This document shows positions 1-64,000 of a stretch of DNA of 64,000 bases, piece after piece (within the stretch, counting starts at the first letter, position 1; each line of letters opens with the position of its first letter). The notes beneath the pieces are model-generated. The model had not been told where the DNA came from, ran no database searches, and saw nothing but the letters and a program-made list of their open reading frames with translations. The translations under genes and the position numbers were made by a program. The stretch lies in the NCBI GenBank assembly GCA_015272325.1, contig JACYLU010000021.1, forward strand, positions 1-64,000, written 5' to 3'. This DNA comes from Synechococcales cyanobacterium C42_A2020_086 (lineage in GTDB: Bacteria; Cyanobacteriota; Cyanobacteriia; Elainellales; Elainellaceae).

Positions 1-180
1 CGGGACTAGGAGCCGGACTGGGTGCTGGGCTGGGAGAGGGTGAAACCGGCGGAGGGGTAGGGCTAGGAATCGGGCTAGGAGCCGGACTGGGTGCTGGACT
101 AGGGACGGGACTGGGAGCCGGACTGGGTGCTGGGCTGGGAGAGGGTGAAACCGGCGGAGGCGTAGGGCTAGGCGAAGGCT
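1..180. repeat. Tandem 18-bp-like repeats encoding a Pro/Ser/Ala tail
   Basis: Imperfect direct repeats built on a GGAGCCGGACTGGGTGCT-like unit fill this stretch. A longer block, from the GGGAGAGGGTGAAACC segment to GTAGGGCTAGG, occurs twice (about 30-70 and 140-172). Read on the minus strand they encode PSPAPSP units. This is a coding microsatellite, not a CRISPR array: there are no spacers. Confidence 0.8.
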
Positions 181-361
181 CAGGAACGTTCTGTCCAATC
201 AGCGGCAGTTGGCAGGATTCAGGATTGGTGATGCAGGGGTAGAGGCTGGCTCCCAGCAGAGGAATGCCCAATAGCAACGTCAGCAACCAGCGAGCCAAGC
301 CCCCCCAGCGGATGCCGCCCAAAATAAGCAGAATGCTTGCCAGTAGTCCCAGTGCCTCCAC
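1..361 (-). CDS. Membrane-anchored proline-rich protein, C-terminus beyond left edge
   Basis: Reading right to left from a GTG at 361 (preceded by a GGGAG ribosome-binding-like stretch), the frame is open to the window edge. It encodes two hydrophobic segments (roughly residues 2-15 and 22-40), then a short Cys-containing loop, then a long low-complexity tail of alternating Pro, Ser, Ala and Val (PSPAPSPAPSP-like). The frame stays open upstream to a TAA near 450 and a TTG is also possible, so the start is uncertain. The tail would act as an extended spacer outside the membrane. The family is not recognised and the C-terminal domain is not in the window. Confidence 0.5.
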   Translation of the reverse strand, partial: MEALGLLASILLILGGIRWGGLARWLLTLLLGIPLLGASLYPCITNPESCQLPLIGQNVPEPSPSPTPPPVSPSPSPAPSPAPSPVPSPAPSPAPSPIPSPTPPPVSPSPSPAPSPAPSP

Positions 362-448
362 CTGCCGCTCCCTGCAAGGCTCTACCCTCAATTTTAGCCT
401 CGTAGAGAGAAAACTCGGTTGCCTTGCTGTTGCTTTTTGAACCGTCTT

Positions 449-787
449 TTAGCCGTCAGCCGACCAGCAGATCAGTTCGTCTTGCCTCCAGAAGCCGTCG
501 AATTTTGTCACCTTTGGATCGCCCAATACCCGAGTTTGGCAAGCCAAGCGACGATCCTGCATGAGAGAATGGGGAGGATGTGACCGCCGGGTTTGCTCGC
601 GCCAATTGGTCTCAGACACTAGACCCTGTATCTGGACGGCACAAGTCCCACACGTGCCTATACCGCGACAGTTGCTCCATTGGGATCGGTCGTTGTGTAA
701 GGCAATACCGTGTTGGAGCAGCACCTGACGCAGATTTGCTCCTGGTTCGCATTCGATTGTTTGTCCCTGGGCAGTGACCGTTGGCAT
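449..787 (-). CDS. Plant-type 2Fe-2S ferredoxin
   Basis: Small soluble electron carrier of 112 residues, in the usual range for the family. The four cluster ligands are visible as C40, C46, C49 and C83 (CX5CX2CX33C), with the typical LACQ context around the last one. The N-terminal half has the beta-grasp pattern of this family. It differs from photosynthetic PetF in its CX5C spacing and the basic stretch around residues 60-70, so it is probably one of the divergent cyanobacterial ferredoxins; its partner is unknown. It is divergent from cimA with about 130 bp of AT-rich DNA between them. Confidence 0.85.
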   Translation of the reverse strand: MPTVTAQGQTIECEPGANLRQVLLQHGIALHNDRSQWSNCRGIGTCGTCAVQIQGLVSETNWREQTRRSHPPHSLMQDRRLACQTRVLGDPKVTKFDGFWRQDELICWSADG

Positions 788-821
788 GGGGGTTCTAGGT
801 AATGAACGACACTCTCGGTTT

Positions 822-851
822 AAATAGAGTTTAAATAAATAGAGTTTAAAT
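822..851. promoter_or_regulatory. Two adjacent 15-bp direct repeats between ferredoxin and cimA
   Basis: The sequence AAATAGAGTTTAAAT occurs at 822-836 and again, with no gap, at 837-851. It lies in the AT-rich gap shared by the two divergent genes. Direct repeats here could be a transcription-factor site, but no known consensus is recognised. Confidence 0.4.
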
Positions 852-919
852 TTATTTACGATTTTTCGGATCCGACTTCTGCTATCGATGTGGATAGGCT
901 TTCGTCAATTTCTTGCCCT

Positions 920-2557
920 ATGAACCCAGACACTTCACCTGCTGCCACGATTTGGATCTACGACACCACCCTCAGAGACGGGGCCCAGCGCGAAGGGCTG
1001 TCGCTCTCATTGGAGGACAAACTGCGGATTGCCCGCCAGCTCGATCGTCTGGGAATTCCTTTTATTGAAGGCGGCTGGCCGGGAGCCAATCCTAAGGATG
1101 TGCAGTTTTTCTGGCAGCTCAAGGAGGAGCCGTTGACTCAGGCAGAAGTTGTAGCCTTTTGCTCAACGCGGCGTCCCGGGCGACGGGCCGAAGAGGATCC
1201 GCTGCTGCAAGATGTGCTGGCGGCGGGCACTCGCTGGATCACACTGTTTGGCAAGTCCTGGGATCTGCATGTAACTGAAGGGCTGAAAACCACACTGGAT
1301 GAGAACCTAGCTATGATCCAGGACACCATCCAGTTTTTCCGCAGCCAAGAGCGACGGGTAATCTACGACGCCGAGCACTGGTTTGACGGTTACAAGCACA
1401 ACCCAGACTACGCCCTGCAAACTCTAGATGCGGCAATTCAAGGCGGCGCGGAGTGGATCGTCCTCTGCGACACCAATGGCGGCACTCTGCCCCACGAGGT
1501 GACGGCGATCGTCCGTGAAGTAATGCATCGGTTTCACTTCTCTGCGTCTGATTCCCTCCGCCTTGGCATCCATACCCATAACGACGCAGGAACGGCAGTG
1601 GCGAATGCGCTGGCAGCCGTTATGGAAGGAGCACGCATGGTGCAGGGCACGATCAATGGCTACGGCGAACGCTGCGGCAATGCCAACCTGTGCAGTTTAA
1701 TTCCCAATTTGCAGCTCAAGCTGGGCTATAGCTGTGTGAAGCCCGAGCAGTTGATGCAGCTCTCAGAATCGAGCCGGCTGATTAGCGAAGTGGTGAATCT
1801 GGCACCGGATGATCATGCCCCCTACGTGGGACTGTCTGCCTTTGCCCACAAAGGAGGAATTCATGTCAGCGCTGTGGAGCGAAATCCGTTGACCTACGAA
1901 CATATCCCGCCGGAGTTGGTCGGCAATAGTCGCCGGATTGTAATCTCCGATCAGGCTGGCCTGAGCAATGTGCTAGCTAAGGCCCGCAGCTTTGGCATTA
2001 ATCTCGACAAGCAAGACCCGACCTGCCGCCAAATTTTGCAGCACTTGAAGACCTTAGAGAATCAGGGCTATCAATTTGAGGCGGCGGAAGCCAGCTTTGA
2101 GCTGCTGATGCGGGAAGCACTAGGGCAGCGGCAGCCGTTCTTTACAATCAAGGATTTTCACGTCTACTGCGATATGGCGCGGGATGCCGAGCGCTACGGC
2201 AGTCATTCCGTGGCAACCATTAAAGTCGAGGTGAACAAGACTGATATCCTAGAAGCCGCTGAAGGCAATGGTCCTGTATCGGCCCTCGATGCTGCCCTAC
2301 GCAAGGCGCTGATGAATTTCTACCCCGAAATCGCGACGTTTCACCTCACGGACTACAAGGTACGAATTCTCGACGGCACCGCCGGCACCTCCGCCAAAAC
2401 CCGCGTGCTGATTGAATCGAGTAACGGCATCCGGCGCTGGACAACGGTGGGCGTCTCGGGCAACATTATCGAAGCCTCTTATCAGGCGGTGGTGGAAGGG
2501 CTAGAGTACGGCTTGATGCTGCAAAGCCAGGCCAAAGCAGCCCTAACCTCGAGCTAA
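920..2557 (+). CDS. cimA: (R)-citramalate synthase
   Basis: Condenses pyruvate with acetyl-CoA to citramalate, the first step of the threonine-independent isoleucine route used by many cyanobacteria. The N-terminus carries the HMG-CoA-lyase-like TIM-barrel signature IYDTTLRDGAQREG, followed by metal-ligand regions such as LGIHTHNDAGTAVAN and NGYGERCGNANL. The C-terminal third is the allosteric LeuA-type domain. A GTG at 890 would add ten residues; the ATG at 920 puts the conserved block about ten residues from the start, as expected, and is preferred. With 545 residues it matches CimA better than isopropylmalate synthase LeuA, because the AQREGLSLS block is typical of the citramalate group. 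Confidence 0.93.
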   Translation: MNPDTSPAATIWIYDTTLRDGAQREGLSLSLEDKLRIARQLDRLGIPFIEGGWPGANPKDVQFFWQLKEEPLTQAEVVAFCSTRRPGRRAEEDPLLQDVLAAGTRWITLFGKSWDLHVTEGLKTTLDENLAMIQDTIQFFRSQERRVIYDAEHWFDGYKHNPDYALQTLDAAIQGGAEWIVLCDTNGGTLPHEVTAIVREVMHRFHFSASDSLRLGIHTHNDAGTAVANALAAVMEGARMVQGTINGYGERCGNANLCSLIPNLQLKLGYSCVKPEQLMQLSESSRLISEVVNLAPDDHAPYVGLSAFAHKGGIHVSAVERNPLTYEHIPPELVGNSRRIVISDQAGLSNVLAKARSFGINLDKQDPTCRQILQHLKTLENQGYQFEAAEASFELLMREALGQRQPFFTIKDFHVYCDMARDAERYGSHSVATIKVEVNKTDILEAAEGNGPVSALDAALRKALMNFYPEIATFHLTDYKVRILDGTAGTSAKTRVLIESSNGIRRWTTVGVSGNIIEASYQAVVEGLEYGLMLQSQAKAALTSS

Positions 2558-2698
2558 ATCGCATTGCCTTGCCATGCCTCCGGCGAAGGAGCTTTCTGAA
2601 CGTCAGTGCCAGCCTTTGGAAAGAGGGTTTTGCGGTGTGAAGTTTTTAGGCTAATTCTCGTACACCTGTTCTGATGAGCACTGACTAGGATTAGCACT

Positions 2699-3271
2699 AT
2701 GGCAACTAAGCAAAATAAGAAACAAGACCCCAACGAACCAGAAACCAAAGGCAAGCAAGGCTTTGCTGCCATGGATGAAGAGACGCGCAAAGAAGCAGCC
2801 AGCAAAGGCGGTCGCGCTTCTCGCAAGGATGGGTCTGAGTCCGTGGAGGAGGCTGAAAAAGCAGAATCGCAAGCAAGCAAAAAGAGTGCTGCTGACGAGA
2901 GTGAACTTGAAACGGAAGGGGAAGACCTCGATGAGCTGCTGGAACTGCTAGAGGAGGAAGAACTCACCGATCTGGATCCCGACGAAGCGATGGAGCTGAT
3001 CGACGATTGGCAAGGGATGTTGTCTAAATCCAAAGATGAAGAGCTGAGCGCCATCGGTGCCAACCTGAAGCAGCTCAAGAAACTGCTGTCGAGCAGCAAA
3101 ACCAAACCGACGGACTTGGCTGAACTGCTCACTCAACTCGGCGAGCAGACCGATGAGTATGCTAACCATGCCGAGCGCGGCTACAAAACCAAGCTGCACA
3201 AGCTGGGTAAATCTCTGAACAAGGCAGGCAAATCCTTGCAGCAAGAATTGGAGCAAGAAGACGAAGCCTAA
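2699..3271 (+). CDS. KGG-repeat stress-type protein with acidic helical tail
   Basis: 190 residues, strongly hydrophilic. Residues about 20-40 contain one KGG (GsiB/stress-induced) motif: GFAAMDEETRKEAASKGG. The middle (about 45-105) is rich in Glu, Asp and Ser, with an LDELLELLEEEELTDLDPDE-like acidic run. The end is Lys/Leu-rich amphipathic helix. KGG proteins are associated with desiccation and general stress in bacteria; the role of this one is not known. Downstream is an inverted repeat that may end transcription before the convergent pxcA. Confidence 0.75.
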   Translation: MATKQNKKQDPNEPETKGKQGFAAMDEETRKEAASKGGRASRKDGSESVEEAEKAESQASKKSAADESELETEGEDLDELLELLEEEELTDLDPDEAMELIDDWQGMLSKSKDEELSAIGANLKQLKKLLSSSKTKPTDLAELLTQLGEQTDEYANHAERGYKTKLHKLGKSLNKAGKSLQQELEQEDEA

Positions 3272-3359
3272 GCTCTGTTTTCAAAGTTCTGTTCTTGAGC
3301 GATCGGGCATCTAGACGGTCTTGACTGCGCTCGTCTATAAGCCTAGTTTGATACCTAAT

Positions 3360-3412
3360 CTCGTGTTTTCTGGGAGGGCTGCGCGAGTGGTAGCTTTTCT
3401 GGAAAACACGAG
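3360..3412. terminator. 11-bp perfect inverted repeat between convergent genes
   Basis: CTCGTGTTTTC (3360-3370) pairs perfectly with GAAAACACGAG (3402-3412) around a 31-nt loop. It lies between the KGG gene and pxcA, which converge. A bidirectional terminator is the simplest reading, though there is no clean U-run beyond the stem. Confidence 0.45.
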
Positions 3413-3448
3413 CCTTTCGCGACAGGTATAATCATCTAAAGAGTTTAT

Positions 3449-4777
3449 TTAGGTATTCATTCGTTCATAGATCGCCGAAGCCGAGGGTGAATAGCGAGTG
3501 AGATAGCTAAAAATCCAGAATTTAATACAGGAGTCAATGACAACTGGAACAGTGGCGATAAAGCCATTGATAAAGACTTTGCTCTCTGGTAAACCAAAGT
3601 GATGCGTTACTCCCTCTAGAATTACTTCCCATCCTTCGGCAGAATGGAATCCGACAAACATATCGGTTACGAGAATAAACAGAAACACCTTGGCCGGATC
3701 GCTCAAGCTTAGAAAGGCGCGATTGGATACGCTTCGCACCATGGCCAACTGTGCTCGGTTGGCATAGGCAATGATCACGAAGGACAATAGAGCAATCAGA
3801 TCGGCTACAACATTCTTTAAGCCATTCAGAGCTGCTTCCCGAGACTCGCGCCAAAATTCAACAGCGGCTTCCTGGAGTCGCGCTTCCTTCTCAGCATCAG
3901 TCATCTTTTTGCCAAGCAATTGTTCGATTTCCAATCCTTCTTTAAATTCCACAAACTCAGCGAGAAAGTGCTGGCGGATTTCCTCGCTTAGCTCAATTTG
4001 GCTGGGGTGGCGGTCGCTGTAGTTGCCAAGAATGGGTTCTAGGATCAAATTCTTGCTTACAAGCTGCACCAAGATTGGCACAATCAGCAGCAGCGCTAGG
4101 CAGCGAATCGCGATTTGGTCTTGTTTGCGCCGCAGCCGAATTTCCTGAATTACTTGCTGTTCGTATTCTGGGCTAAGTTCTTGCCGCATTTGCTTCAGCT
4201 CTTGCTTCAGATGGCCAAAGCCTCTAAAAAAGGGAGGTTTATCTTTGGGTGGACTGGTCAGGGCAGGGGGTGGGGCATCCGTCATCGGTTCTTCCGAAGC
4301 ATTGGCGGCAGCGGTCGCAAGTGACTTTCCATGCCAGTGTCCCAGTATCTCGTCGGGTTCCCGGTATTTGCAGATGACCGCCTCGATGAATTGGAGTTTC
4401 TGGATCATGTCTGCGTCGGGTTTACCGATTTCTACAGACTCAGATGTTAAACCAGGCGCGGTAGGAGACTGAACAGACTGAATCGGCATCTGAGGGCTAA
4501 GCCAAAATCCTCCCAGCCTAAAGAGGGTGAGGTTGAAGCGGATCTTGAATAGCTGGCGATCCCGTAGGCTTTTAACGTAGTCAAATACCGTTTTTGTCTG
4601 CTCAGGACCGTAGGCAATTTTGCCTCCCTCATAGTAGTAATCTTCGAGAGCTTTAATGGCTGCTGCCGCTTCGTAGGCCGCTTTTAGCCGCTGAAGCTGC
4701 TGCCGATGTAGCCAGGCGTTGATCTGCGACAGATGATGTAACAGATTCAAGGACAGGTCGAACGAACCGTGGGCCAT
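3449..4777 (-). CDS. pxcA: Proton extrusion protein PxcA (CemA family)
   Basis: Cyanobacterial homologue of chloroplast CemA, involved in light-induced proton extrusion across the cytoplasmic membrane and acclimation to changing light. The 442 residues show a soluble N-terminal half with the family pattern (ALEDYYYEGGKIAYGPEQTKT, residues about 43-63), then about four membrane segments: IAIRCLALLLIVPILVQLV (around 225), VVADLIALLSFVIIAYA (around 325), KVFLFILVTDMFVGFHS (around 365) and a final segment near 410-425. The C-terminal FGLPESKVFINGFIATVP block is highly conserved in CemA/PxcA. Length agrees with family members. Confidence 0.92.
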   Translation of the reverse strand: MAHGSFDLSLNLLHHLSQINAWLHRQQLQRLKAAYEAAAAIKALEDYYYEGGKIAYGPEQTKTVFDYVKSLRDRQLFKIRFNLTLFRLGGFWLSPQMPIQSVQSPTAPGLTSESVEIGKPDADMIQKLQFIEAVICKYREPDEILGHWHGKSLATAAANASEEPMTDAPPPALTSPPKDKPPFFRGFGHLKQELKQMRQELSPEYEQQVIQEIRLRRKQDQIAIRCLALLLIVPILVQLVSKNLILEPILGNYSDRHPSQIELSEEIRQHFLAEFVEFKEGLEIEQLLGKKMTDAEKEARLQEAAVEFWRESREAALNGLKNVVADLIALLSFVIIAYANRAQLAMVRSVSNRAFLSLSDPAKVFLFILVTDMFVGFHSAEGWEVILEGVTHHFGLPESKVFINGFIATVPVVIDSCIKFWIFSYLTRYSPSASAIYERMNT

Positions 4778-4828
4778 AGCTGGGGTGTGTAGACACAGAC
4801 TCTATTTTCAGAATTTTCAGAGGTTTGC

Positions 4829-5065
4829 TCAGTCGCTCAGTTCTAACTCACCCTGCTGTAGCTTGTCCCAAATTAGCGTCTGGACGATATGCAATTCTTC
4901 CGGCGTAATCTTGCCATCCTCCCAGGCAATGGCTTTAATGCGTTGCTCTTCATCTTGAGTTAAAACACCATCGGCAACTGCCTTTTCAACAGCTGCTTTG
5001 AGCTTGGCGAGGTTCTTGAGTTCGCCAGCAGAAGCGGGAGCGCTATTGGGATGTTGAATATCCAT
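4829..5065 (-). CDS. Small conserved protein, paralogue of the next gene
   Basis: 78 residues, all-helical in appearance, no membrane segment. The core LAKLKAAVEKAVADGVLTQD, then a PEELH motif and a GELE ending, match the neighbouring gene at 5326-5565. Spacing of acidic residues (ADGVLTQDEE, WEDGKITPEE) resembles two short EF-hand- or TerB-like helix-loop-helix units, but I cannot assign a family. It follows pxcA upstream by about 50 bp on the same strand and may be co-transcribed with it. Confidence 0.7.
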   Translation of the reverse strand: MDIQHPNSAPASAGELKNLAKLKAAVEKAVADGVLTQDEEQRIKAIAWEDGKITPEELHIVQTLIWDKLQQGELELSD

Positions 5066-5325
5066 TGTTTCTATCCTCTGTTTCTATCCTCAGCGAACAA
5101 CGATAACCAGCATACCTTGGTCGTCCTAGTCCAGTCAGGTGTCGGGAAAAACGCAACCTGTCCATATTAAAAATTAAAAATAGTAAAAATAGTAGATTGA
5201 GATACGAACGTTTCAGGGTGCGGTTGGTACTCTGTTTGGGATGAAATGAAGCGCTGTCTCGCCCAATTCTGGCTATAAATTTAGAGCGGTATCCTTGTTC
5301 AGCCGGTTGATTGAGGTTTGATTCT

Positions 5326-5565
5326 ATGCAGATTTCCCGCCCCCATGCCACAACTCCCACACCGCAAGAATTGCGTGATTTAGAGAAACTGAAGACCGTG
5401 ATTCTGCAAGCCATTGCCGACGGCAAACTCACAGGTGACGAAATGCAGTCTATTCAGCGAACGGCATGGATCGAGGGCAAGGCTAGACCTGAAGAACTGC
5501 ATTTGATCAGCATTATGGTCACTCAAAAAATTCGTGAGGGCGAGTTAGAGTGGGTTTGGCAGTAG
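5326..5565 (+). CDS. Small conserved protein, divergent paralogue
   Basis: 79 residues from the ATG at 5326; an upstream ATG at 5311 would add five. Aligns over its whole length with the product of 4829-5065: LEKLKTVILQAIADGKLTGD, then PEELHLISIMVTQKIREGELE. The two genes are transcribed away from each other with about 260 bp between starts, consistent with an inverted duplication. Function unknown; the shared ADGxLTxDE and GKxxPEELH blocks suggest a common ligand or partner. Confidence 0.7.
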   Translation: MQISRPHATTPTPQELRDLEKLKTVILQAIADGKLTGDEMQSIQRTAWIEGKARPEELHLISIMVTQKIREGELEWVWQ

Positions 5566-5820
5566 GGATCTGTTAGGGATCTGTCAATAGGTTTCTGGCA
5601 ATTGCGTTAATAGTGCGTAGCCACAGATTAGATCACAGATTTATGTAGGATTCTCAGCTCTTCCTCACTTCGAAGCAACTGGTTCGTGTATGTTATTCGT
5701 CCGAGGTCAATATGGACGAGCAAATGGGCAAAGTCATTGCTTTTGGTTGGTATGGTGGGAAATTAAAAGTCAATTACAGCGAACTTGCCCATAACTCGCC
5801 CAGACAGCACTATCCCGGAA

Positions 5821-6972
5821 CTACAGATGCCCGAGGGACCACCGCACATCCGCTACGGCTTGGGAAAGCAGGGCTGCCGCACATTCGATGTCCTCATCCG
5901 TCGTAAACTTGCCAATGCCTATCCGCAAGGCTCCCTCGACTTCATCTTCGGGTAAATGCAGCGCTTGCAGGACATGGGAGGGGGTTTCTAGTCCTGAAGA
6001 GCAGGCAGAACCCGTCGAGAGAGCCAACTGGGGACGAATCCGAGCTATGACTGCACTATTGGGAATACCAGGAATTGAAATATGTAGGTTTCCTGCCAAG
6101 CGGGAGTCTAGGTCACCGTTAATCACCAATCCTGGTATGGTTGCCGCCAGCCGGTTTTGCAAGCGATCTCGCTGCGCCGCAATGACCCGTTCATCTTGAT
6201 CCATTTCCAGCGATCGCCAGCGACAGGCTTCGCCCAAGCCAACAATTCCCGGCACATTCAAGGTACCCGAGCGCATGCCCTGCTGATGTCCACCGCCAAA
6301 GAGGAGTGGCTCTAGGCGACAGCCCCGGCGCACCACCAAAGCCCCAACGCCTTTCGGTCCGTAGAGCTTGTGGGCGGAAATGGCCAGATAGGTGATGCCC
6401 CACGCTGCAAACTGAATGGGAATTTTGCCTACGGCTTGCGAGCCATCACAAAGCAAGGGAATGTTGTAGCGTTGAGCGATTTGCCCGATCGCCTGCATCG
6501 GATAAATGTTGCCGATCTCGTTATTGGCTGCCATTACACAGAGCAGCGACAAACCCTGGGTGCAGATGTGCTCCAAATGCTCTAGGTCCAGCTTGCCTCT
6601 AGAATCCACGTTCAAATAACGTAGCTCTGCCCATCCACGCTTTTCCAGGACTTGGCAGGTATCTAACACGGCTTTGTGTTCCAGGGGAAGCAAGGCAATG
6701 CGATGGGGTTTTTCAGGATGGTGAGGCAGGCTGCCCTGAATCGCTAGGTTAATGCTTTCAGTAGCACCCGAGGTCCAGATAATTTCTCTGGGGGACGATC
6801 CGACCAAATCAGCCACTTGTTTTGCAGCTTGCTTGACAGCAGCTTCAGCGCGATCGCCCCACTCATGATCGACACTGCTGGCGTTGCCAAATTCGGTCGT
6901 CATGTAGTGATAGACGCGATCGGCAACCCGCGGATCAACCGGCGTCGTGGCGTGGTAGTCGAGGTAAATCAT
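5821..6972 (-). CDS. Cysteine desulfurase (NifS/IscS/DndA family)
   Basis: PLP enzyme that takes sulfur from cysteine as a persulfide for Fe-S clusters, thio-modified tRNA or, in the DndA subgroup, DNA phosphorothioation. 383 residues. The PLP lysine is K202 in ISAHKLYGPKG, the substrate-binding region is LPLEHKAVL (H99) and the active cysteine is C324 in STGSACSSGLETPSH. The short SACSSG loop and the length fit the IscS/NifS/DndA group I rather than SufS. It stands alone at the edge of the defence island: no iscU, iscR or tRNA thiolase is next to it, so a role in supplying sulfur to the PAPS-reductase-like protein at 29.9 kb is possible but unproven. Confidence 0.88.
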   Translation of the reverse strand: MIYLDYHATTPVDPRVADRVYHYMTTEFGNASSVDHEWGDRAEAAVKQAAKQVADLVGSSPREIIWTSGATESINLAIQGSLPHHPEKPHRIALLPLEHKAVLDTCQVLEKRGWAELRYLNVDSRGKLDLEHLEHICTQGLSLLCVMAANNEIGNIYPMQAIGQIAQRYNIPLLCDGSQAVGKIPIQFAAWGITYLAISAHKLYGPKGVGALVVRRGCRLEPLLFGGGHQQGMRSGTLNVPGIVGLGEACRWRSLEMDQDERVIAAQRDRLQNRLAATIPGLVINGDLDSRLAGNLHISIPGIPNSAVIARIRPQLALSTGSACSSGLETPSHVLQALHLPEDEVEGALRIGIGKFTTDEDIECAAALLSQAVADVRWSLGHL

Positions 6973-7000
6973 GATTTAGATCTGGACTAGATCGAGGGGG

Positions 7001-7487
7001 TCAGGGTGCCGCGGGTTGGAGCTGGGCTACAAAGGCTTGATGCTCGGGGGTGGCAATGCCCTGTTGCAGGGTGGAGAGAACAGCGGCGAGATCGTTAGCT
7101 AGGAGCTGCTTGTGAGCTAGCCACAAATCTGAAAACTACTGGCTGCACGGCATCGGGTTGGGGTTCGTTATCGGCGTCCAATCGTACTGTGGGATTATCG
7201 GAAGCTCCAACGCCTGGAGTCGCTGCTCGGTAGATGCCCAGCCAAGTCATCAGAGCAGCATGGGATTGGCTATGAATGACTCGAACCGGAGAACTCACGT
7301 AGACAATTCCTTCGATCAGTTCGGCTTTTTTGACCTGGGGCATGGCGTTGTACCGCCGCTCAAATTCGGCGCGGGTGAGGCGTTCACGTAGTGGCTCTGA
7401 AAGAGCATCGCCGCTTTCTAGTGGGGGAAGTTTCAGCAGTCGTTCAAGGGTCATGGCTGGAAACTCGGTGTCATAGGTCGGTGTCAT
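7001..7487 (-). pseudogene. Uma2-family gene with internal deletion and frameshift
   Basis: The frame starting at the ATG at 7487 (a longer frame reaches 7580) gives a normal Uma2 N-terminal half: AELIEGIVYV, then the HSQSHAALMTWLG helix and DNEPQPDAV. After DAVQP the usual catalytic middle (the EVVSPS-type strand and the YRxAGV region) is missing and the frame ends at 7095. In the adjoining frame, down to a TGA at 7001-7003, the DNA still encodes a typical Uma2 C-terminus (LLANDLAAVLSTLQQG, then PEHQAFVAQLQ). The gene has therefore lost its central part and is dead. Uma2 proteins are PD-(D/E)xK-like and very common in cyanobacteria. Confidence 0.75.
7371..7412. repeat. 42-bp direct repeat, left copy
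   Basis: Identical over 42 bp to 13465-13506, in the same orientation. Both copies lie in the N-terminal coding part of Uma2-family genes (encoding DALSEPLRERLTR on the minus strand). Together they bracket the three-gene cassette at 7.8-13.3 kb. Confidence 0.85.
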
Positions 7488-7556
7488 AGGAATGGTGAAT
7501 CCTAGCAGCAGGGGTGAGGTGAGGGGGCCGCCCTCAAGGAGGGTAGCAATGAATTG

Positions 7557-7691
7557 ATGACCATCGAGATTGCTCCTCATTCAGAGGATTTGGATGACTT
7601 TGCTGCGTTTAGGGAAACGGCATTAGAGCGGCTTCAGGCGTTGGTAGTATTCTATCAGGGCGGTTTCAGCCCCAATCAAGCCACAGCATAG
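7557..7691 (+). CDS. Possible small ORF, 44 residues
   Basis: ATG at 7557 to TAG at 7691, preceded by AGGAGGG about 14 nt upstream. Encodes an acidic N-terminus, then ALERLQALVVFYQGGFS. A related stretch (GFQALAVALIVFYQGS) is found in the plus frame at about 14166-14222, also just upstream of a Uma2 gene start. The repetition suggests a once-coding segment linked to Uma2 genes. It is antisense to the 5' end of the longer Uma2 frame. Weak evidence only. Confidence 0.25.
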   Translation: MTIEIAPHSEDLDDFAAFRETALERLQALVVFYQGGFSPNQATA

Positions 7692-7793
7692 CCTCGCGCC
7701 ATTGATCCAGTGTTTGCTCATTGACTGAATTTAATTCGTCCCAACTCGGCCGGTGAAGCCATCAGGCTGTCTGAAAAAGGGGGTTACTCAGTT

Positions 7794-9020
7794 TTGATTG
7801 TTGAGTTGCAAGCAGCTGCAATTGCCTGCTTAGACTTGCACCAGTCCCAACGGTGCCAGGCTATTCCAACACTGTCGGTTCTACGCGGTAAGGTTATTGC
7901 TGCGCGTGACCTTTGGATCCGATGGTCGGAGCAGTCCCATCGATTGACCGGAGTGGGCGTGTATACCTCGATCGCTGCCCTCTTGGAGACGTGGCTAACG
8001 GCGATCGTCCGCCACGATGACCTGCAATCGCGGATTCTGCAAAAAATCGCTGCTCTAGCGAATCAACCCGCCGCAGAGCTGGCTACTTGGTTAGCCAGGA
8101 CGAGCGACTACCAACGTCAGTTGTTTTGGCAGCAGTTAGCCCCCCTTGCCGAGGATGTTGATCGGTGGCGATCGCTGCTCGACTGGCTTTCTCCTGCCCC
8201 AAACTTAGTACCGCAAACTAAGCCATTCAGGAGTGAGGACTCCTCGGACGCCCTGGCTGTTTTTGCCACGGTGGCAAGGCTGTTTCCATCAACGGAAGTG
8301 CCGGGGTTATTGGTGCTACTGCCTGAGGGGGGTGATCGGGCAGGAACGGCGCTGCAGGCGATTATCCAGTTGACCGAAACGGCACCGCAGTTCCCGGTAG
8401 GCTTAGTGCTGACCGCATCTCAAGTTCAAACCCTGCTGGATGGGATGCCCGAATCCAAAATCAAAGCAATGCTGCGGAGTGGACTGATTGAGGTTCCTGC
8501 TCTTGAACCCAGCAGCATTCGGCAGTGGTTGCACGATCGCAGTGGCACTGACAAGCAACTACAGCCCCTGCTGCACTTGGCGGAAACCTACGGTGCTACT
8601 CCAGAACTGCTGGACAGCGCACTGACGCTGCTGGCCCCAGCCAACCAACCCCCAACAGAGGAGGCTGACACTCGCTACCGCAGCGAAGCAGAGCGTTTTT
8701 TGGCTCAGTACCTTGAGGCTCGACCGACAACCATGGGTCGGTTTCAGGTGAATGCTCGACTGGACATCGACTTCGGTAATCGCCCGATGGAGGTGGATTT
8801 CCTTGATGCAGCGTCTAAAATCGTGATTGAGCTGGATGGCTACTATCATTTTCAGTCTCTTGACAACTATCGCCGCGATCGCTGCAAAGATCGGCTTTTG
8901 CAACAGCAAGGCTTCCTGGTTCTGCGTTTCCTCTCAGAAGATATTGTCAGCGACCTGGAGGGTATTCTAGATGCCATTGACCAGGCGATCGCCTCGCGCC
9001 CTTCTTCCGTCGTTCTCTAA
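7794..9020 (+). CDS. DUF559-type (Vsr-like) nuclease with large N-terminal domain
   Basis: 408 residues from a TTG start; no better ATG is present. The last ~100 residues (about 305-400) are a DUF559 domain: RPMEVDFLD, then VIELDGYYHF, then RRDRCKDRLLQQQGF and LRFLSEDI. The E-V-D-F ... I-E-L-D-G pattern gives the acidic residues of a Vsr-like PD-(D/E)xK nuclease. The first ~300 residues are unrecognised, helical, with a VPGLLVLLP-GLVLTA alternation that could be a degenerate nucleotide-binding-like sheet. First gene of a tight plus-strand set of three (9 and 11 bp gaps). Likely the cutting component of the cassette. Confidence 0.75.
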   Translation: MIVELQAAAIACLDLHQSQRCQAIPTLSVLRGKVIAARDLWIRWSEQSHRLTGVGVYTSIAALLETWLTAIVRHDDLQSRILQKIAALANQPAAELATWLARTSDYQRQLFWQQLAPLAEDVDRWRSLLDWLSPAPNLVPQTKPFRSEDSSDALAVFATVARLFPSTEVPGLLVLLPEGGDRAGTALQAIIQLTETAPQFPVGLVLTASQVQTLLDGMPESKIKAMLRSGLIEVPALEPSSIRQWLHDRSGTDKQLQPLLHLAETYGATPELLDSALTLLAPANQPPTEEADTRYRSEAERFLAQYLEARPTTMGRFQVNARLDIDFGNRPMEVDFLDAASKIVIELDGYYHFQSLDNYRRDRCKDRLLQQQGFLVLRFLSEDIVSDLEGILDAIDQAIASRPSSVVL

Positions 9021-9029
9021 TTCGGAGGC

Positions 9030-10106
9030 ATGATGCTCTCACTTCGCCCCATTTCCCTGGCAGAGCTGCTGCTGAGCCGCTTACTCCTGGCTGATGCCAA
9101 CGGCATGACTGTCAGCGATCTAAAAACTGCCCTCAAGCCGATCGCGGGTAGTGAACTCTCCAACACTGCTTACACTGAGAAAATTGAAGCCGCCCTAGCT
9201 CGCCTGAGAGAGCAAGGTTACGTTCAGCCAGTCACCCCGTCCCGCTACCAAATCAGTGACCCAGGGCGACAGCAGATCCTCGGCACCCTCCGACTCCACT
9301 CCTTGCCCTCCAAACTCCAGTGGAAAACCCTCAAGAATACCGACTGGATTGCCTACGCCCTCGATCTGCCGGCCCTCTCCCCTGAAACCCGCAAGCAACT
9401 GGCAGAGGCTGATCGGCTGCGGGCGGCAATTTTGCGCCGGGGCTTCAACCTTTCAATCGCGCCCTTCAGCACCCTCACCAAAGCCCGCGATGCCCTGCTG
9501 TGGCAGCATTTGTGCAGTCCCAAAACCGCTGAAAACCTCAACGCCCATCTCTCAGAGCTGCAAGCGCAGCCCTTCAACCAGACCACAGTCATGGCTGCCC
9601 TGCTGAATGACCTGCTCCAAGCTTCCAAGCCCTTACCGTGGGACAAGGCTCTGCCGCAGCTAGTGGCTAAGGTCGCCGAGGCGAAACGCACCACTCCTGA
9701 CGAACTCCGCATTGCCATCCTGCGTCACGCTGTGGATATCTCTGAGCCGGCTACGTCTGAGGAACGCACTCCCTCGGAAACCGATTCCGCTGACACGGTT
9801 CCTCCACCAACTCTATCGGATGAAGACTTCGCCAAACTGACCCTCGAAGCGGCCCGATCCACACAAGCAGGACGATTGGGCGACTCCAAAGTCTTTATCT
9901 CGCGGGTCTGGGAAACTTTCCAGAAACAGCATCCAAACCTAGGTATTACTCTAGAAGACTTCAAAAAACGTCTGATCGCTGCGAATCAGCAGCGAAAACT
10001 TGATTTGAGTCGGGCTGACTTAGCCTACGCTCTGGAGACCGAGGATGTATCCGCCTCTGAAATTCGGCACCTCAACAGCACATTCCACTTTATTCGTCTT
10101 GACTAG
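9030..10106 (+). CDS. Unknown protein with winged-helix-like ends
   Basis: 358 residues; GGAGG lies immediately upstream, with tandem ATGs at 9030 and 9033. Residues about 10-85 look like a winged helix: helix LAELLLSRLLLADANGMTVS, a recognition-helix-like IEAALARLREQGYV and a wing ending in SRYQISDPGR. Residues about 265-358 look like a second helical/winged unit. The centre (100-240) is Leu- and Ala-rich helix and the linker around 240-265 is acidic and Ser/Thr-rich. No family recognised. Placed between a nuclease and an ATPase, it is probably a DNA-recognition or bridging subunit (inference). Confidence 0.6.
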   Translation: MMLSLRPISLAELLLSRLLLADANGMTVSDLKTALKPIAGSELSNTAYTEKIEAALARLREQGYVQPVTPSRYQISDPGRQQILGTLRLHSLPSKLQWKTLKNTDWIAYALDLPALSPETRKQLAEADRLRAAILRRGFNLSIAPFSTLTKARDALLWQHLCSPKTAENLNAHLSELQAQPFNQTTVMAALLNDLLQASKPLPWDKALPQLVAKVAEAKRTTPDELRIAILRHAVDISEPATSEERTPSETDSADTVPPPTLSDEDFAKLTLEAARSTQAGRLGDSKVFISRVWETFQKQHPNLGITLEDFKKRLIAANQQRKLDLSRADLAYALETEDVSASEIRHLNSTFHFIRLD

Positions 10107-10117
10107 GGCCAATTCCG

Positions 10118-13100
10118 ATGAATGCTGATCCAAAATTTGAGGCCTTTTGCTCTCATCAGGCACTGGACGTTTTTCATGCCGTTACCCATCAGCATCAGAT
10201 TTGGCAGCCAGACCTGTATGACGTTGAGACGATTCATCCCGAAGCTCGTGCAGCCTACGATCGGCTACTCAACCGCGTTGGTAGCTCCACCGTCGATTCT
10301 GGGCGTATCCTGTTGCTACTAGGGGAATCAGGGGCAGGTAAAACCCATTTGATGCGCGTATTTCGCAACCAAACCCACGAACAGCGCAAGGGATTCTTCA
10401 GCTACATGCAGATGACCTCTGCAGTGTCGAATTACGCCCGCTATGTTCTGAAAAACACGATCGACTCCTTCGAGAAGCCATACTACGAGCCATCAGGAAC
10501 CAACACAGGACTGGTTGAGCTTTCTAATACCCTGGCCGAAAGTTCAGGTGTGATGACGCCGAGCGAACTGGTGAGGCTGCGAGAAGACAACTTATCCCAA
10601 GGAGAACTAATCGACTTAATTTACGAAGTTGCCGATCGGGTGGTTGCTGTCCCCCAGTTTAACGGGATCGATCTCGACCTGATTCGGGCATTGTTGTACC
10701 TGCAGCCGGGCCAGCCTGCCATCACTGGTAAGGTCTTGAAATGGCTGCGTGGTGAAACGCTCGCCCCCTACGACAGTAAGGTTCTGGGTGGAATTGCCTC
10801 ACGCGACCAAGAGGACGACCCGCTGCGAATCTTGCAGTCCTTTGCATTGCTCATTCAAGCAGTCACTGGCGGAGCGTTTGTGATTTGCCTAGATCAGCTA
10901 GAAGATATCCACACTCTGCATGGGGCAGATGACGTTGGCCTACGTTTTCGGCAGACGATCCAGACAATGGTGACGATTGCCGAGATTCCTAATGTCATTG
11001 TGGTGCTCTCCTGCCTAGAGAATTTTTACGACCTGCTAAAGCCGCACCTACCAAAATCTCATCTCGATCGTCTGGAGCTAGATCCAGTTCCCATCAGCCT
11101 GAAAGCTCGCCGGTCAGAGGATGAGGTCAGGCAGATTATCGCTCGGCGACTGCAAAATCTTTACGAAGTGGCGGGAGCCCCGATTAACGACAGCAATGCC
11201 CTTTACCCATTCCCTGAAGGAACCGCTGAAACGCTAGCAGGCCAGACTACTCGCGATGTACTGGAATGGTGTCGTGCCCAGCGCGAGAAGAGCATCGTAA
11301 CAGGGCTACTTCCTGTCATAGATTCTGTTGTGCCACCTCCACCACCGCCACCGCCATCCGATTTTGAGCTGAGTCAGCTTTGGAATGACTACAAGACCAA
11401 GAGCTTTGAGCTGCCAGAGGACGATCGGGGCTTACTCAACCTGCTTGCCAGCAGTATCCTGCGCTGTGGGCAAGAACTGGGTTACGACAGTCGCTACTTG
11501 TCTACCCAGCTCCATGGTGACTACCTAGCAGTAGACCTGGATTTAGGGTCAAATAATTTTGAGCAATCGCTACTGCTAGGGCTGTGTCAAAAACCCTCGC
11601 AGGGTGGTGTCTTAGCCAGGCAAATTCGTGCACTACAACAAGCGGCTGGCAATCGGATTCCAGTAGCCCTGCGCTCCACAGAATTTCCTAGCAATCCTAA
11701 GACTAAGATTGCTCAGCAGTTGGGTGAGTTTATTACCCAGGGAGGTCGCCGCGCCCATGTGGCTAATGCGGACTGGCGGACAATGGTGGCGATTCAGAGC
11801 TTCGAGCAGCAGTATGGCGATCGCCCCGATTACTCTGCTTGGCTCCAGACTGAAAAACCCCTGGCGCAACTGCCCTCGCTCAAGCACATCCTGGACTTAG
11901 ACAGGTGGACTGCCCCCGTTGTTAGTCCAATCTCGACTCCAACTCAAACTCCAACTCCATCCCCTTCACCAAGCCCAGAGCCAGTCTCCCCTCAGCCTCT
12001 GCCGCCTGACCCAATGGCACCCATTCCCTTGGGACATACTCGCACCGCCGCGCCAACCCCAGTGGCACTGCCCCGGGAAGCCCTAGTGCGCCACGCAGCG
12101 TTTCTAGGTGGTTCCGGCAGCGGCAAAACCACCCTGGCTCTGACGCTGATCGAGCAACTGCTGCTGCGGGGGGTACCTGCAATTCTGCTCGATCGCAAGG
12201 GAGATCTGTGCAGCTACGCCAACCCCGAAGCTTGGGACAAGCCCGCGGATGATCCGATCGTGATGGCCCAAAGGCAATTGCTGCGCGATCGCATTGAGGT
12301 CACCCTCTACACCCCTGGCACGCTGGACGGCGTGGGGCGACCCTTAAGCCTTCCCCTTGCCCCAGCTGGTTTGGGGCAGCTACCGAGCTTGGAGCGGAAG
12401 CAACTGGCGAACTACTGCGCTGCTGCTCTCGGCGGCATCATGAACTACAAATCATCAGGGCTAGATAAAACTCGGATGGCTATTTTGGGACAGGCGATCG
12501 CGGTCCTCAGTGACCTCCAGCCCGATACCCCTCTAAGCATCGATCGGCTGATTGCGTTTATCAATGAGCAAGACCCACTGCTGGTAAACGCAATCGGTGT
12601 CCTAGATACAAAGCAATGCCTCAAGCTGTCCCAAGATCTCCAGACCCTTAGCCTCATGGCGGGGCACCTGTTCAACTCTCAATCTGAACCCCTGTCTACT
12701 GAGCAGCTCTTGACTGCAACTCAGCCCCAAAAAACCCGACTCTCCATCATCAACCTGGGCAGCTTGGGCGACAATGCCAACATCCTGTTTTGGGTATCGC
12801 AGTTTCTGCTCGACCTAGGTCGCTACGCCAAGCACCACCCCTCTGGACAGCTCCAGGCAGTGGTGTTGTTTGACGAAGCCGATCTGTATCTGCCTGCCCA
12901 GAGCAAACCTTCCACCAAAGAGCCAATGGAGAGCTTACTGAAGCGGGCGCGCTCTGCTGGGCTGGGCATCCTGCTGGCCACCCAAAGCCCCGGCGATCTG
13001 GACTATCGCTGCCGAGACCAAATCTCCTCCTGGTTTGTCGGCAAGATTAAGGAAACCACTGCCCTCAACAAGCTGAAACCCATGCTGAGCGAAGCCAAAA

Positions 13101-13267
13101 TCGACATCACGAGTAAGTTACCCAATCAACAGGTCGGCGAATTCTTCTTAATCCATGATGGAGAAGTCACTAGTCTCAAGGCAAATCGCTCTCTAATTCA
13201 GGCTGAACAGGTTCCCCTGGAGAAGATTCAAACCCTTGCAGCTACTTTTGCTACTTTTGCTAATTAG
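10118..13267 (+). CDS. Double ATPase: AAA-type N-half fused to HerA/FtsK-like C-half
   Basis: 1049 residues with two complete P-loops. N-terminal half: Walker A GESGAGKT at 69-76 and a Walker-B-like FVICLDQLEDI near 255. C-terminal half: Walker A GGSGSGKT at 664-671, then ILLDRKGDL, Walker B VVLFDEAD at 915-922, and a sensor-like ILLATQSPGDLDY, all typical of HerA/DUF87 hexameric DNA translocases. The halves are joined by proline-rich linkers (poly-Pro near 407-415 and a TPTPSPSPSP run near 607-640). Third gene of the cassette, 11 bp after the previous stop. Likely the motor of a DNA-acting complex with the DUF559 nuclease. Not matched by me to any named defence system. Confidence 0.75.
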   Translation: MNADPKFEAFCSHQALDVFHAVTHQHQIWQPDLYDVETIHPEARAAYDRLLNRVGSSTVDSGRILLLLGESGAGKTHLMRVFRNQTHEQRKGFFSYMQMTSAVSNYARYVLKNTIDSFEKPYYEPSGTNTGLVELSNTLAESSGVMTPSELVRLREDNLSQGELIDLIYEVADRVVAVPQFNGIDLDLIRALLYLQPGQPAITGKVLKWLRGETLAPYDSKVLGGIASRDQEDDPLRILQSFALLIQAVTGGAFVICLDQLEDIHTLHGADDVGLRFRQTIQTMVTIAEIPNVIVVLSCLENFYDLLKPHLPKSHLDRLELDPVPISLKARRSEDEVRQIIARRLQNLYEVAGAPINDSNALYPFPEGTAETLAGQTTRDVLEWCRAQREKSIVTGLLPVIDSVVPPPPPPPPSDFELSQLWNDYKTKSFELPEDDRGLLNLLASSILRCGQELGYDSRYLSTQLHGDYLAVDLDLGSNNFEQSLLLGLCQKPSQGGVLARQIRALQQAAGNRIPVALRSTEFPSNPKTKIAQQLGEFITQGGRRAHVANADWRTMVAIQSFEQQYGDRPDYSAWLQTEKPLAQLPSLKHILDLDRWTAPVVSPISTPTQTPTPSPSPSPEPVSPQPLPPDPMAPIPLGHTRTAAPTPVALPREALVRHAAFLGGSGSGKTTLALTLIEQLLLRGVPAILLDRKGDLCSYANPEAWDKPADDPIVMAQRQLLRDRIEVTLYTPGTLDGVGRPLSLPLAPAGLGQLPSLERKQLANYCAAALGGIMNYKSSGLDKTRMAILGQAIAVLSDLQPDTPLSIDRLIAFINEQDPLLVNAIGVLDTKQCLKLSQDLQTLSLMAGHLFNSQSEPLSTEQLLTATQPQKTRLSIINLGSLGDNANILFWVSQFLLDLGRYAKHHPSGQLQAVVLFDEADLYLPAQSKPSTKEPMESLLKRARSAGLGILLATQSPGDLDYRCRDQISSWFVGKIKETTALNKLKPMLSEAKIDITSKLPNQQVGEFFLIHDGEVTSLKANRSLIQAEQVPLEKIQTLAATFATFAN

Positions 13268-13410
13268 GCGCCTTAGCTTTTGAATTTGCGATTTTGGACT
13301 GGGAAGTCTGACTGTACCATGCATTCAACGGCCTGTCTGCCTCATCCCCCCCATTGCAATTAGTATCACCCTGGATGCAGACTGGTTGAGGGGTCATGCG
13401 ATCGCCCGCA

Positions 13411-13548
13411 TCACCATCTCCTCTGTCCCCTGACTATGACGGTATAGCAGCACTCCAACTGATCGCGGGTGAGGCGTTCACGTAGTGGCTCTGAAAGAGC
13501 ATCGCCACTCGCTAGCGAAGGTAATTGCAGGAGTTGTTCAGTCGTCAT
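13411..13548 (-). pseudogene. Uma2-family N-terminal fragment (45 codons)
   Basis: ATG at 13548 to TGA at 13411-13413. The product closely matches the start of the broken Uma2 at 7.4 kb (LASGDALSEPLRERLTR, with the adjoining Leu-rich helix), then runs into unrelated residues and a stop. It overlaps the end of the intact Uma2 gene at 13538. It carries the right copy of the 42-bp direct repeat. Confidence 0.65.
13465..13506. repeat. 42-bp direct repeat, right copy
   Basis: Identical to 7371-7412 and in the same orientation; see that entry. The intervening 6.1 kb holds the three-gene nuclease/ATPase cassette. Confidence 0.85.
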
Positions 13549-14152
13549 GGCAGTCGGGAGGCGGCGGAGGAGGTTCTAGCGTCACGTCTTCATACAAGTC
13601 GGAGAGGGGAGCGGTCCAGTTGAGGCTAATGAATTGCACCGTGCCCTCAGCGGAGGTGTAGGACTGCCAGAGCCACTGCCCCGCATCGCTGCGACGAAAA
13701 CACTCCACGCGCTGCTGACGGGTATTGACCAGGACGTATTCTTGCAAGCTGTCGAGGGTTTGATAGTGGATAAATTTGTCGCCTCGGTCAAAGGCTTCGG
13801 TGGAGTCAGATAGCACCTCCACAATTAGACAGGGAAAGCGCTTGTAGATCGAAGTTTCCTGGTCGCGCGGGTCGCAGGTAACGAAGACATCAGGATAGTA
13901 GAAACAATTGCAGGCATCGAGGCGGACTTTCATATCTGAGATGTAGACCCGGCATCCAGTTCCCCGCAGGTGGGAGCGGAGCAGGGAAAAAATGTTGCCA
14001 GCAATTGTTACATGGGCGTCACTGGCTCCAGCCATCGCCACCACTTGCCCGTTGATGTACTCGTGTTTAACGGGGCTGCGGGCCTCAAGCTGGAGGTAGT
14101 CGTCTGGGGTGAGGTGGGGCGGCTGAGCAGCGGTGATCATAGTGGCGGGCAA
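13538..14152 (-). CDS. Uma2-family (DUF820) protein
   Basis: 204 residues, full length for the family. Shows the usual order: LTPDDYLQLE and HEYINGQVVAMAGAS near the N-terminus, YPDVFVTC (PD of the nuclease-like fold), LIVEVLSDSTEAFDRGDKF (ExL/ExV strand) and the YVLVNTRQQRVECF strand. Uma2 proteins adopt a PD-(D/E)xK-like fold; their cellular role is poorly known. The C-terminus ends in a short poly-Pro run. An alternative ATG lies at 14140. Confidence 0.85.
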   Translation of the reverse strand: MPATMITAAQPPHLTPDDYLQLEARSPVKHEYINGQVVAMAGASDAHVTIAGNIFSLLRSHLRGTGCRVYISDMKVRLDACNCFYYPDVFVTCDPRDQETSIYKRFPCLIVEVLSDSTEAFDRGDKFIHYQTLDSLQEYVLVNTRQQRVECFRRSDAGQWLWQSYTSAEGTVQFISLNWTAPLSDLYEDVTLEPPPPPPDCHDD

Positions 14153-14278
14153 CCCTCAAGTTTAATGGGCTTTCAGGCGTTGGCCGTGGCGTTGATCGTA
14201 TTCTATCAGGGCAGTCTGGGCGAATTCTCTATGAGACAATGAGCCGAACGCCTCAGTTAATGCTGCTGGTATCGTAAA

Positions 14279-14299
14279 ATTCCTGTGTCATGCAGGAAT
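14279..14299 (-). terminator. Probable intrinsic terminator of the BREX-like operon
   Basis: ATTCCTG (14279-14285) and CAGGAAT (14293-14299) form a 7-bp stem with a 7-nt loop. Read on the minus strand, the stem is followed by TTTT. It lies about 25 bp beyond the brxL stop codon, where a terminator for the 23-kb operon would be expected. Confidence 0.5.
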
Positions 14300-14322
14300 C
14301 AACATAGTCACCATTGTTGACT

Positions 14323-15783
14323 CTATACCACCTCCACAGTAATGGACTGGCCCAATGACTCAAACTCGGAATCTAGGCGATAAAGTACGTTGCGAATCAG
14401 TTGACGCAGTCTCAGAGCAGGGAACAGACAATCACGTTCATAGTCTGCCACAGTCAATTCAAGATGCGGGTAAAGGATCTTGAGGAATCCAGAAGCAGAT
14501 TTCAGAATGCTGTTTTGATCTCGAACGGTAGAGGTGTGGTCAAATTTTGTGTGCTGTTGAGCATAGGTCAAATAACGATTATCTCTGCGTAAACTTAGCA
14601 GTGCCTCCCCAAAGAAATCCATTTTTAGCCCAACTTGCAAGGCTGCCATCTCTCGACTAAATTTAGGAATTTCCCAGCCAGGAATAATCCCAGAAAACCG
14701 ATCTAAAAAGGCAGTTTCCATCAGAAAACTGGGCAGATCAGCCAAGAGATTATTCGCATTGCGAGGCTGTAATTGGGCATCTAGCTCAATATTTCCCAGC
14801 ATAACCAAAGAACAATCGCTTGCGATATCAGCAAATCCCGCACGATTATATCGTCCGCTGGCCAAGTAGTTTTTTAATGGCCCAATGATTTCATCCGGAT
14901 CTTCAAACGTGAGACTTTGAATTTCATCCAAAACGACAACATCATGGCGACCTAGGAGTCCAATCTCTTTCGTACTGCCATTGATAAACAATTGAGAAGG
15001 GGTCACCTTGCCACCACTGACTAGGGCAACTTTATTGCTTACATTTTCATAAACATAGCTCTTCCCTGTTCCCTTGGGTGCTAGCTCCATAACATGATAG
15101 TTAGACTCCACCAGAGGCAAGAGCCTCGCAAGCATCCATATCTTGGCGTTATGAGTATATCGAGGATGTGCTGGGTTGTATCCCATCGAGCAAAGCATTA
15201 AATCTCGCCACTCATCGATCGTTAACTGGGAGCGCGCCCGTTCATAGGCTGATAGATCAACTGCGGAGCATTGAAAAGGATCAAAATTTACGATTTCTGG
15301 GGTTCCGTCTGTTCGCAGACTCAGGGAGATTTTTCCCCATAGCCCTTGCCGCAACAACATCTCATGTTGCTCAATAATAGAAATTGGAATAGCGCAGTTG
15401 TGAATATTTAAGACAGGGATACTAGCCATAGGGTCTGGAATTATGCCCCTATTCGCAGCTAGCTTGACCCGCACCTTAAGGAGCGCAATTAATTTATATA
15501 TTTCACCTTGTGTAAGCTTAAACAGAATAACGTTTTTGTCGTCCTTTCTTGGAAAAGCTTTACTGACAAAGTTGTTAATTTTCTCAGCTTCAAACTGCTG
15601 CAACGCTCCATTGCCAGGAACAATTTTGTCCAATAGCCATTCAGCCACAAAACTGGGAACTCCAGCCGCTGTTAGTCCGCTGGAGGGAAGGCGGGTCTTG
15701 TCAATACATAAATTTCCAAAAACCTGTCGAATGCGATCGCTATCGTAGGACATAGGCCTGGTTAAGCTGTTATAGGAAGTCAT
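14323..15783 (-). CDS. brxL: BrxL, BREX AAA+ ATPase lacking the Lon-like C-terminal domain
   Basis: About 486 residues. The N-terminus (VFGNLCIDKTRL, then GVPSFVAEWLLDK) matches the BrxL family DNA-binding region. The AAA core has Walker A APKGTGKS near 235-242, Walker B VVVLDEIQS near 283-290 and VMLGNI near 327. Family members I know are about 650-700 residues with a Lon-protease-like C-terminal domain; this one stops after RQLIRNVLYRLDSEFE and lacks it. The stop is clean and followed by a terminator-like hairpin, so this may be a natural short form. The ATG at 15783 overlaps the pglZ fusion gene by 14 bp, arguing for coupled translation. Last gene of the operon. Confidence 0.88.
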   Translation of the reverse strand: MTSYNSLTRPMSYDSDRIRQVFGNLCIDKTRLPSSGLTAAGVPSFVAEWLLDKIVPGNGALQQFEAEKINNFVSKAFPRKDDKNVILFKLTQGEIYKLIALLKVRVKLAANRGIIPDPMASIPVLNIHNCAIPISIIEQHEMLLRQGLWGKISLSLRTDGTPEIVNFDPFQCSAVDLSAYERARSQLTIDEWRDLMLCSMGYNPAHPRYTHNAKIWMLARLLPLVESNYHVMELAPKGTGKSYVYENVSNKVALVSGGKVTPSQLFINGSTKEIGLLGRHDVVVLDEIQSLTFEDPDEIIGPLKNYLASGRYNRAGFADIASDCSLVMLGNIELDAQLQPRNANNLLADLPSFLMETAFLDRFSGIIPGWEIPKFSREMAALQVGLKMDFFGEALLSLRRDNRYLTYAQQHTKFDHTSTVRDQNSILKSASGFLKILYPHLELTVADYERDCLFPALRLRQLIRNVLYRLDSEFESLGQSITVEVV

Positions 15784-18700
15784 CAATGCTCTCTATACCG
15801 CTGCTAAACATTTGATGAATTTCAATGAATGATTGGTCATCAAGCGAGGCTGAAGCAGACTCAGTATCCTGAAAGGTAAATTCTAACCTCCCGGTCAGCT
15901 TCAAATCTTTATTCTGAGAGCGGGGAGGCAACTCTGGACAGTTCTGCACTGGAAGCTGAAGAGTGCGTCGTTCACTAGCTAAGACTTCCTCCTGCAAAGG
16001 AACTCCCTGCTTTAGGGATGGTATTTCATTGATGAATAGTTTAAGCTGGCTTAGGCGTAGCGAATTGGGATTGTTAATCTCAACTGTCAACTGACCCGAT
16101 TCACGCGGCTTGCCCTGCCCAGAAACTTTAACAAGAACAGGAGCACGTTGGACAACAAGTTTCAGTACAGAAAAACCAACAACGACCTCCTCTGGATACA
16201 ACCCTCCATGACAGCCAATCACACTCTTGTCGTCTGCATAGCTAAAAGAGCTAAAGCTTTGGGAACCTCGGATGACTGTAATATCGTGGGGTAGCCCATA
16301 GCGCTGCTGATCTAAAACAGCAAAGCGGGGATCATCAGCACGCCCAACGGCCATCCGCCCCTGAGGTCGAAGTGTTTCAGGACAGTGGGCCAGTTTTGTT
16401 GAGGTGCCCATCAGTTGTCCATGATCGCTAGCAATCACGACGTACAGATCATCTGGCTTAGGATGAATTTTGACAAATCTCAGAATGTCACCTGCAATGT
16501 CTCTCAGCATTCGGGGACGCTTAATCTCATATAGCTCCTGCCAATCCACTTCGTTGTGATATAAGCTATCAAAGCGATCGGTATCCCAGCAGTAAACTCC
16601 GTAGCTTTCCTGCTGGAGGTCTTTTTGCAGACGCTGTTGCCTAACGTCGTGATCCGTGTAGCGCTTCGCATTTGACCACTGGTCGAACCCTCGACTTGCC
16701 TCAGCAATCCAAGCAGGATGTTCTGGTAAGCACTGACTGTAAAGACTCCACTTTGCATATTCTGTTTTCGTGGGCAAAATGCTAAAGCGCGGGCGCAGCT
16801 CTTGGTAAAGTCGAAGCTGCTTCTCATCCATCAGAAGGCTTAGAAGCGCTTGATGATCGAGCCAACCTAACCCATCAATCACAACCCACAGAACGGGATT
16901 TGTTTGACTGATCTGCTGAACCTCATGGGCAACGCTGTAATTTAGGAACGACTGCTCAATTTTATCGACCTTCATTTGAGGATAGTGATTGAGAATCCAG
17001 TCCACGAAGCTAGCAGCTAGGCGATCGCTCTTTTGCCGCTCTATCGGAGTGCGATCCACCGTCGTTTCCCAATAGCGCAGCGGCAGATAGGCTTGAGTTG
17101 CCCAGGCTAATGCTTCCTCTGGAGAAGCGTTTGGACTGAGAGGAGAAGGTTCCGGCGGGCACTGCCGCTGTGTCAACGCCTGACGCTGATCGTAGGTCAG
17201 ATATTGACGCAACTTATCTATTCGTTCCTTGGTCACATACGCGGGCTGCTGACTTAATACACGATAGGCTATTTGAGCAATGCAGTTCTGTCCTGGCAAA
17301 TCGTTCCAGGATAAGGTATCAAGTACGCTTACTTCGGTTCGGTAGAGCTGATGTTCCCAATATTGCTCAAACTCTGAGGCCAGCGCCGTGGGAAGGCTTG
17401 CGGGATACACCCCCAGTTCCTGAAATTTAGGCTCAGCAATCCCAAGCCACCGGCGAAGCAAGTCTTGCTTTTGATCAACGGCATAGTAGCGGCCTAATTC
17501 GTGCTGGCGGCGCTGCGCCTGCCAAGCTCGCTCCAAGGGTCGCAGTTCTTCTGGAACTTCAATTGCCAGCCATTGTGCTAGGTTAAGCACCGATGGCTCT
17601 GAGATCCAGACTTGCGGGTCGCTGTCTGTTAATTCTGCTAGGCAGCGAGCAATGGGCTGATCTGGGTAGCTTTCTAAGCGTATTGCAAGGGGCAGGCATT
17701 GTTGGTCTGTCCAGCTTTCCGGCACTGCTATGGGGGACAACAATGCGGCTAGTTTCTCTTTCGGAGGTTGTTTGATTTCGGCAATCTTGTGGTGCTGCTG
17801 CCAGCTTTGCAACCACACCTCTGTCCAGTTGCAAAGTATGTTGCCTCTCACCCAATAGGCCTGATTGCCTTGGGGCAGGTATCGTATCCAATCAACTTCT
17901 GTGTCAATCTGGACGTAACCGGCTGGGACTGGATAAGCTTTTGAGGGATCGAGAACAATAGGTTGTTCAGGATTTGGGCTAGGGTAGTATTGCGACGAAG
18001 CTGGTTGCTCAAAGACCGCAAGGTGGGGGTGATTTGAGAAATCTGCTGCCCCTTCTTGGATATTGCTCTCATCACTTTCAATAGTTGTGGATGGCTCAAC
18101 TGGGATGATCTCAGTATTTGGGGGCGCGGTTATGAAAGTTGTTTCTGCAGGAACTTGGGAATTAGGAATTTTTGATGTAGAAGTTTCTGAAGCAGGGGTT
18201 TCTAGAGGATGAAGGGTTACTTGACTGGAATCTTCCGATGCAAGCGGCTGTTGGGCGGGACGGCTGTCTACAGGCTTTTGCCGCAGGGTTAGCAACGCAT
18301 TGAGGGCAGTCATTAGTTCATCTGCCGACTGAAATCGGTGACTGCGCAAAGGGGCGATCGCCCGCTGCATCAGCGCCACTAGCTCATCGCTCAGATCAGC
18401 ACAGCCCTCAAAGCTTCGAGGATCTAGACAAGGCTGGCCGAGGACAGCATAGGCAGCATTAAACGGGTAATGGCCCGTAATGCACTCGTAGGCCGTTACT
18501 CCGAGAGCATACAGATCTCGATCAATGCGTTCACTTTCAGATGGCTCAACAGAGGGTCTAAAGTCGGGCGGTAAATAGCGACGAGTGCCCGCTGTGATGC
18601 CTGCATCACTGGCCGCGCTAACTGCAATATTGAAGTCAATAATCTTGACACCCTGAGGGGTTAGCAATAAGTTAGAGGGCTTGATGTCTTGATGATAAAT

Positions 18701-20530
18701 GCCATGAGCATGAAGATACGCTAATCCGTCAGCAGTTTGCCGCCAAACCTGTATCGCCTCCTCCAAGGTCAACCCGGAGGTAGCCAATTGCTCTTGCAGA
18801 TCTCGTCCCTCAACGTATTCCAGAATTAGAAACGGCGTGTGATCGTACTCATGCAGTTGTCCGGCCCATCGAACCGTTACAACATGGGGATGGGGATGGT
18901 TCAGAATTTTGTACAAGATCTTAAATTCTTGCTGCACCCGCTCCAAGGTGGAATAGCGATCGCGGATGACAATCTTTAGAACCTGAAAGTCTTCACTAAA
19001 GGAATCCAGCACTTTATAGGCTACCGCGAAGCTACCTGGTTTTCCGAGCCGCTCGATGACTTGATATTGATTATCCAGGATCGTTTCGGGTGGAAGATTG
19101 GTCAAGTCTGGAACGACCCTACACAGAGGAGTCAATTGGTCGAGCGCCTCTTGGGCACTTGCAAAGCGATCGCGCCGATCAAACGCACACAATTTCTGGA
19201 GCCATTCATCAAAGCCCTTCGGCAAGTCTGGATGGGCTTGAGAAGGGGCGATTGGAAACACCCCCCCGCGATTCAGCAGATCCTCTACGGACTGAAAAGC
19301 TGGCTGGCCTAGCAGCATCTCATAAAATACCTGACCGGCTGAATACAAATCCGACTGTTGACATGCCGCCGCCGGATTGCGCTGGCAGTCAAAATCTTGA
19401 TAGAGACTTGAAGCGTCCAAATCCTCAACAATCGCATCGGCAATGGTTGCGGTGCGATTTTCAAGCCGGGCATAGTCAAAATCCGTTAACTTGGCCTGTT
19501 TATCAGGAGTTACTAAGATAGCGTCGGGAGTAATGTTGCGGTGAATCACCCCGTGCTGGTGGGCATGTTCGAGGGCCCGGAGCACATCGCCAATCAGATT
19601 CATTTTTTGCTCTAGGGTCAGGGAGCGGTAGCGAATTAGCTGCCGCAAAGACTGTCCCTTGATATCTTCGATGACTAATACAATGCTATCTGCATCGTCG
19701 CTCTCAAAACTGTCTTTCACTTCTAGAATGTTGTCATGCTTCGGCAGTTCATCAACCGCCTGAAAAGCAGTATTGATTAAACGGTAAGCATCTGATCTTT
19801 CTGCTGGATCAAGCCAAGGATCGACTGCATAGACACGGAGTCTGGCAGTGCGATTACTGAGTCCAATCGTGACCCTTCTGGCGAGATATTCAACATAGCG
19901 ATTCTCTTTCTCGCCTAGTTTTTCAATGACTTCCCATGTTCCAAAGCGTTGGGGACGGCTTCGGGGCTGAGAGCGTCCTCGGATTGCGCGATCGATTGTG
20001 CTTAGATGGGGCGTAATTTTAGTTTCAAACTGTTTAGCATTAATGCCCTGCCAATTCCTAAAGTATTTTAGGCATTCTTCTCCTAGGCTAATAATATCTC
20101 TGCTTTCGGTTTGGTCGCGGCTAACATCAATAATTTCTACATTTTCGGTCGTCAATAAAACGCAAGCCTGCACCCAGATGCGCTGGAGTTCTTTTCTCTT
20201 AGGTGGATTGGCATCAGCAATCAATCCTTTCAGGACTCTGGCATGTTGCCGATATTTTTTGAGGGGCGAGGGATAGGGCTGGCGATGATCGAGGGGATAC
20301 CATTCTGCATAGTCAACTTCAACGCGCCCGTAGACCCCTTTCACATCGATGACATACACCGCATGGGGGGCGACTAAGATAATATCTACCTCGTATAGCT
20401 GACCGTTCTGAGGAATTTCTAAGTTGGTATAGAGGCAATAGTCATCTGATAAATGACCACTCAGATATTGAATGGCGGAACGCTCAGATTCAGTTTCGGG
20501 GTCTCCAAATTTAATAATTTTGGCAGGCAT
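15770..20530 (-). CDS. pglZ: PglW-PglZ fusion: NERD, pseudokinase, Ser/Thr kinase, PglZ
   Basis: 1586 residues with four modules. (1) NERD nuclease-like domain, about 15-130, keeping D49 and D62-V-K64. (2) Kinase-like domain about 195-470, with HRN (330-332) instead of HRD, DFD instead of DFG and no clear ATP-anchoring Lys: a likely pseudokinase. (3) Second kinase about 488-770, with Lys 519, HQDIKPSN (613-620) and DFN (632-634): probably active. (4) A linker, then a PglZ alkaline-phosphatase-fold domain about 1195-1480 with WVVIDGLGW and VVIASDHGQ metal-binding motifs. NERD-kinase is the architecture of PglW in type-2 BREX, normally a separate gene. Its ATG shares one base with the brxC stop (TAATG). 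Confidence 0.88.
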   Translation of the reverse strand: MPAKIIKFGDPETESERSAIQYLSGHLSDDYCLYTNLEIPQNGQLYEVDIILVAPHAVYVIDVKGVYGRVEVDYAEWYPLDHRQPYPSPLKKYRQHARVLKGLIADANPPKRKELQRIWVQACVLLTTENVEIIDVSRDQTESRDIISLGEECLKYFRNWQGINAKQFETKITPHLSTIDRAIRGRSQPRSRPQRFGTWEVIEKLGEKENRYVEYLARRVTIGLSNRTARLRVYAVDPWLDPAERSDAYRLINTAFQAVDELPKHDNILEVKDSFESDDADSIVLVIEDIKGQSLRQLIRYRSLTLEQKMNLIGDVLRALEHAHQHGVIHRNITPDAILVTPDKQAKLTDFDYARLENRTATIADAIVEDLDASSLYQDFDCQRNPAAACQQSDLYSAGQVFYEMLLGQPAFQSVEDLLNRGGVFPIAPSQAHPDLPKGFDEWLQKLCAFDRRDRFASAQEALDQLTPLCRVVPDLTNLPPETILDNQYQVIERLGKPGSFAVAYKVLDSFSEDFQVLKIVIRDRYSTLERVQQEFKILYKILNHPHPHVVTVRWAGQLHEYDHTPFLILEYVEGRDLQEQLATSGLTLEEAIQVWRQTADGLAYLHAHGIYHQDIKPSNLLLTPQGVKIIDFNIAVSAASDAGITAGTRRYLPPDFRPSVEPSESERIDRDLYALGVTAYECITGHYPFNAAYAVLGQPCLDPRSFEGCADLSDELVALMQRAIAPLRSHRFQSADELMTALNALLTLRQKPVDSRPAQQPLASEDSSQVTLHPLETPASETSTSKIPNSQVPAETTFITAPPNTEIIPVEPSTTIESDESNIQEGAADFSNHPHLAVFEQPASSQYYPSPNPEQPIVLDPSKAYPVPAGYVQIDTEVDWIRYLPQGNQAYWVRGNILCNWTEVWLQSWQQHHKIAEIKQPPKEKLAALLSPIAVPESWTDQQCLPLAIRLESYPDQPIARCLAELTDSDPQVWISEPSVLNLAQWLAIEVPEELRPLERAWQAQRRQHELGRYYAVDQKQDLLRRWLGIAEPKFQELGVYPASLPTALASEFEQYWEHQLYRTEVSVLDTLSWNDLPGQNCIAQIAYRVLSQQPAYVTKERIDKLRQYLTYDQRQALTQRQCPPEPSPLSPNASPEEALAWATQAYLPLRYWETTVDRTPIERQKSDRLAASFVDWILNHYPQMKVDKIEQSFLNYSVAHEVQQISQTNPVLWVVIDGLGWLDHQALLSLLMDEKQLRLYQELRPRFSILPTKTEYAKWSLYSQCLPEHPAWIAEASRGFDQWSNAKRYTDHDVRQQRLQKDLQQESYGVYCWDTDRFDSLYHNEVDWQELYEIKRPRMLRDIAGDILRFVKIHPKPDDLYVVIASDHGQLMGTSTKLAHCPETLRPQGRMAVGRADDPRFAVLDQQRYGLPHDITVIRGSQSFSSFSYADDKSVIGCHGGLYPEEVVVGFSVLKLVVQRAPVLVKVSGQGKPRESGQLTVEINNPNSLRLSQLKLFINEIPSLKQGVPLQEEVLASERRTLQLPVQNCPELPPRSQNKDLKLTGRLEFTFQDTESASASLDDQSFIEIHQMFSSGIESIDDFL

Positions 20531-23500
20531 TAGAAACGCTCCGTTGTCCCTTCGAGGTAGTCCGCAAGTCTTTGATAGATTCTGTGGCGCTGGTCGCGGG
20601 GGAGTTCTTGAAACAGGCTCAGAATCTTGCTGGCTCGATCTTGATTTTGAACAGCTTGGCAGGTTTCGAGGATGTGCCGCAAGGTTGTTTGCTGGTCGGC
20701 CGTCAAAAAGGCTTCATGCTGGCTGCGGTTGCGGCGGATCTCGGAGAGTAGCTCATTGGCGAGGGTTAAAGAGGGTTCGCCCGGCGGCAGTTGCTTAAGG
20801 TGCTCGGTTCTTGAAGACATCTCAGCTAGCCAATCGTTAGCAGCTTGCTGATGACGCTGTTGGATTGACTGCTGGGTTTGATCTAGCGTTTCGTAGCTGG
20901 CGACGTAGTGTTTTTCAACGAGCGGGGAAAGGTTGATTTGGGCGGCTTTCCATTTTTGCAGCCGTTCTAATTCGGCTTGGCAGTTTTCTAACGAGTCGTT
21001 CTGCTGAATGTCTAGAATTTGGTAGAGCGCAGTAAGTTGTTCGACATCCTGACGAAGACTATCGTAATGCTGCTTATATTCGGAGTCTTCGTACTGTGCA
21101 GCTTTGGCGAGTAGCTGCTTTTGGATGTCGCAGATGTCTTTTAGGGTAGAAGCCTGCTCTAACTGAGTTGGCCAATTCTGGAGTGTCTCAATGAACGACT
21201 GCCTAGCCGCTAGAATGCTTTGCTCTAGCTGATGAATTCGAGGCAGCAAGGGATTATCACTAGATAGCTTTTCGCGCTCCTGGGCTAGACGGGCGATCGC
21301 CTCCTCACACTCTGCAATAGAACTGACCTTTCGGTAGGCATCTTCTAGCTGGGCAACTTGTTCTACGGCTGCCCCTACTTCCCACAAGCGAGCCGCAAGC
21401 TGCTCATAGCGAGAAAAGTCAGATGAGTCTTTGAAGACAAACTCTAGCTTGGCGATCGCCTGACGCACTTGGTTTAAGGTAGTTCGATCGGTCAGAGTCT
21501 CAATTTTGTGGGCAATTGCTTCTAGCTTGGCAACCAACTCTGCACGTTTCGCCTGTAAACCCTGAACCAACTGCTGGATAACGTCTGCAAATTGCTCCGG
21601 AGAATGTAGCCTGCCTTGGTGATTCGTAAGCTCTGCTAAAGCCTGATCACATTGCAGAACTGTGTGGACATTCGACAGTTTAATTTGTTGAATTTCGCGC
21701 AGTGTTTGCTGATCTTCCGCTCGCTTTCGCCACTCAGCAAACTGACGCTCTAGAGACTGACCTGCGAGGTTCAGCCGTTCCTGTAGCTCAGCAAAGTCTG
21801 GGCGCTCTGCAATCAGGGCTTGGGCGTTTTGCACATAGCCTTTTAATTTACTGTACTCTTCAGCTTTTTTCAGTTCCCGATCGCACGCCTGGAATAGTTG
21901 CTCAAACTTTTGAGCGATCGCCCGTTTGCTCTCTGCCCTTAGTGTGTCTAGCTGCTGCTGATAGGGAGACGGATCGATTCGGTTAGTCGGAGGCAGGCTA
22001 AGCCGCATCAGGTCATCATAGGCCTGCATGGCATCGCCGAGGCTCTTGCGTTCTGTCGCAGACTGCTTGGCCTGCTGAGCCGTTTGAATGGCGGCCTTGA
22101 GCGCTTTTTCTTCATCCTCAACACTCTCGTCGTCTAAAATCTTTGCCTGAATGCGGTCGATGAGATTGCGAAGCTGCTGCTGACTCGTTTCCTCATCAAA
22201 GCGACTGAGTTCCTGAAGAATTTCCTGATTCAGTTGCAATGCTTCTGCCTTAGAAAGGGTCGGCAAAAAGCGACCTTCCCATTGGGCAATTCGGCGAATC
22301 AGGGACTCACGCTTTTCCTCAATTCCTGACAGAATCGTCTGATAATCCGGCATCTCCTGAACCGCAGGACACTGGGCCGCTATGTCTTGAATTTCAGATT
22401 GGATGCGACGATAGGCGCTCTGAGGAGAGCCAGGGGTTAGCGTGTCATAGAGTTGGCGAATTTGTTCGAGGCGCTGCTGAACCTGTTCTGTTTCTTGGAG
22501 TTCGCGGATGCGTTGCTCCACCTGCTGGAGGGCGGTGCGGAGGCTGTCGCAAAATCGGCTCGGCAGTTCGGAAATTTCGGCCAGGGCGTGAATGTAGCGT
22601 TCTACGTCGCTTTGATGCCGATAGGCTTCCTCCAGCGTCGAGAGAGTTTGAATCTGAGTCGTCGCAGCTTCGACTTGGACTTCTAGCCGAGTTCTCAGCC
22701 CTTGGATTGCGTTTTGCCACTCAGCAAGCTGGGATTCGGACGGATGAACCTGAGTCACGCCTGGAGATGAGGAATCCGGCGAGGGTGGCGCAATTTCTAG
22801 TGGGCCATAGAGCTTGGCCAGGGCCTCCAGCGGGGGGGGATTTTGTGTGGGGGGTTGCAACAGGGCGATCGCCCGTTGAGTTGGCGCAAACCATTGGTCA
22901 ATCGCGTTCATGCCCGCTTGGATTTGCTGCCGCTTTTGTGCCAGAACACGGCTCTTGGCTGGGTCCAAGCGTTGGGATTCCAGTTGTGCGGCTATCTGCT
23001 GGAGCAGCGTACTCGCCTCGTCATAATCCAGCGTGTCGGGAACGCTTAAATCAAACGGTCGGCGGCGCACCAGCTTGTTGCGACCTTTAATCACCCATTC
23101 CTGAATAAATTCCTTGGGTTTTTCCAGAATGTTGGTATGAACCCACTCGTGGATTGGGGCCGTTTTCACCGAAACCTGCTCATTTCTCCGTTTGGGGATG
23201 CCAAAACTGCCCGATAGCTCAACCTCAGCACAGTGGTGGGCCAACCACGCCGCAAACAGCATCGTAAACGTCAGTTCATTGTGGCCAAAGGGTGCGTCTC
23301 GCAATCGCTTCCAAATTTCGGCAATTTCGATGCTGATCTGCTCCCGATCGCCCAACTCGGCCATCTCAGAAATTCGATCCCATGCCTCACGAATGTTGGG
23401 ATTTGTCGGCACTTGAACCGTGTAGGGTGTGCCGGACTTAAGGAGACCCCAGCGGCGAACAAACACGGCATCGATCAGCGTCTCGTAGCCCTTGTTTGGA

Positions 23501-25923
23501 AATGGCTTTTTGAGGTCATGGGCCAGCAGTTGGCGGGATGCATAGCTGACGACGGTTGAACCTGTGGTGCTGTTGCTGCGGAGCTTGTCGTTGCTCTCAA
23601 CGGGTGGCACAAAGGAATAGAGGTGATCCAGCATGGCGCAGACCACCGTTTCTAGCTTATTTTGCTCGGCGAGCGGCACCTTATCCATCACCTGACAAAT
23701 GTAGGTGCAGCTTGAAAAAATTTCCTTGAGGGCGGTATCGATGTACTGGTCTAGCTGCTTTGTGAGTTCTGCAACGGCCGGGCCAAACTCTTGCTTTTCG
23801 GCAACACTCTTATTATTCAGCGCCTCTCGCATTTGCAGTTGCCGAGCCAGGTCTCGGGTTGCACGACCAGGAATGGCGAGAATGATGCGATCGCGAACGG
23901 TTTGGGGGGCCTTGTCTAGCTCAGCTTTGGCTTGGTTTCGCAGGGTTTCCAGATCGCGATCCGTTTCGCCTAAGAAGTAGGCAATGAGGCCGCGTGCTGA
24001 CAATCCTGCGATGATGCGATCGCTACTTAGGCTGCGCTGCAAGGTATCTACCGAAAACACATTACAGCTAAACTGCCACTCGTCTCGATTGAGGCTATGT
24101 TTATTGACAAACTGATTGGCATAGACCACTACATCGTCTCGATATTGCCCCAAGTTCTTCCGAGCGTGTGCAATCAGATCCCCGAAATCGGGGGGCGTGT
24201 TTTCAATTTCTTCCTCAATTTTGCGGCGCAGATCGTTAATGCTAAAGCCAGAGTAAAAGCGATAGGTTTGATTGCCCGGATTGTGGTAAATCACCTGATA
24301 GGTATTGACCAACTTTTTGAGCAATGCGCTGGTTTTTGGCACTGAGAAACCAGTCATCATCGCCAGCAGTTCTTCATGCGGTTCCCGCTCGCCCTTTTTC
24401 AGCTTTTGCTCGCTCAAATAGTAGAGGGCGATCGCCCTTAGCACGGTCACTTCGTCAGGGGTAGCAGATGCGGCGATCGCATCGTAGGCTTTTTTATAAT
24501 CTGCGTAGCTTTGCTTTTGGGAAAAGTTGCTGACGAAGGCATCCAGAAGCTGCACAGGACGCACGTAGTTCAGGTATCCTTCTGTTTCTACAGGGCTTGT
24601 TTCGATAAACTTGGCCACGTCCTCTTTGATGAACTGAATGGCGGTTCGCCCTTGGGTAAACTCCAGGTTGCACAGCAAATAGGCCGTCAGCGGATGCAGC
24701 GGATAGCAGCCCAACCCCAAGTGCTTATGGAAGTCGTCGTAGGGCCAGTTGCGATTGCTGTAGGCGGTGATGTACTTGTCATAGGCTCGGCGAGATTCGG
24801 ATAAAAGGTCTTTGCCCCACTGTTGCCGAAAATCCTGCCAGGTATTGGCATTAGACTGGTTCAGCAGATTGTCCATCACCAGTTCCAGGCTGGACTGGGG
24901 TTCATAGGTGCTGGTTGCCAGTTCGATGCGGGTCGTAAACCGTTCATATCGCTTCCGGTCGAACGCAGAAACGTCTCGGTCGATCGAGGGGCGCACCTGT
25001 GCCAAGCACAGCATTGCCAGCCGACCTTTGTGGTTAGCACAGGCATTGGTGAGATTTTGCAACACCCAGCCGCCAGCCGCATTGGGGTTTTGGAGCCACT
25101 TTCTTAGGTAGGCATTTAGCTCGTCGAACAGGATCAACAGACCCGAAAAGCGGCTATCAGGGCCGGTGCAGAGTTGGTCAATAGTATCTTTGAGGATGGC
25201 TTCGATATCGAGATTCTGCTGAAAGTCGAGCGGATCGCCATAAAACTCCTGGCTTAGCTCTCGAACTGTAGGAATTAGCTCGTATTGTCCTTCTTGGAGT
25301 AGCTCGATCAGGTCATCCAGCCCATAGGGTGGGTCTTGCTCTGCCAAAAATGCCTCAGCACGGCTGCGCTGCTCAGCAGAGAGGTTTTGCAGAAACCGGA
25401 GGGGACGCTCCGTAAAGCGTTGGGCCAGGGTGTCTTGAATGCCGTGTTCGGCGAGGGCGCTTTGCAAGCCTTGCAGCAGCAGCTTGCCCAGGTCGGCTGC
25501 GGTTTCGCCGCTGATGCAGACGACCAGATAGGGCTTGCTGCGCTCCTTAAAAGCCTTCAGCGTTTCGACAACGGCCTGCGATCGCCCCGACACGGCATAG
25601 CCCATCTGCGCCAAAATGCCAGCCACCTCCGGACTGTCAGCGGGCTGCTTGAAAAAGTTGGCCAGGGTCAGCGCAAAGTGAGACTTGCCCTTGCCAAAGT
25701 CTTGCACCATGAGGTGAATGTTGTCGTGATTGGCGCTATGAAAGCTGAGCCGAACGGCATCCACTACCCCCAAGGTAGAAGATTTGGGGCGATCGCCATC
25801 ATAGTTAAACACAAACCCCTGACACAGCCGCAGGTTTTTGTCGGGGTCTGCCATCATGTTGAGGTTGACAGCATCGGCCACTAAGCCGTTGTGGTTGATG
25901 GTAACAAGGTCTCGAATTTGCAT
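20530..25923 (-). CDS. brxC: BrxC/PglY-like P-loop ATPase with long coiled-coil C-terminus
   Basis: 1797 residues, larger than typical BrxC/PglY (about 1200). The Walker A is QDFGKGKS at 74-81: the first Gly/Ala of the P-loop is Gln, but GKS is intact. A Walker-B-like strand LLILFDELNAYL lies near 257-268. The middle (600-1000) holds the family-like helical region. From about 1050 to the end the protein is almost entirely heptad-like Gln/Glu/Leu-rich helix, suggesting a very long coiled coil. In BREX this protein is the large ATPase that works with PglZ. It is followed without gap by the pglZ fusion and preceded by a small unknown gene. Confidence 0.82.
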   Translation of the reverse strand: MQIRDLVTINHNGLVADAVNLNMMADPDKNLRLCQGFVFNYDGDRPKSSTLGVVDAVRLSFHSANHDNIHLMVQDFGKGKSHFALTLANFFKQPADSPEVAGILAQMGYAVSGRSQAVVETLKAFKERSKPYLVVCISGETAADLGKLLLQGLQSALAEHGIQDTLAQRFTERPLRFLQNLSAEQRSRAEAFLAEQDPPYGLDDLIELLQEGQYELIPTVRELSQEFYGDPLDFQQNLDIEAILKDTIDQLCTGPDSRFSGLLILFDELNAYLRKWLQNPNAAGGWVLQNLTNACANHKGRLAMLCLAQVRPSIDRDVSAFDRKRYERFTTRIELATSTYEPQSSLELVMDNLLNQSNANTWQDFRQQWGKDLLSESRRAYDKYITAYSNRNWPYDDFHKHLGLGCYPLHPLTAYLLCNLEFTQGRTAIQFIKEDVAKFIETSPVETEGYLNYVRPVQLLDAFVSNFSQKQSYADYKKAYDAIAASATPDEVTVLRAIALYYLSEQKLKKGEREPHEELLAMMTGFSVPKTSALLKKLVNTYQVIYHNPGNQTYRFYSGFSINDLRRKIEEEIENTPPDFGDLIAHARKNLGQYRDDVVVYANQFVNKHSLNRDEWQFSCNVFSVDTLQRSLSSDRIIAGLSARGLIAYFLGETDRDLETLRNQAKAELDKAPQTVRDRIILAIPGRATRDLARQLQMREALNNKSVAEKQEFGPAVAELTKQLDQYIDTALKEIFSSCTYICQVMDKVPLAEQNKLETVVCAMLDHLYSFVPPVESNDKLRSNSTTGSTVVSYASRQLLAHDLKKPFPNKGYETLIDAVFVRRWGLLKSGTPYTVQVPTNPNIREAWDRISEMAELGDREQISIEIAEIWKRLRDAPFGHNELTFTMLFAAWLAHHCAEVELSGSFGIPKRRNEQVSVKTAPIHEWVHTNILEKPKEFIQEWVIKGRNKLVRRRPFDLSVPDTLDYDEASTLLQQIAAQLESQRLDPAKSRVLAQKRQQIQAGMNAIDQWFAPTQRAIALLQPPTQNPPPLEALAKLYGPLEIAPPSPDSSSPGVTQVHPSESQLAEWQNAIQGLRTRLEVQVEAATTQIQTLSTLEEAYRHQSDVERYIHALAEISELPSRFCDSLRTALQQVEQRIRELQETEQVQQRLEQIRQLYDTLTPGSPQSAYRRIQSEIQDIAAQCPAVQEMPDYQTILSGIEEKRESLIRRIAQWEGRFLPTLSKAEALQLNQEILQELSRFDEETSQQQLRNLIDRIQAKILDDESVEDEEKALKAAIQTAQQAKQSATERKSLGDAMQAYDDLMRLSLPPTNRIDPSPYQQQLDTLRAESKRAIAQKFEQLFQACDRELKKAEEYSKLKGYVQNAQALIAERPDFAELQERLNLAGQSLERQFAEWRKRAEDQQTLREIQQIKLSNVHTVLQCDQALAELTNHQGRLHSPEQFADVIQQLVQGLQAKRAELVAKLEAIAHKIETLTDRTTLNQVRQAIAKLEFVFKDSSDFSRYEQLAARLWEVGAAVEQVAQLEDAYRKVSSIAECEEAIARLAQEREKLSSDNPLLPRIHQLEQSILAARQSFIETLQNWPTQLEQASTLKDICDIQKQLLAKAAQYEDSEYKQHYDSLRQDVEQLTALYQILDIQQNDSLENCQAELERLQKWKAAQINLSPLVEKHYVASYETLDQTQQSIQQRHQQAANDWLAEMSSRTEHLKQLPPGEPSLTLANELLSEIRRNRSQHEAFLTADQQTTLRHILETCQAVQNQDRASKILSLFQELPRDQRHRIYQRLADYLEGTTERF

Positions 25924-26022
25924 GGCGTGGACGAGTCTAGTGTGGGAGCAGGAGCAGTCGAAATGAGCGAGCCGAGCCGATGGATTGCCGGGAGGATTGG
26001 GAGTCGGAGGTGAAACTGGGCG

Positions 26023-26538
26023 CTAGGTTGGTGCAGTTGCAGCCGAAGACACGGGACTGGATGGGATGGGATAACGCTCGAAACAATGGAGCCGATCGCG
26101 CGGCCACTGGGCCGGAACAAGACTGCTAGGCAGCACGATCCACAGCCGCTTGGGCAACTGGCGCAAGTCGATCAGTTGTTGCCAAAACAAGGGCACATCG
26201 CTGCTGCTGACGGCTGCGAGATAGGTTATGAAGGTTTCAAAGCCTTCAAGCTGAATACAGCTTTGGGGAATGTTGGGACTAGCGCATAGATCCCGGAGCG
26301 CCTGAATCTCTCGATCGATGCGGCGATGCAAGAGCAGGTTGGGGCTAGTGGACTGGGCGGTGTGGCGTTCAAGCAATGCTTGGCAATAGTTGACTCGATG
26401 CGTACCGTAGCGAAATCGCAGTTGTTCGTAGCGCCAGTCGCCCTCCCGCAAGTCCCACTGAATGATATGGGGGCGATCGCTCGGAATGGTGACTGCGTGC
26501 AGGTTGGAAGCCATGCTCATCCTCGGTGCCTGATCCAT
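26023..26538 (-). CDS. Unknown small BREX-operon protein
   Basis: 171 residues; ATG at 26538 with GGAGC upstream, 13 bp after the DUF4007 stop and 100 bp before brxC. Features: REGDWRYEQLRFRYG, an Arg-rich helix (NLLLHRRIDREIQALRDLC), and an alternating strand-like LPKRLWIVLPSSLVP followed by FERYPIP. No family recognised. By size and place it could be a BrxB-like accessory, but I see no motif that proves it. Confidence 0.6.
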   Translation of the reverse strand: MDQAPRMSMASNLHAVTIPSDRPHIIQWDLREGDWRYEQLRFRYGTHRVNYCQALLERHTAQSTSPNLLLHRRIDREIQALRDLCASPNIPQSCIQLEGFETFITYLAAVSSSDVPLFWQQLIDLRQLPKRLWIVLPSSLVPAQWPRDRLHCFERYPIPSSPVSSAATAPT

Positions 26539-26551
26539 GCTGCGATGCTCC

Positions 26552-27397
26552 TTAGCGGGTGGGGTTAGACTGGGCGTAGGCTTGTTCTAGCAGGGCGATC
26601 GCCCTATCCCAGCGGCGCACCAACTGATGGGGAGGCACAGTGCGTCGCTGCTCCACCAGGCCATACACCTCTAGCTTATCCAACTGATCTTGCAGCGAAG
26701 TCGGCTCTAGCCCCAGCAGCGGTGCTAGCCCCATCGGGTGATGGCACACATCCTCCGTAATCACAGAGGTCACATCGCCATAGTCGCGCTCCCACAGCTT
26801 CGCCAAGAAATAGCCCACCAAGTAGGGATGGGGCAGCCGCGCCTCCCCCGTTGCATACTGAGTATTGCTCAACTCTTGCACAAACTGACAAGCCGCCAAT
26901 GCCTGTGGCTCCGTATAGGCTCGCAGCGCATAGCGCAGATTTTTCTCCAGATTTTTGCTGGTTTCTCGTTCAAACACTAGCCCGGCTTCGTAAACCAGGT
27001 TTTCCACCGAAAAAGTAAAGTGTGCTGGCAAAAACTGATAGACCAACCACGTCCAACCGCCCCACTCTGCCGGGCTTTGGGGCACTGGCGATAGCCCCTT
27101 GTCGCCAAAGCTGAGATAAAAATGCATCAGCCAATCTGTCACAGGAGACCGAAGCTCCGGATCATGAGCCATCACCACCCGCCCCTCCGGACTCAAACGA
27201 TGCCCCTGAACCAATCCACACCGCACTGCCCAGCTTCTCACTGGGCCAACTTTCTTATTGCCCAACCCGGTTCTCTGCATCAGGTCATCCAACTTACCTT
27301 GTAAACCCTGAGGCTCATCCGCCGCTCTAAGGACTTTTTGCAAGTCCTCCTTCTTGAGTGCGAACGTTGTGTGAAAACCCAATTGAAGCTCAGGCAT
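26552..27397 (-). CDS. DUF4007-family protein (divergent copy)
   Basis: 281 residues. DUF4007 proteins are commonly found beside PAPS-reductase-like genes and large ATPases in Dnd/BREX-type islands. The middle shows the family pattern: LGNKKVGPVRSWAVRCGLV, a short gap, then LRSPVTDWLMHFYLS, lined up with LGVGKNMVRSIRYWCTAF and PASLWLLHWTLL in the better-conserved copy at 36.9 kb. The N-terminal HETF motif is changed to HTTF. It lies 39 bp after the DUF262 gene. Molecular role unknown; a DNA- or partner-binding adaptor is plausible. Confidence 0.75.
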   Translation of the reverse strand: MPELQLGFHTTFALKKEDLQKVLRAADEPQGLQGKLDDLMQRTGLGNKKVGPVRSWAVRCGLVQGHRLSPEGRVVMAHDPELRSPVTDWLMHFYLSFGDKGLSPVPQSPAEWGGWTWLVYQFLPAHFTFSVENLVYEAGLVFERETSKNLEKNLRYALRAYTEPQALAACQFVQELSNTQYATGEARLPHPYLVGYFLAKLWERDYGDVTSVITEDVCHHPMGLAPLLGLEPTSLQDQLDKLEVYGLVEQRRTVPPHQLVRRWDRAIALLEQAYAQSNPTR

Positions 27398-27436
27398 AGT
27401 TTATCTCTCAGGCAGAAAAAGCAGATAATCCCAAAC

Positions 27437-29791
27437 CTAACTCACTGACAACCAACTATACAAACGTTCCCATAAGATACTGCATATTCTTTCACTACGT
27501 TTTTCGACCAACTCCTTATCCCAGGCTCTTTCAGAACCCAATTCCACTATAGGTAAAATGTGAGAATTATGAGATGAGTTAGTCAACAATTTAATAGCTT
27601 GATCGCTCAGGTTAATTCCTCTCTCTTGAGCCTGCGAGGTCAACTCTGCTAGCCGATCTGGATCTTTTTGTGAAAGATGCTGATAGTAAATGAACTTTTC
27701 TATCCAACCCTTATTACTTAGAGAACTATTGACATCAACGGGGAGAAGAGTCAGGTTACCAATTCGCTGATAATTGTCATCCTCATACAAAGAATTGTCC
27801 CACTGAGAGAGATCATTAGATGACTGATTCTTTTGTGGTGCTATATGCTCAATAGTTGACAATTCTTGGGAATTCCACTTTTCAGGGGTTAGGTATTTAG
27901 GAGTACTACCTGGCAACCCCTCCTTCATTAGTCCAGGACAGTCAGGATCGGGGATAGTATCTTCAGCCGTAACGAAAAGCGAAAACTTGCATACAACTTT
28001 TGATTCGTCGTATCTCAGGAAACTTTTTGCCTTACTCAGCCAATCCGGCTTGTTTCCAATACCTCTCTCTGCCAGTTTACGCTTGAAATACTCTGACAAG
28101 AATTTTGCCGTTAGCTTCTCGTCACCCTTCTCCCAACATATCTCATTCGCCAAAAGCTCTCTGTATACATCGTCTAATCCGGAATTTGAAAGTGAAGAGC
28201 GCCAAATCGTATAAAAGGCAGTCGTGACCTTCAAAGCAGAAATAAATTCTTGAACTGAACCTAAGATAGTCTCATTAGAATCACGTTCATGCAGTACCTT
28301 CGAGTAAAAACGACTGAGAACAGTTAGCGCCATTCTGTGATTTGCATCTCGCAAGTACAGCAAAAAGACAGTAGATACTTTCTTATCTTGATCTTGTACT
28401 GGCAAAGACTCCAATACATAGGATTTTTTACTAGGCTCGAACTGCACAACCTCTTTCCAGTAGATTGCAAGTTCGCCCATGTGTTGCAGAAACTCTTCCT
28501 TGTCAGAATTGGATCTGCACTTATTTTCATACGAATTACACAACCAGCGTCTCTGCGTGCTAAATTGCTTAGATAGCTTAAAGCCACTTTGTGCTAAAGC
28601 AAAAGCTGTCAAAAAATCATTGGTTATCTTGCTTTTAGCTGATGCTTTCGTTTCAGAAGATAATAAGTCATCTACTGACTTGAGGTGACGATCAGATTTA
28701 GAGTTTTGGAAACTAGCTCCTGAGGACTCAACGTAATTAACGACTAGTGGCTTGAAAGTTTCGTAAGCCGTGAGGGGCGTTCCTGTCGCGTTGAGAGACT
28801 GAAACATATCAAATGCTCTCACGTCTGATTCCGGCTTAATCACAGTAAAGCAACAGCGATTCAAGAGATAATCACAAAAGGCAAACAAACGCACTAACTT
28901 ACTTAGATGCCTGTCTTCATCGCTCAGAGAATTGGTGTTATCCTCAATCTGACGAATTCTGTTGCGCAAAGCCTCTCTCGGATAGCTCCATAACTCAAGC
29001 TCTGTAATTTTCCCTGCCTCAATTGCTTTGAGGATTTTTTGGACAGAAGGCAAGGAAGTTTTCTCACTTGACAGAAACTCACTCATTTTTTTAAGGTTTC
29101 TCTGAACCAAGCCTCTGCCCCTCACCGGAGGAAAACTTGGAGCTTCATTAGTGTTGATGGCAGTGTTGATGGCTCGAATAAAGCTTGCCAAATAATAGGA
29201 CACTGGTGACTTGTAATTATCGTCGTTTCCATCTAAAGTCCATTGATCGACCGATGCCCTTATTATGATGGGTTTCCGTTGTGGACTTCCACGTCTTATA
29301 TCAACAGAAAACAGATCTTTCAGATTTTCCAGATAAGTTTGGGCCGCTTCTTTTGCATCCTTGCTGCCATCTGTGTCCGAAAGGCGCTGTTGAAGTTCAT
29401 AAATCTCTTTATAAAGTTGACATGATAGCAAGGCGATTGTAGACAGTCTCTGCTGCCCATCAATTACGTTGTCAACTCGAGTTGGCAAAGCTCGCTGATC
29501 TAGGGGCTTTATATTCTTAATTGGTTCTTTCTCTGTAACAAGAATAATGGTTCCCATGAAGTGAATCTGCTGATCTGGGCTAGTTTGCCTACCCACATCA
29601 GCATCCTCATCAAAAATATTCTCAAGCCCATTCAGAATGTCTTCTAAGAGTTGATCGATGTTTTCAGTATCCCAGCTATATTCCCTCTGGTACAAAGGAA
29701 TGTAGTATCCTAAGCCTGCCTGTTGAAAGAAGCCTAGAATCGACGTACTGTTGCTCGTAAAGATTCGTGAGATATCAACAGTGCCTTGCAT
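27437..29791 (-). CDS. DUF262/DUF1524 protein (GmrSD/SspE-like nuclease)
   Basis: 784 residues. N-terminal DUF262 (ParB/Srx-like) domain with IPLYQREYSW (31-40) and the DGQQRLST NTPase motif (111-118). C-terminal DUF1524 HNH-like nuclease with EHIAPQ near 645, then NLTLLPVDVNSSLSNKGW. This arrangement is that of GmrSD, BrxU and SspE, which sense modified DNA and cut. In this operon it would be the restriction arm. The coding sequence is visibly richer in A and T than brxC or the DUF4007 genes, suggesting a more recent arrival. A 111-bp gap with a perfect inverted repeat separates it from the PAPS-reductase gene upstream. Confidence 0.88.
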   Translation of the reverse strand: MQGTVDISRIFTSNSTSILGFFQQAGLGYYIPLYQREYSWDTENIDQLLEDILNGLENIFDEDADVGRQTSPDQQIHFMGTIILVTEKEPIKNIKPLDQRALPTRVDNVIDGQQRLSTIALLSCQLYKEIYELQQRLSDTDGSKDAKEAAQTYLENLKDLFSVDIRRGSPQRKPIIIRASVDQWTLDGNDDNYKSPVSYYLASFIRAINTAINTNEAPSFPPVRGRGLVQRNLKKMSEFLSSEKTSLPSVQKILKAIEAGKITELELWSYPREALRNRIRQIEDNTNSLSDEDRHLSKLVRLFAFCDYLLNRCCFTVIKPESDVRAFDMFQSLNATGTPLTAYETFKPLVVNYVESSGASFQNSKSDRHLKSVDDLLSSETKASAKSKITNDFLTAFALAQSGFKLSKQFSTQRRWLCNSYENKCRSNSDKEEFLQHMGELAIYWKEVVQFEPSKKSYVLESLPVQDQDKKVSTVFLLYLRDANHRMALTVLSRFYSKVLHERDSNETILGSVQEFISALKVTTAFYTIWRSSLSNSGLDDVYRELLANEICWEKGDEKLTAKFLSEYFKRKLAERGIGNKPDWLSKAKSFLRYDESKVVCKFSLFVTAEDTIPDPDCPGLMKEGLPGSTPKYLTPEKWNSQELSTIEHIAPQKNQSSNDLSQWDNSLYEDDNYQRIGNLTLLPVDVNSSLSNKGWIEKFIYYQHLSQKDPDRLAELTSQAQERGINLSDQAIKLLTNSSHNSHILPIVELGSERAWDKELVEKRSERICSILWERLYSWLSVS

Positions 29792-29834
29792 GTAACCGAA
29801 ATCTCCGCTGATGAAGATAGCTAGTTTTCATAAC

Positions 29835-29886
29835 GGTCACTTCAGGCAACTAAGAATAGAAACTAAAACTCACCTATGAAGTGACC
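29835..29886. promoter_or_regulatory. Perfect 10-bp inverted repeat upstream of the DUF262 gene
   Basis: GGTCACTTCA (29835-29844) and TGAAGTGACC (29877-29886) are exact reverse complements separated by 32 bp. They sit in the 111-bp gap between the PAPS-reductase stop and the DUF262 start. It could be an operator or an attenuator-like stem; there is no U-run, so a simple terminator is less likely. Confidence 0.5.
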
Positions 29887-29902
29887 TTGGATTAGTTTTC
29901 CC

Positions 29903-30718
29903 TTAAAGATGACACGCTAAACACGGCAGCGTGTCATCCTCCTGGTCTAACACCGTACTCAGCACCTCGGCAAGGGGCAGGTTGTCTTGCTTTGCCTGCT
30001 GACGCGCCATGGCCCGCTGATGGTCGGCAATGATTTGTTCCTTGCGGGCCAACAGTTCTAGCAGCGTTTCGCCCTGGGTCCAGGTGTAGGTGCGGCCGTC
30101 TTTGTGGCGCTGTTCATATTCCACTGCCTTGGCAAATAAATCCGGATGGTGTTCATATAACATCACCCATTCATATTTGCGCTGAAAAAAGCAAAAATAG
30201 CACCCCGATCGACTGCGCCAAGCGTAATATTTGGGCAGGCCAATGCCACTTTCTTCAAGCAGCCGCAAAATATCTGCCTTCACCAAGCCGCGCTCTTTGA
30301 ACGGATAGACGGGCTTGATGTTGGGTTTGGTGGAAATGTAACCGTCGCGGTGTTCATCGGCGCGGATGCCAACATAGCTAATGGTGTTGTCTTCCCCGAC
30401 AAAGTCTTCCAGGGGCTTGATTTTAAGTTGTTTTGTACACCATCGCATTTGGGGAGAAGGGAGAACCCCGCCGTATACATCAAGCCAATGATCAAATCCT
30501 CGTTCTGCACTGAGGTAATGAATCGTAATCCCTAGTCGGGCTTTGATCCGTTCTAGATACTCATAGGTTTCATCGAGTTCTCGATGGGTATCGCAGAAAA
30601 AGTATTCCATCTGCGGAACCTCCTGGTGCAGCAGCACCGCCAGCGCCGTGCTGTCTTTGCCGCCCGATAGGCCCAGGATATGTCGCGTCGGTTTGGTCAT
30701 GGGTGCATTATGGCTCAT
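29903..30718 (-). CDS. PAPS-reductase-like PP-loop protein (BrxP/DndC-like)
   Basis: 271 residues from the ATG at 30718, which overlaps the previous stop as ATGA; the open frame further upstream is an antisense-free shadow of that gene. PP-loop SGGKDS at 18-23; cysteines C94 (RWCTK) and C173, C176 (GCYFC) fit a DndC-like Fe-S or sulfur-transfer site. A C-terminal LPCLACHL adds two more cysteines. In Dnd systems DndC drives sulfur incorporation into the DNA backbone; type-4 BREX carries a PAPS-reductase gene (brxP) instead of the PglX methylase. Its place with brxC, pglZ and brxL fits type 4. Sulfur donor could be the cysteine desulfurase at 5.8 kb. Confidence 0.85.
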   Translation of the reverse strand: MSHNAPMTKPTRHILGLSGGKDSTALAVLLHQEVPQMEYFFCDTHRELDETYEYLERIKARLGITIHYLSAERGFDHWLDVYGGVLPSPQMRWCTKQLKIKPLEDFVGEDNTISYVGIRADEHRDGYISTKPNIKPVYPFKERGLVKADILRLLEESGIGLPKYYAWRSRSGCYFCFFQRKYEWVMLYEHHPDLFAKAVEYEQRHKDGRTYTWTQGETLLELLARKEQIIADHQRAMARQQAKQDNLPLAEVLSTVLDQEDDTLPCLACHL

Positions 30719-31566
30719 TCGGAAATTTCGCGGCAGTGAGAATCTGGTTTTAGCTGGGCTTGCCAGTGTTGGGGCTTGAGGATGAGGCGGTCGGCCGTGA
30801 GGGGGCCGTGGTGGAATGCTACTCGGTGGGTATTGGTCGCCAAATCTAGCTGATAAACCAACGCCAGGATATAGCAGTCTGCATGGCGCAGAGAAAAGAT
30901 GCGCTCTCCTTCGCTCAGCCAAAACGTGGGGCTGGGGCCGGGGGTGGCTTTGACGTTGACATAGGCCACGGGCTGCGGCAACGCCCCCACCAAGATATTG
31001 AACCCGACAGTGTGAACGGGCTGCTGGTGGATAGGGACGTTGGGATAGCGCTGTCGCAGCAGATCGGTCACCAGTTGCAACGCGGCTTCTTCGTGTTGAA
31101 AATCGCAGGGAGCCTCGGCGGGCTTGGCATAGGCATCGCCCCAGCGGGCTAGCTCTGCCACCCGATAAAGCCGCAACAGTTCGGCATCTGGATAGCGCTG
31201 CTGGCGGGCGGCTCGGTCGATCCAGTCGGCAATTGCTTCTTCGCACAGGGCGATCGCCTCCTCCACCGCAGGGCGATCGCTGAGATCCACGTTGAGCCGA
31301 AAGGTCTGGGAAGATTTGTCATAAGTAAGAATTTCATACCTACCAACCAGTACCCGTTTAGGGTTGTCCATCAACACTCGATCCCAGTCTTCTATGCCCT
31401 GCTCGTCGTAGCCGCTGAGAGTGGTGGCCAGGTCGCTGCGCGGGGCCCAGCCGTCGCGGGTTAGCAAGTGCAAAATGACCGCAGGCTGATAGATGGTCTG
31501 CATGGTCATGGTGTGGCGCAAAAAGTCGAGCAGTTCGGCGATGGGGCGCATGGCGCGGGGGGGCAT
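30715..31566 (-). CDS. DUF3883-like protein with N-terminal winged-helix-like region
   Basis: 283 residues. The C-terminal ~100 residues resemble DUF3883/PD-(D/E)xK-like domains: VGFNILVG, then VAYVNVKATPG, then ERIFSLRHADCYILALVYQ, the equivalent of the usual EVKGT strand although the Glu is Asn here. The N-terminus (YQPAVILHLLTRDGWAPRSDL) looks like a winged helix. Four bases overlap the PAPS-reductase start, so the two are translationally coupled. Role unknown; perhaps recognition of DNA for the sulfur-transfer protein. Confidence 0.65.
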   Translation of the reverse strand: MPPRAMRPIAELLDFLRHTMTMQTIYQPAVILHLLTRDGWAPRSDLATTLSGYDEQGIEDWDRVLMDNPKRVLVGRYEILTYDKSSQTFRLNVDLSDRPAVEEAIALCEEAIADWIDRAARQQRYPDAELLRLYRVAELARWGDAYAKPAEAPCDFQHEEAALQLVTDLLRQRYPNVPIHQQPVHTVGFNILVGALPQPVAYVNVKATPGPSPTFWLSEGERIFSLRHADCYILALVYQLDLATNTHRVAFHHGPLTADRLILKPQHWQAQLKPDSHCREISE

Positions 31567-31629
31567 TAGAGCTACGTTGCTGGGCGATCGGTGGAGATGT
31601 AGTTGAAATCTGTCGGTTGAAGTTTAACG

Positions 31630-32523
31630 TTATTCTCCTAGATCTCTCAGCCTTTCGTATCGATTAAAGATCTCGTTGGTAATTTTAATCGCTGTCTGGT
31701 TGTGGCTAGCCAAACATAACGAATACAGCACGGAGTTGGTTGAGTTTCGCATCAGTACAGGGCGGCTAACATGGGGAAAGAGTGATCGTAGCTGCTCGGT
31801 ATATAGTCTCGCCAACCATTCAGCCTGAATTGTGTCACGACTTGACGCAGGTTCCGTTGGATTGCCAAATATATCTAGCTGAATTCCTGGAGGCTCTCGG
31901 TAAATTTGAGTAATCCAGTCTGTGCTGCCCATAACTTGACTCAGTTGCTCTACCACTTCAGGATCAGGATCTTGATCTCTGGGGAGAAGACGGGTAACGC
32001 CCATAACCGAGAAATTGACGAAAATATCGCAAGTTTTAGTATTTGCAAGTTCTTGCACTGTTTCCCAATCTACTTGCAAACCATAAGGATCTAGAAAAAC
32101 AAATGCTCGTTGCATCGAGGAGTAGGGCAGTCGTGGAACTATCTCGTTACGCAGAACCTCATTGCAATTACCCTGACGCACCTCAATCACACGATCTGGG
32201 AACTCCTCACGAAGGTGTTGAACACGCTCTACTCGTCGAGGAGAGACATCTATAAACCAGTAGCCGTCGAACCGAGGTTCTGTTTGCAAAGCACGTAAAG
32301 GAGAACCATCAATGTAGCGTTGCTCATCCTCTTTCGCTCTAGGTCTCACAGAACCAGCAAAAGCATCGATATAGTAGTACGCTCTGAGCCAGCTTTTCTT
32401 CTGTTCGTTCATAATGACAGAATAGGCTTTGAGGTACTTTGCTAGTAAATCTAACTTCTCTTCCGACCACCGCCCAATAATATCCTCACCTTCGCTACCA
32501 AACCGACTCATGCTTAGCCTCAT
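31630..32523 (-). CDS. tcmP: Three-Cys-motif partner protein TcmP
   Basis: 297 residues. Family hallmarks: an early WSEEKLDLLAKYLKAY helix, YYIDAFAGSV (Rossmann methyltransferase-like loop), the DGSPLRAL motif and AFVFLDPYGLQVDW. TcmP genes nearly always adjoin a DUF5131 (Gp37/Gp68) gene, as here, where the two overlap by ATGA. Function is not established; a nucleoside or nucleic-acid modifying pair is often suspected. Codon usage looks more A/T-rich than that of the large ATPases, consistent with a module inserted into the operon. Confidence 0.85.
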   Translation of the reverse strand: MRLSMSRFGSEGEDIIGRWSEEKLDLLAKYLKAYSVIMNEQKKSWLRAYYYIDAFAGSVRPRAKEDEQRYIDGSPLRALQTEPRFDGYWFIDVSPRRVERVQHLREEFPDRVIEVRQGNCNEVLRNEIVPRLPYSSMQRAFVFLDPYGLQVDWETVQELANTKTCDIFVNFSVMGVTRLLPRDQDPDPEVVEQLSQVMGSTDWITQIYREPPGIQLDIFGNPTEPASSRDTIQAEWLARLYTEQLRSLFPHVSRPVLMRNSTNSVLYSLCLASHNQTAIKITNEIFNRYERLRDLGE

Positions 32524-33311
32524 TTAGCAGAGATTAAATACCTCGGTTCTAACCCATTGTGCTTTCGCTGCCTAGAAGATTTTTGTTTTTGCCATCGATC
32601 AACATGACAATACCAGGCAGGTGGCATCTCGTCCCACATCTCACCGTCCAATAGTCTTCCGCCTGCTTTCGAGTGATGCCCGCCCCACTGCTTGAAGAAG
32701 AAGGCAGTATTCGTCTCTCGTGTTTGACGCAAGATATCTCTAACCCACTCCGGCTTAATAGGACGGTGCTCACGTCCAGACTCGCCGCCCACAATCACCC
32801 AATCAATTCCCTCTAAATTTAGGTCAAGCGGGCCTAGAAGCGGTTCACAAGAAAGGAAGCGAACGGCAGATGGGATTTGCCTCAACGCATGAACCCTATG
32901 GGCATATTGCTGATTCTCTACAGACACACCAACCCAGATATTCTCAGACCATTCGAGTTTAGGCGCTAATTCTGCTAAGTTCTGATCCCGTTTAGTCAGA
33001 ATTTGGTATATGTGCCAAGGGGTCTCTCGCATGACTGTGAAAATCTCCTGTAGGTAGGCAAACGGGACATCTTTGTGAAAAAGGTCACTCATAGAATTCA
33101 CAAAGATTCGACTCGGTGTTCGCCACTTCCTTGGCTGCTCTAGTCGCTCTGGGTGGAGTGTCAACTGAAAACCGTGAGGGAAATTCTGCGGAAACCTTTC
33201 TGTTAGTGCTTCGGCATAGCAATAACGACAACCCGGACTCACCTTATTGCAGCCAGTAGTCGGGTTCCAAGTCTTATCAGTCCATTCAATACCGGTGTTG
33301 CTGCTTGACAT
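32520..33311 (-). CDS. DUF5131 (phage Gp37/Gp68) family, radical-SAM-like three-Cys protein
   Basis: 263 residues. N-terminal IEWTDKTWNPTTGC and the cysteine cluster C21-X6-C28-X2-C31, as in the Gp37/Gp68 family, whose cysteines probably hold an Fe-S cluster. Later blocks include FVNSMSDLFH, WVGVSVENQ, FLSCEPLLGPL and DWVIVGGESG. Found in phages and in genomic islands, paired with TcmP. Reaction unknown; similarity to radical-SAM and spore-photoproduct-lyase-like enzymes suggests nucleic-acid chemistry. It starts 111 bp after the ATPase gene, so an internal promoter is possible. Confidence 0.87.
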   Translation of the reverse strand: MSSSNTGIEWTDKTWNPTTGCNKVSPGCRYCYAEALTERFPQNFPHGFQLTLHPERLEQPRKWRTPSRIFVNSMSDLFHKDVPFAYLQEIFTVMRETPWHIYQILTKRDQNLAELAPKLEWSENIWVGVSVENQQYAHRVHALRQIPSAVRFLSCEPLLGPLDLNLEGIDWVIVGGESGREHRPIKPEWVRDILRQTRETNTAFFFKQWGGHHSKAGGRLLDGEMWDEMPPAWYCHVDRWQKQKSSRQRKHNGLEPRYLISAK

Positions 33312-33422
33312 TTCGCTAGTATGTACCTTTCAGGACTGGTTGCAACATACCATTCTAGTACATAAGATCTATCTATACTAGCTTAATGTTCGAAGTTATC
33401 TGCATCCAGTAAGTTTGGTCGA

Positions 33423-36400
33423 TTAGGGAAGGGGGGCTGTGGGCTGGCTCTTGGTTGAATCTAGAGACGGGCTGGGGTCTAACACGCGCTCGGTGAGCCG
33501 GGCCACTAGGGCCTGCTGGAGTTGGGGGTCTTGGCATTGCGCCAGAAGCTGGTCGATGAGGGGATCGAGTTGCTGCTGTTGTTGGGGGTCGATCCACACC
33601 ATTTGGTGAATTTCGGCTCCGTCGGGCCGGGTGACGGTGATGCGCCGTGCATCAAAGCCGCGATCGCCCCGAGCGGCAATGTCTTTTTGGAGGGCTTCGA
33701 GGTTTTTGAAGCGCCGGGCCAAGTCGCCCAGTCGCTGCTCGAAGGCTAGGCGATCGCCATCTCGCCACGACTCGGCTGGGCGATCGGCCACAATCATCAG
33801 CAGTGCTTCTAGCCAAGCTTTGGGATTTGGGGGATCATTGGCCGCCGCCCGCACAAAACGATCGAGCAGGGGGTCGGCGCAAATGCCCAGCAGGTATTTG
33901 GCCCGAAACTGGAGGTCGGCTTGCAGGCGATTGCGCTCGCTCCGCAGCCCAAACGCATGGTGCAGCAGTTGTTCACAGTCTGCCAGCATCACATCGTAGG
34001 CCGTGTGAATCTCGCGGAGAGCCTGCACGAGGGTATCGCGCAGCGTGCGGGCAGTGGTGGAGTCGTCGGGCTGGTGGGGGGCGATCGGCGGCAGCCCGCA
34101 GGCCTGGGGCAACTGGACAAACAACAGTTCGTCTGGCTCCTGGGTTTGCAGCAAGGTTTGTAAAACGGCCCGGGCCTCCTGACTCAGGCGCTTGGTTTGC
34201 AGCGTGTAGGGCGGCAGCTTGCGGACAAATTGCACCAGCGGCTTGACGACCGATAAAACGGTGACATTTCGTAGGTTCTTGGGCGCGGGGGTTGTGCCTG
34301 CTTTGAGAACAGACTCTAGCTCTCGAAAAACGTGCGATCGCAGCCCTGCGATGGCAATATATTTGACGGCAAACCGCGCCGGATCTTTGACCAATAGCTC
34401 GAAGTGTTCGCTGCCCAGCAGGGGAATAAACGTGCCGTCTTTATACAGACTAATGCGGTCTGTATCATGCAGCAGCACCGCCGCCAGCAGCACTGGAATG
34501 ATGCCCCGTTTGACCCCGTAGGGCGGATGTTCGAGTTGATTGTAGAGCTGCGCGATGCTTTGGGGCTGGTCGATGGCAGCTTGGTAAAATTGGGCGATCG
34601 CATCCCACACTGCCGCCACGCCCGAATTGGCAAGCGGGGGATAAAAGCCCCATCCCCCCCCGTCCTGACGATGCATCCCCGTCGCCTCTAGCACCGAGCC
34701 ATACATGGCGACCTCTGGCCCATAGCCATCTAGCCCCAGGCGGGGCTGGTCAGCATTTTTGAGCATCGCCTCGATCAGTTCACGCCGCGCCTTTGCGCCT
34801 TGGGAGGTCAATTCACGGCGATTGATTAGTTCATTGTCGAGCACCAAGCCCTGACAATAGGTGCGATCGCACAGGTCTGAAAGTGCCGCTTGAAAGCCCC
34901 TAGCAGACTCAATTGCCGTCAGTTGACCTTCAATCCAGCAGGTCGTTTGCTGGGTAGCCCAGTTGAAGGTAAACGCAATGGTTTCGTTCAGCAGTTGCTC
35001 CGCTTCGACCAAGCGTTGTCGCACCTCCCGCTTGGCTACACCATCTGTTTGCAACTCAGGAGCCTCTTTCCAGATCTGTTTCAGTGCCCCAAAGTCTTCA
35101 CTCCGCATTCGCAGAAGTTCTAGGTCGGCCACAGCAATCACAATCAACGGCTTTCCATCGGCAGTGTGCGATGGCACGGATGCAGGCGATGCCGTATCGA
35201 GCCAGTAGGCGATCAAGCCGTCACTGCCAGGATTGGCACAGGTCAACGTCTGGAGGTCAACCCGACTATCCACATACCGCTGTTCAAAATAGCGGAGGTT
35301 GCCTGTTGTGGTGTAATGGCGCTGAGCCACAAGGGGTTTTAAGGGATAGGTTGTGGTCAATCGATCTGCTAGAGGGGTGCGCGTCTGTTCAATCTGCGCT
35401 TGAATTGCGGCTTCAATATCAAAATCTGAACCCTGCCAGATCCGCAGTTCGTCTTGAGCACTGCGGTGGGTGATGAGTTTCTTCTGCTTCAGAGACTCGA
35501 TGACTTCCCGCCAATGCTGACGGCCCTGCTCATCGCTAGGAGAATCGCACAGGGCCAGTGTCACAAGGTCAGGGGTTGCCCGTAACGCGCCAGTCGAGGT
35601 GACTAGGTTAAGCACTCCAATGGTTTTCAAGACGTTGAGAATGGCTTGACTCTGATCCCTGGCATCCTGAATTAACCCTTGTATTTCAACCCAACGCTGG
35701 AGATTGAGCCGCGATGCTAGCCCAGTGACGGATTCCACAAAGTAGTCGTAAAGCTGGTGTAGTTTCAGCGTGGGGATGTGATCTCCCTGAATGGCAGTGG
35801 ATTTAAGAAATTGCGGCAAGGCGTAAGGCTCGTCGCTGGTGAGGAAGGTAAACAGTGAGCGATCGTTCTGGGCGTAACGCACACAGAGCATGGGCAACAC
35901 CAGCGCCGCCAAGGGATGCAACGGGTAGGTTTCTGCTAAGACGTTGGCTGAAATTTCGTACTCCGCAAGCACATCCTGGAACGCCTCAAACCAGCATTCG
36001 GCTTGGCGGTGAAGGGTAGGGAGAATCGAGTCAGAACGAGTGATCGCCTGTCCAATCAGCCGCGTCATCTGGCTGGGCGATTCGGTCAAGACTAGATCGG
36101 TAAATCGCCCGTGAATTTTGGTCCACTCGCTTTGCTCAACGGTCGAAAGGCGATCGCCATAGCCAGCAAAGGACTGGTGGAGAATTCCCACCAAATGAAC
36201 TTGGTAATCGCCTTCTAGCTCTAGCTCTGCAATTTGTTGCAAGAGGTATAGATCCTGAGTCCCCCGGTGATGAGCGGCGTATTCCAGATTCTTGCCCAAC
36301 TCATCGATGATAAGCAGCACATCTGTTTCGACAGCCTGAACAAGTTCCCTGAGCAATTTCAGCACTTGTTGGTCGGTAACCTGGCAGTTGCCTGCCTCTG

Positions 36401-36929
36401 CCTGAAAGCGCCACTCATTCAGATCCATCCAGAAGTCGGGCTTTCGTTTCTTTTGCCAAAATCGGTCAAAGCCGTAGGACAGAGCACGTACAATCGTCCA
36501 ACTCAGCGGCTCTCGTTGGGCGGTGGCTACTGCTCTCACTAACCCCGCTTCAGGAATGCGTCTAACCGCTTCCATTTCAGGGCTGTCATCGGCAAAAACG
36601 GATTCGGCGATCGCCCATGCTGCCTCAGCAATGGCACTGCCCTCCGGGGCGCACAATGCCGCCAAAAAATGAGCAAAGGCTGACTTGCCAGTGCCGTAGA
36701 CCCCAGTGAGCGTCCAGGCGCGGTGGGCATTGGGGTCACCAAGGGCCGACAGAATCCGCCGCAACGCTTCAGCAGATCGCTCCGTCGGAACATAGCCCTG
36801 CACCGCACTTGGCTTGTCCAGGTCTCGCTCTAAATTGACGGAGCGGTAGTAGCGGCGGTGTACCTCAAAATAGGTCGATAGAGCCTGTTTGCGGTGCGTC
36901 GCCGCAGGTGTTTTGGTCATCTTGCTCAT
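33423..36929 (-). CDS. Large P-loop ATPase paired with DUF4007 (BrxC-like)
   Basis: 1168 residues. Canonical Walker A GVYGTGKS at 76-83 and Walker-B-like VLLIIDELGKNLEY near 206-219. The remaining protein is helical, with blocks such as YPLHPLAALVLPML and FTFLTSDEPYALP that recall BrxC/PglY-type and DUF6079-type ATPases. Its ATG overlaps the DUF4007 stop (ATGA). This makes it the second large ATPase of the operon; unlike the 20.5-kb brxC, its P-loop is standard and it lacks the long coiled coil. Likely a motor or loader working with DUF4007. Confidence 0.75.
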   Translation of the reverse strand: MSKMTKTPAATHRKQALSTYFEVHRRYYRSVNLERDLDKPSAVQGYVPTERSAEALRRILSALGDPNAHRAWTLTGVYGTGKSAFAHFLAALCAPEGSAIAEAAWAIAESVFADDSPEMEAVRRIPEAGLVRAVATAQREPLSWTIVRALSYGFDRFWQKKRKPDFWMDLNEWRFQAEAGNCQVTDQQVLKLLRELVQAVETDVLLIIDELGKNLEYAAHHRGTQDLYLLQQIAELELEGDYQVHLVGILHQSFAGYGDRLSTVEQSEWTKIHGRFTDLVLTESPSQMTRLIGQAITRSDSILPTLHRQAECWFEAFQDVLAEYEISANVLAETYPLHPLAALVLPMLCVRYAQNDRSLFTFLTSDEPYALPQFLKSTAIQGDHIPTLKLHQLYDYFVESVTGLASRLNLQRWVEIQGLIQDARDQSQAILNVLKTIGVLNLVTSTGALRATPDLVTLALCDSPSDEQGRQHWREVIESLKQKKLITHRSAQDELRIWQGSDFDIEAAIQAQIEQTRTPLADRLTTTYPLKPLVAQRHYTTTGNLRYFEQRYVDSRVDLQTLTCANPGSDGLIAYWLDTASPASVPSHTADGKPLIVIAVADLELLRMRSEDFGALKQIWKEAPELQTDGVAKREVRQRLVEAEQLLNETIAFTFNWATQQTTCWIEGQLTAIESARGFQAALSDLCDRTYCQGLVLDNELINRRELTSQGAKARRELIEAMLKNADQPRLGLDGYGPEVAMYGSVLEATGMHRQDGGGWGFYPPLANSGVAAVWDAIAQFYQAAIDQPQSIAQLYNQLEHPPYGVKRGIIPVLLAAVLLHDTDRISLYKDGTFIPLLGSEHFELLVKDPARFAVKYIAIAGLRSHVFRELESVLKAGTTPAPKNLRNVTVLSVVKPLVQFVRKLPPYTLQTKRLSQEARAVLQTLLQTQEPDELLFVQLPQACGLPPIAPHQPDDSTTARTLRDTLVQALREIHTAYDVMLADCEQLLHHAFGLRSERNRLQADLQFRAKYLLGICADPLLDRFVRAAANDPPNPKAWLEALLMIVADRPAESWRDGDRLAFEQRLGDLARRFKNLEALQKDIAARGDRGFDARRITVTRPDGAEIHQMVWIDPQQQQQLDPLIDQLLAQCQDPQLQQALVARLTERVLDPSPSLDSTKSQPTAPLP

Positions 36930-37849
36930 CTTCCCGCTCGGTAGTACCCGTCTAAAATAGCCCCTGCCAGGCTCAGTGGCTCTCCCTCAATGGAAAATTG
37001 CAGTTTTCCGGCAGCATCAGACAAGCGAATTTTTTCGCAGCGCCGAGCGACAACTTCAATTGCATCACAAAGGACGCTCTCCGTTAGCTTAAATACCGAT
37101 CCTGGACTACCGGGGTCATAGAGCAAATTGGCAATAGGCATGGTTTTGGCAGAGCTACCGACTTGAGCATGATGCTGCAAACACGCATAGACTACCAGTT
37201 CTGGGGGCAAGTTTGGCTTCTGTCCGACACGAAACTTGTAGTGCCGTGCATCTCCAGCGGTGTGAATCAACCCCAGTTGCGTAAACGGGCAGTCGAGGGA
37301 CTCTTCGCTGACGTGAGCCTTCCCCCCAGGCTGGGGCACATACATCCGCAGTAAGCAACTTACGTCTTTTTTGAGGGAAGAGTCGGAAATTCGAGGGGCA
37401 TGGCGATCGCGATACTCACAAAGCTGATAGAACAATTCTTCAACCGTAAACTCAACCGCACGAAACTCATTGAACGTTATGTTCCAAGCGGTTGCCAGGT
37501 GAGGGGCTTCCAGCAATGTCCAGTGCAGTAGCCAAAGAGAAGCAGGGTCTTCCAGGTAAGGGTCCCATCCCTGCGACCCCAAAAGCTGCTGACCAAATTC
37601 CGTCGGCTGGTCATCCTTCAGCAGTTTGAAAGCGGTGCACCAGTACCGAATCGAGCGCACCATGTTCTTCCCCACGCCCAACCGAACCGGGGCATCCTCC
37701 CTCAAAAACACTTTGGGATCGTGAGCTGCGCGATCGAATCCCTTTTTCAGCCAGCCAAAACGCGGGTGAAAAGTCTCATGACGAGCAAAGACCATCCCTC
37801 TGGTCGGACTGCGAGTATCAGGATGGCGCAGCGCTGGTTCGATCGTCAT
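36926..37849 (-). CDS. DUF4007-family protein (canonical copy), first gene of the operon
   Basis: 307 residues with the full family signature: FARHETFHPRFGWLKKG near the start, LGVGKNMVRSIRYWC, then DPYLEDPASLWLLHW, and a helical C-terminal half ending in a Gly-rich AGAILDGYY. Usually encoded next to an ATPase and a PAPS-reductase-like gene in phosphorothioation/BREX islands. It opens the minus-strand run that ends at brxL. The ~280 bp before it (37850-38131) presumably hold the promoter; no clear -10/-35 or operator stands out to me. Confidence 0.86.
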   Translation of the reverse strand: MTIEPALRHPDTRSPTRGMVFARHETFHPRFGWLKKGFDRAAHDPKVFLREDAPVRLGVGKNMVRSIRYWCTAFKLLKDDQPTEFGQQLLGSQGWDPYLEDPASLWLLHWTLLEAPHLATAWNITFNEFRAVEFTVEELFYQLCEYRDRHAPRISDSSLKKDVSCLLRMYVPQPGGKAHVSEESLDCPFTQLGLIHTAGDARHYKFRVGQKPNLPPELVVYACLQHHAQVGSSAKTMPIANLLYDPGSPGSVFKLTESVLCDAIEVVARRCEKIRLSDAAGKLQFSIEGEPLSLAGAILDGYYRAGR

Positions 37850-38131
37850 AGGCGGAGACAGAACTTGTGGAGACAGAACGAATGTACCTATTCTCTGCGA
37901 TTTTGCATCTTCTGGATAGCCCTAGGAGTCGCATGCGACTCTTATGCTACCCCATGGGTGGAGGTTGGGATTTCAATTAGCGCTAAATTTATGGATAGGC
38001 ATATAGATGGGCTAATGCTGGGAACTCGTCTGCAAGAAGGACTCTCTCGAGAAACCACACCAGAGTGATGCCGCCGAATCTAGCCCATCAATTCTGTTCT
38101 TTTTGTCATTATTTCTGGCAGAAATTCTGAA

Positions 38132-38725
38132 TTATTTCTGTCCAAACGCCAGAATTTGAGCGGCGCTGAGCTTAAAATCTGGCACTACTGTAGATTGAAT
38201 GGGCGTATCGCCCTGATACACCGTGTCTTCATACTGCCCATTCACCCACAGGCACACCGTCACCTGCTGAAGCTCCGGGTCAACAATCCAATATTCATTG
38301 ATGCCGCGGGCAGCATACTCTGTATGCTTGAAGCGGTAGTCCCGGTCCCGATTCTCTTGCCCTGGGGAGACCACCTCAACGACCAAAGCGGGGGGTGGCA
38401 TCTCCTGAGTAATCATATTGCGGCGTTGTCCTGCCAAAGCAGCATACCCCTCTTCGCTGAGTACAACTAAGTCAGGCAACCGCACCTTTGCCCGCCTGCC
38501 GCTAACCACAATTTCTGTATCCTTGAGGTTAATCAGCACGATCGGAAGGTGCTTTGCCAATTCCAGCATCAGCAATTTGGCGAGCTTGCAATTCTCTGGA
38601 GATTCCGTTGGCATTTCCACTAATTCGCCATCCACCAACTCGTAGCGGGTGTCGGTGCCGTCGTCATAGTCCAGATAGTCCTCCATCGTGAGCGGTTTGG
38701 GTGGCTTGGGGGCAGTTTGAGTCAT
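38132..38725 (-). CDS. Uma2-family (DUF820) protein
   Basis: 197 residues from the ATG at 38725 (MTQTAPKPPKPLTMEDYL); the frame continues upstream without need. Family blocks: RYELVDGELVEMP, LPDLVVLSEEGY, LVVEVVSPGQENRDRDYRFKH and EYWIVDPELQQVTV, with the PD and E-V-V residues of the nuclease-like fold present. It appears intact, unlike the two broken Uma2 copies at 7 and 13.4 kb. It follows the island's first promoter region and is not obviously part of the BREX-like operon. Confidence 0.87.
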   Translation of the reverse strand: MTQTAPKPPKPLTMEDYLDYDDGTDTRYELVDGELVEMPTESPENCKLAKLLMLELAKHLPIVLINLKDTEIVVSGRRAKVRLPDLVVLSEEGYAALAGQRRNMITQEMPPPALVVEVVSPGQENRDRDYRFKHTEYAARGINEYWIVDPELQQVTVCLWVNGQYEDTVYQGDTPIQSTVVPDFKLSAAQILAFGQK

Positions 38726-38954
38726 AGCTGGCAACCTCAGCACTGGATACCACTGAAACGAGTAGGCATGGCAAACCCGATGCATCTCTCCCAAACTTTA
38801 GCAAATCTCGACTTCCGGCTGGTTGGTCCAATTGGCGCTCAGCATTAGCTAGACGGTGCAGCTCTGCCGCAATCGCTGTCTAGTGACATCGCCCTGTGCC
38901 ATGAAAGAGGCCTGATAAAATTAGGGTGTTTATTACGAGCCGTCTCGTTTTGCC

Positions 38955-39164
38955 ATGCCTTCTGCAACTTCGGCTAGTGACACGCGCGATCATCCCTTGT
39001 TTGGTCTTGCTACCAATGGGCGTGGGTTTTTATTCATGCAGCTCATGCCAGGACAAACCCCCAAGTATGCCTTGTCTCGCCGATTTTCAATGGATAACCC
39101 GGAGCATGAGCTTTATGCTGTCCTGGGTATCCTGAAGCGAATTGGCGCCACCCTTCTGCCATGA
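38955..39164 (+). CDS. 69-residue protein coupled to the phosphorothioation-associated methyltransferase
   Basis: ATG at 38955; its TGA (39162-39164) overlaps the next ATG (39161) in an ATGA, good evidence that it is translated. The protein is soluble, with HPLFGLATNGRGFLFMQLMPGQ and a helical LYAVLGILKRIGA end. No family recognised. The tight coupling suggests a small partner or regulator of the methyltransferase. Confidence 0.6.
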   Translation: MPSATSASDTRDHPLFGLATNGRGFLFMQLMPGQTPKYALSRRFSMDNPEHELYAVLGILKRIGATLLP

Positions 39165-41233
39165 TGTCGAGTTGCCGCAGTGATTGGGATGCAATCGCCA
39201 TCGCCTGCCAGCAGAGCCAGGTCGGTAAACGCTTGCCCGGTGCTCTGTATGTCCACGTTTCAGCGCTAGCGGCCCTCGATCCGCTTCTGCAAGATTACGA
39301 ACGTGCAGCTAGGCAAATCGCAAATTATCCAGAGCGCATGACGTTGGTCAAATTCAGCCTGGAGAAGCCCAGCGTTTCCTATTTGCTCTATCCCGATTTC
39401 GACTCAGACCCCCATCCTGCCCTCCAAGCCAGCATCCAGGTGAATGTGCAAACGGGTGAGGTCAGCCATCGCGATTACAGGGATGCCGCCAATCCATTCA
39501 TTCTTCACCGCAAGGAGACTTTCGTTACCCCAGAATATCCGCACTACCCGCAGTTTGCAGCCCTAACGCGGCAGGAAGACGCTCTAGGACTGCTTGACAA
39601 TCCGCGAGCGATTGGCACTCGCCGAGCTTGGGAAGAACGGCTAGCCCAGTTCCAGGTAGCGGTTGACGGGCATACCCTAATTCATCGGGTTCTCCTCGAC
39701 CCCTCAGCAGCCCAGGTCAAGATTGATCGCCACAAGGCCGCCATCAGCCGCACCGATTTCTCCAAACCTGTGCGTCTGGCACTAGAAGCAGGACTACTCC
39801 ATCCGGGAACTACATTCTTTGACTATGGCTGCGGACAGGGCGGAGACATTGAGCGAGTGTCCAAGCTAGGCTGCCAGAGTGCGGGTTGGGACCCTCACTA
39901 CCGCCCCGACGCCCCTCGGGTGGCTGCAGATGTGGTCAATCTGGGCTATGTCATCAACGTGATTGAGTCTCAGGCAGAGCGACGCGAGGCATTAATCCAA
40001 GCCTGGGAGTTGACTCAGCAAGTGCTAATTGTGTCTGCTCAGGTGCTGATCGCCCAGGGTAACAGCCAGATTGTCTATGGAGATGGCGTGATCACCCGCC
40101 GTAATACCTTCCAGAAGTACTATGACCAGGAAGAACTGAAGATCTACATTGACCAAGTGCTGGGCGTCGATGCAGTGCCAGCCGGGTTGGGTATTTACTT
40201 TGTCTTCCGCGACGAGGCTCAGGCCCAGACCTTTCGCGCCTCCCGATTTCGATCGCGGGTCAGCATACCCAAAGTGCGGTTAGCCCACAAGCGGTTTGAA
40301 GATTACCAGGAATTGCTGACTCCGTTGATGGCATTCTTCACCGAGCGGGGACGGCTGCCCACCCTAGAAGAACTGCCCGAAGCTGAAGCCCTAACTCGCG
40401 AATTTGGCACGCTGCGGCGCGCGTTTCAGATTGTTTTACAAGCCACCAATCCGCAAGAGTGGGATGCCATCAGCGAGCGGCGGCGGCAAGATTTGCTGGT
40501 GTATTTGGCGTTGAGCCATTTTGGTCGCCGTCCAAAACTGCGGGATTTAACATCTGTAGTGCAGAACGACATCAAGAGTCTGTTTGGCAGCTATCAGCAG
40601 GCGTGCGCGGCGGCAGACCTGATGCTGATGAGCTTGGGCAACTTAGAGGGGGTTGCAGAGCGCTGTCGCAGGAGTGCGATCGGGCAAAAGCGACCGAATT
40701 CGCTGTGGGTTCACGTTTCGGCGATCGAGGCATTAGACCCCTTGCTGCGGCTCTATGAAGGCTGCGCCTCTCGCACCATCGGTCGCCCCCAAGAAGCCAA
40801 TGTCATCAAGTTCCACGTCCGTCAGCCCAAAATCACCTATCTGGTCTATCCCGACTTCGATAGCGATCCCCATCCCGCCCTGCACACCAGTATGCAGATC
40901 GATCTGCGGGATCTGCACGTTCATTACCGAGATTATGATCCGGCGGACAATCCACCCCTGCTGCACCAGAAAAATTTGCTGGTCACGGCTGATTATCCGC
41001 TGTATGAGAAGTTCACAAAGTTGACGCAACAGGAAGCAGACTGGGGACTGCTAGATGACTTGGGCGCCATTTTCGATCGCCGGGGCTGGCAGACATGCCT
41101 CGCCGATCACTGTGCTGAACTGAAGGGGCACCGAGTGGTGTGGCGCAAAGATGCAGATCCCTATCAGGTCAAGCTCATCCAAAGCCGACGGCGCAGCAAA
41201 ACCCGGTGTACAGGGCGCGAACCTACCCTATGA
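39161..41233 (+). CDS. DNA-phosphorothioation-associated putative methyltransferase
   Basis: 690 residues. A central SAM-dependent methyltransferase has FFDYGCGQGGD (about 219-229) and VINVIE. It is flanked by two copies of one ~160-residue domain: residues about 12-175 and about 497-665 share YVHVSALAALDPLL / WVHVSAIEALDPLL, YPDFDSDPHPAL in both, and the FVTPEYPHYPQF / LVTADYPLYEKF block. The overall family matches the methyltransferase found next to dnd gene clusters. Substrate is not known. It lies on the opposite strand to the BREX-like operon, with a small coupled gene before it and the convergent dnaN after it. Confidence 0.8.
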   Translation: MMSSCRSDWDAIAIACQQSQVGKRLPGALYVHVSALAALDPLLQDYERAARQIANYPERMTLVKFSLEKPSVSYLLYPDFDSDPHPALQASIQVNVQTGEVSHRDYRDAANPFILHRKETFVTPEYPHYPQFAALTRQEDALGLLDNPRAIGTRRAWEERLAQFQVAVDGHTLIHRVLLDPSAAQVKIDRHKAAISRTDFSKPVRLALEAGLLHPGTTFFDYGCGQGGDIERVSKLGCQSAGWDPHYRPDAPRVAADVVNLGYVINVIESQAERREALIQAWELTQQVLIVSAQVLIAQGNSQIVYGDGVITRRNTFQKYYDQEELKIYIDQVLGVDAVPAGLGIYFVFRDEAQAQTFRASRFRSRVSIPKVRLAHKRFEDYQELLTPLMAFFTERGRLPTLEELPEAEALTREFGTLRRAFQIVLQATNPQEWDAISERRRQDLLVYLALSHFGRRPKLRDLTSVVQNDIKSLFGSYQQACAAADLMLMSLGNLEGVAERCRRSAIGQKRPNSLWVHVSAIEALDPLLRLYEGCASRTIGRPQEANVIKFHVRQPKITYLVYPDFDSDPHPALHTSMQIDLRDLHVHYRDYDPADNPPLLHQKNLLVTADYPLYEKFTKLTQQEADWGLLDDLGAIFDRRGWQTCLADHCAELKGHRVVWRKDADPYQVKLIQSRRRSKTRCTGREPTL

Positions 41234-41483
41234 AGCCCGACCCTCTAGCAGCTAGAAGCGAACAACACATGACCAGCATTTTGTCATGGAAGTCAGTTTG
41301 TCATCTCCTTCACGCAATGTTGACATTCCAATCTTGATGGTGCAACTCAAGCCTCTACTTACCTATAGACTCACCTATAGAATAGCAATGTGCTATCTTG
41401 GCACCCAGTTCTTCGATAGCGAAACGCAACACGGATTCTCTGGATTTTCTCTTGCGTTACTCAATGCACCTTGCACTAAAGGT

Positions 41484-42626
41484 TTAACTTCTCACCTGCA
41501 CTGGCATTACCAAATATGTCATCTTCAGTCCGCCAATGGGGGTCACAATCGATGGGCTTGTGGCTGTGTTGCACTGGATTTGCACCTCTGAAGTATCCAG
41601 GACTTTCAAGCCTTCCAGCAGATAGCGGACGTTGAAGGCAATGTCGAGATTTTCGCCAGAAATCTGGGCAGGGATGGCTTCGCGACCATTACCGACATCT
41701 TGGGCTTCTACCGACAGCACCAGCTCTTGTTGATCACTATCGAGGCTAAGTTTAACAATGCTATTGCGCTGATCCGCCAGCACGGCAATTCGCTCTAGTG
41801 CTCCAATAAACAGCCGCCGCTCTAGCGACATTTGGCGTGAGAACTGACGGGGAATCAGCTGGCGGTAGTTGGGGTATTGTCCTTCCAGAAGGCGGCTGGT
41901 TAGGCGCTGGTTGGACCACTCAAAGACAAGTTGCCCTTGGTCGAACCGAACCGCAATCGCATCACCAGAAGGATTGAGTTGCAGCATCCGTTCGAGTTCG
42001 CGCAAGGCTTTACCAGGAACAGTGACCTCAAAGCTGACATTGCTCGCGGGTTGAGACTCAGCATCGGGGTTTGGAGTTTGCACAACGGCTAGGCGATGGC
42101 CATCAGTAGCGGCAAATTCCAACCCATCGGCTTCGGCGGTAATATGGACGCCGGTCAGCACCTGCTTGGTTTCATCGCTGCTAGCCGCAAACAGCGAGCC
42201 GCGCAGTCCTTCGATTAGGGCGTCGACCGGCAAGTACACGACATCGCCCGTCTCAACCGTCGGCAGTTCGGGAAACTCATCGGGACCCATGCCCCGCACC
42301 TGATAACGCCCCGAGGAGCACGATAGCGTTACCATTTCTTCCCCGGCTTCGTCGGCAAGGGTCAGTTCTCCATCGGGCAGACGCGACACAATATCGCCCA
42401 ACAGCTTGGCCGGCAGAGTCAGGGTACCGGCTTCGCGCACTTGGGCCGCAAAACTGGTTTGCACGCCCAGACTGAGATCAAATCCGGTGAGCTGAACCTG
42501 CTGCGTGGATGCGTCAGCACAGAGCAAGACGTTCGAGAGAATCGGATGGCTAGGACGCGAGGGAACGGCTCGGCTCACTAGAGACAGGTGAGTATTGAGA
42601 TCGCTTTGATTACAGATGAGTTTCAT
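41484..42626 (-). CDS. dnaN: DNA polymerase III beta subunit (sliding clamp)
   Basis: Ring-shaped clamp that tethers the replicative polymerase. 380 residues from the ATG at 42626 (MKLICNQSDLNTHLSLVSRAVP); the open frame starts 60 bp earlier but the conserved N-terminus begins at MKLI. Later signatures include LPILSNVLL-type, DGHRLAVVQ (central domain) and the C-terminal ending MTYLVMPVQVRS, typical of DnaN. Length is normal. It is transcribed away from a region with several DnaA boxes, as seen for dnaN near cyanobacterial origins. Confidence 0.97.
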   Translation of the reverse strand: MKLICNQSDLNTHLSLVSRAVPSRPSHPILSNVLLCADASTQQVQLTGFDLSLGVQTSFAAQVREAGTLTLPAKLLGDIVSRLPDGELTLADEAGEEMVTLSCSSGRYQVRGMGPDEFPELPTVETGDVVYLPVDALIEGLRGSLFAASSDETKQVLTGVHITAEADGLEFAATDGHRLAVVQTPNPDAESQPASNVSFEVTVPGKALRELERMLQLNPSGDAIAVRFDQGQLVFEWSNQRLTSRLLEGQYPNYRQLIPRQFSRQMSLERRLFIGALERIAVLADQRNSIVKLSLDSDQQELVLSVEAQDVGNGREAIPAQISGENLDIAFNVRYLLEGLKVLDTSEVQIQCNTATSPSIVTPIGGLKMTYLVMPVQVRS

Positions 42627-42925
42627 GGACATGGGCGATGGCCAAAAGAACTGCAGGGCAAAGAAAAACGTGCATTGCGAACCCATTCGGGTTGCGGCAA
42701 GCTGAATGGATTAGCGGCGATCGAAAATGCAGGGGGACAAACGCAGAGGTCAGGCAGACTGCATGCTCGATCAAACCGGCTCGGATGGTAATAGTAACAG
42801 CTTGCTCCCGAATTGGGGCATCCTGATCCAAAAAGGTTCAATATTGGCAGCTCCCCCCTCACGTCTTGATCGTGAAATTCCTATATCCTGAAATAGCTTT
42901 AAAGAGATCTAGTAGTAGTAGGGGC

Positions 42926-43119
42926 TGTGGAAAATGTGGAAAATCAAAGCAAAGCCTGTTTCTGCTTGGGTTGTAGCCTCAGAGAACTTGGGGAAAACTG
43001 CAGAAAAAAAGCGTGGGTTTTGCACAATTGCTAAAATCTCCCCAACGGTACCATTCGGATAGCCGACTTTTCCCCCGGTTCTCCCCAGATTTTCCCCAGA
43101 AAATCTCTAGTTTTCCACA
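42926..43119. other. oriC: Candidate replication origin (DnaA-box cluster) next to dnaN
   Basis: Three exact TTTTCCACA DnaA boxes (the form used in cyanobacteria): two tandem, head to tail and on the minus strand (42926-42934, 42935-42943), one on the plus strand (43111-43119). Two one-mismatch boxes TTTTCCCCA lie between them (42989-42997 reverse, 43090-43098 forward), with further looser copies near 43079. The 578-bp gap between dnaN and era has no convincing gene. dnaN-proximal DnaA-box clusters are a known origin location in some cyanobacteria. Confidence 0.65.
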
Positions 43120-43203
43120 GGCCGCAATAGCTTTACAAAACTTCATTAACATAGTTCATCAGCCTGTCTCTACTTCTAGCCTCTACGGATGTAGCCTCTA
43201 CGG

Positions 43204-44181
43204 ATGAGTTCACTGCCACCCCATGCCCGTTCCGATGATGCCTCCTCCTTGGAGTTGCCTGCTCTGGGAGTCATCCCAGCGGCTCCGCCAGAGTTTCGCT
43301 CAGGGTTTGTTGGCATTATTGGTCGTCCCAATGTTGGCAAATCTACGCTGATGAATTATCTGGTGGGGCAAAAAATAGCCATCACCTCACCGGTGGCGCA
43401 AACAACCCGCAATCGCTTACGAGGCATCCTCACGACACCCACGGCTCAGATCATTTTTGTGGATACGCCAGGCATTCACAAGCCGCAGCACGAGCTGGGT
43501 GAGGTGCTAGTCCGCAATGCCCAAATTGCGATTAGCTCGGTCGATGTGCTGCTGTTTGTCGTAGAAGGCACTGTCGAGGCGGGCGGCGGCGACCGCTACA
43601 TTGCCAATTTGCTGCAGCGCAGCCAGGCACCGGTGATTTTGGGCATCAACAAAATCGATTGCCAGCCGTCCGATAGCGCCGCCATTGACCAGAGCTATCA
43701 GCAGTTGGCTAGTGCGCACAACTGGACGGTGGCTAAGTTTTCAGCGGTGACTGGAGACGGCATGGAGCAGTTGCAACAGTTGCTGATTGAACAGCTGCCG
43801 CTAGGTCCCTACTACTATCCGCCCGATCTGGTGACCGACCAACCTGAGCGCTTCATCATGGGAGAGCTGATTCGCGAGCAGATCCTGCTGCTAACGCGGG
43901 AAGAAGTGCCTCATTCCGTGGCCATCTCAATTGACCAAGTGAGAGAAGATCCAGAGATTACGCGCATCCTGGCAACAATCCATGTCGAGCGCGATTCCCA
44001 AAAGGGCATTGTGATTGGCAAAGGCGGTAGTATGCTGAAGGCCATTGGGTCAGCGGCCCGGCAGCAGCTGCAAAAGCTGGTCATGGGCAAGGTGTATTTA
44101 GAGCTGTTTGTGAAGGTGCAGCCCAAGTGGCGGCAATCGCGGACTCGCTTGGCGGAGTTTGGCTACCGCGTGGAAGAATGA
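43204..44181 (+). CDS. era: GTPase Era
   Basis: Essential GTPase binding 16S rRNA and assisting 30S assembly. 325 residues; the first ~33 are a non-conserved extension. G1 GRPNVGKS (40-47), effector region ITSPVAQTTRNR, G3 DTPGI, G4 NKID, and a C-terminal KH domain with IVIGKGGSMLKAIG, followed by LFVKVQPKWRQS. All functional motifs are intact. Divergent from dnaN across the candidate origin. A short inverted repeat (CCGAAT / ATTCGG, 44182-44198) lies right after its stop. Confidence 0.97.
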   Translation: MSSLPPHARSDDASSLELPALGVIPAAPPEFRSGFVGIIGRPNVGKSTLMNYLVGQKIAITSPVAQTTRNRLRGILTTPTAQIIFVDTPGIHKPQHELGEVLVRNAQIAISSVDVLLFVVEGTVEAGGGDRYIANLLQRSQAPVILGINKIDCQPSDSAAIDQSYQQLASAHNWTVAKFSAVTGDGMEQLQQLLIEQLPLGPYYYPPDLVTDQPERFIMGELIREQILLLTREEVPHSVAISIDQVREDPEITRILATIHVERDSQKGIVIGKGGSMLKAIGSAARQQLQKLVMGKVYLELFVKVQPKWRQSRTRLAEFGYRVEE

Positions 44182-44299
44182 CCGAATGGCCAATTCGGAG
44201 CGCTTGCAGCATCCTGGCGATTGAATGGACTGGAGCCGCCAAGATCGGGCAAGATGGGAACACCAAGCCCCGTCAGCGAATTGAACTTCTGGTTGAACA

Positions 44300-45088
44300 A
44301 TGACTGCTGATCAGCCCTATTTGGCTCGAATTACCCTATTTCCGCTGAAATCGCTGGATGGGATAGAGGTGCCGCAAGCGATAGTGTTGCCCAGCGGTGC
44401 GCTCCAGCGAGATCGAGAATTTGCGCTGCTAGACGAGCGGGGGCAGTTCATCAATGGCAAACGCAACGCCAAGGTGCATCTGCTGCGATCTGAGTTTGAT
44501 CTAGAGCAGCACCGCCTGACCATCCGCCGCCCCGATAACGAGCAACCGGCTCAGTTCCACCTCAATCACGACCGGTTGCTCCTAGAGCAATGGCTGGCAG
44601 GGTATTTTGCAATGCCAGTGCGGCTTGTGCAAGACCTACAGCGCGGCTTCCCCGACGATACCCACGCTCCCGGACCAACGCTGGTGAGCACGGCGACGCT
44701 TGCCACGATTGCTGCTTGGTTTCCAGGCTTAAGCCCAGATCACATCCGTCGTCGGGTGCGAGCCAATCTCGAAATTGATGGCGTGCCGCCTTTCTGGGAA
44801 GATCAGCTATTTGGCGCAGATCAGCCCGTGCTGTTTCAAATTGGCGAAGTGGTCTTTGAGGGGGTCAATCCCTGTCAGCGCTGTGTTGTGCTAACCCGAG
44901 ATGCCGTCACAGGTGAAGCATGGCCAAACTTTCAGAGGCAATTTGTGGAGCGGCGGCGGGCTACCCTGCCTGACTGGGCAGACCAATCGCGCTTCAACCA
45001 CTTTTTCCGCTTAGCGGTGAATACGCGCGTGCCGACCACAGAAGGCGGGAAGGGGCTGCGGCAGGGCGATGGCGTGAGGCTCTTCTAG
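44300..45088 (+). CDS. MOSC-domain protein
   Basis: 262 residues. N-terminal MOSC beta-barrel (ARITLFPLKSLDGIEVP, residues 9-25) followed by a C-terminal MOSC domain with a NPCQRCVVLTRD block around residue 191-202; the cysteines of such blocks are linked to Moco-sulfurase C-terminal-type sulfur handling. MOSC proteins bind molybdenum cofactor or carry sulfur; substrate not assignable here. Stand-alone gene after era. Confidence 0.85.
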   Translation: MTADQPYLARITLFPLKSLDGIEVPQAIVLPSGALQRDREFALLDERGQFINGKRNAKVHLLRSEFDLEQHRLTIRRPDNEQPAQFHLNHDRLLLEQWLAGYFAMPVRLVQDLQRGFPDDTHAPGPTLVSTATLATIAAWFPGLSPDHIRRRVRANLEIDGVPPFWEDQLFGADQPVLFQIGEVVFEGVNPCQRCVVLTRDAVTGEAWPNFQRQFVERRRATLPDWADQSRFNHFFRLAVNTRVPTTEGGKGLRQGDGVRLF

Positions 45089-45098
45089 TGTTAGAGCG

Positions 45099-45653
45099 TC
45101 AAGTGTGGGTAGAGGATTGATTAGAGGGTTGATTAGAGGGTTGACTCGATGGCTGATTGGGCAGCAGGTAAATGGCTCCCGAGATCAGGGTCAGCGCTAC
45201 CGCTAGCCAGAAGGCTATTTCAGCCGGCCGATCCCACACGGCAGGCAACGGCGCGATCAGCAGCGCAATCGCCACAATCTGCGTCACGGTCTTGAGTTTG
45301 CCCCAGAGATTGGCCCCAGAAATTTGGGTTTGGTTGGCCCGCCAGCCGGCAACCGTCAGTTCTCGCGCCAGAATCAGAAACACGCCCCACGCCGGCACTC
45401 GCCCTAGCTCGATCAGTACCAGCAGCGGTGCCAGCACCAGAAATTTATCTACTAGCGGATCGAGAAACTTGCCTAGGTCGGTTACTTGGTTGAGGCGACG
45501 CGCTAGGTAGCCATCCAACCAATCCGTCCCGGCTGCCAGCAGAAACACCGCAACGGCTAGCCACTGGGCAGCAGGAACCGGCTGATAGAGCAGATACAAC
45601 AGCAGCGGAACGCCGAACAGGCGGGAGACGGTGATCCAGGTGGGAAGATTCAT
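45099..45653 (-). CDS. pgsA: CDP-diacylglycerol--glycerol-3-phosphate 3-phosphatidyltransferase
   Basis: Makes phosphatidylglycerol phosphate, precursor of PG, an essential thylakoid lipid. 184 residues from the ATG at 45653 (MNLPTWITVSRLFGVPLLLY). The CDP-alcohol phosphotransferase signature is seen as DWLDGYLARRL...GKFLDPLVDK (DGX2ARX8GX3DX3D). About five membrane segments. The last ~18 residues are Gln/Ser/Pro/Asn-rich and lie in short DNA direct repeats (TTGATTAGAGGG near 45117-45141), a recent expansion. Start choice is based on the conserved N-terminus. Confidence 0.93.
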   Translation of the reverse strand: MNLPTWITVSRLFGVPLLLYLLYQPVPAAQWLAVAVFLLAAGTDWLDGYLARRLNQVTDLGKFLDPLVDKFLVLAPLLVLIELGRVPAWGVFLILARELTVAGWRANQTQISGANLWGKLKTVTQIVAIALLIAPLPAVWDRPAEIAFWLAVALTLISGAIYLLPNQPSSQPSNQPSNQSSTHT

Positions 45654-45753
45654 GGGAAAAAGGACGTGGAAGGCAGCTGTCGGATAGTGATGACAGGACA
45701 TCGTGGCATAGAGGCGGTGGCTTGGGCTTCGGTCGGAGGGGTGAAGTCGCCGC

Positions 45754-47121
45754 TTACGGAGCCAAGGTGTGGACGGTCAGGACTTGGGGTGGTGTGGAGT
45801 CAGGAGGGTAGAGAAAGCTAAATTCAGCAAGGCGCTGTTCTCCGGCGGGAATCGTGATTTGCGCTAGGGGGTCGCCCTGCTGGCCGCGCCGCTGCACCAG
45901 GTGGACATAGCGGGTTCGGGGCAAGCCTTGCTCGTCGGTATAGCGCACCCGCACCGTGCCTCGGAAGAAGGTCTGCGTGGGCAGGGGATCAAAGAAGCGC
46001 AGCCCGTTCTGACTGAGAAAGTCTTCTTTGATTGGGGTTTGCAGCGCCAGGGTAACGGTGCGCGGCTCGGACTCGGGGTTAAAGAGCGGCAAAACCAAAT
46101 CGTACTGAATGCCATAATTGCCGTGGGCTTCGTAGGCAGTGTCGGGATAGCGGACCACGAGCGGTGCGGCCTGGCTTTGGTCGGTGCCAAGGCGACCACG
46201 AGCCAAGGTGCTGAGACCGTAGGAGAAAGACGCGCCAGCAGCAGGAATCGTCAGGGTCGGGCTGGTGGAGGTATCGGTGACTTGAGCCTGCCAGCGAGAG
46301 CCAATAGCGACCCCAGCCACTCGTCCATAAACGAGCTGCCCGGTGGGAGGTGTATTATTCAAGGGGGTCGGGGTTCGATCGCGAGGACCGGCCACGCTAG
46401 CGGTTTGCAGCAGAGTTTGCCACTCCTCTAGGCTGGGGGGACGCTCGCTGCCATCTGGGGTTTGTCGGGCTAGCAGCGCCAGACTCGCTAGATAAACTGT
46501 ATCGCTACTGCGTAGCCGCATCAGTGTCGAGCGACCGTTCAGTGGCGGATCGAGGGTAGCAACGGGAATTGGCAGATTCAGCAGCATCCGATATTCCCCC
46601 GGCGGCACAATGATTTGAGCCGGAAACTCAGGCTGCCGTCTGCCCCGCAAAATATCGCTCATGACGCGGCTGCCTGGTCCGGCATATACCGCTCCCGTGG
46701 GATTCTCAACGAACGGCGGCAGCGTAATGAAGGGGGCATCTGGCTGACTGAGGTAGCTAGCCGCCTGCAGGATATCGATGGTGACAGGGCGCTCACCGGG
46801 ATTCTGGACGATCACGCCCAGATACATGCTGCTGAGGTTGTCCTCGGACAACGCCCGAAACACATGATGGGCAAAGACATCAAACCGCCCGGTGAACGCA
46901 AAGTCGAGATGAGCACTGGGGTCTTGCTTGCCCTCGGGGGGGAAGGTCGAGAGCAGAATGCCTTCGCTGCCAATCAGCTCGGGACTGTTGCTGTTGAACA
47001 CGGGCACTGCGTCCAGGGCACCAGGCAGCGGACGCACCGCTTGTGGCACGACCAGTTCTTGCGGGTCTTGAGGTGGGGGGGTCGGTGTTTGGGCCAGAGT
47101 CAATGGCAGGAACCAGAGCAT
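45754..47121 (-). CDS. DUF3370-family protein, probably exported
   Basis: 455 residues. A very short hydrophobic start (MLWFLPLTLAQ) looks like the end of a signal peptide, so the true start may be unusual, but no better start codon was found upstream. The body is beta-rich with LVVPQAVRPLPGALD, ERPVTIDILQAASYLSQPDA and GVYGNGI-type patterns of this cyanobacterial family. No enzyme motif is visible. A periplasmic or cell-surface location is likely. Confidence 0.8.
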   Translation of the reverse strand: MLWFLPLTLAQTPTPPPQDPQELVVPQAVRPLPGALDAVPVFNSNSPELIGSEGILLSTFPPEGKQDPSAHLDFAFTGRFDVFAHHVFRALSEDNLSSMYLGVIVQNPGERPVTIDILQAASYLSQPDAPFITLPPFVENPTGAVYAGPGSRVMSDILRGRRQPEFPAQIIVPPGEYRMLLNLPIPVATLDPPLNGRSTLMRLRSSDTVYLASLALLARQTPDGSERPPSLEEWQTLLQTASVAGPRDRTPTPLNNTPPTGQLVYGRVAGVAIGSRWQAQVTDTSTSPTLTIPAAGASFSYGLSTLARGRLGTDQSQAAPLVVRYPDTAYEAHGNYGIQYDLVLPLFNPESEPRTVTLALQTPIKEDFLSQNGLRFFDPLPTQTFFRGTVRVRYTDEQGLPRTRYVHLVQRRGQQGDPLAQITIPAGEQRLAEFSFLYPPDSTPPQVLTVHTLAP

Positions 47122-47197
47122 GCAGAGGTTTCTCCGAGAGCAAGTCCGGCTGTGATCATATCGTCTTTTGGTTCCCGCCTTTTGCCGAAGAGGGTCC

Positions 47198-48571
47198 CTA
47201 GTTTGAGCCGTAGGGTTGGGGTTCTATCGCCAGTTGCTGCACGATTGCCTGATAATACTGCTCGGCGAGCACGCCATAGGCTTCATCCGTCAAGCTAGTC
47301 GGGCTTTGGAAAGCCTGTCCCGAAGAAGTGGCATAAAGCTGGTGCAGATCCAGGAGCTTGGCGTTGGCAGAGGTGGCTGTAGCCTGCTGTGCAGCTGCCA
47401 AAATCTTGGCATAGCCTTGCTGAATCCGCTCGCCGTACTGATCGCCCAGTTCTTCCACGATTGCCTTCTCTTCTGGGGTGATGACATTAGCCTGGCGGGT
47501 GGTAATTTCCGGCTGAATACCCACGAGCAGGCGCTTGCGGGCAGCGGCCGTCCAGCGGACCATTTGCGTCAGGTGGCTGCGGTACCGCTCGACTCGTCGC
47601 TCTAGCTCCTTGGGATCGGCCGCCAGGACGGCATCGAGGGGCTGATCGGCAGCGACCGTGGTAATGTTTAGCGGCACCATGATCTGTTCTTTGCCCTGAG
47701 GCGTTTGCAGCAGATAATGCCGCACCCCCCGCACCAGATAGAGCTGATCAAACCAGCCCTGAACAGCATCCCTAGCCCGATGTTCTTCCTGGATCTGCCC
47801 TTGCAGCAGATCGTCGAGGCCAGGAATGTCGGCGGCAAGCTGAGTGCTGGGCATCAGTAGGTCTTCGTAGCTGTTGAGCACCAGCAGCATATCCGGATTG
47901 TAGTCCGATACCTGCTGCATCAGCTGCGCCAGATCATTGCCCGAGGCATAGCCTGGAACTGCTGCATTCACGACTCGATACTGCCGCTCCGGGATGCGGG
48001 GTGGGCGCGTCATCACCTTGGCGACCTCATCGGCCGTGTAGGGCAAAATTGCCGGCTGAAACTGATTTGGATTGTCCCGCTGGTTCTTCACCCGCTGGTT
48101 CAACAGCGCCTCTAGCTGGCCCGCCAAGGTAGATTGGTCATTCGAGCTGAGCTGCCCGAAAGCCATAGAACCTCCCAAAACAAAGATCCGCACTTCGTTG
48201 CTTTCTTTCTGCAACGGTACCGGCTCCGGGTCGCGGAACCCCTGGGGATTGATGGTCCAATAGGAACTCTGCTGCTGAGGTAAGAGCTGATATCCCATCA
48301 GGGGGCTACGCACTGCCCGCAATTCGCCTTGCTGCGGTAGGCGCTCGTAGGGTTGCCCATTAGGACTAAGGAAGCCTAGCCGGTACACCTCTGCCTTCTG
48401 CACCTGCGGCGATTCCTCGGCAGCCAACTCATCGTTAACGCCCGTAACGTTGGCGAGCAATCGTGCCAGCAACTCCAGACCAATCGGTGCCGCGATCAGC
48501 AGCAGCACAATCAGGAACCAAGGACGGCGACGACGAGGTTTCCGTTTCCAACCACGATGGCGCTTGAACAT
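47198..48571 (-). CDS. Membrane-anchored SGNH/GDSL-hydrolase-like protein
   Basis: About 457 residues from the ATG at 48571 (a TTG at 48577 is possible). Basic N-terminus (KRHRGWKRKPRRRRPW), one membrane segment near 20-42, then an extracytoplasmic domain. FVLGGSMAFGQL near 120-135 is the GDSL-like block I, and GYASGNDLAQLM and MLLVLNSYEDLL follow; a clear DxxH block is not obvious. Could be a carbohydrate-esterase-like or cell-envelope enzyme; activity is unproven. Confidence 0.65.
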   Translation of the reverse strand: MFKRHRGWKRKPRRRRPWFLIVLLLIAAPIGLELLARLLANVTGVNDELAAEESPQVQKAEVYRLGFLSPNGQPYERLPQQGELRAVRSPLMGYQLLPQQQSSYWTINPQGFRDPEPVPLQKESNEVRIFVLGGSMAFGQLSSNDQSTLAGQLEALLNQRVKNQRDNPNQFQPAILPYTADEVAKVMTRPPRIPERQYRVVNAAVPGYASGNDLAQLMQQVSDYNPDMLLVLNSYEDLLMPSTQLAADIPGLDDLLQGQIQEEHRARDAVQGWFDQLYLVRGVRHYLLQTPQGKEQIMVPLNITTVAADQPLDAVLAADPKELERRVERYRSHLTQMVRWTAAARKRLLVGIQPEITTRQANVITPEEKAIVEELGDQYGERIQQGYAKILAAAQQATATSANAKLLDLHQLYATSSGQAFQSPTSLTDEAYGVLAEQYYQAIVQQLAIEPQPYGSN

Positions 48572-48661
48572 GAGCAATACTTGAGTGACGACAAGAACGA
48601 GTAGACTTTAGGCTGACTCATCCGGGCTGACTCAACGGGCTGCCGGTCAACGTCAACTGCG

Positions 48662-49216
48662 TCAAGCAGTCCAACTCAGCAATCGTTCAATTAGGGAACG
48701 AAAATCAGCAGCGATGGCTGCTTGGTTCTGAGGGGTCAACACAGGGACATGGATGAACAGACACGGCACAGTCGGACAATGCTGATTCAGATAATTTAGC
48801 ATTGCATAGTATAGGGCATTACAAACAAATTGACCCGCATTGTCGCTGATTTGGGTCATTGGCAGTCCCGCAATCAAAGAGTCTAAATCCAGTGCGGTGA
48901 CTCGCGTTTGCTGAGCAACGGTCGCCTGGGCTTCCACGGTCAGATGTGTGCGGTGCTCCGCCATGCCACAGCAGACGAGAATCTGCGGCGAGAGTTGCTG
49001 AAGTTTGCGAATCGTAATTCCTTGCGCCACTGGCACATTCACGGGCAGCTGCCGGAACACATGCAACCGGGAAGCGAAGGCTGCATCTTGTAGCAGGTGC
49101 AGCAGCAGATCATCCGAAGAATTTGATCGCTGATGGGGTTTCCAGGTCGCGAAAGAAGTTAATAAAATGCGGTTCACAGGCAAGCCGGGAAACAATCTGA
49201 AGAACGAGTTCCGCAC
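48662..49216 (-). CDS. Pyroglutamyl-peptidase I-like (C15) protein
   Basis: 184 residues from a GTG at 49216; a GTG at 49177 would give the usual family start (NRILLTSFATW). C15 motifs: SFATWKPH, a Glu region in HLTVEAQA, the active Cys in AGQFVCNALYY and the His in CLFIHVPVL. The three catalytic positions are thus present. Removes N-terminal pyroglutamate from peptides. Slightly shorter than typical and with GMAEHR in place of the GLAPGR loop. Confidence 0.75.
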   Translation of the reverse strand: MRNSFFRLFPGLPVNRILLTSFATWKPHQRSNSSDDLLLHLLQDAAFASRLHVFRQLPVNVPVAQGITIRKLQQLSPQILVCCGMAEHRTHLTVEAQATVAQQTRVTALDLDSLIAGLPMTQISDNAGQFVCNALYYAMLNYLNQHCPTVPCLFIHVPVLTPQNQAAIAADFRSLIERLLSWTA

Positions 49217-49527
49217 TAACTCAAAAATGACCTTACTCGATTACTGTACTCCAGGAGTGACACTGTTTTTCACCGGCATGGATTCCTCAAGCCAAAAACA
49301 ACACAAAAAACCAACATAAAAAACAAGGCAAAAAAAGTCCCGGTAGAGGTTCACCGGGAGACAAACTGCTTAGGTATATCAGATAGGTTTCAGACTAGCA
49401 ACTGGCTCAAGTGACTTCATCCCCCAGACGGGTGATTAGCCTGACGATTTTGCAAACGATTGGGTTGATTACTTAAATCAACAGCCAGCCGTACCCGAAC
49501 CTGTGCCGCAGGATTAGCCATGCAAGA
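49217..49527. other. Gene-free stretch with a terminator
   Basis: About 310 bp without a convincing gene. The only clear feature is the hairpin at 49338-49359. The rest is AT-rich with several A-runs (aaaaacaaggcaaaaaa-like). Confidence 0.6.
49338..49359 (-). terminator. Intrinsic terminator downstream of the 49.5-kb gene
   Basis: TCCCGGT (49338-49344) and ACCGGGA (49353-49359) form a 7-bp GC-rich stem with an 8-nt loop. On the minus strand it is followed by CTTTTTTTGC, an ideal U-tract. It lies about 170 bp beyond the stop of the gene at 49528. Confidence 0.8.
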
Positions 49528-50094
49528 TTAGCCCCAAAAGAAGTGATGCAGCAAAAACGGTGCATCGGAACTCAGCTCTACCCGCACAATATTTGCGGCA
49601 GAGCAGTGAAACTGGTGCTTGGGAAAGGCTTGGGGAGCAACAGGGTACACATAGGACATACAGCCAATTTGTTGCTGCACGAGCAGCTGTTCTTGAGGGC
49701 CATAAAGCCATAGTTTGATGGGCTGTGCTCCGGTAAGAATGCCACCGATATACTGCTGCGGTTGCTGAAAATGAATGGTCATGAGCGATCGCGGCGACAT
49801 CGGCATCACGCTGGGCGTATCCGCAGCGGCAAAGGCTGGATTCGACGGTTGCAGAGCAATAGCGCCTTCGAACCGCACGCCCCACCGCTGATACTGGTTA
49901 TGAACTGGCTCGAAGCGATGGAGATCGCGAAAGTTGAGCTGAATTTTCTGATCGAGATGGAGGGGCGGATCTGAACCAGCAGATCCAGGATGCTCTAGCC
50001 ATTGAATCGATAATTCCGTAGATTCTATAGTTTGAACTTGAATATTGGGAACATCACTCCACGGAGGCTGAGGCTTTGATCGGGGGGGCGGCAT
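49528..50094 (-). CDS. Conserved hypothetical protein, beta-rich
   Basis: 188 residues from the ATG at 50094, preceded by GAGAGG at good spacing; earlier in-frame ATGs exist at 50127 and 50175. Proline-rich N-terminus (MPPPRSKPQPPW), then beta-like segments, several with Tyr/Trp (VHNQYQRWGVRF, KLWLYGPQEQL). No signal peptide. The C-terminus is aromatic (LLHHFFWG). Function unknown. Ends near a strong terminator. Confidence 0.6.
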   Translation of the reverse strand: MPPPRSKPQPPWSDVPNIQVQTIESTELSIQWLEHPGSAGSDPPLHLDQKIQLNFRDLHRFEPVHNQYQRWGVRFEGAIALQPSNPAFAAADTPSVMPMSPRSLMTIHFQQPQQYIGGILTGAQPIKLWLYGPQEQLLVQQQIGCMSYVYPVAPQAFPKHQFHCSAANIVRVELSSDAPFLLHHFFWG

Positions 50095-50248
50095 GATCAA
50101 CCTCTCGGTGCACTCTACTCTAGCCATACAGGTCAACAGGTACTCTTTCCGCAAGTGTAGGCGGCAAAGGTGCAAACCTGGTTGAGAGATACACTGAAGG
50201 GAATTGCAACTTTAGGAATGTAAGGAAAAGTACCCGTAGGGGGGATGG

Positions 50249-52369
50249 CTATCCTTGCGATTCTCTTGGTTCATTTGGTTCATTCATTGGTTGGTTCAGC
50301 GGCGCATCAATGTTGAGCACCCGCACCAAAAAGGCAAAGCGATCGCTGACTTCATCGATCAGTTTGGTGGTGGGTTTGCCAGCTCCATGCCCTGCCTTGG
50401 TTTCAATGCGGATCAGCACCGGCGAGTCGCCTTGGTGGGCAGCTTGTAGGGCGGCGGCAAATTTGAAGCTGTGGGCGGGTACGACTCGGTCATCGTGGTC
50501 TGCTGTGGTGATCAGCGTCGCCGGATAGGCGGTGCCGGGTTTCAGGTTGTGCAGCGGCGAATAGGCGTAGAGGGCGGCAAATTCCTCGGCATCCTCAGGC
50601 GAGCCATATTCCGAGCACCAGGCCCAGCCGATCGTGAACTTGTGGAACCGCAGCATATCCATTACCCCCACGGCAGGCAGGGCGGCTGCAAATAGATCGG
50701 GGCGCTGGGTCATGCAGGCTCCCACTAAAAGACCCCCATTACTGCTGCCCGAAATTGCCAGCTTTTGCGGCGAGGTATAGCCGTTGGCAATCAGCCATTC
50801 TGCGGCCGCAATGAAGTCATCGAAAACATTTTGTTTTTTTAGCTTCATGCCCGCTTGATGCCATTCTTCGCCGTACTCACCGCCACCGCGCAGATTCGGC
50901 ACCGCATAGACGCCGCCTAGCTCCATCCATACCACGTTGCTTGGGGAAAACGAGGGCGTCAGCGAGACATTAAAACCGCCGTAGCCGTAGAGCAGCGTTG
51001 GATTATTGCCATCTAGCGTTAGCCCCTTGCGGTGGGTGATAAACATCGGGATCTGGGTGCCGTCTTTGCTGCGGTAAAAGACTTGCTGGGTCTCAAACTC
51101 TGCTGGATCGAACGCCACCTGCGGCTGGCGGAACAGGGTGCTTTCCCCCGTCACCATGTCGTAGCGGTAGATCGTGGTGGGGGTAGTGAAGCTGGTAAAG
51201 CTGTAGAAAGTTTCGGTGTCCTCGCGTTTGCCGCCAAAGCCGCCGACCGAGCCAACGCCGGGCAGTGCCACCTCGCGCACAAAGGTACCGTTGAGGTCAA
51301 AGATTTTCACCTGGGTGTGGGCATCCTTGAGGTACGACGCTACAAACTGGTGGTTCAGCAGCCCGACGCCTTCTAGGGTTTCGGCCGCTTCAGGAATCAG
51401 CTCCTGCCAGTTCCCTCGCTCGGGCTGGCTAACGTCGATGGCAATCACCCGCCCCCGCGGAGCCTCCAGATCCGTCTGGAACCAGAAGGTGGTGCCGTCG
51501 TTGTCAATGAAGCTGTAGCTGGCTTCAAATTCGGGAATCAGCTCCACCACTGGGCTATCGGGATTCGCTAAATCTTTGTAGAACACGAGATTGCGCGAAT
51601 CGGTGCCCAGCCAAACGGAAATGATCAGATAGCGCCCATCCTCACTGACAAAGCCGCTAAAGCCCCATTCCTTCTGGTCGGGGCGTTCATAGATGAGCTG
51701 ATCTTCAGACTGGGGCGTGCCGAGACGATGGTAGTACAGCTTCTGGTAGTAGTTGACCTCTTCAAGCTTAGTTTGCTCGTTCGGTTCGTCGTAGCGGGAG
51801 TAGAAAAAGCCTTGATGGTCGTGGGTCCAAGATGCACCGGAAAACTTGACCCATTGCAACTGATCGGGCAAATCTTCCCCCGTTTCCACATCGCGGACCT
51901 TCCAGTCCTGCCAATCCGATCCCGCTGTGGAGAGACCGTAGGCCATCAGCCGCGCGTCTTCGCTAAGGGCTAGACCAGCCAAGGCAATGGTACCGTCTGC
52001 AGATAGGGTGTTGGGATCCAGCAGCACCCGTGGCTCCGCGTCGAGGCTAGGCAGCGTGTAGAGAACGCTCTGATTCTGCAGACCGTCGTTTTTGAAGTAG
52101 AAATAGCGGTTCGCTTTCTTGAAGGGGGTGCCGAATTTCTCGTAGTTCCAAAGTTGGGTGATCCGCTGCTTGAGCTGGTCGCGAATCGGGATTTCGTTGA
52201 GGTAGGCAAAGGTCACCTGATTTTGCGCCTCGATCCAGGCTTGGACCTCCTCGGAGTGGGGGTCTTCTAGCCAGCGGTAGGGATCGGGAACGACGACGCC
52301 GTGGTAGGTGTCGCTGTGGTCTTGGGTGGCGGTGGGAGGGTAGGTGAGGGGTCGAGCGGTCTGAGCCAT
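50249..52369 (-). CDS. Prolyl oligopeptidase (S9A)
   Basis: Serine peptidase cutting after proline in short peptides. 706 residues from the ATG at 52369 (MAQTARPLTYPP); the open frame continues upstream but the conserved start (YPPTATQDHSDTYHGVVVPDPYRWLEDP) lies here. Catalytic Ser in ISGSSNGGLL (near 541), Asp in TTADHDDRV (near 626), His in TKAGHGAG (near 661). The N-terminal two thirds is the beta-propeller. Length is typical. No signal peptide, so it is cytoplasmic. Confidence 0.93.
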   Translation of the reverse strand: MAQTARPLTYPPTATQDHSDTYHGVVVPDPYRWLEDPHSEEVQAWIEAQNQVTFAYLNEIPIRDQLKQRITQLWNYEKFGTPFKKANRYFYFKNDGLQNQSVLYTLPSLDAEPRVLLDPNTLSADGTIALAGLALSEDARLMAYGLSTAGSDWQDWKVRDVETGEDLPDQLQWVKFSGASWTHDHQGFFYSRYDEPNEQTKLEEVNYYQKLYYHRLGTPQSEDQLIYERPDQKEWGFSGFVSEDGRYLIISVWLGTDSRNLVFYKDLANPDSPVVELIPEFEASYSFIDNDGTTFWFQTDLEAPRGRVIAIDVSQPERGNWQELIPEAAETLEGVGLLNHQFVASYLKDAHTQVKIFDLNGTFVREVALPGVGSVGGFGGKREDTETFYSFTSFTTPTTIYRYDMVTGESTLFRQPQVAFDPAEFETQQVFYRSKDGTQIPMFITHRKGLTLDGNNPTLLYGYGGFNVSLTPSFSPSNVVWMELGGVYAVPNLRGGGEYGEEWHQAGMKLKKQNVFDDFIAAAEWLIANGYTSPQKLAISGSSNGGLLVGACMTQRPDLFAAALPAVGVMDMLRFHKFTIGWAWCSEYGSPEDAEEFAALYAYSPLHNLKPGTAYPATLITTADHDDRVVPAHSFKFAAALQAAHQGDSPVLIRIETKAGHGAGKPTTKLIDEVSDRFAFLVRVLNIDAPLNQPMNEPNEPRESQG

Positions 52370-52555
52370 GGGGGAATTAAAAAGAGTAAGGGGTACAGAT
52401 TGCCCTTGCAGAATCAACGGGCACTGCTTCTCCATTGTCTCTTGGCAGCCCAACTTCTGGTGAAGGTGGCGGCTGTTTCGCTCGGGTGGTGGGCGCACAT
52501 TCCGTTTTCCGAGATTCCATTACAGTGGAAGCTGTTGCCCTAGCCAGTGCCACCC

Positions 52556-53164
52556 ATGATTGACCTCTATACCTTCGCTACCCCCAATGGGCGCAAAGTC
52601 TCGATCATGCTTGAGGAAGTCGGACTGCCCTACACGGTGCATGTGATTGACATTCGCAAAGGCGATCAGTTCACGCCTGAGTTTATTGCCATCAACCCCA
52701 ACAGCAAAATTCCGGCGATTGTAGATTCCGATACGGACATGACCGTGTTTGAGTCGGGCGCGATTTTAATGTACCTGGCAGAAAAAACCGGCCAATTACT
52801 GCCCAGCGAACAGCGGCAGCGCTATCAGGTGATCGAGTGGCTATTTTTCCAGATGGCTAGCGTCGGTCCCATGTTTGGGCAGCTCAACCACTTCCGCAAA
52901 TTCGCACCGGAGCCAATCCCCTACGCTATTGACCGCTACGAAACAGAAACCCTGCGGCTCTACGGCGTGCTGGATCGGCAGCTCAAAGACCACGAATTTA
53001 TCTGCGGCGACTATTCCATTGCCGACATTGCTACCTATCCCTGGGTGGCAATCTACGAGTTTCAAGGGCTAACGCTGGATAATCACCCGCACCTGAAGCG
53101 CTGGGTGGAAACCATGCAGCAACGGCCGGCAGTGCAGGCGGGCATGGCTGTTCCGCGGTTATAG
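52556..53164 (+). CDS. Glutathione S-transferase family protein
   Basis: 202 residues from the ATG at 52556; a GTG at 52547 would add three. N-terminal thioredoxin-like domain with [19 protein letters not shown], the conserved cis-Pro IPAIVD and [14 protein letters not shown] for glutathione binding. C-terminal helical domain with [13 protein letters not shown]. The TPNGRKV loop is typical of the Nu-class/YfcG-like enzymes that reduce disulfides. Divergent from the prolyl oligopeptidase gene. Confidence 0.9.
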
Positions 53165-53205
53165 AGTGATAACCATAAAGCGATAAATCTGCTCTCTGGC
53201 TCCAA

Positions 53206-54345
53206 CTATAGTCCTCCTCGTTTCCCCTCCCGTGACAGCAGCCCTTTCTCACGGGCAATCGGTATCGAGAAGCGGAAGGTGCTGCCTTTGTTGAGTTCGC
53301 TTTCGACCTCAATGTCGCCGTTTTGCAGCTCCACAAGGCGGCGGCAAATTGCTAGCCCGATGCCCGTTCCCCCAGAGTCGCGGTTGCGAGAGCGGTCGGC
53401 CCGCCAAAAGCGTTCAAACACGTGAGGCAAATCTTCCTGAGCAATACCCTGCCCTGTATCTGCAACGGCAACCCAGACTTTGTGACCTTCAGGATACACC
53501 TTGACGATGACCGAGCCTTTCGGGGTGTAGCGCAAGGCATTGCTGATCAAATTCACGACAATCTGCTCGATGCGCTCTGGATCCGCATGGACAAGGGGAA
53601 TGTCGGCTGGATAGTCTAACCGTAACTGCAGATGGGTTTGCGTCAGGAGCTGATCGGCAAAACGCTGCACCACCGACGACAGCAGCGGATACAGATCAAT
53701 CGGGCGAGCGTCGATTGGCAGATAGCCCGCCTCCATTTTGGACAACTCCTGTAAATCGTTGACTAGGCGCTGCATACGGGTGGTTTCGCGAGACAGGCGT
53801 TGGTAGATATCAGCAGAAGGTTCAATGGTGCCGTCGGCTAGCCCCTCTAGGTAGCCCTTCAGCACGGTGAGCGGGGTTCGCAGTTCGTGGGTGAGGTCGC
53901 TGACGAGTTCGCGGCGGCGTTGTTCGATGCCTTCTAGGGTGGCCGCCATGCGGTTGAAGCTGGTAGCTAGCTGATCGACCTCCGGGATTTCGTTGGCGGG
54001 CAGGCGTTCTTGCAGATGCCCCGAGGCGAATTTTTTGGTGACTTCTTCCATTTGGATCAGCGGCTGCACAATCCGTTTCGACACTAAGTAGCTCAAGGCT
54101 CCGGCTGTGGTTGCCCCCACCGCCACCGACCAAACCGCGCCTTTGCTCCAAGCATCATCAAAGCTGCGGATCAGCTCGGTGCGTACCTGCCGCACGCTAA
54201 AGCCACCCACCTCAATTTGCCGCAAATAAAAGGCAAAAAAGCGCGGCGACGACACCTTGCCAATGGCCAGCAGCGTCAATAGCCCGACCACCATTACCAC
54301 GATGTGGGACCAGAACAGGCGCGCACGTAGTCCAAATTTCGTCAT
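53206..54345 (-). CDS. Two-component sensor histidine kinase
   Basis: 379 residues. Membrane segment about 12-30, periplasmic loop, second segment about 68-88, HAMP about 88-140, HisKA with H153 in LTHELRTPL, HATPase_c with NLISNALRYTPKG (N box), DTGQGI (G1) and GGTGIGLAICRRLVE (G2). All ATP-binding motifs are intact. No response regulator is adjacent, so it is an orphan kinase as common in cyanobacteria. Signal not known. Confidence 0.93.
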   Translation of the reverse strand: MTKFGLRARLFWSHIVVMVVGLLTLLAIGKVSSPRFFAFYLRQIEVGGFSVRQVRTELIRSFDDAWSKGAVWSVAVGATTAGALSYLVSKRIVQPLIQMEEVTKKFASGHLQERLPANEIPEVDQLATSFNRMAATLEGIEQRRRELVSDLTHELRTPLTVLKGYLEGLADGTIEPSADIYQRLSRETTRMQRLVNDLQELSKMEAGYLPIDARPIDLYPLLSSVVQRFADQLLTQTHLQLRLDYPADIPLVHADPERIEQIVVNLISNALRYTPKGSVIVKVYPEGHKVWVAVADTGQGIAQEDLPHVFERFWRADRSRNRDSGGTGIGLAICRRLVELQNGDIEVESELNKGSTFRFSIPIAREKGLLSREGKRGGL

Positions 54346-54393
54346 ACAGGGTTGACCTACAGATGATCGACGAGCGAACGTAGCCAGTGCGGA

Positions 54394-54996
54394 CTAGGGT
54401 TGACGACGATAGCGCCCAATGAATTCGGCTTCCGCCAGGATATGGCCAGTCATAGCATCTTGGATCGCGGCTCCGGTAGAATTGGGCGGCAGATCGAGCA
54501 GTTTGTCGAGCGCATAGAGCCGGAATTGATAGCGATGGCTAGTAGCTGCTGGCGGGCAAGGCCCCTTGTATCCATATTGACCGAAATCATTCTTCCCCTG
54601 CACGCCGCCCTCTAACAGAAAGGGCAGGGTGGGTAGTCCTTCCGGGAGGTGGCGGGTGTCTGGTGGCAGGTCATACACGACCCAATGCACCCCCTTGCCG
54701 TGGGCGGCATCGAGGTCCTGCATCAGCAGCACCCAACTGCGGGTGTTGGCTGGCGCTGTGTCCCAGGTAAGGGCAGGGGAGCGATTGGCACCGTCGCAGG
54801 TGAACGGAGTGGGAATGTCGGCATTGGCAGCAAATGCCGGACTGCTGAGGTGCAGCGGTGGGGAAGAGCGCAAGAGCGGTGGGGAGGAGCGCAAGAAAGG
54901 AAGTGCATTGCACGCCGTCAGTCCTCCGATGCTCATCAGTGCCAGCAGCCCGATGGCCCGCCGGAGTTGATTCATCTGCTCTAGTGCTTTTGCCAT
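54394..54996 (-). CDS. YbhB/YbcL (PEBP) family lipoprotein
   Basis: 200 residues; ATG at 54996, another at 54975. Signal peptide with lipobox LTAC (Cys 29), so a lipoprotein on the periplasmic side. Next a duplicated LRSSPPL segment, then the PEBP domain with FTCDGANRSPALTW, DLDAAHGKGVHWVVYDLP and the ligand-site block GKNDFGQYGYKGPCPP. Bacterial PEBPs of this group bind anions or phosphoryl ligands; cell role unclear. Confidence 0.88.
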   Translation of the reverse strand: MAKALEQMNQLRRAIGLLALMSIGGLTACNALPFLRSSPPLLRSSPPLHLSSPAFAANADIPTPFTCDGANRSPALTWDTAPANTRSWVLLMQDLDAAHGKGVHWVVYDLPPDTRHLPEGLPTLPFLLEGGVQGKNDFGQYGYKGPCPPAATSHRYQFRLYALDKLLDLPPNSTGAAIQDAMTGHILAEAEFIGRYRRQP

Positions 54997-55210
54997 ACCT
55001 GTTCTGCTTCTACGTGGGTGCTCCCGTGGGTGCTCCTTCTACTAGTAGGCGCTACCAGTAGGCGGGTTTTGCTCAGCGTGCCCATCGGCATACGTTACAC
55101 CAATCGGCGACGTCGAGTGTACCCATCCGGCGGAATGGGATAGGATCAGCTCAGGTCCAGCGACTCAACGCAAGCCGAGCTTGCATTTCCTGTAGCTTGC
55201 ATCTCCTATC

Positions 55211-55840
55211 ATGACTTCGACTTCGGTTTCGACACTCACCGCAGCTCTCAAGGAGTGGGCGGTGGCGGTGCAGGCCCTTGCGGAGGGCGAAACGATTGTG
55301 CTGCTGCGCAAAGGTGGGATTCGGGAACAGGGAGGCCAATTCACAGTAGAGGCGCGGCGGGTGTGGCTCTATCCTACCTACGAGCATCAAAAACGGCAGT
55401 GGCTTAAACCCAGCTATGCGGCGCAGGTGACCGAGGTGGCGTCGGGCTGGCATCCCGAGCAGGTGACGATTCAAGCCTGGGCGGAGATTACCCATATCCT
55501 GCCGGTGTTTCGAGCAGAGACGGTCGAGGCACTGCTGCCGTTTCACATCTGGACGGCAGATTTTGCAGCAGAACGGCTGAGGTGGAAACCGCGCTCGCCC
55601 CTGTGGGTGCTGCTGCTGCGGGTGCACCGCTTGCCTGAGGCGCGAATGATTCCCTACCAAACTGAGTATGGCGGCTGCAAATCCTGGATTGAGCTGCCAC
55701 CTACCCTATCCCTGGCGGGGTCAGGGCCGGTTTTAGCGGACGCTGCCTATCATGAGCGCGTAGCAGCCATTCAGCGCATTATTGAAGTAGCAGCCATTCA
55801 GCGCATTATTGAAGAAGAGGAGCCGCACGATGAGCATTGA
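55211..55840 (+). CDS. DUF1802 family protein
   Basis: 209 residues. Conserved DUF1802 features: ALKEWAVAVQALAEGETIVLLRKGGIRE at the start, FWLYPTYEHQ-type block (here VWLYPTYEHQKRQWLKP) and WKPRSPLWVLLLRVHRL. Function unknown; common in cyanobacteria. Its last 30 residues contain the nine-residue unit VAAIQRIIE twice because of a perfect 27-bp DNA duplication. Confidence 0.85.
   Translation: MTSTSVSTLTAALKEWAVAVQALAEGETIVLLRKGGIREQGGQFTVEARRVWLYPTYEHQKRQWLKPSYAAQVTEVASGWHPEQVTIQAWAEITHILPVFRAETVEALLPFHIWTADFAAERLRWKPRSPLWVLLLRVHRLPEARMIPYQTEYGGCKSWIELPPTLSLAGSGPVLADAAYHERVAAIQRIIEVAAIQRIIEEEEPHDEH
55760..55813. repeat. Perfect 27-bp tandem duplication inside the DUF1802 gene
   Basis: 55760-55786 is repeated exactly at 55787-55813. 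The length is a multiple of three, so the frame is kept and nine residues are doubled. Confidence 0.9.
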
Positions 55841-56045
55841 ACACCGCCTATGTCGCAGCGCCTTCTTGTCGACCGAGGTGGTGCAACTCCGGCAGATCTG
55901 CTTCACGCCCGGACGAGTGTTTGAGCCAGGACGCTATATCGCTGGGGATCTGCCTGCCATTGCCTTCGAGATGGGGCTGGTGGAGCGGCTGCCTCCCATA
56001 CGCGGCAAACATGCTGAAGTGCGGAATCGAGACGACTCCCAATAG
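55830..56045 (+). CDS. Small hypothetical protein, overlapping DUF1802
   Basis: 71 residues from the ATG at 55830, which overlaps the end of the DUF1802 gene by 11 bp. FLSTEVVQLRQICFTPGRVFEPGRY and PAIAFEMGLVERLP look like a compact alpha/beta protein rather than random sequence. A possible small partner co-translated with DUF1802; family not recognised. Confidence 0.45.
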   Translation: MSIEHRLCRSAFLSTEVVQLRQICFTPGRVFEPGRYIAGDLPAIAFEMGLVERLPPIRGKHAEVRNRDDSQ

Positions 56046-56164
56046 CACTGCGTTGAGGCAGAGAGTCGCCATTTCCATGCTCGCGATACCGTTAAAATTT
56101 CCCCAGCGTGTTAGCGTAAGGTGATTTACTGTAACCTTTACTGTGAGCTGAATGGGGGAGCGCT

Positions 56165-57706
56165 GTGGATTTTCAGCAGCTAGTAAATTCCAGAACGGTC
56201 AAGCAAGAGACGAACCAGCTCTATCAGTCGCTGCAGCCGCTTCTGGCTATCGATGCTAAATTCGCCGAGCTGATCTTGATCGATCTGGCTAAGATCATGC
56301 GCATCTGCGGGCGCAGCAGCGGCGAAATTGATGCCAACGAGCTGCTAGCTTATCTGATGATCTACGCCCTGATCAAGCAAGATGCGGAACTGCTGAATGT
56401 TGTGACAAATCGCTGGGAATTCTCGGAACCAGACCGCATCAAGTATCAGAAGCTGACGCTGCAAATCCTCCTCGATCTCACAGGCGGCAAGGAGACAACC
56501 CCGGAACAGATGGAGCACTTCCTGCTACCCTCGGTCGTGAGACAGCTCGATCAGGAGCGCGGCACGGCGTACCTGCAGGAAACGGTGAATGCCATTTACA
56601 AGTTTGCGCAGGTGGTCGTCAAGGCAGACGGTACGATTTCCCTACCCGAGATGGATGCCCTGTCCCGCGTTTGGCAGCTGCTGCATGTCTATTATCCCGT
56701 CGAGAATTTCCAGACGGGGCTAGCGCAGGCAACGGCAAAACCGGCGACTGCCAATCTGGCCGATCCGGCAGCTCCCACACCGGATGTTGCGGCTGCAGAT
56801 GCCACTCCCAAAACCGAAGCCGAACTCGCCCAAATTCTGGAGCAGGCGCTAGCGGAGCTGAACGATTTGGTGGGTATGGAGACCATCAAAGAAGAAGTGC
56901 GCACCCTAGCCAACTTCCTGAAGGTGCAGAAGATCCGGGCAGAGCGGGGGCTGGCCAAGACGTCGGTATCGCTGCATTCGGTGTTTGCGGGACCGCCGGG
57001 AACGGGAAAAACAACCGTGGCGCGTCTGCTGAGCCGAATTTTTCAGGGGCTGGGTTTTCTCGTCAAGGGGCATCTGGTGGAAACCGATCGGGCCGGCATG
57101 GTGGCGGGCTATGTGGGGCAAACAGCGAAGAAAGTCGATGACTTGGTGAATACTGCCCTGGATGGCGTTCTGTTTATTGACGAAGCCTATGCACTCGTGC
57201 CCAGAGACACAGGACGTGATTTTGGACAAGAAGCGATTGATGCACTGCTAAAACGCATGGAGGATAATCGCGATCGGCTGGTGGTGATTGTGGCAGGATA
57301 CACCGATGAGATGATTGCATTTATCGGGTCAAATCCTGGCTTAGAGTCTCGCTTTAACCGCTATTTTTATTTCAACGACTACACGCCAGAAGAATTGCTA
57401 GCCATTTTTGAGAAGATGGCGGAGAAAAGCCATTTTCAGCTCACGGAAGCAGCTCGGGCTAAGCTCTACAAACTGCTAGAAGACCTCTACGTTAAACGAG
57501 ACCGCACCTTTGGCAATGCCCGCGTTGTGCGCAACCTGCTGGAAAAAAGCATTGAACGTCAGGCAAATCGCTTGGCCGTGCTGGCATCGCTGACGGACGA
57601 AGATTTGACAACGCTGCTGCCCGAAGATATTCCCCATCAGTTCTCGAATGATCGCCTCGATGCTGCCCGACGCACCGTTGGGGTCGAAATGGCTTCTGAA
57701 CCATGA
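56165..57706 (+). CDS. TerB-like/AAA+ ATPase (CbbX/SpoVK type)
   Basis: 513 residues from a GTG start. Residues about 20-185 look like a TerB-type helical domain (VVKADGTISLPEMDALSRVW). A Pro/Ala-rich linker follows, then an AAA+ module: LVGMETIKEEV, Walker A GPPGTGKT near 276-283, pore loop YVGQTAKKV, Walker B VLFIDEAYAL and arginine-finger region NPGLESRFNRYF. This is the CbbX/SpoVK K-type family. Without rbcX/rbcL neighbours it is not assignable as Rubisco activase; partner unknown. The next gene overlaps it by 4 bp. Confidence 0.88.
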   Translation: MDFQQLVNSRTVKQETNQLYQSLQPLLAIDAKFAELILIDLAKIMRICGRSSGEIDANELLAYLMIYALIKQDAELLNVVTNRWEFSEPDRIKYQKLTLQILLDLTGGKETTPEQMEHFLLPSVVRQLDQERGTAYLQETVNAIYKFAQVVVKADGTISLPEMDALSRVWQLLHVYYPVENFQTGLAQATAKPATANLADPAAPTPDVAAADATPKTEAELAQILEQALAELNDLVGMETIKEEVRTLANFLKVQKIRAERGLAKTSVSLHSVFAGPPGTGKTTVARLLSRIFQGLGFLVKGHLVETDRAGMVAGYVGQTAKKVDDLVNTALDGVLFIDEAYALVPRDTGRDFGQEAIDALLKRMEDNRDRLVVIVAGYTDEMIAFIGSNPGLESRFNRYFYFNDYTPEELLAIFEKMAEKSHFQLTEAARAKLYKLLEDLYVKRDRTFGNARVVRNLLEKSIERQANRLAVLASLTDEDLTTLLPEDIPHQFSNDRLDAARRTVGVEMASEP

Positions 57707-58950
57707 GCCTCGACACCCATGTTCCTAGGCAGCGGCGCGCCCTCAAAACCCTGGTGCTGCTATGGCTGGCGTGGGCGATGATTCTGTATAGCTATCAGGC
57801 GGCGGTGTTGGCCCGCTATCAAGTGCAGCGACCCGATTATGCCCTGGGCTGGACACCGTCCATGACGGGTGATCAGCGCTTTGCCGATCGCCCCTACCTC
57901 ACCGATCCGTTTATGAATGCCCAAGTGAGCTGGGACTCAGAGTTTTACCTGTCGATTGCGCTCCACGGCTATGATGACCCGCAGGTTCGCAGCGTCATGC
58001 CGACTGCCGATTCCGGCTTAGATCGACCGCTGGCGCTCAACTATGCGTTCTTTCCGGTCTACCCACACCTGATCCGGGTCGTAGCACAGCCGCTGCGCAT
58101 TCTGGGGCTGAGCGACATTGCTACTGCTACCCTAGCTGGCGTGCTGATCTCGCTGCTGGGCACTTTGGCAGGAATGATTGCCCTCTACGACTGGGTGCAG
58201 TTCACTGCTGGACCGGATGCTGGACTGCGCGCCTCTTTCTACCTGCTGATTTTTCCCACCGGCTTTTTTCTGGCGCAGGTGTACACCGAAGGCGTGTTCA
58301 TTGGCTTGGCATTTGGCGGCTTGGCGCTGCTGCAACGAAAACACTGGCTCGCTGCCGGTGGACTGACCAGCCTCGCTACCCTCACCCGAGCCGTGGGCGT
58401 GATGCTGGTGATTCCCCTAGCCTGGGACTGGATTCAATCTCGGCGGCAATCTTCAGGACGGTCCGAACCGATCTGGAGCGGGCTAGCGGTGCTGGCCCCT
58501 GTCGTTACCCATCTCATCTGGCGCTTTTCGCCGTGGGGGGCAGCCTTTCAGCACGTGCAAACGCAGTTCTTTACTTGCCAACTGCTATCGCTGCAGCGAG
58601 CGGCAACTGCGTGGGGTCAGGCGCTGGTATCGCTCTGGGGAAACCGTCCTGAAACGGCGGTTTACTACGCCATCGAGTTTACTGCTATTGGGTTAGCGCT
58701 CGTATCCTGTGGCTTAACCCTGCGACGCTATCCGGGAATTTCTCTGTTTGGCTTTGCTGTGTTGCTCACCTCTCTCACCTGTGGTGTGGCTTGGAGTTTA
58801 GCGCGCTATGTCCTCACGATTCCGTCTGTGTTTATTGTTCTCAGCGCTTGGGGGCAGCACTGGCTGTTCGACCGTGCTTGGTCGCTGATTAGTATCCTGT
58901 TTCTAGGATTATTAGCGGCGTTGTTCACGTTTGATTTGTGGGCAGGTTAG
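57703..58950 (+). CDS. GT-C / PIG-V-like mannosyltransferase, integral membrane
   Basis: 415 residues, about nine membrane segments. The loop after the first segment contains VSWDSEFYLSIALHGYDD, the WDxxWY-like acidic pattern of PIG-V/Gpi18-type glycosyltransferases, followed by NYAFFPVYPHLIRV and a segment with FLAQVYTEGVFIGLAFGG. Predicted to transfer a sugar from a lipid carrier outside the cytoplasm. Its ATG overlaps the AAA+ gene stop (ATGA), so the two are co-translated, though a shared function is not evident. Confidence 0.75.
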   Translation: MSLDTHVPRQRRALKTLVLLWLAWAMILYSYQAAVLARYQVQRPDYALGWTPSMTGDQRFADRPYLTDPFMNAQVSWDSEFYLSIALHGYDDPQVRSVMPTADSGLDRPLALNYAFFPVYPHLIRVVAQPLRILGLSDIATATLAGVLISLLGTLAGMIALYDWVQFTAGPDAGLRASFYLLIFPTGFFLAQVYTEGVFIGLAFGGLALLQRKHWLAAGGLTSLATLTRAVGVMLVIPLAWDWIQSRRQSSGRSEPIWSGLAVLAPVVTHLIWRFSPWGAAFQHVQTQFFTCQLLSLQRAATAWGQALVSLWGNRPETAVYYAIEFTAIGLALVSCGLTLRRYPGISLFGFAVLLTSLTCGVAWSLARYVLTIPSVFIVLSAWGQHWLFDRAWSLISILFLGLLAALFTFDLWAG

Positions 58951-59430
58951 CGGTTGAGGTCAGCCGTCGCAGGTAACAACGCGCCATTTCTGCCGAGAGG
59001 CTGCCTAGCCCCAGTCCTGCCAGCGCCATGCCCACCGGACCTAGGAATACACCCATCAGGCATAGAGCATCGAGGTCAGTAGCACCGCGCCGCTAAAGTT
59101 GAGCAGCACTTGCTTCCAGTTAAATACCCCCGTGCCTGCCATGGCAATGGCACCGACATCGCCCATGGTTAGCGCATACAGACCCACTGCCCATTTGGCC
59201 CAACGAGGTGATTTATCTTCTGCACTCAGGCTGGCATTGGGAATCACCTCCTGTCCGGTGAGTTTCTCGGTAATCCGGTCGGTGACTTGGGTATAGGACT
59301 CGCCGTACTGCGCCGCACTCTTGGCTAACCCGAGGAAGGCAACATCCATATCCTGTTTGTAAGTCTTTGAAACTCCTTGAGATGGAAATAAGACAAGTCC
59401 AAATAGACAATATGCGGCATAATACTGCAC
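58925..59430 (-). pseudogene. Frameshifted C-terminal remnant of a dynamin-like GTPase
   Basis: From 59430 the frame encodes DVAFLGLAKSAAQYGES, then PRWAKWAVGLYALTMGDVGA and FNWKQVLLN, which I recognise as the C-terminal region of cyanobacterial dynamin-family proteins. It stops at 59056 (LTSMLYA-stop). In the adjoining frame the DNA continues in the same family pattern (LMGVFLGPVGMALAGLGLG, then SLSAEMARCYL) to a TGA at 58925; one base is missing around 59055-59060. The GTPase domain is absent upstream. Alternative: a small intact 124-residue protein, if the frameshift is natural. Confidence 0.55.
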
Positions 59431-59635
59431 ATCATCAGGACAACTAAAACTATTTCCAGGTGAATACTTTTACGATTAGTTTCGAGCACCCAATGGTACA
59501 AGAATGGTTCAATAAACTATCCATTCTTGAAACTAACGGGTTGCTTTCTCGGTAATGCTTATTCTTAATCACCCATAGGACATAGCCCGATCGCCATCCT
59601 CCACTTGAATGAACGCCGCATCACCGAGTGGAACG

Positions 59636-60103
59636 TCAGCTCTCATGTCCCGACTGAGATGGTTCTTGCGGCAGGATTGAGAACACCCGCCGCACCAGTG
59701 CCTTGACGCCCGAGTCGGTTTCTTCGATCTCGCGCTTGGCTTCTGCTACCGCCATTTCCCAGGCCGGAGCAAAGGCTGGCGAATTTAGAATCAGCGTGCG
59801 GATTGCTTTGTCCCACACATGCAGGGTTTTTAGTTCCGCCCGACCCGGCTTGTTGGATAGCGTCGCTACGGTGATGCGCAAGTTCTCATTCTCTTTGCGC
59901 AGGGTTTCTAGCTCCTGCTTCAGTTCCTCATACCCCTTTGCTGTGATGCTCATCTGGGTATGCAAATGCTGCTTCAGCCCTTCTAGCTCTTTGTTTAGGG
60001 TAGACCGGGTGCTGAGCTTGCTAAACCAAACCCAGAGGGCAACAAGCAGACCAGCCCCCAACCCTGCGCCAAACAGATTGATGTCAGACCCTACCCATTC
60101 CAT
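59636..60103 (-). CDS. Membrane-anchored coiled-coil protein
   Basis: 155 residues. Membrane segment at about 9-28 (LFGAGLGAGLLVALWVWF), then a coiled coil about 35-85 (ELEGLKQHLHTQMS, LKQELETLRKENENLR). The C-terminal third (LHVWDKAIRTLILNSPAF, then AVAEAKREIEE) is a helical domain. No enzyme motif. It lies beside the dynamin-like remnant; cyanobacterial dynamin genes often have such helical neighbours, but the link is speculative. Confidence 0.6.
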   Translation of the reverse strand: MEWVGSDINLFGAGLGAGLLVALWVWFSKLSTRSTLNKELEGLKQHLHTQMSITAKGYEELKQELETLRKENENLRITVATLSNKPGRAELKTLHVWDKAIRTLILNSPAFAPAWEMAVAEAKREIEETDSGVKALVRRVFSILPQEPSQSGHES

Positions 60104-60213
60104 AGCTGGCTTTCCCTTGACGATCTACCTTCAACCGAATCTCCATCTGCGGCTAGACAGAACCGCTGTAGCCCTCTTTATTCTGGCTTGATTTAGGCCG
60201 AACGATCTAACCA

Positions 60214-61827
60214 TCACCTAAAAAACTGCTGCAGCACCGCCGTGGCCACATTCCGCCCCAAGGTCAGCCCGTCTCGATGCGCAGAAGGAGTATGAATGCC
60301 GCCAAAAATCCGGCTGAGTCCCGCCTCCTGGGCCGCTCGATCGAAACTGGGGAAGCGGCGCTGAATGCCCGGCAGATCAAACGACGTGGAGGTGAAGGCG
60401 TAGGCAGGTCCAAACTGCTGGCTGAGCACCGTGGCGGCGGCATTGGCGAAGGTGCTGTGGGCGGCCACATAGTCGGGGTGGGCGGGCGCTTCCAGGTAGG
60501 CGAGCCAAGTGCGGTCCGGTTGGGTGCGGGGGTTGCGGTCGCTAGCAGCTAGGCGAATCGCGGTAATCGGCCGCCAGGTAGGATAGGTGTATTTAGCATC
60601 CCAAGCGGCGATAGCAGCATCGGCGAGCGCCAGATTCAGCCCACCCAATAGCCGAGCGTTCTGCCACAGCGTTTGCCCAGAGGTAGCAGCGGCGCGGGCG
60701 GCGATCTCGTTCCACATGCCGGGTGTCGTGCTGGCATTGCCAATCCAGAAGCGGATGCTTTCGGTCTGGCTGGGGGTACGGCTGCGGCTGTCGATCTGCC
60801 CCAACCGTTTCACTTGGTTCAAGTCAGCGGCGTAGGCGCGGCTGCGCAGCGGCGGTGGACCCGATGGGCGAAACTGTGACCCCTGGGTGAGCACAAACGG
60901 CGTCACCTCCTTCCATGCCACTCCGACGGCAGGCAGAAACTGTGAGGGGGTTGGTCGCCAGCGGCCCGGCCGACGCTGGAGTGGAAAGGTGGCGGTGCGG
61001 TTTGCTCCATCGGTGCTGCGTTCGCTCAACAGGGCATTGGCAATCGATCGACCAAAGCTGAACCCGGACACCTCAGCGGCAGTATTATCTTGTAGCGTAT
61101 CTAGCGATTGCACCAATGCCTGATCGAGCGAGGAACGCTGATTGGGAAAAATCGCCGCCAGCACCGTGTGGGCTGCACCTATTGCCGCCGCCGCTGCGGA
61201 AGCATTTGTGGGGACCGGCACCGGCGGGGGTCGATAGAAGGGGTTACTGTCTGTACTGCCGCCGGGCAGCCCCCGAGTCAACGCATTCACCGTATCCATG
61301 ACGGCCGTTTGCGCAATTGCCAGGGCGCGTGAACCCGCTAAGCTACCTGGACGGGTGTTATGGAGCAACCGTAGGGCAATCGCATGCCATTCCAGCACGG
61401 AGTCAATCGCGTCGGACGCTACCCGCTGAATCGAGGTGCTAAAGGACCGCGACCGCCCATTGCGACGCGCCGTGACCGTGAAAGGCGTGATGCCCAGCGC
61501 CAGGGGTACATTCGTAAACAGAAATTCTCCAGCGGCATTTGCCCGCGTTGTCAGCCGGGGATTTTGCAGCGTCACCGTGGCGTTTGGAGAGGTGATGCCT
61601 GTTAGATCCACCGTTGCCTGTGTGGTCATGGCATCCCCTAGCACCCCCGAATCCGAGTTCACCGTCAGGGCAAACCCCGGCGTCATCAGCATCGGTCCCC
61701 GTCGTGCTGCTCGCCCTAGGCGTCGCCCCGGAGCAGCCTGCCGTTCCAGGGGATTGGAAGCCGGACGGTTCTGGAGCATACCGGCAGGTATTGATGCCGG
61801 CACAGGGCGAGAGGACGGTTGCAACAT
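60214..61827 (-). CDS. Vanadium-haloperoxidase/PAP2-like protein
   Basis: 537 residues from the ATG at 61827. After an N-terminal low-complexity and beta-sandwich-like region (DLTGITSPNATVTL, about 70-150), the PAP2-type domain spans roughly 170-537: KYTYPTWRPITAIR (Lys/Arg vanadate or phosphate ligands, near 412), HPDYVAAHSTF (near 452-462) and SRIFGGIHTPSAHRDG (near 506-521). The Ser-Gly before the central His (PSGH) is Ala-Ala here. Family members oxidise halides or cleave phosphate esters; the altered loop makes activity uncertain. Confidence 0.8.
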   Translation of the reverse strand: MLQPSSRPVPASIPAGMLQNRPASNPLERQAAPGRRLGRAARRGPMLMTPGFALTVNSDSGVLGDAMTTQATVDLTGITSPNATVTLQNPRLTTRANAAGEFLFTNVPLALGITPFTVTARRNGRSRSFSTSIQRVASDAIDSVLEWHAIALRLLHNTRPGSLAGSRALAIAQTAVMDTVNALTRGLPGGSTDSNPFYRPPPVPVPTNASAAAAAIGAAHTVLAAIFPNQRSSLDQALVQSLDTLQDNTAAEVSGFSFGRSIANALLSERSTDGANRTATFPLQRRPGRWRPTPSQFLPAVGVAWKEVTPFVLTQGSQFRPSGPPPLRSRAYAADLNQVKRLGQIDSRSRTPSQTESIRFWIGNASTTPGMWNEIAARAAATSGQTLWQNARLLGGLNLALADAAIAAWDAKYTYPTWRPITAIRLAASDRNPRTQPDRTWLAYLEAPAHPDYVAAHSTFANAAATVLSQQFGPAYAFTSTSFDLPGIQRRFPSFDRAAQEAGLSRIFGGIHTPSAHRDGLTLGRNVATAVLQQFFR

Positions 61828-61939
61828 AGGAAGACGGCAGCCCGCATCTAGGCTGAACAATACAAAACTAAGTCATCATACGCTATGTTGGTGCCCTTCC
61901 CTATCCTCTGGCTGTTGATCCTAAGGATCCTAAAGCCAT

Positions 61940-62437
61940 CTATGATTTTTCGACCTCGGCTTCTGCTGCCTTCGCTGTTGCCGCTGCTTTCTGTTCTTCC
62001 TTCAGCCGCTTGGCTTCGGCCTTGGCCGCCTTCTTCAGCTTCTCTTCCTCTGCTTTCGCTGCTTCCTCGGCAGCCTCTTGTTCTTCCTTCAGCCGCTTGG
62101 CCTCTGCTTTCGCTGCTTTTTTCTCAGCTTTCGCCTGTTCTTTCGCTGCTTTTTCGGCCGCTTTCTGTTCTTCCTTCAGTCGTTTTGCTTCGGCCTTGGC
62201 GGCCTTCTTCGCTGCTTTTTCGGCTTGCTCTGCTGCCTCGTCGTCCATGGGGTCAACCGCGGGAGCTTCTACTGCCTCGGCTAATAGGGGTGATCGCAAT
62301 ACTCCAATGTCGATCGCGTTTGGGGACAGCCCTACACCTTGCGGGACGGCATCGGCTGTTGTGGTAAACCCTAACAGCACGGTCAGAAACAGCATGAGCG
62401 ACAGCAGCAAACTGCGGAAATTCGGTAAATTCAACAT
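61940..62437 (-). CDS. Exported Ala/Lys/Glu-repeat protein
   Basis: 165 residues with a signal peptide (LLLSLMLFLTVLLGFTTTADA, cut after about residue 30). From about residue 68 the sequence is helical repeats based on AKAEAKRLKEEQ, seen three to four times, with linking KAAEKAAKEQ runs. Low-complexity charged helix, likely a periplasmic spacer or cell-wall-associated rod. The opposite-strand ORFs over this repeat are shadows. Confidence 0.7.
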   Translation of the reverse strand: MLNLPNFRSLLLSLMLFLTVLLGFTTTADAVPQGVGLSPNAIDIGVLRSPLLAEAVEAPAVDPMDDEAAEQAEKAAKKAAKAEAKRLKEEQKAAEKAAKEQAKAEKKAAKAEAKRLKEEQEAAEEAAKAEEEKLKKAAKAEAKRLKEEQKAAATAKAAEAEVEKS

Positions 62438-62837
62438 GGGTGGCTAATTTCTCAATTTCACTAACAGAAAAACCGAACGAAATGCAAAAACAAACAATCG
62501 CAACATTTTTGTTTACATTGCAACATCACTATTCATCACTATTGATATGTAGCAGTCCTAAATCATTTGTGAACAAAGGAAGCTGGGAAAGTCTTTCCCA
62601 TTGGAAAAGTTCTTTCACAATCTAGATAGGATTGCGATGGAACCTGATTCATACTGAATGGCATGAGCCGTGTCTAATAGTCTAAACTCAGATAGTCTAA
62701 ACTCAGACACGCCCAAGACTTCCGTCTTTCAGGATACAAAACTCAGATTTTCGGTATACAGTATACGCTGTTTCAGTCGAATTCCTGTCAAGAAGCAGTC
62801 AACAAAACGGCTAAACACTCGGAAGATTGGATTTGAC
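62438..62837. other. Gene-free stretch with a tandem 15-bp repeat
   Basis: 400 bp, AT-rich, with no convincing coding sequence. ATAGTCTAAACTCAG occurs twice in tandem at 62677-62691 and 62692-62706. A GTATACAGTATAC partial palindrome lies near 62753-62766 and a small AAGAC/GTCTT hairpin near 62724-62737. Confidence 0.6.
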
Positions 62838-64000
62838 TCAAGACTGTGACCTTGCTCTACCTGATTCAGCAATAAAGTTGGCGATGGCGTCGTCTTCCAG
62901 GTTGCAGTGGTCGATGATGGCGTCGAGAATCTCGGTTTCTGCCTCCGAAATACCGTCCTTCTCCGCTACCCGGAGACATTGCGACAGCAGCGGCACCGAG
63001 AAATCGCAGTCGAGCTGTTGCAGTAAGGCTCCTAACGGCTCGGGTGACTTGAGATGCTGAGCCATCGCCTCCAGGGACTCGGGAGCAAATTGTAGCTGCT
63101 CTAGCTCCGGCAGAATATCGTCCCAGGTTTTGTCGGGATGACCCGCCAGAACCATGTGCGCCAAAATTTGGTCCATCACCGCCTGCTGGGACATCGCTAT
63201 CGTCAGATACTGTTCGCTTTCGGCCTGAATTGTCTCAAGGGTTGCATCCGACGGCTCTTCTGTCTCCGCTTCCAGCTTAGATTCGTAGAAGCGACAGGCG
63301 GCATAGCCCAAGGTGTACAGCATCGTGGCATTGGTGCCCGCCCCGATCAGCATTCCCGCTAGCGGCACATTGCGCAGAAACCCTAGCCCGGCTCTCATAG
63401 CATTGCGTCCGCCCAGCGCCAGCCCAAATACGCCCAGTACTTCGCCTTTGCGCTTCGCGTCACTCAGGTCCATGCCATAGGCAGCAGCAATTTGGTACAC
63501 CATTTCGGTTTGTAGCGCCGTTGTTGCCGCGAGATCCACCGCGAGCAGTGCCGTCGCCACCCCCGGCAGCACACTACTCGCCAAGCCAATGCCGCCCGCC
63601 AAGAGTGCCTTCCGCACCATGATCCGGTGAGAAATCTGCTTGGGGGTTTCGTTAGGATACTGCTCCTGTAGCTCCCGAACTGCCGCAACCGCTTTCACCA
63701 CATCTACCTGATCGGTAAGCGTCACCAGCCAGTCGAGTTTCAGTGCACCTGCAAAGCGCCGCACAAAAGGCACCTTGCCGAGCAACGTCATGACCTGCCC
63801 CGCCGCGTGAGTGGTGTATTCAATCGAGCGCACTGTCGTTTGAGCCGCAGCTTTACCCAACTGCCCCACGGTGTCTACTAGCGCTCCACTCGTGCGTAGC
63901 ACCGACTTTCCTGTGTAGCGAACCGACTTCAGCCAACTCTGCTGCAATCGCTGCCGCCGAGAGACGCGAGCATTCTGAGAGGGTTGAGAGGATTCCGGTT
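62838..64000 (-). CDS. EcsC-family membrane-associated protein, N-terminus beyond right edge
   Basis: The frame is open from 62838 to the window edge; a TTG at 63947 could start a 369-residue form, but the coding-like sequence continues (PESSQPSQNARVSRR). Two hydrophobic hairpins lie near residues 115-140 and 185-215 (counting from 63947), with TTALQTEMVYQIAAAYGMDL and VFGLALGGRNAMRAGLGFLR, as in EcsC/DUF697-type proteins. The C-terminal part has TerB-like acidic helices (VAEKDGISEAETEILDAIID). Role unknown, possibly membrane-associated stress proteins. Confidence 0.7.
   Translation of the reverse strand, partial: PESSQPSQNARVSRRQRLQQSWLKSVRYTGKSVLRTSGALVDTVGQLGKAAAQTTVRSIEYTTHAAGQVMTLLGKVPFVRRFAGALKLDWLVTLTDQVDVVKAVAAVRELQEQYPNETPKQISHRIMVRKALLAGGIGLASSVLPGVATALLAVDLAATTALQTEMVYQIAAAYGMDLSDAKRKGEVLGVFGLALGGRNAMRAGLGFLRNVPLAGMLIGAGTNATMLYTLGYAACRFYESKLEAETEEPSDATLETIQAESEQYLTIAMSQQAVMDQILAHMVLAGHPDKTWDDILPELEQLQFAPESLEAMAQHLKSPEPLGALLQQLDCDFSVPLLSQCLRVAEKDGISEAETEILDAIIDHCNLEDDAIANFIAESGRARSQS

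What the first reader, a model, noticed from the sequence alone, without database searches (positions are those of the whole stretch)
15770..20530. PglW and PglZ fused in one 1586-residue protein with tandem kinase domains
The protein has, in order, a NERD domain with intact acidic residues, a kinase-like domain with HRN/DFD (catalytically dead by motif), a kinase with HQD and an ATP-anchoring Lys, and a PglZ domain. In type-2 BREX, NERD-kinase PglW and PglZ are separate proteins; in type 4, no kinase is expected. The fusion links kinase signalling with PglZ in one chain and pairs a pseudokinase with an active kinase, as in some regulatory pairs.
Basis: partly seen in the sequence, partly recalled or inferred. 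Interest (0 to 1): 0.85.

Follow-up and report, generated by a model that had tools for sequence, protein, structure and literature searches.

The report
Kinase-nuclease fusion in cyanobacterial phage defence
A cyanobacterial anti-phage island of the sulfur-tagged-DNA (phosphorothioate) BREX kind has its PglZ nuclease permanently joined to a nuclease-like domain and a pseudokinase-kinase pair that other defence systems carry on other proteins, which suggests that protein phosphorylation controls PglZ and makes that idea testable.

Summary
Window 15770-20530 (-) is one intact 1586-residue frame: NERD, pseudokinase, kinase, Pro/Ser/Thr-rich linker, PglZ. It is not a sequencing join: ten other cyanobacterial loci carry the same intact fusion, and five more carry broken copies. 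Pseudokinase Asn332 is invariant, as are Lys519, Glu535, Asp615 and Asp632 of the kinase. The AlphaFold model's best PDB matches are the tandem pseudokinase-kinase JAK1 and TYK2.

The N-terminal half is closer to the MAD6/DndF cassette (679 bits, above its 460 cut-off) than to PglW (223 bits, cut-off 990). And the fusion sits in a conserved five-gene module, DUF4007 - small protein - BrxC/SspC-like ATPase - (kinase-)PglZ - BrxL, next to SspB, C, D and E. In relatives PglZ is mostly a separate ~735-residue gene, and the genomes almost always encode a phosphorothioate sulfurtransferase (8 of 8 panel genomes against 100 of 386 overall).

The triad itself is known (PglW, DndF); I found no published description of its fusion to PglZ. 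Most likely the kinase pair gates PglZ, or its BREX partners, within the complex. That step is inferred. A new variant of a known kind.

The parts
15770..20530 (-). NERD-pseudokinase-kinase-PglZ fusion protein, 1586 aa; its ATG overlaps the stop of the upstream ATPase gene (TAATG)
   Evidence: same intact fusion in ten other loci
20153..20491 (-). NERD (PD-(D/E)XK nuclease-related) domain, residues 14-126; E38, E47, D49, D62 and K64 invariant
   Evidence: Pfam PF08378 1.7e-15; invariant columns
19106..19960 (-). Pseudokinase domain, residues ~191-475, HRN332 in place of HRD
   Evidence: Pfam Pkinase second stretch, invariant N332, TYK2/JAK fold match, homology to the second kinase
18266..19105 (-). 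Predicted active Ser/Thr kinase, residues ~476-755; K519, E535, HQD615, DFN632-634 invariant
   Evidence: Pfam PF00069 489-692
17975..18265 (-). Pro/Ser/Thr-rich linker, residues 756-852, 15% mean identity between fusions
15773..17974 (-). PglZ part, residues 853-1586, equivalent to the ~735-aa standalone PglZ of relatives; D1219, T1254, D1369, H1370 and H1441 are the presumed metal-site residues
14323..15786 (-). BrxL AAA+ (Lon-like), end of the restriction module
   Evidence: PADLOC BrxL 8e-131, Pfam BrxL_ATPase
20530..25923 (-). BrxC/SspC-like P-loop ATPase, 1797 aa, with a long extended C-terminal region
   Evidence: no hit in Pfam, PADLOC or NCBIfam; hhalign to SspC 96.7% probability, E 3.7e-10
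26023..26538 (-). Small conserved protein, 171 aa, possibly BrxB/inactive-AAA-like
   Evidence: conserved in 22 loci; weak AAA/ORC/STAND fold matches only, best E 0.02-0.3
26552..27397 (-). Second DUF4007 protein (BrxA/SspB-like DNA-binding)
   Evidence: Pfam DUF4007 1e-8, PADLOC SspB 2e-11
27437..29791 (-). SspE (GmrSD-type phosphorothioate-sensing effector)
   Evidence: PADLOC SspE 5e-296, GmrSD_N/C
29903..30715 (-). SspD (PAPS-reductase-like sulfurtransferase)
   Evidence: PADLOC SspD 2e-114 against BrxP 5e-13
33423..36929 (-). SspC ATPase
   Evidence: PADLOC SspC 1481 bits
36926..37849 (-). SspB (DUF4007)
   Evidence: PADLOC SspB 6e-121

Best explanation
The island is a phosphorothioate-linked BREX system, type-4-like, built from two modules. 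SspB, SspC and SspD (with a desulfurase) put sulfur marks on host DNA. A restriction module of a second DUF4007 protein, a small protein, a BrxC/SspC-like ATPase, PglZ and BrxL acts on unmarked DNA. In this lineage PglZ, the metal-dependent nuclease, carries at its N-terminus the NERD-pseudokinase-kinase cassette otherwise found on PglW and DndF/MAD6. Proposed mechanism: the pseudokinase (HRN, cannot phosphorylate) holds or releases the neighbouring active kinase in response to complex assembly or a phage signal, and the kinase then phosphorylates PglZ and/or its BREX partners in cis, licensing DNA cleavage by PglZ with NERD as a second nuclease. Shown by sequence, fold and comparative genomics: the architecture, its conservation, the intact catalytic residues, and the operon and phosphorothioate link. 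Inferred: that the kinase gates PglZ, the substrate, the trigger, and nuclease activity of this PglZ and NERD.
For: Same intact fusion in 11 loci including the window, always directly between the ATPase gene and brxL. The two halves' distance matrices agree (Mantel r 0.93, p 1e-4), so they have largely evolved as one protein. Pseudokinase dN/dS is 0.09-0.17, as low as the kinase (0.14-0.17), so it is constrained. Kinase K519/E535/D615/D632 and NERD E47/D49/D62/K64 are invariant. Best PDB fold matches are tandem pseudokinase-kinase JAK1/TYK2, then PknB. All 8 panel genomes with the module have DndC or SspD, against 100 of 386 cyanobacterial genomes (p 1.6e-5 without phylogenetic correction); 15 of 16 genomes in a second check too, two of them shared with the panel. 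PglW kinase activity is needed for Pgl phage resistance, and PglZ occurs as two isoforms in that system (PMC4365076). Type-1 PglZ is a metal-dependent nuclease (PMC12205998).
Against: Nothing here shows kinase, NERD or PglZ activity. About two dozen related modules use PglZ without any kinase, so the cassette is dispensable for the basic system. One fused protein (L034) has lost a presumed PglZ metal ligand (SDHG to SDRG) but keeps the kinase, and five loci carry a PglZ with the whole nuclease core deleted; both show that PglZ can have a non-nuclease role. In type 1, PglZ needs no kinase.
Confidence: 0.45

Rival explanations
1. The NERD-kinase cassette is a backup suicide effector bolted onto PglZ. 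When PglZ restriction fails or is inhibited, the kinase and NERD attack host proteins and DNA, causing abortive infection; PglZ is only the anchor to the complex, not the kinase's substrate.
For: This is the role proposed for the same cassette on DndF and PglW (PMC10853773; PMC12839542). PglW expression appeared toxic in E. coli (PMC4365076). The cassette is absent from many related modules, as expected of an optional effector. The linker is long and poorly conserved.
Against: Stable in-frame fusion and correlated evolution with PglZ across a divergent family favour a tighter coupling, though they do not prove it.
Confidence: 0.3
2. PglZ acts as a phosphatase paired with the kinase, so that the chain is a writer and eraser of phosphate on BREX partners.
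For: PglZ has an alkaline-phosphatase-superfamily fold and the presumed metal-site residues are conserved.
Against: Type-1 PglZ and PorX act as nuclease/phosphodiesterase (PMC12205998; PMC12839542); no protein phosphatase activity is reported in the papers read.
Confidence: 0.1
3. The fusion is only a means of fixed stoichiometry or co-localisation in the BREX complex; kinase signalling is independent of PglZ, as PglW is in type 2.
For: In type 2 BREX the kinase works as a separate protein (PMC4365076). The linker is 15% identical between fusions and varies greatly in length, so no precise geometry is kept.
Against: It does not say why fusions recur at this one gene while no unfused neighbour kinase was seen in any related module.
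Confidence: 0.12
4. A sequencing or assembly join of two neighbouring genes.
For: A PglZ-only gene exists in relatives.
Against: Ten independent loci have the same intact joined frame; in unfused relatives no NERD-kinase gene lies next to pglZ.
Confidence: 0.01

Closest known systems
PglW of type-2 BREX/Pgl
   Same: N-terminal NERD, inactive kinase, active kinase in the same order; in a system with PglZ and a BrxC-type ATPase
   Different: C-terminal half is PglZ instead of wHTH repeats plus an inactive STAND domain; only 223 bits to the PglW model (cut-off 990); no PglX, BrxD or BrxHI recognised in the island
MAD6 of MADS / DndF with N-terminal cassette
   Same: Closest cassette by sequence: MAD6 model 679 bits (cut-off 460); DndF-type L079 and MADS-like plasmid protein L088 about 40% identical
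   Different: C-terminal DndF core and its DndG/DndH (MAD7/MAD8) partners are replaced by PglZ with BrxC-like and BrxL partners
Type-4 (phosphorothioate) BREX
   Same: PglZ, BrxC/SspC-family ATPase, DUF4007, PAPS-reductase-like sulfurtransferase and BrxL; no PglX methyltransferase recognised
   Different: Separate Ssp modification set plus a second DUF4007 and a second, long ATPase; SspE present; kinase cassette on PglZ; no iSTAND domain recognised on PglZ (a small separate protein may stand in)
Two-module locus of Thermomicrobium roseum plasmid NC_011961
   Same: DUF4007, SspC, PAPS reductase, DUF4007, small protein, BrxC-like, PglZ, BrxL, desulfurase in the same order
   Different: PglZ is standalone, no kinase
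JAK1/TYK2 pseudokinase-kinase pair
   Same: Tandem fold, best PDB match of the model
   Different: Works-like comparison only; about 16-18% identity, no claim of common regulatory history

Membership tests
Type-4 BREX | PglZ | tested here: met
   PADLOC PglZ 2e-25; PorX PglZ structures 1e-7
Type-4 BREX | BrxC/SspC-family ATPase | tested here: met
   hhalign 96.7%, E 3.7e-10 to SspC; SspC itself also present
Type-4 BREX | PAPS-reductase-like sulfurtransferase | tested here: met
   SspD at 29903-30715; better to SspD (2e-114) than to BrxP (5e-13)
Type-4 BREX | DUF4007 | tested here: met
   Two copies
Type-4 BREX | BrxL | tested here: met
Type-4 BREX | iSTAND at the N-terminus of PglZ (in 64% of type-4 taxa) | tested here: inconclusive
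   Not seen; the small protein 26023-26538 gives only weak AAA/ORC matches. PMC12839542
Type-4 BREX | Phosphorothioate marks on host DNA and phage resistance | not testable with these tools
   Needs bench work
PglW (type-2 BREX) | NERD-pseudokinase-kinase N-terminal half | tested here: met
PglW (type-2 BREX) | Passes the PglW family cut-off | tested here: not met
   223 bits against 990; partly because the C-terminal half is missing
PglW (type-2 BREX) | C-terminal wHTH triad and inactive STAND | tested here: not met
   That half is PglZ
MAD6/DndF | Passes the MAD6 family cut-off | tested here: met
   679 bits against 460, residues 3-611
MAD6/DndF | DndF P-loop core after the cassette, with DndG/DndH partners | tested here: not met
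   Replaced by PglZ, BrxL and a BrxC-like ATPase
PglZ nuclease | Metal-site residues | tested here: met
   D1219, T1254, H1370, H1441 invariant and D1369 nearly so in 27 PglZ sequences
PglZ nuclease | Nuclease activity | not testable with these tools
   Shown only for type-1 PglZ (PMC12205998)

The most novel reading that the evidence does not exclude
A single-chain, phosphorylation-gated BREX nuclease: the pseudokinase senses an infection state and switches the kinase, which phosphorylates PglZ or its partners in cis, so PglZ cuts only after a kinase signal. By the Rosetta-stone argument this would also explain what PglW does to PglZ in type-2 BREX.
Probability: 0.33. Interest if true: 0.78.

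Novelty: new variant of a known kind. Interest (0 to 1): 0.6.

Why it matters
How BREX restricts phage, and why some BREX and Dnd systems carry a NERD-pseudokinase-kinase protein, are open questions. For Pgl it was proposed that PglW phosphorylates other Pgl proteins and that PglZ exists in two forms (PMC4365076). A natural, conserved fusion of that cassette to PglZ suggests that the two work on the same thing, and gives one chain in which kinase-dead, pseudokinase and nuclease mutants can be compared. It also shows that the cassette moves between PglW, DndF/MAD6 and PglZ, that is, between methylation-based and phosphorothioate-linked systems.

Tried and rejected
Assembly join: rejected (ten other intact loci). 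PglW identity: rejected in favour of a MAD6/DndF-type cassette. Fusion unique to this genome: suggested by the first panel of 386 genomes, overturned by the wider scan. A scan of viral contigs with the C-terminal 786 residues (linker plus PglZ) found nothing. Identity of the small protein by profile and by fold: no significant match. Profile of the long ATPase against the PDB: only coiled-coil noise. Single origin of the fusion: not settled. The PglZ tree needs 5 changes between fused and solo (2 forced by well-supported branches), and long branches (L057, L048) meet, so one early gain with losses and repeated gains both fit; the NERD-kinase and PglZ trees agree in the main but differ locally. 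Longer ATPase in fused loci (median 1804 against 1552 aa): three solo loci also have the long form, so it was not used as evidence. Nonomuraea hit: no annotation, not used. Papers that would matter and are not held: the 2015 BREX survey, the type-4 phosphorothioate BREX preprint and its later version; the MADS paper was not found in the library. So 'not described' means not in the papers I could read.
Full report
The reading frame is real. ORF 15770-20530 on the minus strand encodes 1586 residues without a stop. Pfam finds NERD at 14-126 and two kinase stretches. The C-terminal part is PglZ by PADLOC (2e-25) and by a 27-sequence profile that matches PorX PglZ-domain structures (1e-7); Pfam's PglZ model alone stays below its cut-off.

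The surroundings are a phosphorothioate island. On the same strand come SspB, SspC, SspD and SspE (PADLOC), with three extra genes between SspC and SspD, then DUF4007, a small protein, a 1797-aa ATPase, the fusion, and BrxL. The ATPase matches no model in Pfam, PADLOC or NCBIfam but its 22-sequence profile aligns with SspC at 96.7% probability, E 3.7e-10, so it belongs to the BrxC/SspC family.

The module is conserved. In cyanobacteria the order DUF4007 - small - BrxC-like - PglZ - BrxL recurs. In most relatives PglZ is a separate gene of about 735 residues that aligns to residues 853-1586 of the fusion. A wide scan and a search of relatives found the same NERD-pseudokinase-kinase-PglZ frame intact in ten other loci: L022, L023, L025, L033, L034, L035, L036, L050, L057 and G420/L076 (1487-1593 aa). 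Broken copies lie in L038, L055, L056, L058 and L063, and G116 has one cut by a contig end. The L023 ATPase has lost its first 268 residues. Outside cyanobacteria, Thermomicrobium roseum has the two-module locus with a standalone PglZ.

The catalytic picture is consistent. In 12 NERD-kinase sequences Asn332 of the first kinase is invariant, and K519, E535, D615, D632 of the second and E38, E47, D49, D62, K64 of NERD are invariant. The DFG-position Asp of the first kinase is kept only in the window among the ten fusions aligned. Domain identities between fusions are 42-56% but 15% in the linker; dN/dS in two close pairs is 0.09-0.17 for the pseudokinase. The AlphaFold model of residues 1-768 (pLDDT 83.7, pTM 0.47, so domain placement is uncertain) matches JAK1 and TYK2 pseudokinase-kinase first and PknB next.

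The cassette's kin are MAD6 and DndF. NCBIfam gives MAD6 679 bits (cut-off 460) against PglW 223 bits (cut-off 990). DndF-type proteins in G170/L079 and a MADS-like plasmid locus, Piscinibacter L088, also pass the MAD6 cut-off. The same NERD, inactive kinase, active kinase order is described for PglW and for a subset of DndF (PMC12839542; PMC10853773). What I did not find in the readable literature is its fusion to PglZ.

The module goes with phosphorothioate modification. Some solo loci have DndC next to the module, others Ssp. In the 386-genome panel all 8 genomes with the module have DndC or SspD, against 100 of 386 overall (p 1.6e-5, not corrected for relatedness). In a second check of 16 genomes, 15 have one (two of these, L012 and L014, belong to the panel); the exception is L023, whose ATPase is truncated.

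History. The PglZ tree needs five changes between fused and solo states, two forced by well-supported branches. Distances of the two halves correlate at r 0.93, so the fusion is old and inherited largely as a unit, but the number of gains and losses is open.

Function. Type-1 PglZ is a metal-dependent nuclease (PMC12205998) and PglW kinase activity is needed for Pgl resistance (PMC4365076). I therefore favour a kinase pair that gates PglZ or its partners within one complex, with a backup suicide effector as the main rival. No activity was measured; substrate, trigger and direction of control are inference.

Noticed in passing
L064 1601-2248, L065 9992-10651, L066 9992-10642, L067 1593-2198, L068 9992-10648: A mini-PglZ of about 200-220 aa in five Anabaena-group loci: the first ~65 residues and the C-terminal domain are kept, the whole nuclease core is deleted, and BrxL (and, where the contig allows, DUF4007, small protein and ATPase) remains. 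Suggests a scaffold role of PglZ without cutting.
   Followed up: partly
L034 7616-12202 and L056 920-5502 (Nostoc sp. CMAA1605, one contig): Two copies of the fusion on one contig: L034 is intact in frame but has SDHG changed to SDRG in PglZ, L056 is frame-broken.
   Followed up: partly
window 7794-13267 (+): Three-gene set on the other strand ending in a 1049-aa AAA plus HerA/FtsK-like protein with weak MAD8 similarity (1e-20); may be a separate defence system.
   Followed up: no
window 30715-33311 (-): Three genes (NOV_C-type, PDC-M41A match and an unassigned one) inserted between SspC and SspD; the NOV_C gene also precedes SspD in L076.
   Followed up: no
window 39161-41233 (+): 690-aa relative of the phosphorothioation-associated methyltransferase family (TIGR04096), carrying an extra copy of the C-terminal segment at its N-terminus compared with 482-aa relatives.
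   Followed up: no
window 20530-25923 (-): The BrxC-like ATPase has a long form (~1800 aa) in the complete fused loci and a shorter form (~1330-1570) in most solo loci; three solo loci have the long form.
   Followed up: partly
L083 15953-18133 and 6113-9439: PADLOC models PDLC02549 (PglZ) and PDLC02478 (BrxC) match the Thermomicrobium roseum proteins end to end at 1742 and 2632 bits, so they were probably built from them; the second ATPase and the small protein of the same locus match no PADLOC model.
   Followed up: no
L077 10309-14446, L078 9043-12482: Frame-broken NERD-pseudokinase-kinase proteins in two genomes of the window's family (G410, G392); L077 is followed by DndG/DndH-like genes.
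   Followed up: no
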